Assembly: GCF_002224645.1 (NCBI RefSeq)
Contig: NZ_CP022121.1
Location: forward strand, 3,440,501 to 3,504,500
Reading direction: 5' to 3'
Length of the DNA: 64,000 nucleotides
DNA from: Dehalobacterium formicoaceticum
GTDB lineage: Bacteria; Bacillota; Dehalobacteriia; Dehalobacteriales; Dehalobacteriaceae
Made by a program: the position numbers and the translations under genes. Shown here piece after piece: positions 1 to 64,000 of the stretch (its first letter is position 1; each line of letters begins with the position of its first letter). The notes beneath the pieces were generated by a model. It was not told where the DNA came from, ran no database searches, and saw only the letters and a list, made by a program, of their open reading frames with translations.

Positions 1-2
1 TT

Positions 3-107
3 TTTGGTAAGCAATTTTTTAACTTTGTTGAAACTGAATGCTCGGAAAAAATTAAATTTAATAAAATGGTTGATAGTGGTCGTAGAGCACAGTATAAAAT
101 AATATGA
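3..107 (+). CDS. C-terminal end of an unidentified ICE protein (partial)
   Basis: An open frame enters from the left edge and ends at TGA 105-107, giving a 34-residue charged tail that ends in RRAQYKII. The other two forward frames look less protein-like. It sits just upstream of ICE transfer genes on the same strand, so it is probably another ICE gene. No domain can be recognised from this tail. Confidence 0.4.
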   Translation, partial: FGKQFFNFVETECSEKIKFNKMVDSGRRAQYKII

Positions 108-122
108 TTTTAGGAGATTTTC

Positions 123-344
123 ATGAATAAACAACAATTAAACAAAAATATTAGAACAGATATAACTTTTTATGTCCAACAAAATAAAGGTATCTACAAT
201 ACTCGAGATTTGATTTCAGTTCTTGCAACGAAACATCAGACTACCAAGCAAAGAGTTAGTGGAAATATCTCTTTCGTCGTCACAAAACTTCAACAACATC
301 ATATTACAACAATAACCCCTAAAAAAGAAAGCTATATCCACTAA
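123..344 (+). CDS. Small hypothetical ICE protein (73 aa)
   Basis: A 73-residue basic, Gln/Lys/Thr-rich soluble protein with no signal peptide or membrane span. The ATG follows a TAGGAG ribosome site by about six bases. The middle (roughly residues 20-60) alternates short helix-like stretches and could be a small winged-helix DNA-binding fold, but that is a guess from composition only. It is the gene immediately before the giant helicase-methylase gene, with a hairpin between them. I do not recognise the family. Confidence 0.6.
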   Translation: MNKQQLNKNIRTDITFYVQQNKGIYNTRDLISVLATKHQTTKQRVSGNISFVVTKLQQHHITTITPKKESYIH

Positions 345-351
345 ATTGAGC

Positions 352-379
352 AAAGGCACTTCCATATTGGAGGTGCTTT
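352..379 (+). terminator. Hairpin between the 73-aa gene and the giant helicase gene
   Basis: The arms around GGCACTTCC and GGAGGTGC form a stem of about 10 bp with a short AT loop, followed by TTTAAATTTT. This is a weak intrinsic terminator or attenuator, 28 bases before the giant gene. Confidence 0.4.
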
Positions 380-406
380 AAATTTTGTAAAAAGGAGGTT
401 TAACAC

Positions 407-3400
407 ATGCCAACAAAAGCGCAATCCTTTGCACAACTTGCAGAGTTTACCGCCGAGCACCTGACAAGCAGCCTTGCCAACTGGACTGGATTTCTTACCA
501 CCGTAGGGCGACTATATAAATATCCATACCATGAGCAGTTAATGATTTACGCACAAAGACCTGATGCAACGGCTTGTGCTGATTATGAGCTTTGGAATAA
601 CAAAATGAACCGATTTGTTCACCGTGGCTCCACAGGCATTGCACTTCTTGATTCCACAGGTGACAAGCCAAAGCTTAAATATGTATTTGATGTTTCCGAT
701 ACAGGCGGCAGAGAAAATTCTCGCCGCCCTTTTCTTTGGGAGATGCAAAATCACCACACCGAGCCTGTTCTTGAAATGCTTTCAGATAAATTTGATGTAG
801 AAGAAAGTTCTCTTTTCGAGGCGTTTGACATCATTGCACGAAATCTATCGAAGGCGTATTATGAAGACCACAGAGATGATATTCGTTATCTCACAGGAAG
901 CAGCTTTTTAGAAGATTACGATGAGCTTAGTCTCCAAACTGCTTTTGTAGATGCGGCAACTGTCAGTACTTCTTATACCTTGATGAAACGATGCGGACTG
1001 GATACAGAGGCATATTTCACCCATGAGGATTTCCTCCCTATTTTCGATTTTAATACAGCTGATGCCGTTTGCCTTTTGGGTACAGCCGTCAGTGAACAAT
1101 CCGAAAAGATATTTAGACAAATAGCCATAACCATTGCAAAAACAGAACGTGAAAGGAGCAGCGAATATGAACAACATCACTTATCAGAAGAACGGGGATT
1201 ATCAGATACCAAACCTGAGCATAGCGCCACAGGATCAGCCTTTGGGGAAATACGGGAGGATGCGAAAAACATATCTTCAGAAGCATCGGACAGCCTTGTT
1301 CAATTCCCTACTCCTGAGCGAGAAACTCTACCCTCATCTATTGGAGATAGATCACACCGCAACCAGACGGATGGATCAAATCATGACCGATTTACAGAAA
1401 AAGCAGACACCTCCCGACAAGATGATCTATCAGATGGAATGGGTAGGATACATGAACAACTTGAAGGCGCAAGCGGAGGAACTGATACTGGCGGAACTTA
1501 TCTACAACTAAATCTTTTCCCAACAGAAGAAGAACAAATACAGCGTATAGCAGAGAGCGAAATGTCCTCTGCTTTTTCTTTGTCCTTATCAGAGATAGAG
1601 CACGAGCTTGTGCGTGGCACAGGCACACAGGATGGGAAATTCCGTGTCCAGCAGCTCTATCAGACCATGCCAGACCGCAAAACTGCCATTGATTTTTTGA
1701 AACAGGAATATGGATATTATGGGCATAGCCACACCTTTACCGATGGCACAAGTGGATTTGTTGATTATCAGCCATCAAAAGGCATGGTAATACAGCACTA
1801 TGCCTCCAGCAGTAATATTGCTTTAAAGTGGGACGATGTTGAAAAACATCTTCGTGCCATGGTCCAATCTGATCGCTATTTAACCACTATTGAAAAAGAC
1901 GAGCTTGATCACCGTGAAAGAGCTTCCATAGGAATGGATAATGCCATCCAAGAAAGTGAAATGGAACAAGCGCCACAGCCTGATCCCGTAGCACAAGAAA
2001 TCACACAGGTAGACATAGACGCTGCCTTACAAAAGTGGAATGGCAATTTAGAGAGCAAGCAAAATGTTGCTAGATATATGCAAGAACACAGCCGTGAGCG
2101 AAACACAGCCGAATGGCTGAGAAATGAGTATGGAAGTAGTTCTGCATCTTTTACCATCACCAAAGGCGATATGACACTGGAACTGCCGTGGGCTAAAGTA
2201 CAGCGATACGTGGCAAAGCTCATTGCAGAAGATGTCTTTCTCACAAAGCCTGAATCTTCTTATGCTGATGTTGAATCCGAACCCCAACACCTAACTGTGG
2301 AGCCTTCCCCTATTCCATATGTCCCTGGCGACACGGTCTACCTTGAAAATAACACGGCATTCATCATTGAAAAAATCGGACAACATGACATTACCCTTCG
2401 TGATCCCTCACTCTTCTATCCAATCCTTAGAGCAGAAAGTAGAGAAAGCTTCTTGCAGCTTTTGGAGCGCTATCCTCAGCCCGAAGCCGAACATGAAAAG
2501 GGTGAAAATTTCCGCATTACCGATGAGCATTTAGGCGAAGGCAGCAGACGTGACAAATTCCAGAGAAATCTAACTGCTATCACGACTTTGCTGACACTTG
2601 AAAAAGAAAACAGACCCGCTACAAAAGCAGAACAGGAGATCTTGTCGAAATATATCGGCTGGGGCGGCTTATCAGAAGTATTCGATAAGGATAATAACAG
2701 CTTCTCAGGAGAGTTTGCACAGCTAAAAGCCATCTTGTCTGAGGACGAATACAATATGGCACGAGCCTCCACTTTGAACGCTCACTATACCAGTCCTACC
2801 GTAATCAAAGCAATCTATAATACCGTTGAACGCATGGGCTTTAGTACGGGCAACATATTAGAACCGGCTTGTGGCACAGGGAATTTTTTTGGCCTCCTCC
2901 CCGACAGCATGGCAGATTCAAGGCTATATGGGATTGAACTGGACAGCATAACTGGCAGGATTGCAAAACAGCTTTATCCCAATGCCAATATTGAAATAAC
3001 TGGCTTTGAAAAAGCTGAGCTGCCTGATAGCTTTTTTGACCTTGCAATCGGCAACGTTCCTTTTGGCAATTACAAACTCAGTGAAAAGCGGTACGACACC
3101 CAAAGTTTTCTCATTCACGACCATTTTTTTGCAAAGGCACTCGATAAAGTTCGTCCCGGAGGTGTTGTCGCTTTTATCACATCAAAAGGCACAATGGATA
3201 AGCAATCCCCTGAAGTTCGCAGATACCTTGCACAGCGGGCCGAGCTTTTAGGAGCAATCCGACTGCCGAACAATGCCTTTTTGAAAAATGCAGGCACGGA
3301 AGTCACCAGTGATATTCTGTTTTTACAAAAGCGCGACAGACCGATTGATGTGGATCGAGATTGGATTTACCTTGATAAAAATGAAGATGATATAACCCTC

Positions 3401-6400
3401 AACAGATACTTTGCCGACCATCCTGAAATGGTTCTTGGAAAGATGGAGATGAAAAGCGGTCAGTTCGGCATGGAAAGCACCTGTTCGCCAGTTCCCGATG
3501 TTGACCTTTCCGAGCTGCTAATGACAGCTATGGCAAACATCGATGGCATTATTCCTGAAGCAGAGCTACCTGATATCGAAATAGGTACCTCTACTTCGCT
3601 TCCTGCCGATCCTACGGTAAAAAACTTTTCCTATACCCTCATAAATGGTGAAGTCTACTACCGCGAAAACAGTCGCATGGTGCGCCCTGAGTTGAATCAA
3701 ATGGCTAAGGAACGTATTACTGGATTGGTGAACCTCAGAGAGTGTGTTAATGACCTTATCCAATATCAGCTTGAAGATTATGGGGACGAGACAATCCAGC
3801 AGGAACAAGCTCGTTTAAACTACCTTTACGACAGCTTCACCTCAAAATATGGCCTTATTAATAGTCGTGGCAACAGTCTTGCCTTTAGCGAGGACAATTC
3901 TTATTATCTCCTTTGTTCTCTTGAGGATGTAGACGAAAATGGCAATCTGAAGTCCAAAGCCGATATGTTCACCAAACGCACGATCAAAAAACGGGCTGAC
4001 ATTACTTCCGTTGATACTGCAAGTGAAGCGTTGGCTGTATCCATTGGAGAAAAGGCAGTAGTGGACATGTCATTCATGGCAAAGCTCACAGGCATACAGG
4101 AAGATCAGCTTGCTGAAGAACTACAGGGCGTTATCTTTCGCCTGCCAGATCTCCAAAGCGAAGACAAGCCCACCTATGTCACTGCCGATGAATATCTTTC
4201 TGGAAATGTCCGTGAAAAACTACGAACCGCAAAGCTTGCAGCAAGGCTATCTGATATTTATCTTCCCAATGTCTCTGCACTAGAGGCAGCGCAGCCGAAA
4301 GACCTTGAAGCATCAGAGATAGATGTCCGTCTTGGTGCAACTTGGATTGACAAAAGCTATATCGAACAGTTCATGTATGATCTGTTTGATACCCCATGGC
4401 GGAATCAAGGCGATATCGAAGTAAAATACGCACCTTTTACTGCCGAATGGAACATCACCAATAAAAATAGCATCGGCTATAACAATGTAGCCGCTTATGT
4501 AACCTACGGCACTGACAGAGCAAATGCCTACCGCATTTTGGAAGACACCCTTAATCTTCGCGACATTCGTATCTACGACACTGTAACAGATCCCGACGGA
4601 AAGGAACGACGTGTTCTCAACAAGGATGCTACCACCTTGGCACAACAAAAACAACAGACTATAAAAGATGCTTTTCAAGAATGGATTTTCAAAGATGCAG
4701 ACAGACGGCAAACCCTTGTCAGGCAGTACAATGAAAAATTCAATTCTATCCGCCCCCGTGAATATGATGGTCAGCACATTAAGTTTGGCGGCATCAATCC
4801 CGAAATCGCCCTCAGACCCCACCAAGTCAACGCCATTGCTCACATTCTTTATGGCAACAACACCCTACTCGCCCATGAAGTCGGTGCAGGTAAGACATTT
4901 GAAATGGTAGCCGCAGCAATGGAAAGCAAACGCTTAGGTTTATGTCAAAAGCCTCTCTTTGCAGTGCCCAACCATTTAACCGAACAATGGGCAAGCGAGT
5001 TTTTAAGGCTTTATCCTGCTTCAAACATTTTGGTCGCTACAAAAAAGGACTTTGAAACAAAAAACCGCAAAAAATTCTGTGCAAGGATTGCCACCGGAGA
5101 ATATGATGCAGTCATCATTGGCCACAGCCAGTTTGAGCGCATCCCTATGTCCATAGAACGGCAGGAACGCTTACTCCGTGAGCAGATTGATGAAATCATT
5201 GATGGTATTGAAGAAATCAAGGCAAGCGGTGGTGAGCGCTTTACAGTCAAGCAACTTGAACGTACCAAAAAAGGACTGGAAGAACGGCTAAAAAAATTGG
5301 AGGCTCAAGAGCGCAAAGATGATGTGGTGACATTTGAGCAGCTTGGTGTTGATAGACTCTATGTTGATGAGGCACATAGCTATAAAAATCTATTCTTATA
5401 TACCAAAATGCGAAACGTGGCAGGACTCTCTACCTCTGATGCTCAAAAATCCAGTGATATGTTTCTAAAATGTCGCTATATGGATGAGTTGACTGGCGGC
5501 AAAGGCATTGTATTTGCCACTGGCACGCCTATCTCAAACTCCATGACTGAGCTTTACACCATGCAGCGATATTTGCAGTACAACACGTTACAAAAAAATG
5601 GTCTTACCCACTTTGATTGCTGGGCAAGCACCTTCGGTGAAACAGTAACGGCAATAGAGCTTGCACCAGAAGGCACTGGATACCGTGCAAGAACACGCTT
5701 TTCCAAGTTTTTTAATTTACCGGAGCTTATGGCGATGTTTAAGGAAGTAGCGGATATCAAGACTGCTGATCAGTTAGACTTGCCGACCCCAAAAGTAATC
5801 TATGAAACGGTTGCCGTAAAGCCTACAGAAATCCAATCGGAGATGGTTAAGGAGCTATCAAAACGGGCAGCCGAAGTCCATGCGAATAAGGTTGATCCAT
5901 CTATCGATAATATGCTCAAAATTACATCTGACGGTCGAAAGCTTGGGCTTGATCAACGGATCATCAATCCCCTACTGCCCGACGATGAAGCAAGCAAAGT
6001 TAATGCCTGCGTCAACAACATCTACCGTATCTGGCAAGAAGGCTCTGCAGATAAGCTGACACAGCTTGTGTTTTGTGATATCTCCACGCCTAAAGGAAGG
6101 GCCATGATGCAGGACGATCGGGCTGCAAAGGCAGGTTCACAGACCATTAACGGTATTGAGCTTGCCGCGCTTGAGGATAGTATGCCTGATTACGTCACTG
6201 AAACTGGCACTGTTGGATTTAATGTTTATGATGATATTCGAAACAAGCTGGTGTCAATGGGAATGCCAAAGCATCAGGTGGCTTTTATCCATGAGGCAAA
6301 TACAGAAGTGCGGAAGAAAGAACTCTTTGCTAAGGTTCGCACTGGCGATGTTCGTGTTCTGCTAGGCAGTACGGCCAAATGTGGTGCGGGTACAAATATT

Positions 6401-7441
6401 CAAGACCGTCTTGTCGCCCTACACGACCTTGACTGCCCGTGGCGTCCCGGAGATTTGACCCAGCGTTCAGGCAGAATTGAACGTCAAGGCAACCTCAATG
6501 AGCAAGTTGGGATCTACCGCTATGTAACTGAGGCGACCTTTGATGCATACCTTTGGCAGACTGTCGAAAACAAGCAAAAATTCATCTCACAAATAATGAC
6601 CTCCAAAAGTCCTGTTCGTTCCTGTGAGGATGTAGATGAGGCTGCTCTCTCCTATGCCGAAATCAAAGCGCTCTGTGCAGGCAACCCCAAAATCAAAGAG
6701 AAGATGGACCTTGATATCGATGTGGCGAGGCTCAAACTTTTAAAATCAAATCATCAAAGCAGCCAGTACCGTCTTGAGGATAATTTGCTGAAATACTTCC
6801 CTGAAAACATAGAAAAAAACAAAGGCTATATCAAAGGCTTTGAGCAGGATTTGCAGACCCTAAAAGCGCATATTCCAAAGGATGGCGAATTCATACCAAT
6901 GCTCATTAAGAACGATACCCTAACGGATAAGGACAACGCAGGAGCAGCACTCTTGGAAGCCTGCAAAGAAGTAAAAGGTAGTGAATCCGTAGAGATTGGA
7001 AGATACCGTGGATTCTCTATGCATCTATCCTTTGACAGCTTCAACAGGGAGTTTCAACTCACACTCAAGGGAGCAATGAGCCATCCTGCTAGACTAGGTA
7101 TGGATGCCCGAGGAAATCTCATTCGTATTGATAATGTTCTTGCTTCTATGCCTGAGCGCTTAAAGGCGGTAACAGATCAACTGGACAATCTCTACAATCA
7201 GCAAGCTGCTGCAAAAGCAGAGCTAGGCAAGCCATTCCCTCAAGAACAGGAGCTAAAAGAAAAAACCATACGGCTCTCAACCCTCGACGCTGAGCTTAAT
7301 ATGGATGCAGGCGGCCACGCCCCCTCCAGTGATGCTCTATGCAAAAAAGACCGTCCTTCCATCTTAGATTGCTTAAAACAACCTCCCAAAATCGGCAAAG
7401 AGCTTAAGGGAAAGCATGAGAAAGAAATGGAGGCACGATAA
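407..7441 (+). CDS. Giant ICE helicase / N6-adenine methylase-like fusion protein (2344 aa)
   Basis: This is the very large SNF2-helicase/DNA-methylase protein typical of Tn1549-type clostridial ICEs. It is probably used in element DNA processing or antirestriction during transfer. The N-terminal part (about residues 20-80) resembles the ArdC/LtrC-like ssDNA-binding region. A hydrophilic linker (about 255-370) coincides with the embedded tnpV gene. A SAM-methylase-like domain has motif I EPACGTGNFFG near residue 819 and motif IV NVPFG near 883. The helicase domain has Walker A HEVGAGKT near 1492, DEAH near 1654, a motif III-like ATGTPISNS, and motif VI RSGRIERQG near 2020. ATG 407 follows AAGGAGG. 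Its stop overlaps the mobC start (TAATG), so the two are translationally coupled. The methylase motif is NVPF rather than NPPF/Y, so catalytic activity is uncertain. Confidence 0.85.
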   Translation: MPTKAQSFAQLAEFTAEHLTSSLANWTGFLTTVGRLYKYPYHEQLMIYAQRPDATACADYELWNNKMNRFVHRGSTGIALLDSTGDKPKLKYVFDVSDTGGRENSRRPFLWEMQNHHTEPVLEMLSDKFDVEESSLFEAFDIIARNLSKAYYEDHRDDIRYLTGSSFLEDYDELSLQTAFVDAATVSTSYTLMKRCGLDTEAYFTHEDFLPIFDFNTADAVCLLGTAVSEQSEKIFRQIAITIAKTERERSSEYEQHHLSEERGLSDTKPEHSATGSAFGEIREDAKNISSEASDSLVQFPTPERETLPSSIGDRSHRNQTDGSNHDRFTEKADTSRQDDLSDGMGRIHEQLEGASGGTDTGGTYLQLNLFPTEEEQIQRIAESEMSSAFSLSLSEIEHELVRGTGTQDGKFRVQQLYQTMPDRKTAIDFLKQEYGYYGHSHTFTDGTSGFVDYQPSKGMVIQHYASSSNIALKWDDVEKHLRAMVQSDRYLTTIEKDELDHRERASIGMDNAIQESEMEQAPQPDPVAQEITQVDIDAALQKWNGNLESKQNVARYMQEHSRERNTAEWLRNEYGSSSASFTITKGDMTLELPWAKVQRYVAKLIAEDVFLTKPESSYADVESEPQHLTVEPSPIPYVPGDTVYLENNTAFIIEKIGQHDITLRDPSLFYPILRAESRESFLQLLERYPQPEAEHEKGENFRITDEHLGEGSRRDKFQRNLTAITTLLTLEKENRPATKAEQEILSKYIGWGGLSEVFDKDNNSFSGEFAQLKAILSEDEYNMARASTLNAHYTSPTVIKAIYNTVERMGFSTGNILEPACGTGNFFGLLPDSMADSRLYGIELDSITGRIAKQLYPNANIEITGFEKAELPDSFFDLAIGNVPFGNYKLSEKRYDTQSFLIHDHFFAKALDKVRPGGVVAFITSKGTMDKQSPEVRRYLAQRAELLGAIRLPNNAFLKNAGTEVTSDILFLQKRDRPIDVDRDWIYLDKNEDDITLNRYFADHPEMVLGKMEMKSGQFGMESTCSPVPDVDLSELLMTAMANIDGIIPEAELPDIEIGTSTSLPADPTVKNFSYTLINGEVYYRENSRMVRPELNQMAKERITGLVNLRECVNDLIQYQLEDYGDETIQQEQARLNYLYDSFTSKYGLINSRGNSLAFSEDNSYYLLCSLEDVDENGNLKSKADMFTKRTIKKRADITSVDTASEALAVSIGEKAVVDMSFMAKLTGIQEDQLAEELQGVIFRLPDLQSEDKPTYVTADEYLSGNVREKLRTAKLAARLSDIYLPNVSALEAAQPKDLEASEIDVRLGATWIDKSYIEQFMYDLFDTPWRNQGDIEVKYAPFTAEWNITNKNSIGYNNVAAYVTYGTDRANAYRILEDTLNLRDIRIYDTVTDPDGKERRVLNKDATTLAQQKQQTIKDAFQEWIFKDADRRQTLVRQYNEKFNSIRPREYDGQHIKFGGINPEIALRPHQVNAIAHILYGNNTLLAHEVGAGKTFEMVAAAMESKRLGLCQKPLFAVPNHLTEQWASEFLRLYPASNILVATKKDFETKNRKKFCARIATGEYDAVIIGHSQFERIPMSIERQERLLREQIDEIIDGIEEIKASGGERFTVKQLERTKKGLEERLKKLEAQERKDDVVTFEQLGVDRLYVDEAHSYKNLFLYTKMRNVAGLSTSDAQKSSDMFLKCRYMDELTGGKGIVFATGTPISNSMTELYTMQRYLQYNTLQKNGLTHFDCWASTFGETVTAIELAPEGTGYRARTRFSKFFNLPELMAMFKEVADIKTADQLDLPTPKVIYETVAVKPTEIQSEMVKELSKRAAEVHANKVDPSIDNMLKITSDGRKLGLDQRIINPLLPDDEASKVNACVNNIYRIWQEGSADKLTQLVFCDISTPKGRAMMQDDRAAKAGSQTINGIELAALEDSMPDYVTETGTVGFNVYDDIRNKLVSMGMPKHQVAFIHEANTEVRKKELFAKVRTGDVRVLLGSTAKCGAGTNIQDRLVALHDLDCPWRPGDLTQRSGRIERQGNLNEQVGIYRYVTEATFDAYLWQTVENKQKFISQIMTSKSPVRSCEDVDEAALSYAEIKALCAGNPKIKEKMDLDIDVARLKLLKSNHQSSQYRLEDNLLKYFPENIEKNKGYIKGFEQDLQTLKAHIPKDGEFIPMLIKNDTLTDKDNAGAALLEACKEVKGSESVEIGRYRGFSMHLSFDSFNREFQLTLKGAMSHPARLGMDARGNLIRIDNVLASMPERLKAVTDQLDNLYNQQAAAKAELGKPFPQEQELKEKTIRLSTLDAELNMDAGGHAPSSDALCKKDRPSILDCLKQPPKIGKELKGKHEKEMEAR
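1167..1511 (+). CDS. tnpV: TnpV family protein, fully overlapped in another frame of the giant gene
   Basis: A 114-aa protein read in a different frame from the surrounding helicase-methylase gene. It has the TnpV family signature: GKYGRMRKTYLQ, then LYPHLLEID, then a C-terminal AQAEELILAELIY. The ATG has its own strong ribosome site, AAAGGAG, eight bases upstream. The family was first noted in Tn4451-class elements and its biochemical role is not established. The corresponding stretch of the big protein is a low-complexity Ser/Asp/Glu/Arg linker, as expected if the linker was created by translating over tnpV. Recognition is from memory of the family, with no alignment run. Confidence 0.75.
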   Translation: MNNITYQKNGDYQIPNLSIAPQDQPLGKYGRMRKTYLQKHRTALFNSLLLSEKLYPHLLEIDHTATRRMDQIMTDLQKKQTPPDKMIYQMEWVGYMNNLKAQAEELILAELIYN

Positions 7442-7776
7442 TGGCAAAAAGGGCACGAAATATTCAACTTCACTTTATGGTGACGGAACAGGAGCGTAGT
7501 TTTATTGCAGAAAAAATGGAGCAGCTCGGCACAAAAAATTTAGGAGCCTATCTTCGCAAAATGGCGGTAGACGGCTACGTCATACAGCTTGATTTGTCAG
7601 ATATTCGTGAATTGGTAAGCCTACTTCGACGCACCAGTAACAGTTTAAATCAGCTCACAAAGCGCGTACATGAAACAGGCAATATTTACAGTGATGACAT
7701 TGAGGAATTAAGAAAAAGCTACGATAAACTTTGGGAGACGGCAGATGAAATACTCTGCCGCCTTTCTACAATTTAA
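7441..7776 (+). CDS. mobC: MobC-like relaxosome accessory protein (111 aa)
   Basis: A basic N-terminus (MAKRARNIQLHFMVT) is followed by a ribbon-helix-helix-like region and the NLGAYLRKMAVDGY stretch typical of MobC-type mobilisation proteins. The C-terminal half is helical (SNSLNQLTKRVHETGNIY). MobC proteins bind oriT and help the relaxase open and nick DNA. Its ATG overlaps the stop codon of the giant helicase gene, and the relaxase gene follows about 400 bases downstream, which matches the usual order in this ICE class. Confidence 0.8.
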   Translation: MAKRARNIQLHFMVTEQERSFIAEKMEQLGTKNLGAYLRKMAVDGYVIQLDLSDIRELVSLLRRTSNSLNQLTKRVHETGNIYSDDIEELRKSYDKLWETADEILCRLSTI

Positions 7777-7843
7777 AATCCGTATCATGGACAGACAGAT
7801 AAGGCTTTGGTACGCTTGTCTTATAAAAATGGAGGTCGGTCTT

Positions 7844-8128
7844 ATGAGAATCCTACTTAAAATAATTTTGTTCCCCATAACCCTTATGGTATCTATCATA
7901 TTGCTGGTGTGCCAATTCATCTGTGTATTTAGCTCAATGCTGCTTTCAATTTTGGCATTTGTCTTGTTCGCAATTGGACTTGCAACGATGCTACTTTTGG
8001 GTGAAACAAATGAAGGATTAAAAGTCCTATTCATTGCTTACCTTATCAGTCCTTATGGTATCCCGATGCTCGCCGCATGGTTCCTTGGTACAATAGGCGG
8101 GATCAATGAAAGGCTCAAATCTATTTGA
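7844..8128 (+). CDS. CD1845-like small membrane protein of the ICE (94 aa)
   Basis: ATG 7844 follows GGAGGT and is preferred over an upstream ATG inside mobC. The product has two strongly hydrophobic segments (about residues 5-50 and 60-80), the second containing LISPYGIP.LAAW, and then a short polar tail. Small proteins with this ISPYG..LA pattern sit between mobC and the relaxase in Tn1549/CTn elements (CD1845 family). The function is unknown. A membrane location is inferred from hydrophobicity. A terminator follows directly. Confidence 0.65.
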   Translation: MRILLKIILFPITLMVSIILLVCQFICVFSSMLLSILAFVLFAIGLATMLLLGETNEGLKVLFIAYLISPYGIPMLAAWFLGTIGGINERLKSI

Positions 8129-8134
8129 TACTAT

Positions 8135-8169
8135 GCACTTAGATCGTTGGATCTAGGTGCTGTTTTTTT
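8135..8169 (+). terminator. Intrinsic terminator upstream of the relaxase gene
   Basis: GCACTTAGATC and GATCTAGGTGC form a near-perfect 11-bp stem with a GTTG loop, followed by TGTTTTTTT. It lies between the membrane-protein gene and the relaxase ribosome site. Confidence 0.8.
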
Positions 8170-8187
8170 GCAAAGGGAGGTGTTATC

Positions 8188-9588
8188 CTGGCTACCACAC
8201 GTTTGATATCCATGCACCAAAATAAAGGCAAATCCATAGCCGACTGCCTTGCGGATCGTACCGATTATGCAAAGAATCCAAGCAAGACAAACGATGGCGA
8301 ACTCATCCGTTCTTTCGAGTGCGATCCCAAAACTATACAGGGTGAATTTCTCCTAGCAAAGCGACAGTATTCTGATATTACAGGCAGGCAGCAAGAGAAC
8401 GATGTGATAGCCTATCAAATACGCCAGTCCTTCAAACCGGATGAGATTTCGCCAGAGCTTGCCAACAAAATCGGTTATGAATTAGGCATGAGTTTTACGA
8501 AAGGCAACCACGCTTTTATCGTTGCAACTCACATCGACAAAGCCCATATTCACAATCATATTATCTTTAACTCCACTTCCTTGGACTGCACAAAAAAGTT
8601 CAGGGATTTTTTAGGCTCTGGAAAAGCTGTCCGTAAAATTTCTGATCGCCTTTGCCTTGAAAACAGTCTCTCTATCATCGAAAATCCAAAGCGTGGAAAG
8701 AATCATTATGGCAAGTGGTTAGGCGATAAAAAGCCTCTCTCCCACTCCGAAAAGCTACGCCAGATTATTGACGAAGTTCTTACAAGAAAGCCTGCGGATT
8801 TTACAGTCTTCTTAGAAGAAATGAAGCTGGCAGGCTTTGAAATAAAACAAGGAAACAACATATCCTTCAAGGGAGAGAATCAAAAGAAATTCATTCGCCT
8901 GCGTTCTCTCGGCAATGGTTATTCTGAGGATGAAATCAAAGCAATAATCAGTGGCGAGAAAGCCCCGATAAACAAGAAAAATCATCACCAAACACCTCCG
9001 TCACGTGTCAATTTGCTTGTGGATATACAGGCAAAATTACAGGCTGGCAAAGGTGCTGGCTATGAGCAGTGGGCTAAAATTTTCAATCTGAAGCAGATGG
9101 CACAGACAATAAACTTCTTAACAGAAAACAAGCTTCTTGCCTATGAGGATTTAGAGAAAAAATCTCTGAACGCCACCGATAATTTCAATCGCCTTTCTAC
9201 AGAAATCAAGGCTGCTGAAAAGCGTATGGCAGAGATTGCTATACTTAAAGCCCACATAATTAATTACGCCAAAACCCGTGAAGTTTATACTGCCTATCGC
9301 AAAGCAGGATACTCTAAAAAGTTCTATGAAGAACATGCTGCTGACCTTCTTTTACACAAGGCATCAAAGGCGACCTTTGATGAGCTTGGGCTTAAAAAGC
9401 TGTCAACGGTTAAGTCTCTGCAAGCAGAGTATGCCGAGCTGCTTTCCAAAAAGAAACAAGCCTATGGGATCTACCACGCAGCAAAAAAAGAAATGCAGGA
9501 GGTACTTACCGCAAAGGCAAATATCGATCGCCTTTTACAGAGTGAGCCTCCAGTAAAAGAGAATGAAAAAGCTCCAAATCAAAGATAG
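8188..9588 (+). CDS. mobA: MobA-type relaxase, probable CTG start (466 aa)
   Basis: This relaxase nicks oriT and pilots the transferred strand. The active-site histidine triad is visible as THIDKAHIHNHI at about residues 107-118. Upstream is the TTRLISMHQNKGKS start typical of these proteins, and the C-terminal half is coiled-coil-like and Lys-rich. The family N-terminus (M)ATTRLISMH is encoded only if CTG 8188 is used. That codon lies seven bases after an AAAGGGAGG ribosome site, whereas the next in-frame start (TTG 8203) is too far away and would delete conserved residues. The N-terminal domain looks complete. A hairpin-rich region follows at once. Confidence 0.85.
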   Translation: MATTRLISMHQNKGKSIADCLADRTDYAKNPSKTNDGELIRSFECDPKTIQGEFLLAKRQYSDITGRQQENDVIAYQIRQSFKPDEISPELANKIGYELGMSFTKGNHAFIVATHIDKAHIHNHIIFNSTSLDCTKKFRDFLGSGKAVRKISDRLCLENSLSIIENPKRGKNHYGKWLGDKKPLSHSEKLRQIIDEVLTRKPADFTVFLEEMKLAGFEIKQGNNISFKGENQKKFIRLRSLGNGYSEDEIKAIISGEKAPINKKNHHQTPPSRVNLLVDIQAKLQAGKGAGYEQWAKIFNLKQMAQTINFLTENKLLAYEDLEKKSLNATDNFNRLSTEIKAAEKRMAEIAILKAHIINYAKTREVYTAYRKAGYSKKFYEEHAADLLLHKASKATFDELGLKKLSTVKSLQAEYAELLSKKKQAYGIYHAAKKEMQEVLTAKANIDRLLQSEPPVKENEKAPNQR

Positions 9589-9627
9589 CATTGCCCATAT
9601 TATTTCAGCTCACGCAGTGAGCGTAGC

Positions 9628-9713
9628 CACACAATTCATTGTGTGTTCAGTGGGGATTGGGGATGCTCCCCAACAAGCAAAATTGCAAGGTGTGTACCAC
9701 CTTGCCCTGCTTG
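9628..9713. other. Cluster of three hairpins after the relaxase gene; oriT candidate
   Basis: Three perfect stem-loops lie in 78 bases. CACACAAT/ATTGTGTG spans 9628-9645, TTGGGGA/TCCCCAA spans 9657-9673, and GCAAGGTG/CACCTTGC spans 9685-9705. An outer CAAGCA/TGCTTG pair (9674-9679 and 9708-9713) encloses the third. Dense inverted repeats next to a relaxase gene are typical of oriT. No nick site can be assigned from sequence alone. The rest of 9589-9950 contains no convincing gene. Confidence 0.45.
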
Positions 9714-9872
9714 CCACGATTGTTTTCAAAAAAACAGGACATTAAGACAGTACAATTTCTCTTCAACTCCGCTTCTTCTTATCCCACTTCATTAAATTGT
9801 AGTCATTTATCACATAAAGTTGTGAGTTTCTTTACTGATTTGCTATTAATTCTTGTAAGTTTACGATATCTG

Positions 9873-9913
9873 GTTTACAATGTAATGGTTATTATAATGC
9901 CCGGATTACAATG
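9873..9913 (+). promoter_or_regulatory. Possible promoter/operator of the defence island
   Basis: A perfect TATAAT (9893-9898) lies about 50 bases before the Cro-like gene. Two copies of TTACAATG (about 9875 and 9905) flank it and could be regulator-binding half-sites. The -35 match is poor, so the promoter may depend on a regulator. Confidence 0.35.
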
Positions 9914-9950
9914 CCTGCAAAGCAAAGTCGGTGATAAAAGAGGGATGAAT

Positions 9951-10175
9951 ATGAATATCAGTTATAAGAAATTATGGATTGAGCTTATTAAGCGAGATAT
10001 CAAGAAAAGTGATTTGAGAAAGCTAACCGGATTATCGGCAGGAACAATCACAAAGCTGAATAAAAACGAACCTGTTTCTGTTGCCGTATTGCTATCAGTT
10101 TGTGAAGTTTTACAATGTGACATCGGTGATATTTGTTCAGCGGTTTCAGATGGCAATGTTACAGAAAATAATTGA
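9951..10175 (+). CDS. Cro/XRE-type helix-turn-helix regulator of the defence operon (74 aa)
   Basis: A compact HTH protein of the YozG/Cro type, with SDLRKLTGLSAGTITKLNKN as recognition region and a C-terminal CEVLQCDIGDIC. ATG 9951 is preferred because AGAGGG ends six bases before it. The ATG at 9945 has no spacing. It is the first gene of the defence island and lies 26 bases from the helicase start. It probably represses or times the operon, as such small regulators do upstream of restriction systems. Regulation is inferred from position. Confidence 0.8.
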   Translation: MNISYKKLWIELIKRDIKKSDLRKLTGLSAGTITKLNKNEPVSVAVLLSVCEVLQCDIGDICSAVSDGNVTENN

Positions 10176-10201
10176 AGTATTCAGCGGAAAGGAGTGTTCA
10201 C

Positions 10202-13174
10202 ATGGGAAACGTAATCGCTTCAACAGAGCAAATGATTGAAAAAATCAACGATGTTCTTAAATCAAAAAAGAATGCGGTTGTTAATATTGTAAATGACAAG
10301 CTGACACTGTCAGTTTTTGCATTACTCGAACAAAATCTTAAAAATGTAAAGGAGATAAACTTTGTAATCAGAGATACTAAGTTTGTCCCTGAGAAATCTG
10401 AAATATCGCATGAGTTTGAAATGGCTCCAGCGGATATCTTATACAATTCCTATGATATTGTCGAAAAAAACAAATTGAAGCACTTTGCAAAAGCAAAGGC
10501 TATGCACGATTTTATCAAAGCGAATGTGAGTGTAAAAAGGGCAAACCCTAAAACCAAAATAGGTGGAAATATCATCATTATTGATGATGATTTTATGATA
10601 CAAGGATCATCCTCCTTGGAGGTATCTCCAAAGAAAAGCAAAAACTCTTACAGGAATATCAATTTTGATACGATGCTCAATGGCACGATGGATAAAGATC
10701 AAATACTTTCGGCATTAAACATATTCAATCAAATCTGGTTTAACGATCAGGTTTCTTCGGATTACAAAGAAGAATTGTTGCAGAGTTTATCCTTTGTTTA
10801 TAAAGAACACTCCCCTGAATTTCTGTACTATTATACCCTCAACGAACTGTTTGGATATCAAATAGATAGCGGTATAGAAAGATTTGAAAGAGACAGCGAA
10901 AGATTCAAAAAGACTGAAATATGGCAATCTCTTTATGATTTTCAGAAGGATTGTGTTGTCTCTGCCATTCAAAAGCTGCAAAAATACAGAGGCTGCATCA
11001 TAGCCGACTCGGTTGGTTTAGGCAAAACCTTTGAAGCCCTTGCTGTAATAAAATATTTTGAAATCAAGATGGATAATGTCTTGGTTCTCACCCCTGCAAA
11101 ACTATATGATAACTGGAACTCATTCCGTGGTACATACAAGGACAGTTTTTTAAATGAAATTTTCAATTACAGAATTATGTTTCACACAGATTTGTCCAGA
11201 TACAAAGGCATGTCTCAATCTGGACAAGACCTAAAGCGATTCGACTGGGGCAATTACGACCTTGTTGTCATTGATGAATCACACAATTTCAGAAACAGAA
11301 ATGACCGTTACGATGACAACGACCAGTTGATTATGACAAGGTATGCCCGACTGATGCAGGACGTAATCAAAAGAGGAAAAAACAACACCAAGGTGCTACT
11401 CCTCTCTGCTACTCCAGTTAATAATAGTTTGGTAGACCTTAAAAACCAGATTAGCATCATAACCGGCGATAGAGATTTCGCTTTTCAGGATGAAGGCATT
11501 TCCAGTGTAGAGAATCTTCTCAGGAAGTCCTCTGCTGTTATCAATCAATGGGAAACTACTCCCAACCATAATAAAAATGATTTGTTAGACAGCCTTCCTT
11601 CGGACTTTTATAAGCTCCTTGAGCTTATGACTATTTCCAGAAGCAGAAAGCATATTACCAGCTATTACGGCAACAGCAGCGTTGGCAAATTCCCCAGTAA
11701 AAACAAGCCGGAAACCAGACGTCCTGAAATTGACAGTCATGAAAAGCTGCTAAAGTTTGCTGATACGAATGAATTGCTTGAGTCCCTTGAATTATCGGTG
11801 TACACGCCGACAAAATATATTAAAAGCGAATACCAGAAAATATATGCCGAGAAATACAATTTGAAAGGAAAACGTGGCGGAAGCATGGACTTCCAAACCC
11901 AGTCCAAGGGTATGATTGTTATGCACCGTTTCAATCTCTTTAAACGCTTGGAAAGCTCGGTCTATTCCTTTGCGGAAACCATCAGAAGATTGGTGGAAAA
12001 GATTGACAGAACCGTGGAAATACTTAATCGAGGCGGATTTGTTGACGAGGAAACAGGCACAACTGATGAAGAATATGAATACCTGGAAGGCAAATATGAA
12101 ATTGAGGTTGCCCACCTTCGTGTTGCGGATTATCTGTACGATTTAGAGGGCGACAAAATTATCCTAGAAAAAATATACAATGATGCAAAGAGCATTTTAG
12201 ATGAAAATAGAGATTTGAAAATCCGCACCCTGCAAGATGAAATTATAAAAAAAGTAACGCAGATGCCTTACAACAGCGGCAACAAGAAAATTATCGTATT
12301 CACTGCTTTCTCAGATACAGCAGAATACATATATCAGCAAATTGCAGATGAGCTTAAGAAAAACTACTTATACACTGCCTGCGTGACAGGTAAAGGCGTA
12401 AAGACAAACAATAAACATGTGGATAATGATTTTAATTCCCTGCTCTGTGCCTTCTCTCCAAAATCAAAAATGAAAAAGGAGATTCCAGCGGATAAGCAGA
12501 TCGACATTCTTATTGGCACAGACTGTATTTCGGAGGGTCAAAACTTGCAGGATTGCGATACGGTAATCAATTTTGACATCCAGTGGAATCCAGTATCCTT
12601 AATACAAAGATTTGGTCGAATTGACCGTATCGGCAGCACCAATGAACGTATTCAAATGATTAACTTCTTCCCAAACCTTGAGCTGAATGAATACCTAGGT
12701 TTGGAGCAGCGGGTAAAAGGGAAAATGACAACCTTGAATATTGTTTCCACCGGCGATGAGGATTTCTTGTCCCCTGAAATGAATGATTTCAACTTTAGAA
12801 AAAGGCAGCTGGAACGCTTGAAGGATGAAGTCATTGACATTGAAGATGCCAATGAGAATATATCTCTTACCGACCTAAATATGAACGAATACCTCTATGA
12901 ATTGTCTGATTACGTGAACAACACTCCGGCAATAAAGGGTGTGCCTAATGGGCTATATTCTGTAACAGACGGTGAAGAGCAAGGCGTTTTGTTCTGCTTT
13001 AAGCATAGCAATGCTGACGAAAAACCTAAGTCTGACAGCTCCCTGTACCCCTACTATTTGCTTTACCTTGATAACAACGGGGAAGTGCTCTATGGGAATG
13101 GTAAGGCTCGTGAAGTGGTTAAGCTCTTTAGAAAGCTCTGTTATGGCAAAAGCGTACCTGTTTGTCTATGGTAA
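10202..13174 (+). CDS. PLD-like/SNF2-type helicase of the extended type III RM operon, 3' end cut off by IS21
   Basis: ATG 10202 follows AAAGGAGTG by about five bases. Residues 1 to about 180 resemble a phospholipase-D-like module (IIIDDDFMIQGSSSLE), but I see no complete HKD motif. The helicase core follows: Walker A ADSVGLGKT, DESH box (VVIDESHNF), LSATPVNNS, and motif VI QRFGRIDRIG. The IS21 copy starting at 13163 replaces the last 70 residues with the tetrad VCLW-stop. The missing end lies intact at 15841-16053. Joining them gives 1057 aa. All helicase motifs remain, so the truncated form might keep some ATPase activity. Such helicases accompany DUF4391-Mod-Res loci. Confidence 0.8.
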   Translation: MGNVIASTEQMIEKINDVLKSKKNAVVNIVNDKLTLSVFALLEQNLKNVKEINFVIRDTKFVPEKSEISHEFEMAPADILYNSYDIVEKNKLKHFAKAKAMHDFIKANVSVKRANPKTKIGGNIIIIDDDFMIQGSSSLEVSPKKSKNSYRNINFDTMLNGTMDKDQILSALNIFNQIWFNDQVSSDYKEELLQSLSFVYKEHSPEFLYYYTLNELFGYQIDSGIERFERDSERFKKTEIWQSLYDFQKDCVVSAIQKLQKYRGCIIADSVGLGKTFEALAVIKYFEIKMDNVLVLTPAKLYDNWNSFRGTYKDSFLNEIFNYRIMFHTDLSRYKGMSQSGQDLKRFDWGNYDLVVIDESHNFRNRNDRYDDNDQLIMTRYARLMQDVIKRGKNNTKVLLLSATPVNNSLVDLKNQISIITGDRDFAFQDEGISSVENLLRKSSAVINQWETTPNHNKNDLLDSLPSDFYKLLELMTISRSRKHITSYYGNSSVGKFPSKNKPETRRPEIDSHEKLLKFADTNELLESLELSVYTPTKYIKSEYQKIYAEKYNLKGKRGGSMDFQTQSKGMIVMHRFNLFKRLESSVYSFAETIRRLVEKIDRTVEILNRGGFVDEETGTTDEEYEYLEGKYEIEVAHLRVADYLYDLEGDKIILEKIYNDAKSILDENRDLKIRTLQDEIIKKVTQMPYNSGNKKIIVFTAFSDTAEYIYQQIADELKKNYLYTACVTGKGVKTNNKHVDNDFNSLLCAFSPKSKMKKEIPADKQIDILIGTDCISEGQNLQDCDTVINFDIQWNPVSLIQRFGRIDRIGSTNERIQMINFFPNLELNEYLGLEQRVKGKMTTLNIVSTGDEDFLSPEMNDFNFRKRQLERLKDEVIDIEDANENISLTDLNMNEYLYELSDYVNNTPAIKGVPNGLYSVTDGEEQGVLFCFKHSNADEKPKSDSSLYPYYLLYLDNNGEVLYGNGKAREVVKLFRKLCYGKSVPVCLW

Positions 13175-13273
13175 TCTAATAGTAGGCCACCGTAGTCATT
13201 GAAAAACCGGCCACAATAGATTAACCTACTTGAGAGGAAATTCAACAGGTAGGGGCTGGGAGAGATGATCACA

Positions 13274-14854
13274 ATGAACATCAAGCAACAAATTTTAATG
13301 ATGCATATTCATGAAGGGAAATCGCGCCGGGAAATTGCGAAAATAACAGGGATCAATCGGGACACCGTAGGAAAGTACATTGGACAATATGAGGAAGGGA
13401 GACAGCAATTATTGTCGAGCGGGTCGGCAGATATCCAGGCACTAGTCGACACCCTCACTTCTGCCCCCAAGTATACTGTGGGCATTCGACCCAAAAGAAA
13501 AATGACTGACGAGGTTGTGAACAGGATCCAGTTCTATCTTGACGAGAATGAAACTAAGCGAAATCAGGGGCGGCACAAGCAGCAAAAAAAAGCCATTGAT
13601 ATCTTTGAAGCACTGGAAGCCGAGGGTACTCAACTAAGTTACAGTACCGTTCTTCGAACCATTAGAAGCTTGGAACGGAAACCAAAGGAAGCGTTTATTA
13701 AGGCTCTGTATGAACTTGGAGACATTTGCGAATTTGATTGGGGTGAGGTTAAACTAAAAATTAATGGAAAATTTCAAGTTTTTCAGATGGCCGTATTCAC
13801 AACGGCTTACGGGAACTATCGCTTTGCTTATCTGTTCACCAAACAAACAACAGAGTGTTTTCAGGAAGCACACGCCCTGTTTTTCCAGCATATCGGCCAA
13901 GTGTATCGTACCATGGTGTACGATAACATGAAAGTCGCGGTGAAAAGGTTTATTGGAACGGAGAAGGAGCCGACGCAAGGATTGCTTCAATTGTCGCTCT
14001 ACTATGGTTTTCAGTATCGGTTTTGCAATATTCGCAAGGGCAACGAAAAAGGTCATGTGGAGCGAAGCGTCGAGGTCGTTCGCCGAAAAGCCTTCGCTTT
14101 TCGGGACGAATTTGAATCCCTGGAGGAGGCAAATCAATATTTGCAGGATGTGTGCACTAAGCGTAATCGTAAGTCCCATGATGAGTACAACGGCCAGACG
14201 GCGGAGGAACGATTGGAAGAAGAGCGCCCCGCATTGCTGCCCACCCTTCCACCATTTGATGCAGCTCGCGTGATTTATGGACGGGTGAACAAATATTCCA
14301 CCATCATCGTTGATCAGAATCGTTACTCAGTACCGGATCATTTGGTAGGTGAATCGATCATGATTAAAGCATATGCGACCCGGGTGCGATGCTTCCATCA
14401 GGAATCCTTGGTAGCGGAGCATGTGCGATTAACCGGCAACCACGAGTGGCGGCTTGATCTGAATCATTATTTGGATACGCTAAGGAAAAAACCTGGTGCA
14501 TTTGCCGGTAGTGCGGCATGGCAGCAGGCTCCTAAAAGGATAAAAGAAATATACGAAACATATTATACCAAACAAGACAAGGAATTTATACAGCTATTGC
14601 AATATATTCGAGACGATGTCCCATTTGCGGAAGTCGAGCAAGCTATTCGGGAGCTGGAGAAAATTCATCCGGCTCAAGTGACTACGGATAAAATTAAAGT
14701 GCTTTGTGCTAGGAATCGTGACGCGATGCCTGTTGTTCAACCAAATCTCTCGAAAACGGGAAAAGAGATTGTAGAGCGGTCAGCACAGCAGCTTCGCATG
14801 TACGATGACATGTTTGATACCCATACACCAAAAGCAAAGGAGGACGTTGCATGA
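13274..14854 (+). CDS. istA: IS21-family transposase IstA (copy A)
   Basis: A DDE transposase with an N-terminal helix-turn-helix (SRREIAKITGINRDTVGKYI) and a catalytic core in which I assign the triad to FDWGEV, YDNMK and GHVERSV. ATG 13274 has GGGAGAG about nine bases upstream. The ATG at 13265 is in frame but directly abuts that site. At 526 aa it is normal length for IstA. The predicted protein is identical to that of copy B, so both copies are potentially active. It is co-translated with istB through an ATGA overlap. Confidence 0.93.
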   Translation: MNIKQQILMMHIHEGKSRREIAKITGINRDTVGKYIGQYEEGRQQLLSSGSADIQALVDTLTSAPKYTVGIRPKRKMTDEVVNRIQFYLDENETKRNQGRHKQQKKAIDIFEALEAEGTQLSYSTVLRTIRSLERKPKEAFIKALYELGDICEFDWGEVKLKINGKFQVFQMAVFTTAYGNYRFAYLFTKQTTECFQEAHALFFQHIGQVYRTMVYDNMKVAVKRFIGTEKEPTQGLLQLSLYYGFQYRFCNIRKGNEKGHVERSVEVVRRKAFAFRDEFESLEEANQYLQDVCTKRNRKSHDEYNGQTAEERLEEERPALLPTLPPFDAARVIYGRVNKYSTIIVDQNRYSVPDHLVGESIMIKAYATRVRCFHQESLVAEHVRLTGNHEWRLDLNHYLDTLRKKPGAFAGSAAWQQAPKRIKEIYETYYTKQDKEFIQLLQYIRDDVPFAEVEQAIRELEKIHPAQVTTDKIKVLCARNRDAMPVVQPNLSKTGKEIVERSAQQLRMYDDMFDTHTPKAKEDVA

Positions 14855-15630
14855 GTAACGCGCCGCGCAAGGCGTTTAAGGAAGCGATATTGGAATATAG
14901 CAAAGAACTGAGACTCCCTATGATTCGTAAGCATTTGGATGAGCAAGTTCGGGAGTCAACGCAGCAGGATGCCAGTTATGAAGCATTTCTGGCGCAGTTA
15001 CTGGAGAAGGAATGTGATGCTCGTCGGGAAGCCTCGCGGCATAATCGCATTCGTCTGGCTGAATTTACACATAAAAAGTACCTTGAAGATTTGGTCATCG
15101 CGGATTTGCCAGATGATGCCCAAAAGAAGTTAAAGCAGCTGAAAACATTAGAGTTTATTCAGGAGGGGCGCAACATTATTCTGGCGGGGAACCCGGGAAC
15201 AGGCAAGACGCATGTGAGTATTGGGCTAGGCTTAAAGGCCTGCCTGGAGGGATATAAAGTATGGTTTACAACTGTTCCCCTCCTCATTAACCGGATTAAA
15301 GAATGCCGAGCAGAGCAAACTCTTCGAGCCTTCCAGAACCGCTTTGAAAAATATGATTTGGTTATTGCCGATGAAATGGGTTATATATCTTTTGATAAGG
15401 AAGGATCTGAATTATTGTTTACCCATTTGTCGCTGAGGGCTGGTCGCAAATCGACAATCATCACAACCAACTTATCCTTCGAACGATGGGGTGAAATTTT
15501 TCAGGATCCCGTGATGACGGCGGCCATGATTGACCGGTTGACGCATCAGTCATACATCGTCAACATGAATGGAAACTCGTACCGCATGAAAGAAACGAAG
15601 GAGTGGTTACAACAACAGCAACTGGCATGA
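14851..15630 (+). CDS. istB: IS21-family helper ATPase IstB (copy A)
   Basis: A 259-aa AAA+ ATPase that assists IstA in target capture. It has Walker A GNPGTGKT (about residue 110) and Walker B LVIADEMGY, followed by sensor-like TTNLSFERWG and the C-terminal IDRLTHQSYIVNMNG, all standard for IstB. It starts 4 nt inside istA (ATGA) and ends before a strong hairpin in the IS tail. It is full length and identical to the copy B product. Confidence 0.94.
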   Translation: MSNAPRKAFKEAILEYSKELRLPMIRKHLDEQVRESTQQDASYEAFLAQLLEKECDARREASRHNRIRLAEFTHKKYLEDLVIADLPDDAQKKLKQLKTLEFIQEGRNIILAGNPGTGKTHVSIGLGLKACLEGYKVWFTTVPLLINRIKECRAEQTLRAFQNRFEKYDLVIADEMGYISFDKEGSELLFTHLSLRAGRKSTIITTNLSFERWGEIFQDPVMTAAMIDRLTHQSYIVNMNGNSYRMKETKEWLQQQQLA

Positions 15631-15643
15631 AGAAAAAAACAAT

Positions 15644-15692
15644 AACCCTGTATAAAGGTTTATCATGTTTTTGATAAACATTTATACAGGGT
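15644..15692 (+). terminator. Hairpin in the IS21 3' tail (copy A; copy B at 29111-29159)
   Basis: ACCCTGTATAAA/TTTATACAGGGT and the inner TTATCA/TGATAA make a two-tier stem directly after istB. In copy B a G-to-A change at 29158 breaks one pair. It probably ends istAB transcription or blocks read-through. Confidence 0.6.
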
Positions 15693-15840
15693 GTAACAAG
15701 CGATAGCGCGTTAGCATTCATCGTGAAACAATGCTCTTTGAAAACTAAATATGCTTATGAAACGACTAAATTTTTTTTTCTTAGTGGCCGAAAATTAAAT
15801 GACTATATGGCCTAATTTTAAGTTGACAAATACACCTGTT

Positions 15841-16053
15841 CAGCCCTTGTTTGACCAGTTCTTTCAGAAAACAAACAATACAAAGGACATGAAGATTTAT
15901 TCCGAGCTTCTCAACAAGGCGGTACATTCCATCAAGGGTGAAGAAGAAGAAAAAGCCTTCCAAGCCACCTTTGACTTTGGCGGATTCAACAATGCTTTTG
16001 CCGAGGAAACGACGGATGACTTTGAACTGATTTCTTTTTTAGTAGTGGAATGA
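15841..16053 (+). pseudogene. Detached 3' end of the defence-island helicase
   Basis: These 70 codons complete the helicase interrupted at 13162. After removing the IS and one CCTGTT duplication, the frame reads GKSVPV-QPLFDQFFQK and continues to ...FELISFLVVE and a TAA/TGA stop region at 16053. The tail contains an acidic, helical segment and no recognisable domain. Translation could restart only from a poor upstream codon inside the IS end, so the piece is probably silent. The gajA gene starts 51 bases later. Confidence 0.85.
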
Positions 16054-16104
16054 TTATCACATAATTCCCAATAACATCGGTAATATCATACCAGGAGGTA
16101 CTTA

Positions 16105-16267
16105 ATGTCAATATCCTTAACAAATATTAGAGTGAATAACTTTAGATCATTGGAAAACATTGATTTAACAATCAATAAAACCAATATTATCATAGGACAG
16201 AATAATTGTGGAAAATCCAACCTGCTCAAAGCAATAAATATTGCTTTTGGTAACGTTCGAGATATTT
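16105..16267 (+). pseudogene. gajA: gajA 5' fragment (Gabija OLD-family ATPase)
   Basis: ATG 16105 follows CCAGGAGGT by six bases. The fragment encodes the ATPase N-terminus: RVNNFRSLENIDL, then Walker A GQNNCGKS at residues 31-38 and LLKAINIAFGN, as in OLD/GajA proteins. An IS21-family element at 16268 stops it after RDIL. Removing the IS and one TATTT duplication joins it in frame (RDI-SESDIFISSEER) to 18996-20728, giving a 631-aa GajA. GajA is the sequence-specific nicking nuclease of Gabija. Confidence 0.88.
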
Positions 16268-16409
16268 TGTGAATGGTAAAATAAAGTGCAATGATTTTGG
16301 CAAACAATAGTGCAGTGATTTTGGCAAATAAAAATACAACTTTTCAATCCGTCAAGTAACATCACCTAGGAGAAGAATGGTACAATCTTCCTTGGGGGTG
16401 ACAGAAAGG

Positions 16410-17963
16410 ATGACAGATTGGAAAATGTATAGTGAAATTCAACAAAAGAAAAAAGAGGGTTTTAAAAAGACCCAGGCAGCTAGAAAACTAGGCATTAATT
16501 TCAGAACAGTAAACAAATATTGGGACATGCCACCGGATGAGTACGCGCTTACTCTAGAGGATACCCGTACAAGATGCAAAAAAGGCGATATTTATGAGGA
16601 AGAGCTTGTCAGTTGGCTAAAAGATAATCCTGATATGTCTTCAGCGCAGCTTTATGACTGGCTCAAAGAGCGGCATGGTGACGCGAAGCTTTCTGACAGA
16701 ACATTAAGACTTTATGTAGCGCATTTAAGAATAGAGTACAACATTCCAAAGAGGGCAAATTTCAGACAATATGAAGCGCTAGAAGACCCGCCAATGGGCT
16801 ATCAAGCGCAGGTAGATATGGGCCAGATATGGTTAAAAAAGGCTGACGGAAAACGAACACAAGTATACTGCTTTGCAATGGTGCTGTCTCACTCACGGTA
16901 CAAGTTTGTATACTGGACTGACCGGCCCTTTACTACACAGATGTTTGTGAATGCTCATAACAAAGCATTTGCCTACTTTGGGGGCAAGCCAAAAGAGATT
17001 GTATATGATCAGGATAAAGTGCTGGCAGTATCTGAAAATAGTGGTGATATCATCTACACCGAAGGATTTCAGCATTATACAAGTATAATGAAATTTAAGG
17101 TTTATTTGTGTAAGGGTGCTGATCCAGAGACCAAAGGACGAGTCGAAGCCGTTGTGAAATATGCAAAATATAATTTTGCCAAGCATCGCATATTTGATAA
17201 TATAGATGACTTTAACCAGCTTTGTCTTGCTTGGCTTGAAAGAACAGGCAATGCAAAGGTTCATGAAATTACAAAAAAGATACCAGCAGAAGTGTTCGCC
17301 CTTGAAAAACAACACCTGATGCCGGTACCTGCATATAAAAACATATCTTCCAGTAAAAGTTTACCTTATATCGTCAGAAAAGACAATACAGTTTTATATA
17401 AGTCCAACCGATATAGGGTTCCAAAGGGAACATATAAACCTGGTCTAAAAGTAAATTTACTAATCGACAAGGGCAGTATGGTAATTGCAGATGTGGAAAC
17501 GGGTGAAATATACGCAAGACATAAGATATCTATTGACAAGGGTAAATTAATTTCAATAAACCATCAGGAGAGAGATTTAAATAATAAACAGGAACTGCTC
17601 TATCAAAAAGCTTTTAAATCTCTGCTCTATCTTGATGAGGCAAGAGTACTGCTTGATGCTATAAAGAAAGATAAACCACGGTATTTTAAAGACCAATTAG
17701 GCGTAATACTGAGGATATGTGAAGAGATACTTGATCCTTATGTCATAAGACAGGCACTACATTACTGTGTTGAGAAAAAACTTTGGTCAGCGGGTGACTT
17801 TAGGTCAAGTATGGAATATTTTAAGGAATTGCAACAGGAGCCACATAAAGCATCACCATTGAAGATATCCCAAATACCGTCAAAATATAAGGGCAACAAT
17901 CCTAAGGTAAGGGATATCAATGAATACAAGAGAGCAATGAAGGGATGTGTGGCTGATGATTAA
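16410..17963 (+). CDS. istA: IS21-family transposase IstA (element in gajA)
   Basis: About 517 aa, starting at ATG 16410, which has GGGGGTG nine bases upstream. The in-frame ATG at 16377 has poor spacing. An N-terminal HTH (TQAARKLGINFRTVNKYW) is followed by a DDE core with QVDMGQIW, VYDQDKV and KGRVEAVVKY as the likely catalytic positions. The C-terminal beta-barrel region includes SNRYRVPKGTYKPG. It overlaps istB by 8 nt. It is only distantly similar to the other IstA in this window. Confidence 0.92.
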   Translation: MTDWKMYSEIQQKKKEGFKKTQAARKLGINFRTVNKYWDMPPDEYALTLEDTRTRCKKGDIYEEELVSWLKDNPDMSSAQLYDWLKERHGDAKLSDRTLRLYVAHLRIEYNIPKRANFRQYEALEDPPMGYQAQVDMGQIWLKKADGKRTQVYCFAMVLSHSRYKFVYWTDRPFTTQMFVNAHNKAFAYFGGKPKEIVYDQDKVLAVSENSGDIIYTEGFQHYTSIMKFKVYLCKGADPETKGRVEAVVKYAKYNFAKHRIFDNIDDFNQLCLAWLERTGNAKVHEITKKIPAEVFALEKQHLMPVPAYKNISSSKSLPYIVRKDNTVLYKSNRYRVPKGTYKPGLKVNLLIDKGSMVIADVETGEIYARHKISIDKGKLISINHQERDLNNKQELLYQKAFKSLLYLDEARVLLDAIKKDKPRYFKDQLGVILRICEEILDPYVIRQALHYCVEKKLWSAGDFRSSMEYFKELQQEPHKASPLKISQIPSKYKGNNPKVRDINEYKRAMKGCVADD

Positions 17964-18708
17964 CATGAAAGATATAAAAGCGGACGCGTACAGCCTAGGT
18001 TTAATCAATACGAGGGACAGCATCGATAAACTCATAAAAGTCGCAGAAGAAAAGAATCAGACTTATACCGAGCTTATTTCAGCTGTATTAACAGGAGAAC
18101 TAAAATATAGAGTAAACAGAGCAAAGGAGAAACGAATCAAGGAGGCTGGTTTCCCCTACATAAAAAAACTGGAAGATTTTGACGTCAGTTTTCAGTATTC
18201 GATTACCGAGAAACAACTAAAGCAACTTGCTGAGCTTAAGTGGATTGAACAAATGTATAATCTAATATTTTTAGGCCCTCCGGGTGTTGGAAAGTCGCAT
18301 CTTAGCATAGCATTGGCCTATAAGGCAGCACAGGAAGGTTATAAGGTAAGTTTCACCACTATGAGTAACCTGGTACAGATACTAAGGACCCAGGAGATAT
18401 CCAGAAGAAGCAAAACTAAGATTAACAGGATATATAAGTCCAGTCTTGTTGTAATTGATGAAGTTGGGTACCTTCCGATAGAAAGAACGGATGCAAACCT
18501 TTTTTTTCAGTTAATATCAGATTTGCATGAGCAGGCATCTATAATCATAACATCAAACAAAGGTTTTGAGGAATGGACAGAGTTTTTAGGAGATGCGGCA
18601 TTAGCTACCGCAATCTTGGACAGACTTACGTACCGTTGCGATATGATTTCACTAGAAGGAAAAAGTTATCGATTAGAACACAGAAGTTCATTCTTAGGCA
18701 AAAATTAA
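17956..18708 (+). CDS. istB: IS21-family helper ATPase IstB (element in gajA)
   Basis: About 250 aa, with Walker A GPPGVGKS, Walker B VVIDEVGYLP, the ITSNKGFEEW segment and a C-terminal ILDRLTYRCDMISLEG, as in other IstB/DnaC-like proteins. Several start codons are possible (GTG 17947, ATG 17956, ATG 17965). ATG 17956 overlaps the istA end and sits about 11 bases after GAAGGGA. It looks full length, so this element may still be mobile. Confidence 0.92.
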   Translation: MINMKDIKADAYSLGLINTRDSIDKLIKVAEEKNQTYTELISAVLTGELKYRVNRAKEKRIKEAGFPYIKKLEDFDVSFQYSITEKQLKQLAELKWIEQMYNLIFLGPPGVGKSHLSIALAYKAAQEGYKVSFTTMSNLVQILRTQEISRRSKTKINRIYKSSLVVIDEVGYLPIERTDANLFFQLISDLHEQASIIITSNKGFEEWTEFLGDAALATAILDRLTYRCDMISLEGKSYRLEHRSSFLGKN

Positions 18709-18995
18709 AACTAGTTATAGAACTAGCCTGGATTAGTACTTCGAGCCTATGCTGGCAGTCAAGGGCTGGCGTTAGCCAGGCGCAGCTTTACCCTTTACTG
18801 CCCCCGTATAATACCCTATTGTTAGTTGGTCTTGCAAAGCATGACCAACTGCCTACCGGCGAGGGCGGGTATGGGCAGAGCCCATAAAAAGTGAATGTAT
18901 ACGCAAACCTGAAGGGAAAGAATAAACGGGCGGATAAAAAAGTTGTATTTTTATTTGCCAAAAAACATGCAAAAGTACTTGCCAGTAACATATTT

Positions 18996-20728
18996 CTGAA
19001 TCTGATATTTTTATTTCATCAGAGGAAAGAATTTCAAGCACTAAAACAGCTACAATAGATATTTTATTGAAGCCAGTAGACTTAGAAGGTACTTTTCAAA
19101 AAACATTTTCTGATTTCTGGATAAGTGTGTTTACAGATTCTTGGATTACACCTGACGAAACCAATGGAGATTACGTCGGAATAAGAACTGTCCTTCAATA
19201 CGATATAAGAAAAGATGACTATATTATTGTCAAAAAGCCTATTCAGGAATGGAATGATTCTATTGAAACATCAGTTGTTGGCGCAAAGAAAAGCTTTGGA
19301 AATGATATGGTTGATTCATTGACATCTTTTTATATGGATGCTCATCGTGATGCTGTTGAAGATATCAAAAACAGAAAATCATTTTTTGGTAAAGCTACGT
19401 CGCAAAGTGATTTATCAGATCAGCTAACTTCGGAATTAGAAGGACAGCTAAACCATATAAATTCAGAAATTGTTCGAAATATACCTGCGCTACAACAAAC
19501 AAATAGAAGAATGTCTTCTATAGGTAAAACAATGGGTTCATCAACAGGTACTGTGGAAATTGAACCCCTCGCTAGAAAAATTTCTGATTTACACAAAGGA
19601 ATGGACATTGTATATAAAGACGGCGTAGCTGCTCAGTTTTCCATATCACAACACGGAATGGGGACACGAAGTTGGATATCTTTTTTAACACTAGGTGCTT
19701 ATGTAGATTGGCACAACGAAAAACTAAAGCAGGATGATGAAGATGCTGAAAATTATACAATGTTGACAATGGAAGAACCTGAGGCGCATTTACACCCTCA
19801 AGCTCAACGTCAACTGTACTTTCAAATAAGTGAATTTGATGGGCAGAAAATTATTAGCACTCACTCTCCTAGCGTTCTTGCTCAAGCAGACCTAAGGGAT
19901 ATTATTTATATTAATAAGCAGCAAGGTAAAACTAGTGTGAAGCGTTTTAATGTAGGTCAATATACTCCGGAAGAATTGAATCGAATAGAGCGAGAAGTTA
20001 TCAATACAAGAGGTGAATTGCTGTTCTCTAATGCTATTGTTCTATGTGAAGGGATAACCGAAGAACAAGCCTTACCAATATACTTCAAAGAATACTTCGG
20101 ATTTGAAGCAATTTGTAGCGGTATAAATATAATCGGAATTGGCGGTCAGAATTACAAAACATTTCTAAATTTAATTAAAGACCTTGATATCCCTTGGTTT
20201 ATTTTCAGCGATGGTGAAACTGAAACCAAAAAGACTGTTAAAAAAGCCGTCGGCGTTGAAAATATTGAAGAATTGAACAGCATGTCAAATATTATTATTT
20301 TAGACAACGAAAATGATTATGAAAAATATTTAATATCTGACGGTTATAGGGACATTATTATTTCTGCAATAAATGAGTGTGAAAATGATGAAGAATATTT
20401 TGCTAACTATATTCTCACTAAAAATCATACATCTATGGGTAGAGAACGTACTAATGATCCTATGTGTGGTACTTGTCAGCAACATATATATAAGGACGTT
20501 TTAAGGGATTTTGATGGTGAAGGTGGATTGGAACGTGCATTATATGATTGTTGTACCGGAAAAAAAGCGAAAGCGAAATATGCTACATATGTGGCTGAAA
20601 AAATAGTATCTCAGCAAGACGTTACCAAACGAATTCCATCGAAAATTAATACTCTTTTAAAAGAAATTGGGCGTCTTTTGAATTTAACAGAAAAGGAGGA
20701 TTACAGAACTCATGAAGTTATCGAGTAA
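18996..20728 (+). pseudogene. gajA: gajA 3' fragment (ATPase lobe and TOPRIM nuclease)
   Basis: This is the remainder of GajA after the IS21 insertion. The ABC-type ATPase signature region (SISQHGMGTRSW) and Walker B TMEEPEAHLHP with the H-loop THSPSVLAQ are present. A TOPRIM domain follows, with IVLCEGITEEQ supplying the catalytic glutamate and FIFSDGE the acidic pair. It may be translated from TTG 19067, but would lack Walker A and so should not form a functional GajA. Its end overlaps gajB by 17 nt. The base composition is AT-richer than the Mod/Res genes around it. Confidence 0.88.
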
Positions 20729-22562
20729 GCAAGAACAAATTGTTAAACATGTGGAAGGGGCTATTCTAGTCAAAGCAGGACCAGGAAGCGGAAAAACAAG
20801 AGTCCTCATAGAAAGGATTAAACATCTTCTTCTAACCAAAAAACGTTGTAAAATTTTAGCACTGACATTTAGTAACCTCGCTGCTGATGAAATGAAAAAT
20901 AGACTTAAGGAAGATACTTTAATCAGTGATTTAGCTGAAAATGTTACCGTAGGCACTATCCATTCTTTTTGTTTAGATTTAGTGCAAAGCAGAGGCAACT
21001 TAATTGGCTTAGGAAAAGAACTGATGATTTTTGAAAGCAATTCAGATCAGCTTTCAATATTGCGAGATGTTTTCTCCAGCGATCCTCAACTAATGACAAT
21101 ATTAAAGTCAAAAGAAAAGCCTACCGCTTTTCTACAAAAATGCTTGTCTCTAATTTCTGAACAAAAAAAGAAATTCATTTCGCCAGAAATGTGTGAATTG
21201 AACGAACCATTTCCAGTAATCTATCGTGAATATAATGAACGTTTATTGAGCCAAAATGCTTTAGATTTTGATGACATACTGTTTTTTGCATACAAAATTC
21301 TTACAGAAAATCCTTCCGTTGTGAACTTATATACCTCGCTATATAAGTTTGTATGTGTAGACGAAGCACAGGATTTGAATTTTGCACAATATCAAGTTAT
21401 CAAAGCACTCTGTGGAGATAAGTGCAAAAATATAATGCTTGTAGGAGACGAAAATCAGTCGATCTATGGGTTCAATGGGTCAGATAGCACTTTAATGTCT
21501 GAAAAGTTTGTTAAGGACTTCAAGCCCACTATTTACTTGTTGAATGAAAACTATAGATCTGCAAAAACGATTGTAAATTTTGCGAATAAATTAGGAAATT
21601 ACGATAGCGTCTCCAATTATGTTTATTCAGGAGAATTAAAGGCATATTCTTTTTCGAATGAAAAAGATGAAGCTCAATTTGTATTAGATAGAATTAAGAA
21701 ATTACTAGCCAGCGGTCATCCCGACATAGAAAATGGTTTAAGTTATGATTCTTTTTCAGTTATTGCACGAAACAAATATGTACTCTCACCTTTGGAAACT
21801 ATTTTTTCAGAACTTAATATTCCATTTGTTTATAAAAAAAGCTCTAATGGGCTTGAGAACGAATCAGACTACATGAAAGTATTTGAATTAGGAATCAGAA
21901 TATTGTTAAATCCGAAAGATATTGTTCATTTAAGAGAATTGTGCAAAATTACTGACCGAAAACCATCTGATGAAATTGTTTGTGATGATAATTCAATAGC
22001 AATCCTAACGCAAGCTATAGAAAATACGATATTCACTGACTTGCTCCCTTGTTTTCAATCGTTAAATAAAGAGGAAATGAATTTCTCTAAGGTTTTGCTG
22101 CAACTTAAAGAACAACTTCCTGCAAGCATGTCGGATGAAGAGAGGTATTTAATTATTAACGATATTGAGCAATGGGATAAGCATTGGAAAAAGTACTCTG
22201 GCCAAGTACAGCGTGAAAATAGGACACTACTCTCTTTTAGGAATTATATATCCCTTGGGAAAACCCAGGATACCTCTTCTTCCAAAGGAGTTTCCTTGCT
22301 GACCGCACATATGTCTAAGGGTTTACAATATGATGTGGTTTTTGTTATCGGAATGTCTGAAGGAACATTTCCAGACTATCGTGCAGTTAGCGCCGGTGGT
22401 TCAGAAATGGAACAAGAAAAAAACAACATGTACGTTGCCGTGACAAGAGCCAAACGTCTATGCTATCTTTCCTATCCTAGAAGCAAAAAAATGCCTTGGG
22501 GCGATAATAAATGGCAAACTCCGTCAAGATTCTTGAAAGATATTGATATTCTTGATTCATAG
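20712..22562 (+). CDS. gajB: Gabija helicase GajB (UvrD-like, 616 aa)
   Basis: A superfamily-1 helicase with all main motifs: Walker A AGPGSGKT near residue 24, DEAQD (VCVDEAQDL), motif III GDENQSIYGFNGS, motif IV NENYRSAKTI, motif V LTAHMSKGLQYDVV and motif VI YVAVTRAKR. In Gabija, GajB associates with the GajA tetramer and acts on DNA ends or senses nucleotide depletion. The start lies inside the gajA 3' end, a typical Gabija overlap. The gene is intact, but its partner gajA is broken upstream. It is somewhat longer than the best-known GajB. Confidence 0.9.
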   Translation: MKLSSKQEQIVKHVEGAILVKAGPGSGKTRVLIERIKHLLLTKKRCKILALTFSNLAADEMKNRLKEDTLISDLAENVTVGTIHSFCLDLVQSRGNLIGLGKELMIFESNSDQLSILRDVFSSDPQLMTILKSKEKPTAFLQKCLSLISEQKKKFISPEMCELNEPFPVIYREYNERLLSQNALDFDDILFFAYKILTENPSVVNLYTSLYKFVCVDEAQDLNFAQYQVIKALCGDKCKNIMLVGDENQSIYGFNGSDSTLMSEKFVKDFKPTIYLLNENYRSAKTIVNFANKLGNYDSVSNYVYSGELKAYSFSNEKDEAQFVLDRIKKLLASGHPDIENGLSYDSFSVIARNKYVLSPLETIFSELNIPFVYKKSSNGLENESDYMKVFELGIRILLNPKDIVHLRELCKITDRKPSDEIVCDDNSIAILTQAIENTIFTDLLPCFQSLNKEEMNFSKVLLQLKEQLPASMSDEERYLIINDIEQWDKHWKKYSGQVQRENRTLLSFRNYISLGKTQDTSSSKGVSLLTAHMSKGLQYDVVFVIGMSEGTFPDYRAVSAGGSEMEQEKNNMYVAVTRAKRLCYLSYPRSKKMPWGDNKWQTPSRFLKDIDILDS

Positions 22563-22600
22563 ATTATGTGAGAGTTTCCATTTAACAACGAGGTGGTGGA

Positions 22601-23317
22601 ATGATGTTTAACTTACCTGAGAAATATAAAGTCGGCAAAAAAGTTCCCATGAAGGATTTGATCCCAAAGGAATTTAAGCCAGATATAAAAAAGAAAATCA
22701 AAGAGAGTGTAAAAGGTGTCACCTTAAGCTATCAAATTATGGGGGAGGACATTCCCTCTTTGGTCAATGATGAATACAATTTTCAAGTGATTCAGTTTTA
22801 TGACTTTGAGCTGACTGATATCAAAAAAGCTGTCTTCATTGCGAACCTGTATCAGGAGATTATCAAATCTGCCTGTGTACTCAGACTTCATAATGCCAGC
22901 AGCGAGGCATACTCCTTCGCACTAAAAAGGCTGAATCAAAATGACAACACACAGATTGTAGTTACAGATAAATTTGTTACGGCACTTTACCCCACCGCTC
23001 TTCCCAACTCTGACAAAAACACTTTGCTTAGAGAGCTTGCCTATGACAACATCAAAAATCATGACAACAAAGGAGCGTTTTATTTTGAAATATTCCTGCG
23101 AGCCTATATTTTAACAAACGACAAGGTGTATGCAGGTGCAAAATCCTTTTTATCCAAGCCTATATGGTACAGCATGAATAAATTAAAAGAGGTTTACCCC
23201 TTGCTCTGTAACCTTGCAAGCAATAAGGAAAAGGTGCAAAAGGCTGTATCGAACAGTGAAAAAATGAAGCTGAATCAAGAAATAAGACAAGCCATATCGG
23301 AATTAGACAAAATATAA
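22601..23317 (+). CDS. DUF4391 protein of the type III RM operon (238 aa)
   Basis: The start MMFNLPEKYKVGKKVPMKDL, the FYDFELTDIK stretch and the central YQEIIKSACVLRLHNASSEAYSF match the DUF4391 pattern, a family routinely encoded beside SNF2-type helicases and type III Mod/Res pairs. It is soluble with no catalytic motif that I can identify. GAGGTGG precedes the ATG. It is 38 bases after gajB and 17 bases before mod, so it belongs to the RM operon that Gabija separates from its helicase. Its role in restriction is unknown. Confidence 0.75.
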   Translation: MMFNLPEKYKVGKKVPMKDLIPKEFKPDIKKKIKESVKGVTLSYQIMGEDIPSLVNDEYNFQVIQFYDFELTDIKKAVFIANLYQEIIKSACVLRLHNASSEAYSFALKRLNQNDNTQIVVTDKFVTALYPTALPNSDKNTLLRELAYDNIKNHDNKGAFYFEIFLRAYILTNDKVYAGAKSFLSKPIWYSMNKLKEVYPLLCNLASNKEKVQKAVSNSEKMKLNQEIRQAISELDKI

Positions 23318-23334
23318 ACATGGAGGAAAAACAA

Positions 23335-25395
23335 ATGGACTACCCAAAAGTACCGCAGGAGATTAATAACATTGTCGGGGATAATGTAAAGCTATTAGCA
23401 CAGCTTTTCCCTTCCGCAGTAAAAGACGGACAAGTTGACCTTGAAGCCTTAAAAGAAGAGCTTGGTCAATTTGAAGAAGTAGACAAAGAAAAATACGAGC
23501 TTACTTGGGCTGGCAAACAAGACGCAAAGAAAAAGGCTCAAGAGGACGTTTATAATAGAACACTGAACTATATCGAATCAGACAGCAAGAACCCTGAAAT
23601 TACAGAAAATCTTTATATTGAGGGCGATAACCTTGAAGTTTTGAAGCTGCTGCGCCAAAACTATTATGGGGCTATTAAAATGATTTACATAGATCCACCC
23701 TATAATACAGGGAACGACTTTGTGTATAACGATAATTTCGCCATGAGCAGTAAAGAAAGCGATATTGCAGAAGGTACTCGTGATGATGAAGGGAATCCGC
23801 TGCAACGAAATCAGCAATCCTCTAACCGCTATCACGCAAATTGGTTAAATATGATGTATCCACGATTGAAGATTGCAAAAGATTTGTTAAAAGATGATGG
23901 AGTCATATTTATTAGTATTGATGAAAATGAAATTAATGCACTGAAAACCATATTAGATGAAATATTTGGGGCCGGAAATTTTTTAACAACATTAAATATA
24001 AAATTGCGTCATGAAGATAGAATATTGAAGGGTGATAAAGATTTTCATGAAGTAGTTGAATATTGCCTAATTTATAAGAAAGGAACAGATTATACCCAAA
24101 TTAAACGGGTAGCTGATAACACCTCAATAGAAGACTATATTTATGAAATAATTGAAATAAGTGAACCTGAAAAAATAATAAAATTAGGGAATAAAGACGT
24201 TGCTGTGTTTAATCCGAATCAATACCTTGCAAATAAAACAAATCCAAAGGAGACATCTTTAAAAAAAGTTAACATCCGTGGAACATTAAAAGATGGAAAC
24301 AGTAGCGGTCGGTTTTACATGAATTACTTGGATAGCATAACCGATGATTTTGGTTATTTATATAAAGTTCCTGATATAGGTGATGATATTTTTGATTATA
24401 GATATTTTGTGAAACCATCATCTGAAAAGTTTTTGAATGGTTCTTACTTTCAAGGAGTACCAGTTAATAGAAGCGATACAAAAGAATTACCATATCCTAA
24501 TTTTCTAGATATGGTGAACGAGTTCAACAATGTTGGGTATGAGGGAGATGTTGTTTTTAGAAATGGCAAAAAACCTATTTCCTTTTTATTGCATCTTATG
24601 AAATTAGCAGGTATTGAGAATGAGAAACAGTGTATTTGTCTTGATTTCTTTTCTGGCTCAGCATCATTTGGTGAAGCTATGATGAAATTTAACCAAGATG
24701 GTGGAAAAAGAAAATTTATCTGTGTACAAATACCAGAAAATCTTGACAAATCCCTTGACCTAGCTGATAACAACACGAAACCATCAATTAGTGCGTCAAT
24801 TACTTTTCTTGATTCAATAAAAAAACCGCATATTCTTACCGAAATCGGTAAAGAACGCCTACGCCGCTCTGGTGAAAAGATTAAACAAGAAATCGAAGCC
24901 GCCAACGCAATGCTGAAAATTGGGGAAGAGCCAACTCAAGTGCCTGATATTGGCTTTAAGGTGTTCCGCACAGCCGATACCAATATCAAGTGGAACTTGT
25001 ATAATTCTTTAGGGCAGCTTGATACCAGTGCAATGACCCATACCCCTGACCTTGCGGACTTCACCATGGGCTTTAATGACATTGATGTTGTGTATGAAGT
25101 CATGCTCCGTCAAAAAGATGTGCCGCTCTCTTCCACTCTGGAGACACTGACCGACATCGGCAGCAGAACCTATTTGTACGGCAGTGCGTATTTAGTATGC
25201 CTTGAAACTGAGATTACTGAAGAACTCATAGATAAACTGGCTACTCTTGATCCACTGCCGATTAAATTTGTCTTTAGAGATTCTGCTTTCAAAGACGATA
25301 TCAATCTGAAGGACGAAACCTTCAGGAGACTGAAAAATCTCATTGAAAGAAATTCCGGGCTTGAGAAAAAAAGCTATACCGTAGAATTTATATAA
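23335..25395 (+). CDS. mod: Type III restriction-modification DNA methyltransferase Mod (686 aa)
   Basis: A beta-class N6-adenine methyltransferase. Motif IV is DPPYNTGND (about residue 121) and motif I DFFSGSASFGEA lies near residue 438, in the permuted order expected for Mod. The central stretch between them (about 220-420) is the target-recognition domain and is visibly more AT-rich than both flanks. ATG 23335 is chosen because GGAGG lies eight bases upstream, inside the alternative start at 23320. The gene is intact, while res downstream is interrupted, so the cell may be modified but not restricted. It lies 13 bases before res. Confidence 0.9.
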   Translation: MDYPKVPQEINNIVGDNVKLLAQLFPSAVKDGQVDLEALKEELGQFEEVDKEKYELTWAGKQDAKKKAQEDVYNRTLNYIESDSKNPEITENLYIEGDNLEVLKLLRQNYYGAIKMIYIDPPYNTGNDFVYNDNFAMSSKESDIAEGTRDDEGNPLQRNQQSSNRYHANWLNMMYPRLKIAKDLLKDDGVIFISIDENEINALKTILDEIFGAGNFLTTLNIKLRHEDRILKGDKDFHEVVEYCLIYKKGTDYTQIKRVADNTSIEDYIYEIIEISEPEKIIKLGNKDVAVFNPNQYLANKTNPKETSLKKVNIRGTLKDGNSSGRFYMNYLDSITDDFGYLYKVPDIGDDIFDYRYFVKPSSEKFLNGSYFQGVPVNRSDTKELPYPNFLDMVNEFNNVGYEGDVVFRNGKKPISFLLHLMKLAGIENEKQCICLDFFSGSASFGEAMMKFNQDGGKRKFICVQIPENLDKSLDLADNNTKPSISASITFLDSIKKPHILTEIGKERLRRSGEKIKQEIEAANAMLKIGEEPTQVPDIGFKVFRTADTNIKWNLYNSLGQLDTSAMTHTPDLADFTMGFNDIDVVYEVMLRQKDVPLSSTLETLTDIGSRTYLYGSAYLVCLETEITEELIDKLATLDPLPIKFVFRDSAFKDDINLKDETFRRLKNLIERNSGLEKKSYTVEFI

Positions 25396-25408
25396 GGAGG
25401 AAGCAGCC

Positions 25409-26641
25409 GTGGCAAAAAGAATTGCGTTTCAATTCGACGATGAATTGGACTATCAGCTAAAAGCAATCCACTCCACCGTGGACTTGTTTAAGGGACTTCC
25501 TCGTCAAACAGATGGAATATACAGACCAAACCGCTCCAAGAAGGTTGGCGAAGGTGACCCCGTAAGAAACCAGAGTATTGTGGCAGGCAGCAGGCTGTTG
25601 CAAAACTTGAGACAGGTGCAGCTTGAAAATAAGCTGTTTGCAGATAACGTCCTTGAAAACAACAATTTTACTGTAGAGATGGAAACCGGCACAGGTAAAA
25701 CCTATGTGTACCTGCGTACCATTTTAGAGCTTTACAAGGAATATGATTTTAAAAAGTTTATGATTGTTGTGCCAAGCATCGCCATCCGTAAAGGTGTGGA
25801 AAAGTCCATCGACCAGTTAAGAGACCACTTCAAAAGGCTCTATGATGTGGATTTGTCCAAGCACAGCTTTATTTATGACAGCAACAACCCCAAAAAAGTT
25901 AGCTCAAGCCTTGTTGAAACCAATGATTTGAGCATTTGCGTCCTCAACATTCAAGCCTTTAACAAGGATAACAATAAAATTCGCAGCGAAGATGAATACG
26001 GTCAGATTTTGTGGGAGGATATTAAATACATCAAACCCATTGTAATCATTGACGAGCCACAAAAAATTGAAGGACAGAAAGGAAAAAAATCCAAGTCATT
26101 GCAAGCCATTGACGATATTGAGCCTTTGTTTGTGCTCCGCTACTCGGCTACCCATAAACAGCTATACAATCAGATTTACAAGCTGGACTCCTATGCCGCT
26201 TATAAGAATGATTTGGTTAAGAAAATTACAGTCAAGACGGTAAACGGCGTTATAGAGCGTGATTACCCTTATATTCGCTATGTTGCCTTCACAAAGGACT
26301 TAAAGGCAAGGATTGAGATGTTCTCCCAGAAGCAAGGTGATTCCATTCGTTTTAAAACCTTTGAAGTTTCGGCAGGGGCTTCTCTGGAGGATTTATCCGG
26401 CGGTCTGGTGCAATATCGAAATATGCGTGTAGCAGAAGAACCCCATAAGCTCAAGCCCTTAAAAATAGCCACCACTGATGGCTCGATAACCCTTGAACTG
26501 GGAGAAAGCAACAACGGTCTTGAGGATAATGAGGCTACCCGCATTCAGATTAGGCTTGCCATCAGAAATCACTTTGAAAAGCAGTTTGCAATTTTAAAGA
26601 GTGGGAAAAAGATGAAAGCCTTGACCCTATGTCTATGGTAA
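25409..26641 (+). pseudogene. res: Type III restriction enzyme Res, 5' fragment
   Basis: GTG 25409 follows AAGGAGG. The fragment encodes the translocase N-terminus: Walker A METGTGKTYVY (about residue 92), DEPQ motif II (VIIDEPQKIEG) and motif III YSATHK. IS21 copy B begins at 26630 and adds the same spurious end CLW-stop as in the helicase gene. Deleting the IS and one ACCCTA copy gives ...MKALTL-FFVDAVSKVRD in frame, restoring a 1027-aa Res, a normal family length. The remainder is at 29308-31170. Confidence 0.9.
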
Positions 26642-26740
26642 TCTAATAGTAGGCCACCGTAGTCATTGAAAAACCGGCCACAATAGATTAACCTACTTGA
26701 GAGGAAATTCAACAGGTAGGGGCTGGGAGAGATGATCACA

Positions 26741-28321
26741 ATGAACATCAAGCAACAAATTTTAATGATGCATATTCATGAAGGGAAATCGCGCCGGGAA
26801 ATTGCGAAAATAACAGGGATCAATCGGGACACCGTAGGAAAGTACATTGGACAATATGAGGAAGGGAGACAGCAATTATTGTCGAGCGGGTCGGCAGATA
26901 TCCAGGCACTAGTCGACACCCTCACTTCTGCCCCCAAGTATACTGTGGGCATTCGACCCAAAAGAAAAATGACTGACGAGGTTGTGAACAGGATCCAGTT
27001 CTATCTTGACGAGAATGAAACTAAGCGAAATCAGGGGCGGCACAAGCAGCAAAAAAAAGCCATTGATATCTTTGAAGCACTGGAAGCCGAGGGTACTCAA
27101 CTAAGTTACAGTACCGTTCTTCGAACCATTAGAAGCTTGGAACGGAAACCAAAGGAAGCGTTTATTAAGGCTCTGTATGAACTTGGAGACATTTGCGAAT
27201 TTGATTGGGGTGAGGTTAAACTAAAAATTAATGGAAAATTTCAAGTTTTTCAGATGGCCGTATTCACAACGGCTTACGGGAACTATCGCTTTGCTTATCT
27301 GTTCACCAAACAAACAACAGAGTGTTTTCAGGAAGCACACGCCCTGTTTTTCCAGCATATCGGCCAAGTGTATCGTACCATGGTGTACGATAACATGAAA
27401 GTCGCGGTGAAAAGGTTTATTGGAACGGAGAAGGAGCCGACGCAAGGATTGCTTCAATTGTCGCTCTACTATGGTTTTCAGTATCGGTTTTGCAATATTC
27501 GCAAGGGCAACGAAAAAGGTCATGTGGAGCGAAGCGTCGAGGTCGTTCGCCGAAAAGCCTTCGCTTTTCGGGACGAATTTGAATCCCTGGAGGAGGCAAA
27601 TCAATATTTGCAGGATGTGTGCACTAAGCGTAATCGTAAGTCCCATGATGAGTACAACGGCCAGACGGCGGAGGAACGATTGGAAGAAGAGCGCCCCGCA
27701 TTGCTGCCCACCCTTCCACCATTTGATGCAGCTCGCGTGATTTATGGACGGGTGAACAAATATTCCACCATCATCGTTGATCAGAATCGTTACTCAGTAC
27801 CGGATCATTTGGTAGGTGAATCGATCATGATTAAAGCATATGCGACCCGGGTGCGATGCTTCCATCAGGAATCCTTGGTAGCGGAGCATGTGCGATTAAC
27901 CGGCAACCACGAGTGGCGGCTTGATCTGAATCATTATTTGGATACGCTAAGGAAAAAACCTGGTGCATTTGCCGGTAGTGCGGCATGGCAGCAGGCTCCT
28001 AAAAGGATAAAAGAAATATACGAAACATATTATACCAAACAAGACAAGGAATTTATACAGCTATTGCAATATATTCGAGACGATGTCCCATTTGCGGAAG
28101 TCGAGCAAGCTATTCGGGAGCTGGAGAAAATTCATCCGGCTCAAGTGACTACGGATAAAATTAAAGTGCTTTGTGCTAGGAATCGTGACGCGATGCCTGT
28201 TGTTCAACCAAATCTCTCGAAAACGGGAAAAGAGATTGTAGAGCGGTCAGCACAGCAGCTTCGCATGTACGATGACATGTTTGATACCCATACACCAAAA
28301 GCAAAGGAGGACGTTGCATGA
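26741..28321 (+). CDS. istA: IS21-family transposase IstA (copy B)
   Basis: The predicted protein is identical to IstA of copy A: HTH GINRDTVGKYI, DDE core positions FDWGEV, YDNMK and GHVERSV. The start reasoning is the same (ATG 26741, with 26732 as in-frame alternative). It is intact and likely functional. Confidence 0.93.
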   Translation: MNIKQQILMMHIHEGKSRREIAKITGINRDTVGKYIGQYEEGRQQLLSSGSADIQALVDTLTSAPKYTVGIRPKRKMTDEVVNRIQFYLDENETKRNQGRHKQQKKAIDIFEALEAEGTQLSYSTVLRTIRSLERKPKEAFIKALYELGDICEFDWGEVKLKINGKFQVFQMAVFTTAYGNYRFAYLFTKQTTECFQEAHALFFQHIGQVYRTMVYDNMKVAVKRFIGTEKEPTQGLLQLSLYYGFQYRFCNIRKGNEKGHVERSVEVVRRKAFAFRDEFESLEEANQYLQDVCTKRNRKSHDEYNGQTAEERLEEERPALLPTLPPFDAARVIYGRVNKYSTIIVDQNRYSVPDHLVGESIMIKAYATRVRCFHQESLVAEHVRLTGNHEWRLDLNHYLDTLRKKPGAFAGSAAWQQAPKRIKEIYETYYTKQDKEFIQLLQYIRDDVPFAEVEQAIRELEKIHPAQVTTDKIKVLCARNRDAMPVVQPNLSKTGKEIVERSAQQLRMYDDMFDTHTPKAKEDVA

Positions 28322-29097
28322 GTAACGCGCCGCGCAAGGCGTTTAAGGAAGCGATATTGGAATATAGCAAAGAACTGAGACTCCCTATGATTCGTAAGCA
28401 TTTGGATGAGCAAGTTCGGGAGTCAACGCAGCAGGATGCCAGTTATGAAGCATTTCTGGCGCAGTTACTGGAGAAGGAATGTGATGCTCGTCGGGAAGCC
28501 TCGCGGCATAATCGCATTCGTCTGGCTGAATTTACACATAAAAAGTACCTTGAAGATTTGGTCATCGCGGATTTGCCAGATGATGCCCAAAAGAAGTTAA
28601 AGCAGCTGAAAACATTAGAGTTTATTCAGGAGGGGCGCAACATTATTCTGGCGGGGAACCCGGGAACAGGCAAGACGCATGTGAGTATTGGGCTAGGCTT
28701 AAAGGCCTGCCTGGAGGGATATAAAGTATGGTTTACAACTGTTCCCCTCCTCATTAACCGGATTAAAGAATGCCGAGCAGAGCAAACTCTTCGAGCCTTC
28801 CAGAACCGCTTTGAAAAATATGATTTGGTTATTGCCGATGAAATGGGTTATATATCTTTTGATAAGGAAGGATCTGAATTATTGTTTACCCATTTGTCGC
28901 TGAGGGCTGGTCGCAAATCGACAATCATCACAACCAACTTATCCTTCGAACGATGGGGTGAAATTTTTCAGGATCCCGTGATGACGGCGGCCATGATTGA
29001 CCGGTTGACGCATCAGTCATACATCGTCAACATGAATGGAAACTCGTACCGCATGAAAGAAACGAAGGAGTGGTTACAACAACAGCAACTGGCATGA
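28318..29097 (+). CDS. istB: IS21-family helper ATPase IstB (copy B)
   Basis: Identical in predicted sequence to IstB of copy A, with Walker A GNPGTGKT and Walker B LVIADEMGY. It overlaps istA by ATGA. The tail hairpin after it (29111-29159) differs from copy A by one base that unpairs the stem end. Confidence 0.94.
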   Translation: MSNAPRKAFKEAILEYSKELRLPMIRKHLDEQVRESTQQDASYEAFLAQLLEKECDARREASRHNRIRLAEFTHKKYLEDLVIADLPDDAQKKLKQLKTLEFIQEGRNIILAGNPGTGKTHVSIGLGLKACLEGYKVWFTTVPLLINRIKECRAEQTLRAFQNRFEKYDLVIADEMGYISFDKEGSELLFTHLSLRAGRKSTIITTNLSFERWGEIFQDPVMTAAMIDRLTHQSYIVNMNGNSYRMKETKEWLQQQQLA

Positions 29098-29307
29098 AGA
29101 AAAAAACAATAACCCTGTATAAAGGTTTATCATGTTTTTGATAAACATTTATACAGGATGTAACAAGCGATAGCGCGTTAGCATTCATCGTGAAACAATG
29201 CTCTTTGAAAACTAAATATGCTTATGAAACGACTAAATTTTTTTTTCTTAGTGGCCGAAAATTAAATGACTATATGGCCTAATTTTAAGTTGACAAATAC
29301 AACCCTA

Positions 29308-31170
29308 TTCTTTGTGGATGCAGTTAGCAAAGTTCGAGATAATACCCGACCTGATGGACGTGGAGAATATCTGCGTATTTTTGATGAAGAGTATCAAAGT
29401 GCAATAAAAGGCTACGAAAAACAGCTTGCAAAATATAAAGAGTATTTCCCCGAGCATCAAGATATTTTAAAGGTGCGTGAAGGCTATTTTGCCATCGATA
29501 AAAAGAACAATGAAGTCGAAATTGAAGATTGGGACGACAGCAAAAGCGAGTTAGACGTTAAGGCGAAATCCCAGGAGGATATTGATCGTGGTATCAGCTT
29601 GATTCTTGAAAGAAAAGACGAGCTTATTTCCTTTGAAGAGCCACTGAGCTTCATATTCTCCCATTCGGCACTTCGTGAAGGCTGGGATAATCCAAATGTG
29701 TTTACCCTTTGCACGCTGAAAAATGGAAGCTCCGATATCGCAAAGAAACAGGAAATCGGGCGTGGTTTAAGACTTCCTGTTGATATTACAGGCAACCGCT
29801 GCTTGGATTCCGAAGTCAATGAGCTGACGGTTATTGCAAACGACAGCTATGAGAATTTTTCACGGGTGCTGCAAGAGGACTTCAATCAAAACATGAATTT
29901 CAACAAGAATGAAGTAACTGCCGATATCCTGACTGTTACCCTTGAAAAAGCAGGTGTTCCGAAAGAAAAAATCACTGCCGAACTGGTTGACACCTTTAAG
30001 CAGGAGCTAATGCGTAAAGGCATCTTTGATAGCAATAATATTCTCGGCAAAAACGTGGAGCAAACATCCAAGCTCCTTGAAGGCCTTGTTTTTGAAAATG
30101 AGATACTAAATGAGCACGCTCTATTGCTTAAGGAGAATTTTGCAGAGTACATGGTGCAGAAAGGCTCTCAGCGCATTGAAATTAAAAATGGTGATAACGA
30201 ACCCTATGTGAATACAATCCGTGCTTTTGTATCCCAAGAGGAGTTTCAGCAAATCTACTTTGGGCTTAGCAGAAATCTGACAAAGCGCACTCTTTATAAG
30301 TGCAATGTAGATAAGGACAAGTTTGTTTCCGGCTGCATTGAGGAAATAAACACCTACCTGCAATACTTTAAGGTCAATAAGGCGGTCAATATCGCAACCG
30401 GCAAGGCTGGCTTTAACGATGCCCAAATGTTTGAAATGGTAAAATCAGGCGATAAGACTTTTGATATTGATGTGGGCATGAAGGTTATTCCGAAAAGCGA
30501 TTTTGAGGTCGTTAACTATATCATGCACCACACCATGCTGCCCCGCCTTGCCATTTTTAACATGCTGGCTGGAATTGAAAAAAGGGACGCACTAAACTTC
30601 CAAGACATTCTCGACAGAGTGACACAAAAGATCTTGGTGCGATTAAATGATGCCAAAGCAGCAAATATAACTTCCTACGAAGTCATTGATGGCTATGAGC
30701 TGGACGAAGGGCAGATTTTCGCTACAGACACCATTAGCGAAGAAGATTTTAACGATGAATGGCGTATTTTCAAGTCAAACCCACATAGAAAAAACGCCTT
30801 AAATGAATACTACAAAATGGATAGCAAGGGCGAAAAGGAATTTGCAGAAAAACTTGAAGCAAATGACAATGTTATCTTATTCACCAAACTTAAAAAAGGC
30901 GGTTTCGTAATAGACACCCCTTACGGAAACTACTCCCCCGACTGGGCGGTTGTATGTAGAAAAGATGGACTTGAAGCAGGTGCTGTAGGAATTTACTTCA
31001 TCGTAGAAACAAAAGCCGGAAAACTTGAAAAAGACTTAACTGATGTGGAAGTAAACAAAATACGCTGCGGCGAATTACACTTCAAGGCTGTATCTGAATT
31101 GGTTAAATTCAATTGGGTTAATAGCTATGAGGATTTTAAAACAAAGTTCGGTGTAAAAGAAAGTATGTAA
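29308..31170 (+). pseudogene. res: Type III restriction enzyme Res, 3' fragment
   Basis: This is the second half of Res. It has the helicase C-terminal lobe with SALREGWDNPNVF and motif VI QEIGRGLRLPV, then a C-terminal PD-(D/E)XK-type nuclease region with SPDWAVV and IVETKAG. The open frame extends 42 bases into the IS end (from 29266), so a fusion start inside the IS could give translation. That product would lack Walker A and could not translocate. The original frame is otherwise undamaged, so the insertion is likely recent and precise excision would restore the enzyme. Confidence 0.9.
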
Positions 31171-31209
31171 GATAATCTGCCTGTTTGATCATATAAGGAG
31201 CTGTCACTT

Positions 31210-31287
31210 ATGGTATGTTTGAGAGCAATGAGCTATTTCACTTGTAAACTTCATACCAAGGGCTCTGAACGGAGCTTACTCAAGTAA
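31210..31287 (+). CDS. Possible 25-aa leader peptide
   Basis: ATG 31210 follows AAGGAG by nine bases and encodes 25 residues (MVCLRAMSYF... to SERSLLK). It is followed by two terminator hairpins and then the sigma-like gene. The first codons lie in an arm TGGTATG that can pair with CATACCA (31251-31257), so ribosome stalling could change RNA folding, as in attenuation leaders. This is position-based and no family match is known. Confidence 0.35.
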   Translation: MVCLRAMSYFTCKLHTKGSERSLLK

Positions 31288-31338
31288 CATATATAGCCGA
31301 ATTACGTCCTGCCATAGAAAACGTCATATTTTAAAAAA

Positions 31339-31377
31339 TAAAGACACCGTAACTCATAGGAGGGTTATGGTGTCTTT
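31339..31377 (+). terminator. Intrinsic terminator after res/leader
   Basis: AAAGACACCGTAAC pairs with GGTTATGGTGTCTTT and is followed by TTTCG. It is a strong stem of about 13 bp that could end the defence operon. Confidence 0.8.
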
Positions 31378-31416
31378 TCGTCTTAAACTCGAAACAAGCT
31401 TTCTTGTTGTGTTTAA

Positions 31417-31450
31417 TGCATCGAACCATTCTGGCTCGGTGCGTTTTTTT
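31417..31450 (+). terminator. Second terminator/attenuator before the sigma-like gene
   Basis: GCATCGAACC and GGCTCGGTGC form an imperfect 10-bp stem followed by GTTTTTTTA. It lies 98 bases before the sigma-like start codon. Confidence 0.7.
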
Positions 31451-31547
31451 ATTCTAAAGATTTATCGGTTTTTTAGATTAAAATCCGGGCGTTCTCCACC
31501 GTCTGTCCTTTCAATCAGATTTTAAAAAATTGAAAGGATGGTCAAAT

Positions 31548-31973
31548 ATGAAAACCATAAACCTAAAGGATATTTACCCTTATTACTTTACAGAAGATAA
31601 ATGGATTGACGTGCCGGACGAGCTGGCACAGATATTTGCAGATTATATCAAAGCAGAGGAAACCTATGAACGAACAAAACGCCGTTATAAAGCTACATAC
31701 TCCCTTGACCGTGGGGATGGTATCGAACGGGATATTCTCTTCGTCTCCCTCTCTCCCCATGAGCTTTACGAGCGCAAACTTACCCAAGAGCAGCTCCATG
31801 CAGCAATAGCCTCATTGCCCGACAAGCAAGCAAAACGGATCTATGCCCACTTCTTCTTAGGCATGAGCAAAACTGCCATCGCACGCTCCGAAGGTGTCAG
31901 CAAGGTATCGGTTTCAGAATCTATTGAAAGAGGATTATGCTCGATTGAGAAGTTTTTGAAGAAGTTTCTCTAA
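31548..31973 (+). CDS. Sigma-70-like HTH protein of the ICE (141 aa)
   Basis: The C-terminal half is a sigma region 4-like HTH: LPDKQAKRIYAHFFLGMSKTAIARSEGVSKVSVSESI (quoted only as a region, about residues 91-127), ending in IEKFLKKFL. The N-terminus (NLKDIYPYYF) is typical of the ICE sigma-like proteins found upstream of the excision module in Tn1549-class elements. ATG 31548 has GAAAGGA about nine bases upstream. Its usual neighbour, the serine recombinase, is now 16.7 kb away because the GTPase operon and the 9-kb insertion lie between. It probably regulates excision or transfer genes. Confidence 0.75.
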   Translation: MKTINLKDIYPYYFTEDKWIDVPDELAQIFADYIKAEETYERTKRRYKATYSLDRGDGIERDILFVSLSPHELYERKLTQEQLHAAIASLPDKQAKRIYAHFFLGMSKTAIARSEGVSKVSVSESIERGLCSIEKFLKKFL

Positions 31974-32013
31974 TTATAGGTGTTACTCTTATGAGTAGTA
32001 GTCATTAAGCTCA

Positions 32014-32060
32014 AAAAAGCCCGTGACTTCGGCATTTCCGCCGCTAGTTACGGGCTTTTT
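32014..32060. terminator. Bidirectional terminator between the sigma-like gene and the GTPase operon
   Basis: AAAAAGCCCGTGACT and AGTTACGGGCTTTTT form a long stem with A- and T-tracts on both sides, serving the converging genes at 31973 and 32068. Confidence 0.85.
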
Positions 32061-32067
32061 ATTTGCG

Positions 32068-33786
32068 CTATTCGCTCATTTCTTCATAATCAGAATAGCT
32101 CTGGTGGATATTCGAGATTAACAATCTACAATCCGTCTGTGCGCTTTCAAGCAGCTTGCACGTTTCTGATTTACCTAAACGCATATTTCTAATTTCAGAA
32201 ATCTGTGAGTCGATTCCAGCGATACGTGTAAGGTAATTCTCTGATAGGAAATTGCCCAGAGCATTATTGAAATACTTGATGACTTCGTTGGCTGCGTTAT
32301 TAAAACCTGCACGAAGGGTTTCACGGCTCTTCCTCATCTCTTGCTCACGCTTGTCGGCATCCACATCCTCTTTAGCCTGCATTCCAATTGACAGTACCAC
32401 GCCGAAGGCACCAAGCACTTTTCCCGCAACATTGATTCCTTTTACCCATTTGACAGCTTCCCACGGCTTAAAGCTGTGTCCGAAAAAGTGGCCTATGTCT
32501 AAGACCATCTGGTGGACGTTGCTGCCGGTGAACGCTTTAAGCCCATTTGCAGCGGCGTTTGTTCCGGCTGTATTAGCAATAATCTTGCTGCTTCCCTGAG
32601 CCAGAACATCAGATTTGAATATGCGCTCTATAAGTGGATTGCCTTTCCCATTTTTGCTTTCCAATCGGAATTTGAGAGTCTGCGAAAAATCCGATTTATA
32701 GAATTCATCCAACTGTGCTTGGCAGTCTTCAGATAACTCAGTGATTCTTCTTGTAATGCTATCAACACAATCGGCTGTGATGCGATCAACCTCGTTATAT
32801 GCAGCGGTAATTGCATCGTTAGCATCATCTTCATTGTCGTAGTTATAAACCGAATTAGCAATTTCACGGCCTTTTTCACGAATTTGAGAAGCCGCTTCTT
32901 CAAAGATGGATTTGACCGACGACTCAATTCTCCATTGAGTCGTTGAAATGATATAGCGTTCTTGACGTAAATGCTCTTCGAGAGCATCAATGTCGCTGTC
33001 TCCGGTTGAAGGTTGATATTCCTCCAAGGCTTTTTGCAGAAACTCGAATAACCTATACAAAACCGTGGTCATTTGTGAGGGAATTCCTTTGTCACGGACA
33101 AAGGCGTTTAGCGTTGAAACAAGAGCATCATAATTGCTACGCGCTATGAGTTCTTCCGCAATTTCGCTGTCTGGCTCTGAAAGGCTATCTAAATATGACT
33201 CAGCATCTACAAAAACAGTCCGCAGTTGTGCCGGGGTATACGGAGCTGTTACTTTCTCCAAATCTTTTAGCTTTATTTCTTGATTCTCAATCGTATTACC
33301 GATGCCCGCCATTTTGTTTACAATCAAAATCATCTCGCCAGCTTTATCTTTTTCAAGCAATAGCTTGCGGAAATTTTGACCTATAAAATCATCGAACAAC
33401 TCTTGAGTGACCACATAAACAAGCATATCGGCATCTGCGATTGCCTGATATGAGATTTCATCGTGGTCGGGTCGGAGCGTCGTATGGATGCCCGGAGTGT
33501 CAATTACTTCAATTCCATTCCAGTCATAGGTGTGGGCTTCCTGGGTTGTAATCCCTGCGCCAATAGCTATGTCTGAAATACCTGTTAAAGCTTTTAGAAT
33601 GGTTGACTTGCCAGCACTATATTGTCCAGCAAAGACAAGGCTTACTGGTTTATTGCCTTCAAATATTTCTTGAGGCAAACCACTCCCGTCGAATCCAATT
33701 TTTCCAAGCAAATCTCGGATACTTTCGAGTAACTTTTTGCTTTTAGCCGTCCATACGGCAATGTATACAGAGTCTTGTTCTCTCAT
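32068..33786 (-). CDS. Dynamin-like GTPase, LeoA-like (Eleos-type), 572 aa
   Basis: The G1 motif is GQYSAGKST at about residues 53-61, G3 is DTPGI and G4 is NKMA. After the G domain come long helical stretches and a hydrophobic segment near residue 450 (INVAGKVLGAFGVVLSIGM), the layout of bacterial dynamin-like proteins that bind or remodel membrane. Length and pairing with a second, larger dynamin-like GTPase 14 bases upstream resemble the LeoA/LeoBC pair of the Eleos anti-phage system. The match is from recall of architecture, not alignment. It is the last gene of a minus-strand operon and is intact. Confidence 0.7.
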   Translation of the reverse strand: MREQDSVYIAVWTAKSKKLLESIRDLLGKIGFDGSGLPQEIFEGNKPVSLVFAGQYSAGKSTILKALTGISDIAIGAGITTQEAHTYDWNGIEVIDTPGIHTTLRPDHDEISYQAIADADMLVYVVTQELFDDFIGQNFRKLLLEKDKAGEMILIVNKMAGIGNTIENQEIKLKDLEKVTAPYTPAQLRTVFVDAESYLDSLSEPDSEIAEELIARSNYDALVSTLNAFVRDKGIPSQMTTVLYRLFEFLQKALEEYQPSTGDSDIDALEEHLRQERYIISTTQWRIESSVKSIFEEAASQIREKGREIANSVYNYDNEDDANDAITAAYNEVDRITADCVDSITRRITELSEDCQAQLDEFYKSDFSQTLKFRLESKNGKGNPLIERIFKSDVLAQGSSKIIANTAGTNAAANGLKAFTGSNVHQMVLDIGHFFGHSFKPWEAVKWVKGINVAGKVLGAFGVVLSIGMQAKEDVDADKREQEMRKSRETLRAGFNNAANEVIKYFNNALGNFLSENYLTRIAGIDSQISEIRNMRLGKSETCKLLESAQTDCRLLISNIHQSYSDYEEMSE

Positions 33787-33800
33787 TTTGATTGTCTCCT

Positions 33801-35756
33801 TTATTTCATAATCAGAAGTTCTGTAATTTGCTGTGCCATTCGAATACGGTTCTGCGTATTGGCGTCGATGGCATCAAGAAAAGGAATGTGTGCGATTCTC
33901 GGTACATCATCGATATACTGGATATTGATGCTCTGGATATCAACTGAATTCCTGTCGGCTTTACGCCATATTGCCTGCAACAGCATTGATTTGATGTTGT
34001 TATTCTTTATGATGTACCATACCTTTTCTTTTAGAAGGTTAGACAAGGCTTTGGCTGCGTCATTTGGGAATACTTTCCCATACTCAAGTACCAACATAAC
34101 TGCGTATCCTGGTATTCTTGCGATACTTGAAATGTGCCATTCCAAACCCTCATAGCCCAAATACGCCAATGCTTCTTTAATAACGGCAGCGTTTATCTCC
34201 TGCAACTTATTATTAAGAGCTATGGCGAATTCACGCTGCGTTTTTGACAATGTGAATACTGAGTTAATAACATCATCAATGTTACGACTCATAGGGTACA
34301 ACTGTTTTTTCAGCAATTCATCATACAAAACGTCGAGTAGCTTCTTCCGTAGCCCAACCACCATCTTATCGATATGGTCAGAGAGCTTCTTCTCTAATTT
34401 CTGACGAGCGTTACGGACTTTCTTTTCTCGGTCATTAAAAAGGAACGAACCCATCCATCCCACTAAACCGACTCCCAGTCCAATCCACCCTATAGGATTC
34501 CAAACATTAAATAAGCTGGCTATCATAAGCCCGCCGCTAAGTAACGTGGTAGTCCAGTTCCATATGCGTTTTCCATCTACGAGCATATGCATATTGATTG
34601 AACGGTCAGAGAACACAGAGTGAGAGAAATTTATCTCAGCATTAATTTCACGGCTAATTTCTCGCAGTTCTGTTTCACACTCTTTGCCGAGTTGTTTTAA
34701 CAAATCAGAAGACCGCTCTTCAATCTTACGACTTTTCAAAATCTTATTCCATTCGGCGCTGGCATTTGAGTTGTCATAGTTATCCTCTGCGAAAGAAGCT
34801 ATTTCACGTTTTAGCTCGCCAGAAATTGATGTCAGCAATGTCTCAATCCTGCTCTTGCTGTCGGTTTCAAAATCGTCTGTCCATTTTTTTAGTTTTCGCT
34901 TCTTGCCAACAAGGACAGACCCTTGCTCACTGTTTTTAGCACTCTGACTAAACAGGGTTTCCAAGGCATCTACTACTGGGACAACAACAATATCTGTGAA
35001 AGCCTTCAGCTTGTAAAAGCTTCCGTTTTTGCACACTTCGCTAATAATTAAATTCTCGACATAACTAAATCGAGACAAGTCGTAGAGTTCATAGCTGCTT
35101 TCTTTAAACTCATTTTGCTGTGAAAGAAAGGCGGACTTCAAATGCACATATGCAAACCGAATATTACGCCAATCCTGTCCATATTGATTACCAAAATCAA
35201 AGAACTGCTTCTTAATTGTCTCCAAGCGCTCATTATCAAATTTCTTCTGAACATCACGCTTGAACATTTTTAAACTGCTGGCTGCATTGATATCAGCCTT
35301 GATGTTAATAAGGCAAATTACAGGCTTGCCGAGTTCAAGGATTCTGTTCAGACATTCCGCTTCACAAGCTTGGGGTGCGTCGTCAGTTATTAAGAACAAT
35401 ATAAGGTCGCTTTTTTTTGCAGCATCAAAAGCAATGTTCTCGTCGTCTTCGCCTTCAAATGCGGCTATCCCCGGGACATCAGTAATCTGTAAATTTTTAT
35501 ATATGTAAGTTCTAACATCACGAGTTGTTCGTTGGGCACCTTTTCCTATGGAATCACCATTTCCGTGGATTAAAATTTCCATCAGAGTGGACTTGCCCGC
35601 CATTGTTCTTCCAAAAAGCGTTATTGAAAAAGATGTTTTTGATAATGCGTTTATATCTTCAACAAGCTGCTGCGGAAGAATCTCAAAGTTAGAACGGATT
35701 AATGATAATTGTGATGCCAAGCTGCTGGTAGTTGCATTGTCATTAAAATTACTTAC
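33801..35756 (-). pseudogene. Dynamin-like GTPase, LeoBC-like: main (3') part
   Basis: It encodes the G domain (GRTMAGKST, DVPGI, G4-like NIKAD), a helical body and a membrane hairpin (LLSGGLMIASLF ... IGWIGLGVGLVG). The longest frame with its own start begins at TTG 35720 without a ribosome site. The open frame continues upstream to the 35757-35761 duplication, where a 9-kb insertion interrupts it. Joining 44968-44774 to 35756-33801 on the minus strand gives a stop-free 716-aa protein (...IINLQ-VSNFNDNATTSS-LASQLSL...), with G1 at about residue 114. The gene is therefore split, and the apparent 639-aa protein is not the native form. Confidence 0.85.
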
Positions 35757-35761
35757 TTGAA
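35757..35761 (+). repeat. Target-site duplication TTGAA, left copy
   Basis: TTGAA directly precedes the ISEcp1-like left end. The same bases, within the longer shared string ACTTGAA, recur at 44774-44778 beyond the far end of the inserted unit. Confidence 0.75.
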
Positions 35762-37451
35762 CCTAGATTCTACGTGCAATCTACTCATATAACCCTTTAA
35801 GCAAGTATTTATAATCGTTAAGCCAAAACCATTCTTTCACCCAATGGGTGAAAGAAAATTGCAGCAAATTAACATCTATTTGTATGTTTTTTGTCTTGTT
35901 TGATGGGTAAAAATGTAACAAATAGAGGTGTTGTGAAGGAGATGGCTTATGATAAATAAAATCGAGTTTAAGGCTAAAAATCTTACCTCAAATGCAGGAC
36001 TTTTTCTGATGCTAGAGAACACTAAAAATAACGGCATTTTTGAGATGATTGAAAATGACCTCACTTTTGAAAGCGCTTCTGTAAACAAGATTAAAATGAA
36101 TCATGTTAAAACCATGCTCTCTGGTCATTTTATAGGCATAGATAAGCTCGAACGTTTAAAACTTTTAAAGAATGATCCCCTTGTTCGTGAATTCGATATT
36201 TCTGTTAAAGAGCCTGAAACCGTGTCGCGTTTTTTAAGCAACTTCAGCTTCAAAACGACGCAAATGTTCAGAGAAATCAACTTCAAAGTGTTTAAAAAGC
36301 TACTTTCTAAAAGTGGATTGACATCCATCACTATTGATATCGATAGCAGTGTCATTAATGTAGAAGGCCACCAAGAAGGCGCTACTAAAGGTTACAATCC
36401 TAAAAAGCTGGGCAATCGATGCTACAATGTCCAGTTTGCCTTTTGTGATGAACTCAAAGCCTATGTCACTGGTTTTGTTAGAAGTGGTAATGCATACACC
36501 GCAAATGGTGCTGCTGAACTGATTAAAGAGATTGTTGCCACTCTTAAAGCTCAAAACTTGGAAATCTTTTTCCGTATGGATAGTGGCTACTTCGATGAAG
36601 AAATCATTGAAACAATCGAGTCTCTTGGTTGCAAATACTTAATTAAAGCTAAAGCTTATGCAACACTTGTCTCCCAAGTGACCGCTTCCTCTGCTGTGTT
36701 TCTTAAAGGTATAGACGGCAGAGAAACCGCTGAGCTGCTTATAAAATTGGATAAGTGGAAGAAAAAAAGAAGATTTGTCGTGTCTCGCGTTCTGAAACCC
36801 GAAAAAGAAAGAGCTCAGTTAAGCCTGTTAGAAGGTTCAGAGTACGACTATTTTTTCTTTGTCACCAATACAGACCTAGAGTCAGAAGCGGTGGTTCTCT
36901 CCTATGAAAAGCGTGGCAATGCTGAAAACTATATCAAAGAAGCAAAATACGACATGTCAGTAGGCCACTTGCTTTTGAAATCATTCTGGGCAAATGAAGC
37001 AGTATTCCAAATGATGATGCTTTCATACAATCTGTTTTTACTCTTCAAATTTGACTACTTGGATGTGTCTGAATATAGGCAGCAGATAAAGACATTTCGC
37101 TTGAAATACGTTTTTCTTGCGGCCAAAATTATCAAAACAGCTAGGTCTGTGATTATGAAGCTCTCAAGCAAATATCCTTATCAAGAGGTGTATAAAAAAT
37201 GTATCTGCTTAGAGTCGTAACGATTGATAAATTGGCGCTTGAATCGCTTGAATGAATCGAGTGGTTTATTAATTGAACCTAGAATTGTGATATTTGCAAC
37301 TTAATTGAGAATAATGGGTATATCTTATTCAAATGTGTTGAGGAAGGGGTGTGAATAATGTTAAAATGTAGGAGTAACTACTTGAATTCTTCGTAGGTTC
37401 AGCGAAAATATCGATTTTTAATGGTTTTCGTAAAACAACGTGGAATTTAGG
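35762..37451 (+). mobile_element. ISEcp1-like insertion sequence (IS1380 family, 1690 bp)
   Basis: The left repeat CCTAGATTCTACGT (35762-35775) and right repeat ACGTGGAATTTAGG (37438-37451) equal the terminal repeats I recall for ISEcp1. Between them is one transposase gene. No duplication flanks this short form: TTGAA on the left, TAGTA on the right. That agrees with the true right boundary lying further away at 44773. Confidence 0.88.
35949..37220 (+). CDS. tnpA: IS1380-family transposase, ISEcp1-like (423 aa)
   Basis: A full-length DDE transposase. The core has ITIDIDSSVINVEG (first Asp), FFRMDSGYFDEE (second Asp) and the C-terminal KRGNAENYIKEAKYD carrying the Glu. The sequence resembles the ISEcp1 transposase over its whole length as far as I can recall it. 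ATG 35949 follows GAAGGAGATGG. 37221-37451 is the IS right end and contains no gene. ISEcp1 is best known for mobilising resistance genes in Gram-negatives, so a close relative in a clostridial ICE is notable. Confidence 0.93.
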   Translation: MINKIEFKAKNLTSNAGLFLMLENTKNNGIFEMIENDLTFESASVNKIKMNHVKTMLSGHFIGIDKLERLKLLKNDPLVREFDISVKEPETVSRFLSNFSFKTTQMFREINFKVFKKLLSKSGLTSITIDIDSSVINVEGHQEGATKGYNPKKLGNRCYNVQFAFCDELKAYVTGFVRSGNAYTANGAAELIKEIVATLKAQNLEIFFRMDSGYFDEEIIETIESLGCKYLIKAKAYATLVSQVTASSAVFLKGIDGRETAELLIKLDKWKKKRRFVVSRVLKPEKERAQLSLLEGSEYDYFFFVTNTDLESEAVVLSYEKRGNAENYIKEAKYDMSVGHLLLKSFWANEAVFQMMMLSYNLFLLFKFDYLDVSEYRQQIKTFRLKYVFLAAKIIKTARSVIMKLSSKYPYQEVYKKCICLES

Positions 37452-37762
37452 TAGTAATCAAGTCATTGGGATTATTTGGGTTTGGTGTAGCCTTTATCTT
37501 TATGCAGTCGACAATTATTGCCACAGCACAGGAGAAATTACCTCATATGAAGGGTACAGCAATGGCTCTTGCAGCATTCAACATGTTTTTAGGAGCAGGT
37601 GTCGGTACGTCAATCAATGGTTGGGTAATGGAAACAATTAACACAACGATTATCTTTAATATTGCATCATATTTATTTTTAATAGTTGGTATACTAGCAG
37701 CAATATTTGTTTCACAATTTGAAGCACAAAAAAAGAAGTCCTATGCAAGTGAAACTTTATAA
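37452..37762 (+). pseudogene. MFS transporter, C-terminal fragment
   Basis: The frame is open from the IS right repeat onward and encodes about 103 residues with three hydrophobic segments: GLFGFGVAFIF, ALAAFNMFLGAGVGTSING and FNIASYLFLIVGILAAIF. It ends in a basic cytosolic tail. This matches the last helices of a drug/sugar MFS exporter (the KGTAMALAAFNMFLGAGVG pattern). The first three quarters are missing at the ISEcp1-like right end, so it cannot work. Confidence 0.8.
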
Positions 37763-37791
37763 TCAAATTATTTAGATGGGAGATGTAAAAA

Positions 37792-38463
37792 ATGATTAAA
37801 GCAGTTTTTTTCGATATGAATGAAACGTTACTTAATCTGGAACCCCTTAAAACGCATTTTGATAAGCATTTTAAAGATGAGTATGTCCTAAAGTATTGGT
37901 TTACAAAGTTGCTTCAGACGTCTCTGGTAATGGCTAGCATGAACGCGTATAAGAATTTTGGAGAACTAGCAGGTGTCGTGTTAGAAAGTGTGTTCCATGA
38001 AGGTGGAAAATCCTTATCAGAAGATGAAAAAGCAAGTATATTGAATACTTTTAGAAGTATGCCAGCTTTTGAAGATGTCCCTGAAGCGCTGAAGATGCTT
38101 AAAGATAATAATTTAAAAGTTATTGCAGTATCCAATTCATCACTAACGATGATGGAAGAACAGCTGACAAATGCAGGGATTATCAAATATTTTGATGGGT
38201 ATTATTCAGTAGATGCAGTAGCCCGCTACAAACCCTTTGAAGATATATATAAATTCGTAGCAAATGAAGAACTATTGGATGTCTCTGAAGTCGTAATGGT
38301 GGCTTCTCATGATTGGGATTTGTTTGGTGCTAAAAGTGCTGGGTTGAAAACAGCTTATATCAAGCGTAAAGACGTCATTTATAATCCGTTTTATTCGGAC
38401 CCTGATATAGATGATGACCATATGGTTAAATTAGCTGAAAAAATTGTAAGGTTAAAAGACTAA
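37792..38463 (+). CDS. HAD-superfamily hydrolase, haloacid-dehalogenase type (223 aa)
   Basis: HAD motif I is FDMNETLLNL with the nucleophilic Asp at residue 8 (the D-x-N-x-T variant seen in type II 2-haloacid dehalogenases). Motif II is AVSNSS, a lysine lies in RYKPFEDIY, and motif III is VASHDWDLFGAKSAGL. Length suits (S)-2-haloacid dehalogenase-like enzymes. The natural substrate is unknown. It is the first complete passenger gene, 29 bases after the MFS fragment. Confidence 0.85.
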   Translation: MIKAVFFDMNETLLNLEPLKTHFDKHFKDEYVLKYWFTKLLQTSLVMASMNAYKNFGELAGVVLESVFHEGGKSLSEDEKASILNTFRSMPAFEDVPEALKMLKDNNLKVIAVSNSSLTMMEEQLTNAGIIKYFDGYYSVDAVARYKPFEDIYKFVANEELLDVSEVVMVASHDWDLFGAKSAGLKTAYIKRKDVIYNPFYSDPDIDDDHMVKLAEKIVRLKD

Positions 38464-38544
38464 ATGAGATATAACTCTATTGAGAGATGAAATAACAAGC
38501 AAGAAAGATATGTATTAAACATAGTGAATAACAAGGAAGATACC

Positions 38545-38718
38545 ATGAGTTTAAATCGTGAATTAGCAAAGTTAAAGGAAGAAAATTTAAAGAAAGTATC
38601 AAAGGAATTATCAGATGTATTAGTAAAAGATGTTGAAATTCAGGCAAAGAGAGGTACTACAAAGAATGCTTTAAAAACAGGTTATAAAATTCAAGCGTTT
38701 GAGTTACAAAATGCGTAG
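38545..38718 (+). pseudogene. N-terminal remnant of an AhpC/TSA-like peroxiredoxin
   Basis: The 57-residue frame begins MSLNRELAKLKEENLKK and ends ALKTGYKIQAFELQNA-stop. This resembles the leader and first strand (K.GDKAPDF.LPNA) of redoxin-domain peroxiredoxins. The protein then stops where the family would continue to the catalytic cysteine. 38719-38847 shows no continuing frame. It is either a decayed gene or an unrelated small protein, and I favour decay. Confidence 0.5.
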
Positions 38719-38847
38719 GAAGAATGATTCATTCAGATGAATTACTTTCTAAACTAAAGGTTCATAGATTATCAGTTTTTATAGAGGCGATTGATGTCTT
38801 TATTGCAATATAATAGATAAAATAATGTTCATAAAGGGGAGATAACA

Positions 38848-39510
38848 TTGAAAATAGAAATTTGGTCAGATTATGTATGTCCATTTTGTTATATTGGTGA
38901 AAGAAAGCTTGGACAAGCGCTTGAACAATTAAAGATGACAGATGACGTTGAGATTATATTTAAATCTTTCGAATTAGATCCTAATGCGCAAAAACAATAT
39001 GAGGGAGACATTCATCAATTGATGGCAAAGAAATACGGCATAAGTATTGAACGTGCAATTGAAACCAATAACAACATTGTTAGAAGTGCAAGAGAAGTAG
39101 GGTTGGTGTTTAACTTTGATGACTTAAAACGGACAAATACATTTGATGCCCACCGTTTATCTTATTATGCAAAAGAAAAGGGTAGATTAAGTGCATTTAC
39201 TGAAGCTGTCATGAGAAGCTATTTTATTGAAGCTTTAGATATCTCCAATCTAGAAACACTGTTAGACCTTGCGGTTGAAGTGGGGTTAGATAGAGAGAAA
39301 GCAAAAGGCATTCTAACTTCGTCGGCTTATAGTCAAGAAGTAAGGACAGCTGAACAGAATGCTCATTCAAAAGGAATCAATGGTGTGCCGTATTTCATCT
39401 TTGATGAAAAGGAAGTTATTTATGGTGCGCAACCAGTTGAAGCATTTGTAAATGTCATTGAAGCAGTTAAAAATAATGTGCCAACAACGATAAATGAAAC
39501 AAATTTTTGA
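38848..39510 (+). CDS. DsbA-family thiol oxidoreductase, FrnE-like (220 aa)
   Basis: A thioredoxin-fold protein starting at TTG 38848 after GGGGAG. The redox motif CPFC lies at residues 11-14 (DYVCPFCYIGE) and the cis-Pro loop is NGVPYFIFDE. The helical insert with NTFDAHRL is characteristic of FrnE/2-hydroxychromene-isomerase-like members. There is no signal peptide, so it acts in the cytoplasm, probably as a disulfide isomerase or oxidoreductase. It groups with other redox genes in the passenger block. Confidence 0.88.
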   Translation: MKIEIWSDYVCPFCYIGERKLGQALEQLKMTDDVEIIFKSFELDPNAQKQYEGDIHQLMAKKYGISIERAIETNNNIVRSAREVGLVFNFDDLKRTNTFDAHRLSYYAKEKGRLSAFTEAVMRSYFIEALDISNLETLLDLAVEVGLDREKAKGILTSSAYSQEVRTAEQNAHSKGINGVPYFIFDEKEVIYGAQPVEAFVNVIEAVKNNVPTTINETNF

Positions 39511-39584
39511 TTTTTTATCGGAAGTAAAGAGAAAAATTTCTTTTTTAACAGATAAAACAAAAGGCTTTCAATTCATTAAGTCAG

Positions 39585-39614
39585 TATCAAAAATGATAGT
39601 ACCTATTAAAAATA
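39585..39614 (+). promoter_or_regulatory. Putative HxlR operator upstream of the PNPOx-like gene
   Basis: This 30-base element matches 40571-40600, in front of the hxlR gene, at 26 of 30 positions (TATCA..AATGATAGTA.CTAT.AAAAATA). It sits just upstream of the -35 hexamer at 39621. Confidence 0.65.
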
Positions 39615-39620
39615 GATGTA

Positions 39621-39649
39621 TTAACAAAAAAAGCTGTGAATGCTATAAT
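39621..39649 (+). promoter_or_regulatory. Sigma-A-type promoter of the PNPOx-like gene
   Basis: TTAACA (39621-39626), a 17-base spacer and TATAAT (39644-39649). It directly follows the putative HxlR operator. Confidence 0.7.
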
Positions 39650-39701
39650 CATATTGAGAATAAATAAAATATGTTGCATAAGACAAAAGGAGGATTTTTT
39701 T

Positions 39702-40088
39702 ATGAAAGCAATAGTAGAATTTTTAAACAAGAGTAAGGTGTTTTATTTAGCTACAAATAGTGAAGGAGCACCTGATGTAAGACCAATGGGAATTGCAATT
39801 CCATATAATGACAAATTATACTTTGTAGCAGCTAAACCAATGAATGTATTTAAGCAATTAGAAGCAGATAATAAAGTATCTATTTCTGCTTATGACGGAG
39901 AGAAATTCTTAAGACTTTACGGCACTGCAGTACTTGAAGACTCAGAAGAAACAGTAAACACATTCCTAGGGATGGACGAGAAAATCGCAACCATGTTCCC
40001 AGCGGATATTATGGCGCCGTTCTATTTAAAAGATGTAACAGCAAGTATTTGTTCATTTACAGAAGAACCAGAAGTATATAACTTCTAA
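39702..40088 (+). CDS. Pyridoxamine 5'-phosphate oxidase-like flavoprotein (128 aa)
   Basis: A split-barrel FMN-binding fold with FYLATNSEGAPDVRPMGIA near the N-terminus, LYFVAAKPMNVFKQLEADNKVSI in the middle and FLRLYGTA later. ATG 39702 follows AAGGAGGA. The size fits the small general-stress/nitroimidazole-resistance-like branch of the family rather than PdxH itself. The substrate is unknown. It has its own promoter next to an HxlR-type operator, so it is probably induced by a redox or electrophile signal. Confidence 0.85.
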   Translation: MKAIVEFLNKSKVFYLATNSEGAPDVRPMGIAIPYNDKLYFVAAKPMNVFKQLEADNKVSISAYDGEKFLRLYGTAVLEDSEETVNTFLGMDEKIATMFPADIMAPFYLKDVTASICSFTEEPEVYNF

Positions 40089-40120
40089 ATATCGTGCAGT
40101 ACAGGTAGCCATGTTTAAAG

Positions 40121-40160
40121 AAGGTTTAGCCTCTGATAGTACACGCTAGGCTAAACCTTT
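40121..40160. terminator. Bidirectional terminator between the PNPOx-like gene and hxlR
   Basis: AAGGTTTAGCC and GGCTAAACCTT form an 11-bp stem with A-rich and T-rich flanks. It serves two converging genes. Confidence 0.8.
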
Positions 40161-40176
40161 TATTTTAAGCGATTAA

Positions 40177-40557
40177 TTAGTTGTCTTGATTGATCATGCC
40201 CATGTGTGTGAGATACTCGACTCCCCAAATATTCATAGCAGACAAGACATTGCCAAACTCGATTCCTAGTGGTGACAATTTGTATTCCACTTTAGGAGGT
40301 ATGACGTTGTATACTTCCCGAACAATGACTTCATCTTGTTCCAATTCTCTCAATTGTCTCGTAAGTGTTGCCTGAGTTGCAGGAATAAGTCTACTTAGTT
40401 CATTAAATCGTTTGGTACCTTGTTGTAGATGCCAGAAAATTAGAAGTTTCCATTTTCCTTTTATGACTTTTTGTGCCATACAATATGGACAGAGTGCTTC
40501 TCTTACTTCTGGACTGATTTGGCAAGAGCCACATTCATCTAAGTATTTTTTAAACAT
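40177..40557 (-). CDS. HxlR-family transcriptional regulator (126 aa)
   Basis: A winged-helix regulator with conserved cysteine-rich start (CGSCQISPEVREALCPYCMAQ, noted as a region), then WKLLIFWHLQQGTKRFNELSRLIP and TQATLTRQLRELE, the standard HxlR core. Cys residues near the N-terminus suggest thiol-based sensing, as in YodB/HypR. It is transcribed away from the flavodoxin gene. Its upstream region carries the same operator as the PNPOx-like gene, so autoregulation plus control of neighbouring redox genes is likely. GAGGTGAT precedes the ATG. Confidence 0.9.
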   Translation of the reverse strand: MFKKYLDECGSCQISPEVREALCPYCMAQKVIKGKWKLLIFWHLQQGTKRFNELSRLIPATQATLTRQLRELEQDEVIVREVYNVIPPKVEYKLSPLGIEFGNVLSAMNIWGVEYLTHMGMINQDN

Positions 40558-40570
40558 TTCATCACCTCGG

Positions 40571-40600
40571 TATCATTAATGATAGTATCTATCAAAAATA
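40571..40600 (-). promoter_or_regulatory. Putative HxlR operator in the hxlR/flavodoxin intergenic region
   Basis: This is the partner of 39585-39614. The core TGATAGTATCTATCA is nearly palindromic. It is 14 bases from the hxlR start codon. Confidence 0.65.
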
Positions 40601-40685
40601 ATTATATTTTAAAAACGGATATATATGTAATAATTATACTGAAAATAATTTAAAAAACAAGTCACATATTAAAAAGGAGGAGGAA

Positions 40686-41099
40686 ATGATGAAAATAGCG
40701 GTGCGATATTATTCGAAAACGGGTAATACAAAAAAGTTAGCTGAAGCCATTGGAAGGGCTATAGGTGTTAAAGCTTTTCCACTTTCACAACCTGTAGACC
40801 CAGATACAGATATTTTATTTTTAGGAAGCTCTGTTTACGCAGCAGGCGTGTCCGGAGAAGTTAAAACCTTTATAAATACTTTAGACAAAAATGTTGGTAA
40901 AGTAGTTAATTTTAGTTCTGCGGCGATTATCGAGTCCACATACAATCAAGTTAAAAAATTAGTTAAGAAAAGAGGTATCACGATGTCTGATAAAGAGTTT
41001 CATTGTAGAGGGAGCTTTACAGTAATGCATCGTGGAAAACCAGATAAAGATGACTTGAAATCGGTAGCGACGTTTGCGAAGGAAGTTACAAATGGCTAA
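40686..41099 (+). CDS. Flavodoxin-like protein (137 aa)
   Basis: The FMN phosphate-binding loop is YYSKTGNTKKLAEAIG at the N-terminus. FLGSSVYAAGVSGEVKTF supplies the second FMN loop. It is an electron carrier or flavin reductase component. It starts after AGGAGGAGG and overlaps the cbiA start by 8 nt, so both are made together. A reduced corrinoid is needed for some cobyrinate steps, so a flavodoxin beside cbiA makes sense. Confidence 0.85.
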   Translation: MMKIAVRYYSKTGNTKKLAEAIGRAIGVKAFPLSQPVDPDTDILFLGSSVYAAGVSGEVKTFINTLDKNVGKVVNFSSAAIIESTYNQVKKLVKKRGITMSDKEFHCRGSFTVMHRGKPDKDDLKSVATFAKEVTNG

Positions 41100-42489
41100 C
41101 TTAGATAGAATGAATTGTCCAAGATTTGTCCTGGCAGGTACAAATAGTGGTGTAGGTAAAACGACAATCACCCTAGGTCTTTTAAATGGGTTTCGACGGA
41201 AAGGAATTAATGTTCAGCCATTTAAAAGTGGGCCAGACTATATCGATCCTGCATTTCATACATTTGTTACTGGAAACCCATCGCGAAATTTAGATACATG
41301 GCTTATACAGGAAAACCCTATAGAATATTTAATGCAACAAACTGGAGTGAATAAAGATCTTTCTATTATCGAAGGCGTAATGGGTTTTTATGATGGGCAT
41401 ATTGTTCATAAAAATGTTGGCAGTACTGCTCATTTATCAAAAGTATTAAAAGCACCAGTTGTACTCATCATTAATGGTAGTGGTATTTCTACAAGTGCCG
41501 CAGCAATTGTACACGGCTTTAAGCATTTTGATAATGATGTGGACGTAGCAGGTGTGATTATTAATCAGGTCAACAGTAAACGTCATTATGACATATTAAA
41601 AGAAGCTATTGAAGAAATGACGGGCGTAAAGTGTTTTGGCTATTTAAAGAAACACCCTGACATTAATTTGGATAGTCGTCATCTAGGTTTAATACCCTCT
41701 TATGAAGTAGAAGTGCTACAAGACAAAATCGACTTGATTAGTAATTTGATGGAAGACTCTATTGATTTTGATGGTTTACTGGAACTTGGGCAAAGTGCGG
41801 CACCATTAAAAAGAGTAGATTTAGGCATAAAAAAAGTTGTTGATGAAGTAAGAATTGGTGTGCCGTTGGATAAGGCCTTTAACTTCTACTATCAAGACAA
41901 CTTAGAACTACTAGAAGCACTTGGAGCGAAACTAGTGTATTTTAGTCCTTTAGAAGATAAGGCAGTTCCAGCATCCATAGATGGTATTTACTTTGGAGGT
42001 GGTTTTCCAGAAGTATTTGTTAAAGAGCTATCGGCTAATAAACAAATGCGAACATCTATTAAAGAGTTTATTGAAGCAGGTGGCCCAGTTTATGCGGAAT
42101 GTGGTGGACTTATGTATATGTGTAACCGGATAGTGGATCTTGAGGATAATGCTTATGAAATGGTTGGTATCTTGGAAAATGACTCTGTCATGACAAAAAA
42201 GTTACAACGATTTGGTTATGTAGATGTCAGAATCAATAAGGAATCGATTATTGGATCAGATATGACCAATTTTGAAGCTCATGAGTTTCATCGCTCAAAA
42301 CTGACGGAGCACTTGGATGACCAGACAGTTTATAGTGTTGAAAAAGACAGAGGTAATGGCAATATCAATAAATGGTCATGTGGTTATACCTACAAAAATT
42401 TCCTTGGTGGGTATGCACATATTCATTTTTACAATAATCTAGAAATTCCTAGGAATTTTTTATATACATGCGAAAAAAGAAAAAAATGA
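41092..42489 (+). CDS. cbiA: Cobyrinate a,c-diamide synthase (465 aa)
   Basis: The N-terminal dethiobiotin-synthase-like ATPase domain has FVLAGTNSGVGKTTITLGL (P-loop), PFKSGPDYIDPAFH and IIEGVMGFYDG. The C-terminal glutamine-amidotransferase domain has FPEVFVKELS and the nucleophile cysteine in YAECGGLMYM. The end carries FEAHEFHRS and GYAHIHFYNN. This is the canonical CbiA/CobB layout and length. It amidates the a and c side chains of cobyrinate with glutamine and ATP. Other cobalamin genes are absent here, so it may serve salvage, or be a related nickel-tetrapyrrole enzyme. Confidence 0.9.
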   Translation: MANLDRMNCPRFVLAGTNSGVGKTTITLGLLNGFRRKGINVQPFKSGPDYIDPAFHTFVTGNPSRNLDTWLIQENPIEYLMQQTGVNKDLSIIEGVMGFYDGHIVHKNVGSTAHLSKVLKAPVVLIINGSGISTSAAAIVHGFKHFDNDVDVAGVIINQVNSKRHYDILKEAIEEMTGVKCFGYLKKHPDINLDSRHLGLIPSYEVEVLQDKIDLISNLMEDSIDFDGLLELGQSAAPLKRVDLGIKKVVDEVRIGVPLDKAFNFYYQDNLELLEALGAKLVYFSPLEDKAVPASIDGIYFGGGFPEVFVKELSANKQMRTSIKEFIEAGGPVYAECGGLMYMCNRIVDLEDNAYEMVGILENDSVMTKKLQRFGYVDVRINKESIIGSDMTNFEAHEFHRSKLTEHLDDQTVYSVEKDRGNGNINKWSCGYTYKNFLGGYAHIHFYNNLEIPRNFLYTCEKRKK

Positions 42490-42502
42490 ATTAAAGGAGT
42501 AA

Positions 42503-42781
42503 ATGATGAGAACATACAAAACGGATAATTATAAGTTTAATCAACATAGACAATGTGAATTTTTTCCTTGTCACAAAGGAGTAGAGGAAGACAAGTTTAA
42601 CTGCCTTTTCTGTTATTGTCCATTGTATATGTTAGGTAACGAATGTGGCGGTAACTTCAAAGTGACCAATGGGGTAAAAGATTGTTCCGGCTGTACAAAA
42701 CCTCATGCTGAAGGTAGTTATGACTTTGTCATGTCAAAAATAAAGATGGTTATTCAAAAAGGATCAAGTTTTATTAAGTAA
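42503..42781 (+). CDS. Cysteine-rich small-domain protein, cobalamin-associated (92 aa)
   Basis: Cys positions cluster as CEFFPCHKG, NCLFCYCPLY, NECGG and DCSGCTKPH, the signature of the cysteine-rich small domain often found beside or fused to corrinoid-synthesis genes. It is presumably metal-binding. ATG 42503 and 42506 are both possible after AAAGGAG. It is 13 bases downstream of cbiA and 18 bases before the flavoprotein gene, in the same operon. Confidence 0.85.
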   Translation: MMRTYKTDNYKFNQHRQCEFFPCHKGVEEDKFNCLFCYCPLYMLGNECGGNFKVTNGVKDCSGCTKPHAEGSYDFVMSKIKMVIQKGSSFIK

Positions 42782-42799
42782 TTCAATTATAGGAGGTGT

Positions 42800-43465
42800 A
42801 TGAATATGATTTTAGGTATATCAGGTAGTCCGAGGGAAAATGGTATTACCGCTCACGCTATCAAAGAAATTCTTTCTCAGAGCAAGGAGGACACACAGTA
42901 TATCTCCCTATTTGGGAAACATATAGGAGGTTGCATCAGTTGCCTTGGTTGTACGAAAGACAATAAATGCGTTGTAGAAGATGATTTTCAAGAGATTGCA
43001 GAAGCTATGGCTCAAGCAGACGCTATTGTTCTAGGCGTACCTAATTATTATGATGTACCCAATGCTTTGACACATGCGATGTTAGAACGATGTTTCTGCT
43101 TTCGTCACCAAGGCACCTTCTCCTTAAAAGATAAACCGATTGTCATTCTATCGACTGGTTATTCTAAGGATGAAGAAAATAGTCAAGTACTGAATATAGT
43201 AGAACATTTTGCGAATAAAAATAAAATGAAAGTAATTTCAAAATTTTTAGTGGGTGCTTTTTCGCAATGTTACTCATGTAAATATGGTATGACTTGTGCT
43301 GACGGAAATATTGTGAAAGATAACGGTTTTGTTGATAAAATTACAACAGAGATGTTACCACCCAAATTTAAACAGCAAGAAAATTCTATTTTAAAATGTC
43401 ATCGTGCGGCAGATACTATCACCAAACTGTTAGCCATGTATAAAGAGCGTAAAGGAGTGCAATAG
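42800..43465 (+). CDS. NADPH-dependent FMN reductase/iron-sulfur flavoprotein-like (221 aa)
   Basis: The flavodoxin-fold start MILGISGSPRENGITAHA carries the FMN phosphate loop. CISCLGCTKDNKC supplies a compact Cys cluster typical of iron-sulfur flavoproteins, and VLGVPNYYDVPNAL the second FMN loop. A second Cys cluster (CYSCKYGMTC) lies near residue 150. It is probably an electron-transfer reductase for the linked corrinoid operon. It follows AGGAGG and is intact. The nitroreductase remnant begins two bases after it. Confidence 0.85.
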   Translation: MNMILGISGSPRENGITAHAIKEILSQSKEDTQYISLFGKHIGGCISCLGCTKDNKCVVEDDFQEIAEAMAQADAIVLGVPNYYDVPNALTHAMLERCFCFRHQGTFSLKDKPIVILSTGYSKDEENSQVLNIVEHFANKNKMKVISKFLVGAFSQCYSCKYGMTCADGNIVKDNGFVDKITTEMLPPKFKQQENSILKCHRAADTITKLLAMYKERKGVQ

Positions 43466-43466
43466 C

Positions 43467-43619
43467 ATGGAACTAAAAGAAGTTGTCAGCAAGAGACAGA
43501 GTATCCGTCGATTTAAAGATACGGAGATCTCAGATAAAGATATTATTGAATTGGTTGAAGTTGCGACTAAAGCACCTTCATCAATGAATATTCAAAATGG
43601 ATCTATGTCAATATCTTAG
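43467..43619 (+). pseudogene. Nitroreductase-family protein, N-terminal fragment
   Basis: MELKEVVSKRQSIRRFKDTE is the classic nitroreductase N-terminus with the FMN-binding RQSIRRF. KAPSSMNIQN follows, and then the frame runs into the IS3 end and stops after 50 residues. The family is about 170-200 aa, so at least two thirds are missing. It was the last gene of the flavodoxin-cbiA operon before IS3 entered. The AAAGGAG site is intact, so a short peptide may still be made. Confidence 0.85.
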
Positions 43620-43638
43620 ACACAAAAAGCTGAACTTT

Positions 43639-44457
43639 TCATGCAATTTTTCTAGCTAAATCTTCACAGTTTTGTGGTGAGATATAACCAATGCTGCTAT
43701 GTATCCTTTTTCTATTGTACCAAGCTTCTATATATTCAAATATCGATAATCTTGCTGTGTCAAAATCAAAATATTTAACAAGGTGGACTTCCTCTTTTTT
43801 CAAAGAAGCATGAAATGACTCTATACAAGCGTTGTCGTAAGGACATCCCTTTGCACTAAAGGAATGGGTAATAAGTTTAGTACTATCTATGTATTGCTTG
43901 AAAGCGGAGCTTGTATACTGACATCCTAAATCACTATGAAGTATTAATGGAGTGCTTGGTTTTTGAAGCTGTACAGCATTCTTTACAGCCCGTAGCGCTA
44001 ATGGGGTATCAATAGTTTTAGACATAGCATGTCCTATTATTTTCTTACTATATAGATCCATAACCGAAGCTAAGTAACACCAACCATCTTTAATTGTGTG
44101 GATGTAAGTAATATCAGTTACCCACTTTTCATTAATAGTAGCTGTTTCAAAATCCCTTTTTAAAAGGTTTTCTTTCTCTACTATTTTCCTTTTAGATGAT
44201 GCTGGTCTAAATTTTTTTATTATTATAGATTTTATTCCCAACTTCTTCATTAAACGTTGAGTTCTTTTTAAACTAATAATTATCCCCAATGCTTTTAGTG
44301 ATTCATTTATTTTGGGTGCTCCATAACGGTTTTTGCTCTCTTTGTGGATATTTATGATTTCTTTTTCTATATTTTTATTTTCTAATTCTCGATCACTTGG
44401 TTTTTTATTTAAATACTTGTAATAAGAGCTCCTAGCTACCTTTAAAACCTTACACAT
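43639..44457 (-). CDS. IS3-family transposase OrfB (DDE, IS150-like)
   Basis: An HTH_21-like start (GAPKINESLKALGI) is followed by the rve integrase core: KWVTDITYIHT (Asp), LHSDLGCQYTS (Asp) and the region with ACIESFHASLKKE (Glu). The C-terminus is YNRKRIHSSIGYISP. In IS3 elements it is made as an OrfAB fusion by -1 frameshifting. The slippery A6G is at 44538-44544, and the OrfB frame is open from there. The catalytic core is complete, but the element lacks one end. Confidence 0.92.
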   Translation of the reverse strand: MCKVLKVARSSYYKYLNKKPSDRELENKNIEKEIINIHKESKNRYGAPKINESLKALGIIISLKRTQRLMKKLGIKSIIIKKFRPASSKRKIVEKENLLKRDFETATINEKWVTDITYIHTIKDGWCYLASVMDLYSKKIIGHAMSKTIDTPLALRAVKNAVQLQKPSTPLILHSDLGCQYTSSAFKQYIDSTKLITHSFSAKGCPYDNACIESFHASLKKEEVHLVKYFDFDTARLSIFEYIEAWYNRKRIHSSIGYISPQNCEDLARKIA

Positions 44458-44510
44458 GAGCTTAATATCATGATATTTCTTGTTGTTAGTGATGAATTCA
44501 AATATAGTAG

Positions 44511-44771
44511 TTACTTCCTTGCGAATATGCCCATAGCCTTTTTTAATATTTCAATTTCTTCCTCAAGTTTTGCATTTTTCTTTAATAAATTTTTATGTTC
44601 CACTGCTGTTATAGTTGTATTTTTATCTACAGAAACAGGTTTATTTTTCTTTACCCAGCCAGTTATTGTTGATTTTGATACGGCATATTCACTATTCAAC
44701 TCTGCTAGGCTCTTTCCAGAATTATAAAGTTCTACTATTGTTTTTTTAAATTCATCTGTATATTGTTTTTG
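44511..44771 (-). pseudogene. IS3-family OrfA, start codon lost
   Basis: The frame reads QYTDEFKKTIVELYNSGKS then LAELNSEYAVSKSTITGWVK, the IS3 HTH, followed by a leucine-zipper-like EEIEILKKAMGIFARK. It lacks an ATG: the first triplets visible (PSSQKQYT) run into the junction at 44773. Only a few residues and the terminal repeat are gone. The internal ATG at 44699 would skip the HTH. Confidence 0.85.
44538..44544 (-). promoter_or_regulatory. IS3 programmed -1 frameshift site
   Basis: AAAAAAG on the minus strand, in the overlap between orfA and orfB frames. It is the usual slippery heptamer of IS3 elements. Confidence 0.7.
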
Positions 44772-44773
44772 AC

Positions 44774-44778
44774 TTGAA
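44774..44778 (+). repeat. Target-site duplication TTGAA, right copy
   Basis: Matches 35757-35761. The shared string can be extended to ACTTGAA (44772-44778), so the exact right end of the unit is uncertain by two bases. Confidence 0.75.
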
Positions 44779-44968
44779 GGTTAATAATTTCACTCTGTAA
44801 CTTTTCGGATACATTATTGACTACACGATTTAGTAATGATACTGCATCGTTAGCGAGTATATGTCCACGCTTCGCAAAAGCCTTACATTCAGCCAAGGCC
44901 TCTGATAAATCGTCAGGCGACTTGGTTTGTTGTGTTAAATTCATAAAATCCAATATACCTCCCATCAT
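44774..44968 (-). pseudogene. Dynamin-like GTPase, LeoBC-like: 5' part
   Basis: 65 codons (MMGGILDFMNLTQQ ... SEKLQSEIINLQ) form a helical, polar N-terminus with no domain of its own. The frame continues 13 codons into the IS3 remnant before stopping. Across the insertion it joins in frame to the main GTPase body at 35756. The native start is uncertain: ATG 44968 has no ribosome site, while GGGAGG inside the frame favours TTG 44953 or ATG 44944. It lies 57 bases downstream of the membrane-protein gene in the same operon. Confidence 0.8.
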
Positions 44969-45025
44969 ATGATCTAATAATATCTTTACACTGCCACATC
45001 AATCCTCATGTTGCAGTACCACTCC

Positions 45026-45652
45026 TTACCTTCTTTGTTTTGTCATACTATATAATCCCATACTAAGACCTACACCAATGCCAAATCCTGTGATAATCAT
45101 TAAAAAATTCAAATCTATCTTCCCAAATATATGAAATAAATTCTCCAGCCACACTTTTATCCAATGCCCCGAATTCATAGATCCTACTAATAATCCGATA
45201 GGAATTGAGACAGCCCCACAAGCAGCAGAAAACAACCGAATGGATTTACGGTCATAAGCTATTGCCCCAAATATCACTCCAAATATTATTCCCATCAAAA
45301 TGATAGCAATGATGTCAGCAATGCTGGAATTTTCAAAGTAAGCAGCAACTGAAGGAAATAGTAAGCCAAAACCACCTACCAAACCTTCGACTAAAGCGAA
45401 ACTTCCCAAAAGACCGATTGGGACGGCGATAAGACCCGCAATGGTCATTCGGCCAATCATCTTGTGCTTCCAATGTAAAAGGCCAAATAAAAGTCCCCCT
45501 ACGCCTCCAGCGATTATTGTTCCTAAAATATAATTATCAAGACGCAATATTACAATGCAGGCAATTACTCCGCTGATAAGAAATGAAACCTTTCCCAATA
45601 TCAACGACCAGATCACGCTGACTGTTTTTGAATTGCAAATTTTAGACATCAT
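45026..45652 (-). CDS. Multi-span membrane protein upstream of the GTPase pair (208 aa)
   Basis: A Gly- and Ile-rich protein with about six hydrophobic segments (for example VIWSLILGKVSFLISGVIACI, IAGLIAVPIGLLGSFAL and MIITGFGIGVGLSMG, listed as separate spans) and few charges. It is certainly integral to the membrane. AAAGGAGGAG precedes the ATG. I do not recognise the family. It lies between two unknown soluble proteins and two dynamin-like GTPases in one minus-strand operon, which makes a membrane partner for the GTPases plausible. That role is inference. Confidence 0.75.
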   Translation of the reverse strand: MMSKICNSKTVSVIWSLILGKVSFLISGVIACIVILRLDNYILGTIIAGGVGGLLFGLLHWKHKMIGRMTIAGLIAVPIGLLGSFALVEGLVGGFGLLFPSVAAYFENSSIADIIAIILMGIIFGVIFGAIAYDRKSIRLFSAACGAVSIPIGLLVGSMNSGHWIKVWLENLFHIFGKIDLNFLMIITGFGIGVGLSMGLYSMTKQRR

Positions 45653-45676
45653 GATCTCCTCCTTTTTACAGTTTCA

Positions 45677-46675
45677 TTAGCTTTTAGAGATTTTTAAAAT
45701 AGAGCTTTTCTTCCCATAGTTCTTCGGAAAGTAATCCTTCCCGAGCTGCCATACATACTGATCAATTTGCTTCAGGTTATATTGATCCAAGCCATAGAAT
45801 GTACGGAAATCATTCAGAATGCTTTTGAACTTAACATATTCCTTCAAGTCGCCATCCTGAAAATCTGAAAATTCATCGTTATTTCTAAAATAGCGAAGCA
45901 CCTCATCAACGTAGCTATCATAAATCGGATATTCAAGCGGATTATGATGGCTGCAATATTTTGAGGCGAAGGAATAAAAGTTCTTCAATGTATCACCGAT
46001 GGTTACATACTGGACATCACCCACCAAGGTAACATCACCGGCATTAAGTCTCGCATCAATATCTAAATTATAGATATGTTTAGCCACCGGATAGATTGAG
46101 AAAATGTTTGTGCTATAAAAATCATTGAGCGTTGACGCCTTTAGGAGAATATCAACAATGTCGGTATTCTTCGGACATAGCTCAAAGAACAGTTTATGAA
46201 GCGCATCCTCTTGCAGGTGGTAGTTCTCAAGACCATCCCACTTCTCAAGATAAAAATCGACCTGCTCGATTGATGGGGCGGGTACTTCAACGTCCAGTCT
46301 CTTTTTACGAGGTTTCGAAGGATTATCAACCTTATCCTGCATTGGTGTAAACGGCTGGGCAGTTCCATCAGAAACTAAAAATAAACGGAACTTTCTTAAA
46401 TGAGACAAATAGCTATTAACAAGCGATTTGACATTACCAGTCGAATTTTCAGTAAGAGCTTTTATTAGCTCATTCTTTGCCGAATCCTCAAAATCCATTG
46501 CAGTTACTGTATCCCAGAACAAATCTTTGCTCCCTTTTCTCCAAAGGTAGAAGGTATCCGTATAAGCAGTATTGATTGTTAATTTTGAAATACTCTGGCT
46601 ATGTAGGAAACCTTTATAAGTAGCACGCAGCTCTTCATATGATAAAGCTTTCATTTTGTCTATATCCAATTTCAC
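45677..46675 (-). CDS. Hypothetical protein of the GTPase operon (about 330 aa)
   Basis: Not recognised. The N-terminal third is helical and resembles the SAM-like/N-terminal arrangement of tyrosine recombinases (NSYLSHLRKFRLFL), but no catalytic R-H-R-Y set is visible. The C-terminal half has SKYCSHHNPLEYPIYDS and then LKQIDQYVWQLGKDYF, which recalls proteins with a helical DNA-glycosylase-like fold, again without a clear catalytic motif. GTG 46675 abuts GGAGGA. TTG 46669 has better spacing. It is 24 bases upstream of the membrane-protein gene. Confidence 0.7.
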   Translation of the reverse strand: MKLDIDKMKALSYEELRATYKGFLHSQSISKLTINTAYTDTFYLWRKGSKDLFWDTVTAMDFEDSAKNELIKALTENSTGNVKSLVNSYLSHLRKFRLFLVSDGTAQPFTPMQDKVDNPSKPRKKRLDVEVPAPSIEQVDFYLEKWDGLENYHLQEDALHKLFFELCPKNTDIVDILLKASTLNDFYSTNIFSIYPVAKHIYNLDIDARLNAGDVTLVGDVQYVTIGDTLKNFYSFASKYCSHHNPLEYPIYDSYVDEVLRYFRNNDEFSDFQDGDLKEYVKFKSILNDFRTFYGLDQYNLKQIDQYVWQLGKDYFPKNYGKKSSILKISKS

Positions 46676-46730
46676 TCCTCCATTATTCGATATATTTTAA
46701 TCTTTCAAGCCATTTAAAACACAACCACTC

Positions 46731-47435
46731 TTAAAGAGGTTTGAACTCGCCATCATCCTCATCTTCGTTCTCTTCAGTGTCGTCAATGCCAAATAGCATC
46801 TTGAACCTATCGAAGTTATACGGGTAGGAGTTATCGCCATCAAATCTTACAGGCCTATGGCCATTATTATATTCAAATTCCAATTCCCACTGCGTGCCGT
46901 CGCATACCGTATATCCAAATCGCCGGGTCGTATATCTTCTACGCCATTCGCCAATATGAAGATCTGCCAATGCCGCTAAAAAGGTATCCCTTGTGAATGT
47001 TTCCTCATTTTCATTGTCAAATAGAATGAGTGATTCTTCATCTTCCCATAATTTTGTATAGGCTTTCAATCCATCTAAAATTTCTACAGTATAACTACGG
47101 TAACCGCCAAAGAAACCACCAATACCGAAAGTAATCTTACAGATAGAATCCATGTTTAGCGTGAAGTCCGCAGCCTTTTCTTCTGATTTTGAAAAGGTAT
47201 AGATTCCGCCAGCTTCAGCATAGGCTTGTTTGGCTTTCTCTAAATATTCACAAGTCCAGTGAAGGCGCACATCCTCGCTCGGATGCACAATCAGCTCTTG
47301 GCCATAGCCGGGGCTTTCCATTATGTTTTTAAGGCGACCTATTTCTTGTTTAAGCCCACGAATAGCACTTATAATCTGCTCTTTAGTATTTCCTTTCAGC
47401 TGTTCTTCATAGTAGACCTCCGGGCTAATCATCAT
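46731..47435 (-). CDS. Hypothetical protein of the GTPase operon (234 aa)
   Basis: The N-terminus is a helical, coiled-coil-like stretch (KEQIISAIRGLKQEIGRLKN). The middle and end are beta-rich with conserved-looking LHIGEWRRRYTTRRFGY and VCDGTQWELEFEY, and an acidic tail follows. I believe relatives are common unnamed accessory proteins in Firmicutes mobile elements. No catalytic motif is visible. It starts 15 bases after the XRE regulator and should be co-transcribed with it. Confidence 0.7.
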   Translation of the reverse strand: MMISPEVYYEEQLKGNTKEQIISAIRGLKQEIGRLKNIMESPGYGQELIVHPSEDVRLHWTCEYLEKAKQAYAEAGGIYTFSKSEEKAADFTLNMDSICKITFGIGGFFGGYRSYTVEILDGLKAYTKLWEDEESLILFDNENEETFTRDTFLAALADLHIGEWRRRYTTRRFGYTVCDGTQWELEFEYNNGHRPVRFDGDNSYPYNFDRFKMLFGIDDTEENEDEDDGEFKPL

Positions 47436-47450
47436 AGTAAGCCACCTCCC

Positions 47451-47675
47451 TTACTCATTTCCAGCCTTTATTTCATTGCCATCAGGAAGAATGAATGCTT
47501 GTTCAAATTTTACATCCATAACCTCTGCAATAGCCTTTAGCTCTTCCAATGTAATCGTCTCACGTTTCAGCTTTTTGCCAAAGTTCTGTGGTGACTGACC
47601 TAACCGTCTTGCCAACTCCGAAACGCTGATATTCATTTGTTCACATAACTGCCGTATCATATCCGAAGTTTTCAT
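47451..47675 (-). CDS. XRE-family regulator heading the GTPase operon (74 aa)
   Basis: An HTH with MIRQLCEQMNISVSELARRLG and SPQNFGKKLKRE as turn and recognition helix, then TLEELKAIAEVMDVKFEQAF. ATG 47675 has GGAGG seven bases upstream. The longer frame to 47705 lacks a ribosome site. As first gene of the minus-strand operon it probably represses it. It is distinct from the Cro-like gene at 9951. Confidence 0.85.
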   Translation of the reverse strand: MKTSDMIRQLCEQMNISVSELARRLGQSPQNFGKKLKRETITLEELKAIAEVMDVKFEQAFILPDGNEIKAGNE

Positions 47676-47845
47676 TGTACGCCCTCCACATATTAATACA
47701 AACATTATAAATCATTTGGTTTCAAACAACAAGAAGAACATATCCAGCCTTTACCACAACAAATCACCTACTACTCATTTGAAAAAAGGGTTGCGGGTGT
47801 TTTTTGTTGTGCCTATGTATTCATCAGCTACACAATCCCCTGAAC

Positions 47846-47879
47846 AGAAATTATTTTAAATATTTTTAAAATAATTTCT
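47846..47879. repeat. Perfect 15-bp AT-rich inverted repeat
   Basis: AGAAATTATTTTAAA and TTTAAAATAATTTCT are separated by TATT, 170 bases upstream of the XRE gene. It could be an operator or a hairpin. The surrounding 47706-48290 has no convincing gene. Confidence 0.5.
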
Positions 47880-48293
47880 TTAACACCCCTTACTTTCACC
47901 CGTTTTTTGTCCTGATTAGTAAGACGAGTTTAGCGTCATGCAATTTTGTTCCTTGACAACTAAATATACGGTATTTTGAGTACGAATCCTATGTGGCTGA
48001 AAAGCAAAGCGGCATAATGGGCAGCGCCATGATGACAGTGCATTGCACAGTCGAAGCGATAAATGCAGCCATTAGACCAACCATTGGCACGGTTGGTGCG
48101 ATGACACACATCAGGAATAATGATACTTTCTCACGACCTCCCACAGACTTGAGGGGGAGTTCCTGCGATATTTGCTGCCTCTTGAAGGGACAAGGCTGAT
48201 CGGTATTGCGGGGCTATGATGTCAAGCCAATGACAGCTCAAAATATCCCCCTTGCCTGGGTGCGTGGCAAATAAGGCACATGAACATAAAGAT

Positions 48294-48336
48294 AAGGCAC
48301 ACCACATTTCTGCACAGTGCAATTTGTGGTGTGCTT
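48294..48336. terminator. Hairpin in the ICE right-end intergenic region
   Basis: AAGGCACACCACA pairs with TGTGGTGTGCTT (one bulge) around an 18-base loop. There is no clear T-run, so it could be a terminator or a structural element near the excision module. Confidence 0.45.
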
Positions 48337-48417
48337 CTACTGATACAACGACAAACTTCTCAAAAGATAATAAGTGCTTATAATCAAAATAAGCACCTCA
48401 CTTGGAGGTGATTGCAA

Positions 48418-48585
48418 ATGGGAAATATCAAAAACTTACCAGAAACCGCGGTCGAAGCTACCCTGCCTCAAGAATTGTATGCGGCAAGGGCATCAAAATC
48501 ATTTCAGGATTTCATTAAGGTGCTTTCGCAGATTATAGAAAAGCATGGTGCCGATGTGCTGGATGAAATAAACCGTGTTGAGTAA
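48418..48585 (+). CDS. Small ICE protein before the recombinase (55 aa)
   Basis: A 55-residue frame starts at ATG 48418 after TTGGAGGTG (spacing seven). It begins MGNIKNLPETAVEATLPQE and ends in IIEKHGADVLDEINRVE, an acidic helical protein. Its placement 53 bases before a large serine recombinase matches the small ORF often seen there in ICEs. A directionality or regulatory role is possible but not shown. Confidence 0.6.
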   Translation: MGNIKNLPETAVEATLPQELYAARASKSFQDFIKVLSQIIEKHGADVLDEINRVE

Positions 48586-48638
48586 ATGGCTGTATTTGAG
48601 ATATAGATATTTTCCAATATTATATTGGAGGTATGACT

Positions 48639-50333
48639 ATGAATAGGAGTGGAAAAAAGTGTGTGCTTTATCCCCGTGTTAGCACTGAAATGCAAGTAGA
48701 TGGTTTCAGCTTGGATGGGCAGAAAAGCAACTTAAGGCGTTTTGCTGATAGAGAAGAAATGGAGATCGTAAACATCTACGAAGATGCCGGTAAATCTGGT
48801 AAATCCATCGAGGGCAGACCTGCCTTTAAGCAAATGCTGCTTGATATTGAAAATGGTTTAGAGATTGATTATGTATTGGTGTACAAGCTGTCTCGCTTTG
48901 GCAGGAATGCAGCTGATATTCTGAACTCCTTGGAGCATATTCAAGCTTTTGGCGTGAATTTAATCTGTATTGAGGAAGGCATTGATTCATCACAAACAAG
49001 CGGAAAGCTTTTGATTTCCGTTCTATCTGCCGTTGCTGAAATAGAGCGTGAAAACATTATCGAGCAGACAATGAACGGACGAAAGGAAAAAGCTCGTCAG
49101 GGCGGCTGGAACGGTGGTTTTGCTCCTTACGGTTACTTCCTCAAAGACAAACAGCTTTTTATTCAAGAGGATGAGGCTGAGGCTGTACGCATTATCTTTG
49201 ATAAATATCTGAATGGAAATATGGGATTTCATAAAATCGCCAATTACCTCAACCTGCAAGGTATTCAGAAAGTACAACGAAATAACGGCACCCTTTCGCT
49301 CTGGGGCACACATTTTATCAGGATGATTATTGATAATCCTGTTTACTGCGGTAAAATCTCTTATGGCAGACGTGTACGTGAAAAAGTAAAAGGAAGTAAG
49401 AATGAATATAAGCAAGTCCCGCAGGAAGATTACATTATAGCCGAAGGTCAACATGAGGCAATTATAAGTGAAGAGCTGTGGAATGCTGCACATGAAAAAA
49501 GAGAGCTGACAGGCGTTAAGTCACCTTCCAAAATAGGTCGTGACAGAGCACATTTGTTAAGCGGTATTTTAAAGTGTCCTAAATGCGGCGGCCCAATGTA
49601 TACCAACAAGCACGCATGGACAAACAAAGACGGTACCTATAAAGAAGTGTATTATTATGTGTGCAGCAAAGCTCGTGCAGCCAGAGGAAAAACCTGTGAG
49701 TATACAACCATGCTCAAGAAAACCGACATCGAGCCGTTAGTCATTGAAGCGATCCGAGAGCTGATTCAGAATCAGGATTTTGCAGGAGAAATTAAATCAA
49801 GGATTGGGAAAGAAATTGATACTTCCACCTTGAACAGAGAGCTGAAAAATTACGAATCCAAGCTAAAAGAGACAGAATTGAATAAAACCCGGCTTGAAAA
49901 TGAAATCGACAGCCTGCCTGAGGATACTCGTTTCAGAGAGCGTAAAATCCATGATATGACCCTCAGGCTTGATGGACTATATGATATTATCGTAGAGCTT
50001 GAAGAAAAAATTGAAGATGTTCTGCTGCGCCGCAAAGCTGTAGAGCAGGATGCAATCACTTTAGAAAACATCTATACCCTGTTAGCAAACTTCGACAAAG
50101 TGTACGACAAAATCAGCGATGAAGAGAAAAAATCCCTAATATCTTCGTTAATCAAAGAAATAGAGATTTTTCCATGTGGTGAGGCTGAGCTGCCCCTAAA
50201 GTCTATTTTGTTCAACTTCCCTGTTTATAAAGACGGTGAAGATGCTTGTGATTTCTTGTGGGACAAAAGTACGCACGTCTCTACATGCCCCGTCTGCGGA
50301 AACATATCTACCGGCTGCACAGTAACCACCTGA
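48639..50333 (+). CDS. Large serine recombinase (ICE integrase/excisionase, 564 aa)
   Basis: The resolvase domain starts LYPRVSTEMQ, with the catalytic Ser in RVST, then KLSRFGRNAAD and AEIERENIIEQT. The recombinase domain has GGFAPYGYFL and PVYCGKISYGRR. A zinc ribbon (KCPKCGGPMYTN ... CEYTTM) and a long coiled coil (about residues 395-470) follow. ATG 48639 has GGAGG at spacing seven. ATG 48633 is too close. The C-terminal residues after about DKSTHV are encoded by chromosomal rlmD sequence beyond the attachment core, so the native tail differs by integration site. It overlaps rlmD by 109 bases, tail to tail. Confidence 0.93.
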   Translation: MNRSGKKCVLYPRVSTEMQVDGFSLDGQKSNLRRFADREEMEIVNIYEDAGKSGKSIEGRPAFKQMLLDIENGLEIDYVLVYKLSRFGRNAADILNSLEHIQAFGVNLICIEEGIDSSQTSGKLLISVLSAVAEIERENIIEQTMNGRKEKARQGGWNGGFAPYGYFLKDKQLFIQEDEAEAVRIIFDKYLNGNMGFHKIANYLNLQGIQKVQRNNGTLSLWGTHFIRMIIDNPVYCGKISYGRRVREKVKGSKNEYKQVPQEDYIIAEGQHEAIISEELWNAAHEKRELTGVKSPSKIGRDRAHLLSGILKCPKCGGPMYTNKHAWTNKDGTYKEVYYYVCSKARAARGKTCEYTTMLKKTDIEPLVIEAIRELIQNQDFAGEIKSRIGKEIDTSTLNRELKNYESKLKETELNKTRLENEIDSLPEDTRFRERKIHDMTLRLDGLYDIIVELEEKIEDVLLRRKAVEQDAITLENIYTLLANFDKVYDKISDEEKKSLISSLIKEIEIFPCGEAELPLKSILFNFPVYKDGEDACDFLWDKSTHVSTCPVCGNISTGCTVTT

Positions 50334-51604
50334 TATCCATGTTGCCCCAATGTCTTAAGATCCCTTGCCAAAGTTGACGGTTCACAGGAAACATAAATCA
50401 GTTTTGAGGGATTCATCCTGGCAATGGCCGATAACACTGCCGGATCGCAGCCCTTGCGGGGTGGATCCACGATTAATAGTTGGGGATTAATGCCATTTGC
50501 AGCCAATTCCGGCAACAAGTCCTCTGCCTTTCCAGCCAGAAATTGTACATTGTTGAATCCGTTTAACCGAGCATTATAATCAGCATCCTTAACCGCTTCG
50601 GGAAACTCCTCAATACCGATGACCTGCCCCGCTTTTTCCGCCATTTGGAGAGAAATGCTCCCCATACCGCAATACACATCCAGCACTGTTTCGCCACCCT
50701 TTAAATCTGCAAAATCCCTAATCTGATCATATAAAACCCGGGTTTGTTCCGGATTCACTTGGATAAAGGAGCCGGGGCTAATTGAATAAAGCACATTGCC
50801 GATTTTATCTTCCAGCTTTTCCTTCCCTAAAATGTGCTGCCACCTGGGTCCGAATAAAACACCGGATTCTTTTTTCTGGATATTCTGTACCACAGATACC
50901 ACCTCAGGAAACCTGCCGGATAAAGACTGGGCCAGCTTGGGGAGAAGAGGAAACTTCTTTTCCGAGGTGACAAAGATCACGGCGATTTCTTTGGTGTAGG
51001 CACTGATCTTCAATACAATATGCCTTAATGAAGAAAGATTATCCGAGTCCTTGTATGTAGTTAGTTCCTCCTGAAGAAAAGAGCGAATATGATTAAAAAC
51101 ATCAGGGACCAGAAGACATTCCCTAAAAGAGATTAATTCATGGCTTCCGGGTTTAAAGAATCCCAGTTCGACCTGATCATGGTAAATTTTTACGTGAAGC
51201 TGAATCCGGTTACGGTATTGCCAGGGATGGGACATGCCCAGCACCGGCCGCACTTCCACCTCAGGCATTTGAGCAATCTTCCTTAGTGCATCCTCCACAA
51301 TTTTTTTCTTCATTTCCAATTGATGCTCGTATCGGGCATGCTGGAGCTGGCATCCGCCGCAAGAATCATAAACATGACAAGGCGGGATCATGCGATAAGG
51401 CGATTCATGGATAACACGGATTAATTTTGCCACGGCAAAACTCTTTTTCATCTGATCAATCTCCGCCTGCACAATTTCTCCCACCAAGCTGCCCGGAACA
51501 AAAACAGTAAATCCTTCAATACGGCCAATACCCCATCCTTGATGGGATATACCTGTAATTTCTGCTTCAAAAATTTCTCCAACCCTGATCGGTTTTTCCT
51601 TCAT
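50225..51604 (-). CDS. rlmD: 23S rRNA (uracil-C5)-methyltransferase, RlmD/RlmCD-like (459 aa)
   Basis: An N-terminal TRAM domain (GEIFEAEITGISHQGWGIGR) is followed by the iron-sulfur cysteines CHVYDSCGGC. The SAM domain has VLDVYCGMGSISL, then DPPRKGC and the catalytic YVSCEPSTLARD. It methylates uracil-1939 (or 747) of 23S rRNA. ATG 51604 has GAGGAGAT at correct spacing, with 51610 also in frame. The last residues (about TCVLLSHKK onward) come from ICE DNA beyond the attachment core, keeping a functional-looking end. 51605-51891 upstream is AT-rich and holds no gene I can support. Confidence 0.9.
   Translation of the reverse strand: MKEKPIRVGEIFEAEITGISHQGWGIGRIEGFTVFVPGSLVGEIVQAEIDQMKKSFAVAKLIRVIHESPYRMIPPCHVYDSCGGCQLQHARYEHQLEMKKKIVEDALRKIAQMPEVEVRPVLGMSHPWQYRNRIQLHVKIYHDQVELGFFKPGSHELISFRECLLVPDVFNHIRSFLQEELTTYKDSDNLSSLRHIVLKISAYTKEIAVIFVTSEKKFPLLPKLAQSLSGRFPEVVSVVQNIQKKESGVLFGPRWQHILGKEKLEDKIGNVLYSISPGSFIQVNPEQTRVLYDQIRDFADLKGGETVLDVYCGMGSISLQMAEKAGQVIGIEEFPEAVKDADYNARLNGFNNVQFLAGKAEDLLPELAANGINPQLLIVDPPRKGCDPAVLSAIARMNPSKLIYVSCEPSTLARDLKTLGQHGYQVVTVQPVDMFPQTGHVETCVLLSHKKSQASSPSL
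50274..50287. other. ICE right attachment site (attR) in the 3' end of rlmD
   Basis: CACGTCTCTACATG is an imperfect palindrome (CACGT/ACATG arms). On the minus strand it encodes the conserved GHVET of RlmD and on the plus strand the end of the recombinase. Serine integrases cross over at a central dinucleotide, here probably the TC/GA in the middle. The exact crossover base is inferred. Confidence 0.6.
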
Positions 51605-51891
51605 GATCATATCTCCTCAAATAACTCTTACTTCTAACTCTTTCTTCCATAAGATTCTATAGAAACGGTTTCTTCAATTTCTTTAGATAGCATATACCTT
51701 AGAATCATCGTAGCAACTAAACATAAAATAGTCAAAAATAATCAGAACAATTAATTTTATCCAATAAAATGAAGGTCGTCAATTGATGGAAGTATGACTT
51801 TTAATGGAAGCGAGACCTTGGTGCGCCTGATGAATAGAAAAAGATCAGGGTATCAAACTATCATGTAAAGGATTTTGGGAGGTTGATATCC

Positions 51892-52503
51892 TTGACCGAA
51901 AGCAGTTTGCAGCAATTCACCCTGCGTATACAGCAAACACTCACCGCACCATGGGATTTTACCTGTCTTCAAAATTATCTGCGTCTTGACCAAGTGGGTG
52001 AAGCCACCAGGCAAGCTTTAAATGATGATTCCGGTATTCCGGCAAAGAATCCTTTAATGGAAGCTTTTAATCTGCTCATCGAGGAAGGTCAAAATTATCG
52101 TATCGAAAATATTATTTTAGGCATTAATGAAGTTTTTAAATCTTATTTAAAAAATTTAACTTCTGAAAATCAAGATGGCGTCACTCAACATTTTCTGGAA
52201 TTTCTGAAAATGTTCTTCATCTTTCTGACGGAAGATTGTTTTCCTTATACGGAAAAAATGTGGGAAGTCATCAGCACGATGATCAAGCCAACGGGCCTTT
52301 TTCTCATCAAAGAATCATTTACCACGGCTATCCCCACTTTTTTTGAATGCACCGCCTTATTAGGCAAACAAGCTTCCCGCAGAGATTTAAGTACCGGAAC
52401 GCTGCAGCACGCTTTCCGCATTGCGGAATTGGCTTGCCGGAATAGTGGTAATCAAGAAGGATGCACCTTGATACAAAATTTAAGACAAAACTTGGAAAAC
52501 TAA
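51892..52503 (+). CDS. Hypothetical soluble protein (203 aa)
   Basis: TTG 51892 is chosen because GGGAGG ends nine bases upstream. TTG 51883 directly abuts it. The product is all-helical, without signal peptide or membrane span, and moderately hydrophobic (FLKMFFIFLTEDCF). I do not recognise it. It is 10 bases upstream of a membrane-protein gene and the two look like one operon on the host side of the ICE. Confidence 0.75.
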   Translation: MTESSLQQFTLRIQQTLTAPWDFTCLQNYLRLDQVGEATRQALNDDSGIPAKNPLMEAFNLLIEEGQNYRIENIILGINEVFKSYLKNLTSENQDGVTQHFLEFLKMFFIFLTEDCFPYTEKMWEVISTMIKPTGLFLIKESFTTAIPTFFECTALLGKQASRRDLSTGTLQHAFRIAELACRNSGNQEGCTLIQNLRQNLEN

Positions 52504-52513
52504 AGGGGTCATT

Positions 52514-53587
52514 ATGTTTGAATTAAACAGCTACTTTTTTATTCTGCTTAATATTACTTCCGGTTTATTATCCCTGTTGGGCGCCGTGGGAATATTTATT
52601 TCATTAATCATCCAGCGGCGGGTAAGCCGACTTCAGGATATTATTGAGGAAATTCTGGATTTATCTTACGAAGAAAGTGCCAATACTACGGTAAAAATCC
52701 AAAACCTGATTTACAAATATCAAATGCAATACATCTTTCCGGCCAAGCCGATCAAAACAGTGATCCATTACATTAATATCAATATTGCCTTTCAATTGCT
52801 TTTTTGGAGCTGGCTGCTTTATTTAATCTTTCGCGGTCCCTTTAACTGGGTCAGTCTCATCTATTTATGGCCCTTATTTGCCATGCTTTTTGTGATGTTA
52901 TTTTATCGTAAGTTGATCAAATGCACTCTAAACCCGGTAGATAACCGTTTGTTTAATTCTTTTATTCCTCCTCCCAGATACCTGAGAAGTATCGCCTTTT
53001 TATCCAGCTACGTCAACGTTGCCGTCAAAACCATTATGCAGCAAGCTCGTCCCACCCCTGTGCTGCGGCAAAAATCACCGGATAGCTGGGAGGTACTCTT
53101 AAAAGAAGAACTGCCCCTTGACGATTACCACTATTATTTTGTTTTAAAGGACCGGTCTGGCATTCTCTTTGATGCCTACGGTCATGTGCTCATTGAATTG
53201 GATCAGGATCCCATTACCGGCAAGCCTCGTCCCACGGCAAGAAATTTAAACATTCCTCTGGGCATAATAGAAAAAAAATTGCAGCTTATTCAACCCCAGG
53301 CTTATTTCTTTGTTTTCCCGAAAGGTGAAAAAAATCCTATTACATTTACTTATTTATTGGAGAAAATCGATACCGTATACTTTGTACCCACAACGCCGGA
53401 AGTTTCCACCAACCATTTCATCACTTACCATTTCTGTAGGGAAAATACTCTCCAGATTCTTACCAATGAAGCAACGGATGATATTGCAAAATTTCTTCCG
53501 GAAAAAATACCTGCCCATGGTATGCGCAGGTATCAGGAGCAAGGCGGGCAGGAACAAGTGATTGAAAGCAAGCCTTATATTGATTAA
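52514..53587 (+). CDS. Hypothetical membrane protein (357 aa)
   Basis: One N-terminal span (FILLNITSGLLSLLGAVGIFI), a cytosolic basic loop, then two closely spaced spans (LLFWSWLLYLIF and WPLFAMLFVMLFY). A soluble C-terminal domain of about 200 residues has beta-rich stretches (DYHYYFVLKDRSGILFDAYG). The family is not recognised. It is probably paired with the preceding gene. Its 3' end overlaps the CPBP protease gene by four bases in convergent orientation. Confidence 0.75.
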   Translation: MFELNSYFFILLNITSGLLSLLGAVGIFISLIIQRRVSRLQDIIEEILDLSYEESANTTVKIQNLIYKYQMQYIFPAKPIKTVIHYININIAFQLLFWSWLLYLIFRGPFNWVSLIYLWPLFAMLFVMLFYRKLIKCTLNPVDNRLFNSFIPPPRYLRSIAFLSSYVNVAVKTIMQQARPTPVLRQKSPDSWEVLLKEELPLDDYHYYFVLKDRSGILFDAYGHVLIELDQDPITGKPRPTARNLNIPLGIIEKKLQLIQPQAYFFVFPKGEKNPITFTYLLEKIDTVYFVPTTPEVSTNHFITYHFCRENTLQILTNEATDDIAKFLPEKIPAHGMRRYQEQGGQEQVIESKPYID

Positions 53588-54279
53588 TAGAGAAAAATCA
53601 ATAAAATCATGACCCCATTCCAAACACCATGGGCGATTATATTCGTCCAAAGATTCCCTGTCTTTTCATATAAATATGTTAAACCAAGCCCGCCCACCGC
53701 AATAGGAATAAAACGATAGACATCGAAATGCAAAAAAGAAAAAAACAAGGCTGTAAAAAGGATTCCTTTTTTTACTCCAAAGCGCTGACGCAAGGCCGGA
53801 TAAAGAAAGCCGCGAAAATACACCTCTTCTCCCATAGGAGCAAGAATTACGCCCATGATGAAGGCTAAAATGAATTCGCCTTGGGAGTCAACCATTAAAA
53901 GAATTTTAGCAAAATCTTGCAGATCCGGCTCCCCTGGAAAAAAAATACTGCTAAAGATTCCTAAAATCATCACTGTCACAAAAAGACCGCCGCCCCACTT
54001 GAGACCCTGAGGTACAGCCTGCCAAAAACCACCTTTAACAAACCCTAGGTCCCGAAAAGAATGACGATATTTAAGTACTGCAATACAGGCAGGTAAACTG
54101 ATCATGAATAAAGTCTGGACCAAGCTGGATGTGAAGGCAAGCAACAATGGCTTTATATCGTCTAACTCCACAAAGGCTTCCAATACAATACCTAAAACCG
54201 TCATGGCGAGAAAGATGCCAATAATACCTAAAACGCCTTCCCAAGGTTGCCAGCGCGGCTGAGTAATTTGCTCATTCAA
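53584..54279 (-). CDS. CPBP-family intramembrane metalloprotease (about 231 aa)
   Basis: A multi-span membrane protein with the Abi/CAAX motifs: GEEVYFRGFLYPAL (EExxxR), LHFDVYRF (FxxxH region) and a final IAHGVWNG carrying the second His. The family includes CAAX-type proteases and bacteriocin-immunity proteins. The substrate is unknown. A TTG start at 54279 has GGAGG eight bases upstream. The ATG at 54300 has no ribosome site. Confidence 0.85.
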   Translation of the reverse strand: MNEQITQPRWQPWEGVLGIIGIFLAMTVLGIVLEAFVELDDIKPLLLAFTSSLVQTLFMISLPACIAVLKYRHSFRDLGFVKGGFWQAVPQGLKWGGGLFVTVMILGIFSSIFFPGEPDLQDFAKILLMVDSQGEFILAFIMGVILAPMGEEVYFRGFLYPALRQRFGVKKGILFTALFFSFLHFDVYRFIPIAVGGLGLTYLYEKTGNLWTNIIAHGVWNGVMILLIFLY

Positions 54280-54465
54280 AAAATTTTCCTCCCTCATCAT
54301 TTTTCTTCATGCTATTTTTTTCAGGATGATCGACTCATAAGCTTCCTGGTTTCAACTTAAATCATCGTCAGGCAGTAATTACCTCGCTATAGTTTCAAAC
54401 ATCTTCAAATAGGAAGACTAAATTCGGGGATAATAATGACGAAATAAGTAATAAGGAGGCTAATC

Positions 54466-55080
54466 ATGTTAATTATATCTTATTTTCTCATCACTGTATT
54501 AGTTATTTCCATTATTATTATGCTGCTGTTTAAATCCCGTCTTTTTTTCTCCCAACAAGAACAACGCAAACCGTCTCCTTCCGGACAAAATGAATTTTCC
54601 CAGGAACTCTCGCCCCAGGGAAATCATATTCAAAAAACTCCCCTGGAAAAAAATCCTGATTCAACTCAAAAGGAACATATGGTTTTGCTTGTCAAAAATC
54701 CTACCTGTCTCTACGCCTATGCTCCACCCTCACTAAAATGGGGATCAGGAACCCCGGTTTTAAGAGTTTACCAGATAACAGACCATTCAGAAGATGGTGC
54801 TAAATCTTTATTTGAGCTTAATATTTCCCCAGATAGTAATAGATGGTTTATCAACGTTCCAGATGACAATTCCGGTTATTACGTGGTATTAGGTGAACTA
54901 AAAGAAGATGGTAGTTTTTATCCCCTGCTCCGCTCCAATGATGTTGAAACTCCCCGTGCATCTTTATCTACAGCTCTGGATGCTTCCTGGATCCCTTGTG
55001 ATATCTACCAAGACTTAGAAAATATCTCCTATGGCTTAAGTTCTGCTATGACCCAGGGATCAGAAAGGACGGATCATTAA
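54466..55080 (+). CDS. DUF4912 protein with N-terminal membrane anchor (204 aa)
   Basis: Residues 4-24 form a single span, followed by a polar linker. The DUF4912 domain begins near residue 70 (LLVKNPTCLYAYAPPSL) and includes VLRVYQITD, NRWFINVPD and YYVVLGELKEDG. The domain binds carbohydrate or ligand in a beta-sandwich. Its stop codon overlaps the GH57 start (TAATG), so the two proteins are coupled, as in other Clostridia where DUF4912 precedes GH57. Confidence 0.85.
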   Translation: MLIISYFLITVLVISIIIMLLFKSRLFFSQQEQRKPSPSGQNEFSQELSPQGNHIQKTPLEKNPDSTQKEHMVLLVKNPTCLYAYAPPSLKWGSGTPVLRVYQITDHSEDGAKSLFELNISPDSNRWFINVPDDNSGYYVVLGELKEDGSFYPLLRSNDVETPRASLSTALDASWIPCDIYQDLENISYGLSSAMTQGSERTDH

Positions 55081-56660
55081 TGCCCCAAGGATATCTGGCT
55101 CTTGTGCTCCACGCGCATCTTCCCTACGTGCGCCATGTGGAGCACGAACATTTTTTAGAAGAAAGGTGGTTCTACGAAGCGGTCAGTGATTGCTATACCC
55201 CATTAATTGATATGATGGATCGTTTAGAGGAAGAAAAGATCCCTTTTCGCTTTACCATGTCATTAACGTCTCCTCTGCTCACAATGCTGGGAGATCCATT
55301 AATGCAAAATCGTTATGAAAAACACCTGAACCTACTCCTGGAATTAGCAGATAAGGAAATTATTCGATTAAGACAGCAGCCTGAGTTTCTTGCCCTGGCA
55401 TTTTTTTATCAAAAAAAGTTATTAAAAGCTCGAAATATTTTTTTGAACAGATACCATAAAAAATTAATTGACGGCTTTAAAAAACATATGACCCTCGGCC
55501 ATCTGGAGATTATAACTTCAGGAGCTACCCATGCATATTTTCCTTTGGCTGAGCCTTCCCGCAAAACGGTGCGTGCCCAAGTCGCTACTGGGATCGCGAC
55601 CCATCAATCATACCTGGGATCTGTTCCGGAAGGTATTTGGCTCCCGGAATGCGGTTACTATCCCGGTGACGATAAGATCCTGAATGAATATGGTTTAAAA
55701 TATTTTTTCCTTGACACTCATGGCATACTTTATGCAACTCATAGACCTAAATATGCCTGTTATGCTCCGATCTTTTGTCCTTCCGGGGTAGCGGCTTTTT
55801 CCAGAGATCAGGAATCTTCTAAACAGGTTTGGAGTATGTCTGAGGGTTATCCCGGTGATCCTGATTACCGGGAATACTATCGAGATATTGGGTTTGATTT
55901 GGATTATGATTATATTTACCCTTATATCCACCCGGAAGGTGTGCAGGTAAATACAGGCTTTAAATATTACCGTGTTACCGGAAAAAATCAGGAAAAACAA
56001 GTTTATCATCCGGAGCAAGCCGCCAGGAAAGCTAGGGAACATGCCCTGAACTTTAAATTAAATCGCCAGAAACAAATCTCACGTTTAAGCAAAAAAATGG
56101 ACCGGCCACCAATTATTGTGGCTCCTTATGATGCCGAACTATTTGGTCATTGGTGGTTTGAAGGGCCTCAGTTTTTAGAAAACCTTTTTCGCAGCATTGC
56201 AGCTGATCCCCAAAATATTAAGCTTATTACACCCATGGACTATTTATCCCGCTTTCCCCATAATCAGATTACTCAGCCCTGTATGTCCAGCTGGGGCAAT
56301 CAAGGATATCATGATGTATGGCTGGACGAGTCCAACGCCTGGATCTATCCTAATCTGCATCAGGCGGCGTATCGGATGAGTGAATTGGTCCAACGTTTTC
56401 CTTCGGCGGATGAAAATATCACCAGAACACTTAAACAGGCGGCACGAGAACTCTTGCTTGCTCAGTCCAGTGATTGGGCTTTTATCATGAAAACAGGAAC
56501 CATGGTTTCATACGCTACAGAACGAACCAAAAATCATTTGCATCATTTCAACCATCTCTATGAGCAATTGATCCATCACAACATTAATTTAAAGCAGCTT
56601 GAGCAGCTGGAAAATCAAAATCATATTTTCCCTGAGATTGATTATCAGACCTTTAAATAA
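55080..56660 (+). CDS. Glycoside hydrolase family 57, 1,4-alpha-glucan branching-type enzyme (526 aa)
   Basis: It begins with the GH57 signature VLHAHLPYVRH. The nucleophile region is EGIWLPECGYYPG (Glu near residue 190) and the acid/base APYDAELFGHWWFEG (Asp near residue 348). DUF1957-type C-terminal helices follow (QSSDWAFIM). Length and motifs match GH57 branching enzymes, which make alpha-1,6 branches in glycogen-like glucan. It is adjacent to DUF4912, GT4 and a starch-binding protein, supporting alpha-glucan metabolism. Confidence 0.9.
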   Translation: MPQGYLALVLHAHLPYVRHVEHEHFLEERWFYEAVSDCYTPLIDMMDRLEEEKIPFRFTMSLTSPLLTMLGDPLMQNRYEKHLNLLLELADKEIIRLRQQPEFLALAFFYQKKLLKARNIFLNRYHKKLIDGFKKHMTLGHLEIITSGATHAYFPLAEPSRKTVRAQVATGIATHQSYLGSVPEGIWLPECGYYPGDDKILNEYGLKYFFLDTHGILYATHRPKYACYAPIFCPSGVAAFSRDQESSKQVWSMSEGYPGDPDYREYYRDIGFDLDYDYIYPYIHPEGVQVNTGFKYYRVTGKNQEKQVYHPEQAARKAREHALNFKLNRQKQISRLSKKMDRPPIIVAPYDAELFGHWWFEGPQFLENLFRSIAADPQNIKLITPMDYLSRFPHNQITQPCMSSWGNQGYHDVWLDESNAWIYPNLHQAAYRMSELVQRFPSADENITRTLKQAARELLLAQSSDWAFIMKTGTMVSYATERTKNHLHHFNHLYEQLIHHNINLKQLEQLENQNHIFPEIDYQTFK

Positions 56661-56679
56661 ATTTAAGGAGACGAATAAC

Positions 56680-56955
56680 ATGCATACTTTGAACCATTTG
56701 GAAGAAATCCTAAAACAAAAGGAACAAGCATTAATTCAATATGTAAGGTATATGCGGGAAGCCCAGGACAGTGAAAACCAGGATATGGCTGCACTTTTTG
56801 CCGATCTGGCTAAAGCTGAAGAAAAGCATATCACCGTAGTACGCAATCAGTTGGTAGATATGTCGGGGGAAGGAGACGGAGCACTCAATCAATACCAAAG
56901 AATTAATGAATACAATAGCCAAAATTCATTATATCCCACGACACAAGTTCATTGA
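56680..56955 (+). CDS. Small helical protein, ferritin-like segment (91 aa)
   Basis: ATG 56680 follows AAGGAG. Two long amphipathic helices (LEEILKQKEQALIQYVRYM and MAALFADLAKAEEKHITVV, given as separate helices) contain an E/H pattern like half of a ferritin or rubrerythrin helical bundle. There are too few ligands to assign metal binding. It is 19 bases after the GH57 gene. The Asn/Gln-rich tail is probably disordered. Function unknown. Confidence 0.7.
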   Translation: MHTLNHLEEILKQKEQALIQYVRYMREAQDSENQDMAALFADLAKAEEKHITVVRNQLVDMSGEGDGALNQYQRINEYNSQNSLYPTTQVH

Positions 56956-56986
56956 TGCAGGTTTAAGTTTTTAATTAAGGAATAAC

Positions 56987-57011
56987 GAATCCCCCTCTGA
57001 CAGGGGGATTC
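56987..57011. terminator. Terminator between the GH57 operon and the GT4 operon
   Basis: GAATCCCCC and GGGGGATTC form a perfect 9-bp stem between converging genes. There is no long T-run, but A/T tracts flank it. Confidence 0.65.
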
Positions 57012-57023
57012 TATGGACCTCCT

Positions 57024-59501
57024 TTATTCCTTTTTGTAATTATTGATTTTATCTGCATACATAGCAGTTAGTTCCTCGGCCGTTTCCATACTAACACCTT
57101 CACTAAAGATACGACAGATCGGTTCATCAGAATCCGGCAGCACCAAAGCCCATCCATTTTCATGATAAACTTTAACCCCGTCCAAAAGCTCCCCTTGTTT
57201 TCCTCCTCCATCCTGCTCTTCCATGCTTTGTTCCTCAATCAGCTTACGCATCACAGTTCCCTTGGCATGCCAGGGACATTCAATGGCCTTTTGATGCTGA
57301 TAAAACTCCGGAGATAAGGCCATAATTTCCGACAAGGGGATTTTTTCCTTAGCCATAAATTCTAAGATATATACCAAAGCATTGATAGCATCGAATTGTA
57401 AAATATATTGTTTATATCCTTTTTGGGTGCTGACAATTTTATCTTCAATCATTTGCTGCATATAAAATTGTTTGGCTGTTTTTGTGCGGATCACTTTTCC
57501 TTGATATTTTTTAGCCATATCTTCAATCACCTGAGAAGCAGTAACCGGCACTACAATGGTTGCATCTTGATGTGTTTTCATCACAAGCAATGAGACCAGA
57601 ACCATATAGAGATCATCCTGAATCACATGGCCCAGATTATCTATGAGTATCATCTTTTCGCCGTCATATTGGAAAATTGCCCCTAAATCACACTGCAAAT
57701 CGACTACTCGCTGCTGATACCATCTCAAATCCTGATTAAATCTATGATCTAAATCGGCACCCTCGGAAAATATCACTTCACAACCGATGTTTTCCAGCAT
57801 CCCGGGCAGATTCTCATCAAAATTCATAAAGTCATAATCGAGATAAATTTTTAAGTGGGCATTCCTGATGATATCTCCATCGATGGATTTTTCTAAATCC
57901 TCAAAATAGCTGCTTACAATATCCGGATAATTTTTAATATCAGTAACCTGACTGCCGGCTACCCGACGAAAATCCTCCCGATAAAAAGCATTTTCAATTT
58001 TTCTTTCTTCACTTTTGGTAATATTGGTGCCCTGCCGGTTCAGAAAAGTTATACATACTTTTTCCCCTTGTTCCAAGGCATGAACTTGTATGCCGCCATT
58101 GATACCCAGTGTGCGCACGCCATAACGGCTAATCGGGGTTACCACTTTATTAAAATCAAGGACATTACATCCGGTAGCCGTTAATCCTATTGCCAAGGCA
58201 TTTTTAATCATTTGGGAGCAGGGATACCCATCTGCGCCCAGAACAATCTGTCCCTCTTTTTTACTGCAAGAACCAAATGCTGATCCTAAGCGCACCGCCA
58301 TTTCAGGGGTTAACTCCACATTCACCGTACCGGTCACACCATTAGCGCCAAAAAGATGCTTCTTTGCCTGATCCGCCCAAATCAAACTTTCCTGGACCAC
58401 GGCACCTTTCTCCACAGTTTTATGAGGCCATATTTTTACCCCTGGTTTGATGGTGACATAACTGTTTAGGATCGTGTCATCACCGATTACTCCTTCTTCA
58501 TAAATTGACGTATGGGATTTGATCTTCACACGGTTGGCAATTACACCACCACAGAGTGAACTCTTTTTTCCTAAATAGACATTATTCCAGATAATACCCT
58601 TTTTTACAGAGGCATTTTCTTCTAAAATGCTGTTTGAACCAATCACAGAGAATCCACTTACCTTAGCTCCTTTACCAATCTTGACATTCTGCCCGATAAA
58701 AGACGGGCCCTCTAAATAAGCCTCGGGATGAATCTCCGTTCCTGATCCCACCCAGATTCCTTCTGCAATCTCCGATCCTGGGCAAGAAATATTGGTTTCA
58801 CCGGCTAAAATATCGTAATGGGCTTGCTGATATTGAGCTAAATTCCCGATATCACACCAATAGCCCGGCATCACACATCCGTAGATGGGAATTCCCCTGC
58901 TTAACAGGAGAGGAAAAAGATCCTTGCTAAAGTCAAAAACAGTATTATTAGGAACCAGCTTCAGGACCTCTGGCTCTATCACATAAATACCGGTATTAAC
59001 GGTGTCACTAAAAACTTCGCCCCAACTGGGTTTCTCCAGGAATTGCTGAACAGATCCTGCTTCATCCGTAATAATTACACCATATTCCAATGGCGTGGGC
59101 ACTCGTGTTAGAGCAATGGTAACTGCTGCTTTTTTCTTTTGATGGAAGGACATAATGTAATTAAGATCAAAATCCGTTAGGGCATCTCCGCTGATCACTA
59201 AGAATGTTTCATCCAAAAACTCTTGAGCATTTTTTACGCTTCCGGCGGTTCCCAAAGGAGTTTCCTCAATAAAATACTGCATATTAACTCCATAATCTGA
59301 ACCGTCTCCAAAATAATCCTTAATATCCTCAGGTAGATACATCAGAGTGGCACCAATATCCCGAAAGTTATGATCCCATAATAATTGAACAATATGCTGC
59401 ATTATCGGCCGATCCATGACAGGAACCATCGGTTTGGGTCTGTCACAGGTGAGGGGCCTTAAACGAGATCCCTCACCACCAGCCATAATAATGGCTTTCA
59501 T
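57024..59501 (-). CDS. Mannose-1-phosphate guanylyltransferase-like protein with degenerate phosphomannomutase domain (825 aa)
   Basis: The nucleotidyltransferase domain starts [18 protein letters not shown] with RPKPMVPV and [10 protein letters not shown] left-handed beta-helix of hexad repeats follows (about residues 250-370). The last 440 residues resemble phosphomannomutase domains I-IV. The phosphoserine loop TASHNP is absent: the corresponding place reads [14 protein letters not shown]. The metal-binding DGDxDR is replaced by QYDGEKM, so mutase activity is doubtful. It may make or sense sugar nucleotides. It lies 13 bases after the GT4 gene in one operon. Confidence 0.85.
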
Positions 59502-59514
59502 ATGATCTCCTCCA

Positions 59515-60750
59515 TTAATGTGACTTTACTACTTCCCAACCTCTTTTTTCACTTTGCGCTGCTGCCAGTGATTTACTATGTCTTGCTTCCTCCAGAATCA
59601 TCTGATATATTGCTCTGGTTTGCGTGGCAATTTTAGGCCAGGTAAAATAGGTTTCAACTTTATTAAGCGCATTAGTTTTCATAACTTGAACAGCATTCTG
59701 GTTTTTTAACATTAAAATGATATTATCTGCCAAAGATTCTGGATTGCCAGAATATGCTTTTAAGCCGTCAATTCCATGGGTTACAACCTCACTAAAGCCC
59801 CCAACATCTGATACTACAACAGGAATCCCTGCTGCCATTGCTTCCAGGGCCACAATACCAAATGGTTCATACAAGCTGGGAAAGACAGCAACATGTGCAT
59901 TTTTATACAGTGCATTTCTCACAGCATCATCAATATAGCCGGTGAAAAATATCTTATCCTTCTTATTAATCATATGAGCTTTTTTCTTCAGGTATTCTTC
60001 ATGAGGCCCCGTACCTGCTATGATAAATTTTGCCTCCGGGCAATAATGTAATATCTTGGGAACGGCATCCAATAGAACCTGCAATCCCTTTTCTTGTACC
60101 AAACGTCCTACAAAGAAAACAATTTTTTCTTGTTCTGAGGCATATTGAGCCCTATTAAATTCGGTGGCAATGGTTTTAAAAGCATCTATGTCTACACCAT
60201 TAGGTACCACCTGTATTTTGTTATCCGGCAATTGAAATATTTTTTTCAATTCCCCTTTCATAAATTGACTGCACACAATCACCTGCCAGGACTCATATGT
60301 TAACCACCATTCCACATCGTTAATATATCTTTGGAGATCGCTGTGAATTCCTTGGTTTCGTCCATGTTCTGTTGCATGAATTGTAGTTAATAAGGGTATA
60401 TTCTTTGCGTGTTTCATGGTGCGTGCGGCAAAAGCCACCAACCAATCATGGGCATGAATCAGATCAAATGGTCCATATTCTTCCTCTAATTTAATCGCCT
60501 TTGCTAATAAAGCAAAATTTAGTTGTAAGACCCAGTTGGTAAAATCTCGGGAGGGAAGATTGAGACTTTCCACGCGTGAAATATGAATATGATTGATATT
60601 TTCCTCAGCCGGTGCTCCTTCCGCAGCACATGTTAATAGGAAGATCTCTTCTCCCTGGCTAGCTAATTCCTTTGTCAGGTCATAAACATGTCTTGCCAGC
60701 CCACCCACGTTTTTTGGCGGATACTCCCATGAGAGCATTAAAGTACGCAT
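59515..60750 (-). CDS. GT4-family glycosyltransferase, glycogen-synthase-like (411 aa)
   Basis: A GT-B fold enzyme. The N-terminal domain starts [17 protein letters not shown], the hallmark of GT4/GT5-like synthases. [11 protein letters not shown] lies in the acceptor side. The C-terminal domain has [17 protein letters not shown] and the EX7E donor motif in [19 protein letters not shown]. It is probably an alpha-glucan or maltose-1-phosphate synthase type, or a surface-glycan transferase. It is the first gene of a minus-strand operon. 60751-61014 upstream is AT-rich with no gene. Confidence 0.88.
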
Positions 60751-61014
60751 AGATTCGATCTTCCTTTCCTTCTATATGATCGATAAACGTAAATATTACG
60801 TAAAAAAAGCGCATTTTGCGCAATACTTGTTATTTATAAGAAGCAGAAATAGCATAACGGGATATAATTTACCGTGTTTATAATATTCCGAGATTAAATA
60901 AATTTATGTATGGTAATAATAGGTTTCATAAAATCCTCGGTTCATGTAAAACATAATAAGGCCAAAATATATAATATGTTGATTAAAGTCCAATTATAAA
61001 AGGAGGTATAAGCT

Positions 61015-61317
61015 ATGTATCAATTAAGCAATCAAGGAATTAGCCTGGATCCCATGCCTGATCAATTGGGTGAACGTTGCCGCATCAGTTATGAGGGATT
61101 ATTAAAAAAGTCTGGTGCCGACCAAGTTTTTCTTCATTGCGGATATGGAGCCAGCTGGAGTAATGCTGAAGACATTCCTATGTTTAATACTGCTACCGGA
61201 TCAGTATGTGATGTCTCCATGAGAGAGGATGGATTGTTCAGCTTTTGCTTTAAGGATAGCGCTGATCATTGGGACAATAACCATGGGCAAAATTGGACTT
61301 TTATGATTAAAAAATAA
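61015..61317 (+). CDS. Starch-binding-module protein, CBM25/53-like (100 aa)
   Basis: A stand-alone carbohydrate-binding module. The core VFLHCGYGASWSNAEDIPM carries aromatic ligands typical of starch-binding CBM25/53, and FCFKDSADHWDNNHGQNW is the second binding loop. There is no signal peptide, so it binds intracellular glucan. ATG 61015 has AAGGAGG at spacing nine. It probably tethers to glycogen-like polymer made by the GH57 and GT4 enzymes nearby. Confidence 0.8.
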   Translation: MYQLSNQGISLDPMPDQLGERCRISYEGLLKKSGADQVFLHCGYGASWSNAEDIPMFNTATGSVCDVSMREDGLFSFCFKDSADHWDNNHGQNWTFMIKK

Positions 61318-61426
61318 GAGTGGAAATATAGAAAACTTGGCTTACGCCAAGCCGAAGGTTAGCGTAAGCCTTAGTTGCACTTATACTTTCAACCTTTTAA
61401 AAGTTGCTTTCTGAAAGTATAAAAAA

Positions 61427-61461
61427 AAAGACCGTCCATATTTAAGGAACGGTCTTTTTTT
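61427..61461 (+). terminator. Terminator after the starch-binding gene
   Basis: AAAGACCGTCC and GGAACGGTCTTTTTTT form an 11-bp stem with a T-run. Two more inverted repeats precede it (GGCTTACGC/GCGTAAGCC near 61337-61372 and TATACTTTC/GAAAGTATA at 61382-61421). Confidence 0.85.
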
Positions 61462-61510
61462 AGGTTTTTCTATGCTTTTAGGCTGCAGGGTTACTATTAA
61501 ATTATATCAA

Positions 61511-61536
61511 AAAAGCACACCAAATAGTGTGCTTTT
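61511..61536 (-). terminator. rRNA operon terminator
   Basis: AAAAGCACAC and GTGTGCTTTT form a perfect 10-bp stem. On the minus strand a TTTTTTGATAT run follows. It lies just past the 3' end of 5S rRNA. Confidence 0.85.
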
Positions 61537-61549
61537 AATTAAAATTAGA

Positions 61550-61667
61550 ACCTGGCAACGACCTACCCTCCCAGGGACCTGCGTCCCAAGTACTATCGGC
61601 GCTGGAGAGCTTAACTTCTGTGTTCGGAATGGATACAGGTGGGGCCTCTCCGCCATCATCACCAGGA
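61550..61667 (-). rRNA. rrf: 5S ribosomal RNA
   Basis: The minus strand reads TTCCTGGTGATGATGGCGG at the 5' end, with the conserved CCATTCCGAACACAGAAG loop and GTAGGTCGTTGCCAGG at the 3' end. The length of about 118 nt is normal. The ends are estimated within a few bases. It follows 23S in the same operon. Confidence 0.95.
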
Positions 61668-61747
61668 AAATTTATGAAGTTGGAACAATCTATAACTGTT
61701 CTCTCAAAACTACACAGTGAAGTCTTTCATGCTTAGGTTTCATTTTA

Positions 61748-64000
<2,253 letters not shown>

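What the first reader, a model, noticed from the sequence alone, without database searches (positions are those of the whole stretch)
33801..44968. A dynamin-like GTPase gene is split by a 9-kb ISEcp1-type transposition unit, and removing it restores a 716-aa protein
Seen: the minus-strand frame ending at 44774 (...SEIINLQ) and the frame at 35756 (VSNFNDNATTSS...) join without a stop when 35762-44773 and one TTGAA copy are removed. The combined length, 2151 bases, divides by three. The flanks share ACTTGAA. Annotation pipelines would report two unrelated genes 9 kb apart. The restored gene is the missing upstream partner of the intact GTPase at 32068.
Basis: partly seen in the sequence, partly recalled or inferred. 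Interest (0 to 1): 0.85.

Follow-up and report, generated by a model that had tools for sequence, protein, structure and literature searches.

The report
Jumping DNA unit splits membrane-protein gene
A jumping element closely related to ISEcp1, the one that spreads penicillin- and cephalosporin-resistance genes in gut bacteria, carried 7 kb of foreign metabolic genes into a dynamin-like gene of a pollutant-eating anaerobe; almost the same element sits next to resistance genes in other bacteria.

Summary
The window is from Dehalobacterium formicoaceticum (genome length identical to strain DMC). Bases 35762-44773 (9,012 bp) form an ISEcp1-type one-ended transposition unit. It has an IS1380-family IS (35762-37451) whose 14-bp ends are letter-for-letter those of ISEcp1 and whose transposase is 85% identical, then 7.3 kb of low-GC cargo (MFS fragment, HAD, DsbA-like, CobB and others), ending inside a decapitated IS3 orfA. 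TTGAA flanks both ends. The target is a LeoBC-like dynamin gene beside an intact LeoA-like gene. Three natural uninterrupted homologues cover both pieces; in the two closest they abut without a missing or extra residue.
New here: a prophage-like contig carries the same IS (1,689 of 1,691 bases identical) in a second complete unit, 3,104 bp, TAATA on both sides, carrying erm(A) and splitting a copZ-like gene. Two Enterococcus faecium plasmids hold the last 382 bp of the IS, 100% identical, just upstream of aph(2'')-IVa. So one nearly invariant Gram-positive cousin of ISEcp1 captures whatever lies downstream. The mechanism is known; host range, cargo and the erm(A)/aph(2'')-IVa link are notable. 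Corrections: the interrupted protein was probably about 708, not 716, residues.

The parts
32068..33786 (-). Intact LeoA-like dynamin-family GTPase, downstream partner of the split gene
   Evidence: PADLOC LeoA 1.4e-130; Pfam DLP_helical 1.1e-11
33801..35756 (-). C-terminal 651 codons of the LeoBC-like dynamin gene (includes the P-loop GRTMAGKST)
   Evidence: PADLOC LeoBC 3.7e-104; 81-82% identical to residues 57/58 to the end of L004/L003 proteins
35757..35761 (.). Left copy of the 5-bp target site duplication, TTGAA
   Evidence: sequence; L003 and L004 align across the junction with one copy
35762..35775 (+). IRL CCTAGATTCTACGT, identical to the ISEcp1 IRL
   Evidence: ISEcp1 IRL as printed in PMC7864471
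35949..37220 (+). IS1380-family transposase, 85.7% aa identity to ISEcp1
   Evidence: NCBIfam transpos_IS1380 5.1e-95; tblastn
37438..37451 (+). Native IRR ACGTGGAATTTAGG, identical to the ISEcp1 IRR; end of the 1,690-bp IS
   Evidence: PMC7864471
37452..37762 (+). Cargo: C-terminal fragment of an MFS transporter gene, cut at the IRR
   Evidence: weak Pfam MFS_1 match
37792..43465 (+). Cargo: HAD hydrolase (37792-38463), DsbA/FrnE-like (38848-39510), a 150-aa protein that looks like a PNPOx-type flavin protein (39636-40088, by eye), HxlR-like regulator (40177-40557, minus strand, by eye), flavodoxin-like (40686-41099, by eye), CobB (41074-42489), cysteine-rich small domain (42503-42781), FMN reductase (42800-43465)
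   Evidence: Pfam, NCBIfam; GC 34.3% against 40.1% for the window; no other copy in the genome
43639..44773 (-). IS3-family element without its 5' end: orfB (43639-44457) and orfA that has lost its start at the unit's right end
   Evidence: NCBIfam transpos_IS3 1.8e-88; orfA frame
44760..44773 (+). Alternative right end actually used, ATATTGTTTTTGAC (6 of 14 matches to the IRR)
44774..44778 (.). Right copy of the target site duplication, TTGAA
44774..44968 (-). N-terminal piece of the LeoBC-like gene (probable start at 44944)
   Evidence: 68-75% identical to residues 1-57 of the homologues, E about 1e-23

Best explanation
An IS1380-family insertion sequence, a Gram-positive cousin of ISEcp1, had inserted in or beside an MFS transporter gene of a low-GC donor. 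In a later transposition its transposase paired the true IRL with a degenerate sequence 7.3 kb beyond its own IRR, inside an IS3 element. The resulting 9,012-bp unit inserted into the LeoBC-like dynamin gene of a D. formicoaceticum island that also holds a restriction system, and duplicated 5 bp (TTGAA). The gene is cut after codon 57 of the homologues. The GTPase domain is kept but separated from its start and the N-terminal segment, so the LeoA/LeoBC pair is most likely inactive. Shown: structure, ends, TSD, intact homologues, single copy, a second independent unit of the same IS. Inferred: order of events, foreign donor, loss of function.
For: IRL and native IRR identical to those of ISEcp1. 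Transposase 85.7% identical. TTGAA flanks the whole 9-kb unit, not the IS alone. Homologues are uninterrupted with exact adjacency. Cargo and IS are single-copy in the genome and no equivalent was found in 43 genomes of the class; cargo GC is 34% against 43.17% reported for the genome (PMC5597755). A second unit with the same IS, in L016 5814-8917, has TAATA on both sides and splits a copZ-like gene whose pieces match profile positions 5-107 and 109-160. Published ISEcp1 units use right ends as poor as these: 5-6 of 14 for two blaCMY-2 units in PMC7864471.
Against: No empty site of the same species was available; the homologues are at 78% DNA identity. The right end matches the IRR no better than many random 14-mers of the cargo (about 13% score 6 or more), so the right end itself is not independent evidence. 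No transposition or expression was measured. A truncated protein started at TTG 35720 cannot be excluded.
Confidence: 0.95

Rival explanations
1. The IS alone jumped into the gene and the remaining 7.3 kb was added later by other insertions or recombination.
For: The IS has its own intact IRR at 37451, and the cargo contains a further IS.
Against: There is no TTGAA after 37451; the bases there are TAGTA and run straight into an MFS fragment. TTGAA recurs exactly where the target gene resumes at 44774. The L016 unit has the same layout.
Confidence: 0.03
2. The 65-aa frame is a separate small gene and the 639-aa frame is a complete GTPase starting at TTG 35720.
For: The 639-aa frame is open and holds the P-loop and most of the LeoBC profile (47-594 of 601).
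Against: Three homologues carry both pieces in one gene, 678-702 aa; the PADLOC LeoBC profile includes the upstream part.
Confidence: 0.01
3. The gene is split as described, but the truncated GTPase is still made by internal initiation and works without the N-terminal segment; split LeoB/LeoC genes exist in ETEC. (A rival to the loss of function only.)
For: Natural split forms of LeoBC are described (PMC4159319), and the frame is intact with no other decay in 651 codons.
Against: The ETEC split is elsewhere: LeoC is 206 aa and holds the N-terminal part. Here 57 residues are separated by 9 kb with no evident start signal at TTG 35720.
Confidence: 0.12

Closest known systems
ISEcp1 transposition units (IS1380 family; e.g. 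ISEcp1-blaCTX-M, ISEcp1-blaCMY-2)
   Same: Identical 14-bp IRL and IRR, 5-bp duplication, IRL paired with a degenerate alternative right end downstream, capture of adjacent genes in varying lengths
   Different: Different IS at 76.5% DNA and 85.7% transposase identity; in a strict anaerobe of the Bacillota; 7.3 kb of metabolic cargo without a recognisable resistance gene
LeoABC / LeoBC-LeoA dynamin-like pairs (ETEC; PADLOC LeoA and LeoBC)
   Same: Tandem pair, profile matches across nearly full length
   Different: Firmicute proteins matched by profile only, not compared directly with the ETEC ones; the interruption is by a mobile unit, not the natural LeoB/LeoC split
Resistance region with aph(2'')-IVa, arr and lsa(E) on E. 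faecium plasmids LR135429 and CP045013
   Same: 382 bp of IS 3' end with IRR, 100% identical, directly upstream of the resistance genes
   Different: The IS is cut at its left side, near IS1216, so no unit boundary can be shown there

Membership tests
ISEcp1-type (IS1380 family) transposition unit | IS1380-family DDE transposase | tested here: met
   NCBIfam transpos_IS1380 5.1e-95, cut-off 180, score 318.6
ISEcp1-type (IS1380 family) transposition unit | ISEcp1 terminal repeats | tested here: met
   both 14-mers identical to those printed for ISEcp1 in PMC7864471
ISEcp1-type (IS1380 family) transposition unit | 5-bp duplication around IS plus downstream DNA | tested here: met
   TTGAA at 35757 and 44774; TAATA around the L016 unit
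ISEcp1-type (IS1380 family) transposition unit | alternative right end with resemblance to the IRR | tested here: inconclusive
   6 of 14, within the range of random cargo 14-mers and of two published ISEcp1 cases
ISEcp1-type (IS1380 family) transposition unit | mobilises in the laboratory | not testable with these tools
   needs a transposition assay
ISEcp1 itself (same IS) | at least about 95% DNA identity (the customary threshold for one IS, from memory) | tested here: not met
   76.5% over 1,377 bp; it is a sister IS, not ISEcp1
LeoBC-like dynamin | GTPase domain plus LeoBC profile | tested here: met
LeoBC-like dynamin | membrane remodelling or phage defence activity | not testable with these tools
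   no experiment

The most novel reading that the evidence does not exclude
A single, almost unmutated Gram-positive cousin of ISEcp1 is spreading now through anaerobic Bacillota, enterococcal plasmids and prophages, and builds one-ended units with whatever is downstream, including erm(A) and aph(2'')-IVa. ISEcp1 of Enterobacterales would then be one branch of a lineage of gene-capturing elements that is older or centred in Gram-positive bacteria.
Probability: 0.4. Interest if true: 0.7.

Novelty: new member of a known kind. Interest (0 to 1): 0.45.

Why it matters
ISEcp1 is one of the main vehicles of blaCTX-M and blaCMY-2, but no paper found here discusses where it came from or whether it has working relatives in Gram-positive bacteria. 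This window shows a sister element with the same ends doing the same thing in a strict anaerobe, and the follow-up shows a near-identical copy with erm(A) in a complete unit and its right end next to aph(2'')-IVa on E. faecium plasmids. That makes the question of a Gram-positive ISEcp1 lineage directly testable by surveying public genomes. The split gene also means that D. formicoaceticum's LeoA/LeoBC pair should be treated as probably broken in annotation.

Tried and rejected
Donor of the cargo: not found. DNA search of 43 genomes of the class and 398 of the phylum gave only short matches, the longest 67-68% over under 400 bp. The best in plasmids was Ilyobacter polytropus pILYOP01, which has similar genes (HAD, MFS, DsbA, flavodoxin, cysteine-rich domain) but in other order, 70% over 22%. 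Extra copies of the IS in the genome: none. The transposase was sought at E <= 1e-100 in 398 genomes of the phylum: only this one. Strain EZ94 as a same-species empty site: its paper was read but its sequence is not held here. Papers naming a Gram-positive ISEcp1 relative with erm(A) or aph(2'')-IVa: none found with the terms used; two searches failed on term syntax and the library lacks most subscription journals. The IS1380 element ISSsu5 in enterococcal Tn7086 (PMC13055272) was noted but its sequence was not compared. The 65-aa piece alone did not hit PADLOC, so its assignment rests on the homologues. No structure prediction was run because sequence homologues settled the point. An outward promoter at the IS right end: consensus hits no more than in shuffles.

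Full report
What the window is. The genome that holds the window is one contig of 3,766,545 bp, the same length as the published chromosome of Dehalobacterium formicoaceticum DMC (PMC5597755). The identification rests mainly on that equality; the small class of mostly reduced genomes around it fits.

The observation. I tested the claim that they are two halves of one gene against relatives. Two MAG contigs, L003 (Syntrophomonadaceae) and L004 (Desulfotomaculaceae), encode the protein in one piece of 702 and 701 aa, each followed by the LeoA-like partner of 572 aa. A model empty site with one TTGAA aligns to both without any gap at the junction at 78% identity. At protein level the N-terminal piece ends at homologue residue 57/56 and the C-terminal piece starts at 58/57. 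A third, distant homologue (L031) in another family of the phylum also has the N-terminal segment. None starts at the TTG at 35720. The homologues start at the Met that corresponds to base 44944, so about 708 aa rather than 716 is likely.

The unit. The transposase at 35949-37220 is IS1380 family and 85.7% identical to ISEcp1. The left end CCTAGATTCTACGT and the native right end ACGTGGAATTTAGG at 37438-37451 equal those printed for ISEcp1 in PMC7864471. The IS is therefore 1,690 bp (35762-37451). Its IRR is followed at once by the last ~100 codons of an MFS gene, and the DNA runs on through HAD, DsbA-like, HxlR-like, flavodoxin-like, CobB, a cysteine-rich small-domain protein and an FMN reductase to an IS3 element. 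That IS3 lacks its 5' end: orfA is cut within its first codons exactly at 44773, where TTGAA and the interrupted gene resume. The duplication thus surrounds the IS plus 7.3 kb of neighbour DNA, which is how ISEcp1 units are described (PMC12589106). The right end scores 6 of 14 against the IRR, a score that about 13% of cargo 14-mers reach or exceed; two published blaCMY-2 units have 5 and 6. So the right end neither supports nor contradicts the mechanism.

Origin of the cargo. Neither the IS nor the cargo has another copy in the genome and no counterpart was found in the class. GC is 34.3% for the cargo and 30.7% for the IS3 part against 40.1% for the window and 43.17% for the genome. A low-GC donor elsewhere in the Bacillota or Fusobacteriota is the likely source (inference); the nearest gene set seen is on Ilyobacter polytropus pILYOP01, in a different order. 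The cargo CobB is the third CobB-like protein of the genome, 40-45% identical to the other two, so it need not be an essential acquisition.

A second unit. The viral-contig collection holds one contig, L016 (IMGVR_UViG_3300011842_000029, 48.6 kb, with tape-measure, tail and capsid-like genes by eye), with the same IS: 1,689 of 1,691 bases identical, the two differences lying at 37437 and 37442, next to and in the IRR. Downstream lie a 5' fragment of ilvD and an erm gene that passes the curated cut-off for Erm(A) (498 bits, cut-off 475). TAATA stands at 5809-5813 and 8918-8922. The flanks carry the two pieces of a CopZ-type 2Fe-2S protein gene, matching profile positions 5-107 and 109-160. This is a complete second unit of 3,104 bp with other cargo, other target and other right end. 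Three further viral contigs end inside the same IS, identical over 98-127 bases. Two E. faecium plasmids hold its last 382 bp at 100%, IRR included, followed by a DinB-family gene, aph(2'')-IVa and arr. The near-absence of mutations across such different hosts indicates recent spread (inference).

What was hit. The split gene matches PADLOC LeoBC, the intact neighbour LeoA. PADLOC lists these among known and candidate defence proteins; LeoA of ETEC is a dynamin-like protein implicated in vesicle release (PMC4159319). In the same island a type III restriction gene is split by an IS21-type element present in 20 identical copies. Two such genes broken by two unrelated elements suggests weak selection to keep them in this strain; that is inference.

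Verdict. As a mechanism it is an ordinary ISEcp1-type event. What raises its interest is that the actor is a distinct Gram-positive sister of ISEcp1 for which two complete units and one resistance-associated remnant could be documented. No earlier description of this IS as a gene-capturing element was found, but the literature search was limited and ISfinder was not available.

Noticed in passing
window 25409-31170: A type III restriction enzyme gene is split by an IS21-type element (istA 26732-28321, istB 28318-29097); ACCCTAT occurs at both edges, the frame continues across, and the element has 20 identical copies in the genome.
   Followed up: partly
window 48633-51610: A large serine recombinase gene runs tail to tail into the 3' end of an rlmD/rumA-like gene (by eye), which suggests that the island is integrated there; the 240 bp around the junction have no second copy in the genome.
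   Followed up: partly
L016 5814-8917: Complete unit of the same IS carrying erm(A), splitting a copZ-like gene in a prophage-like contig, TAATA on both sides.
   Followed up: yes
L016 7490-7503 and window 37437-37451: The only two differences among 1,691 bases of the two IS copies are in or next to the IRR; the L016 IRR is the closer match to the IRL. Unexplained.
   Followed up: no
L028 6001-8215, L029 6001-8215: E. faecium plasmids with the 3' 382 bp of this IS at 100% identity upstream of aph(2'')-IVa, arr and lsa(E).
   Followed up: partly
L024 8184, L025 12241, L026 126: Three further viral contigs that break off inside the identical IS; L026 is beside restriction-modification-like genes.
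   Followed up: partly
window 41074-42489: The cargo cobB is the third CobB-like gene of the genome (others 40-45% identical).
   Followed up: partly
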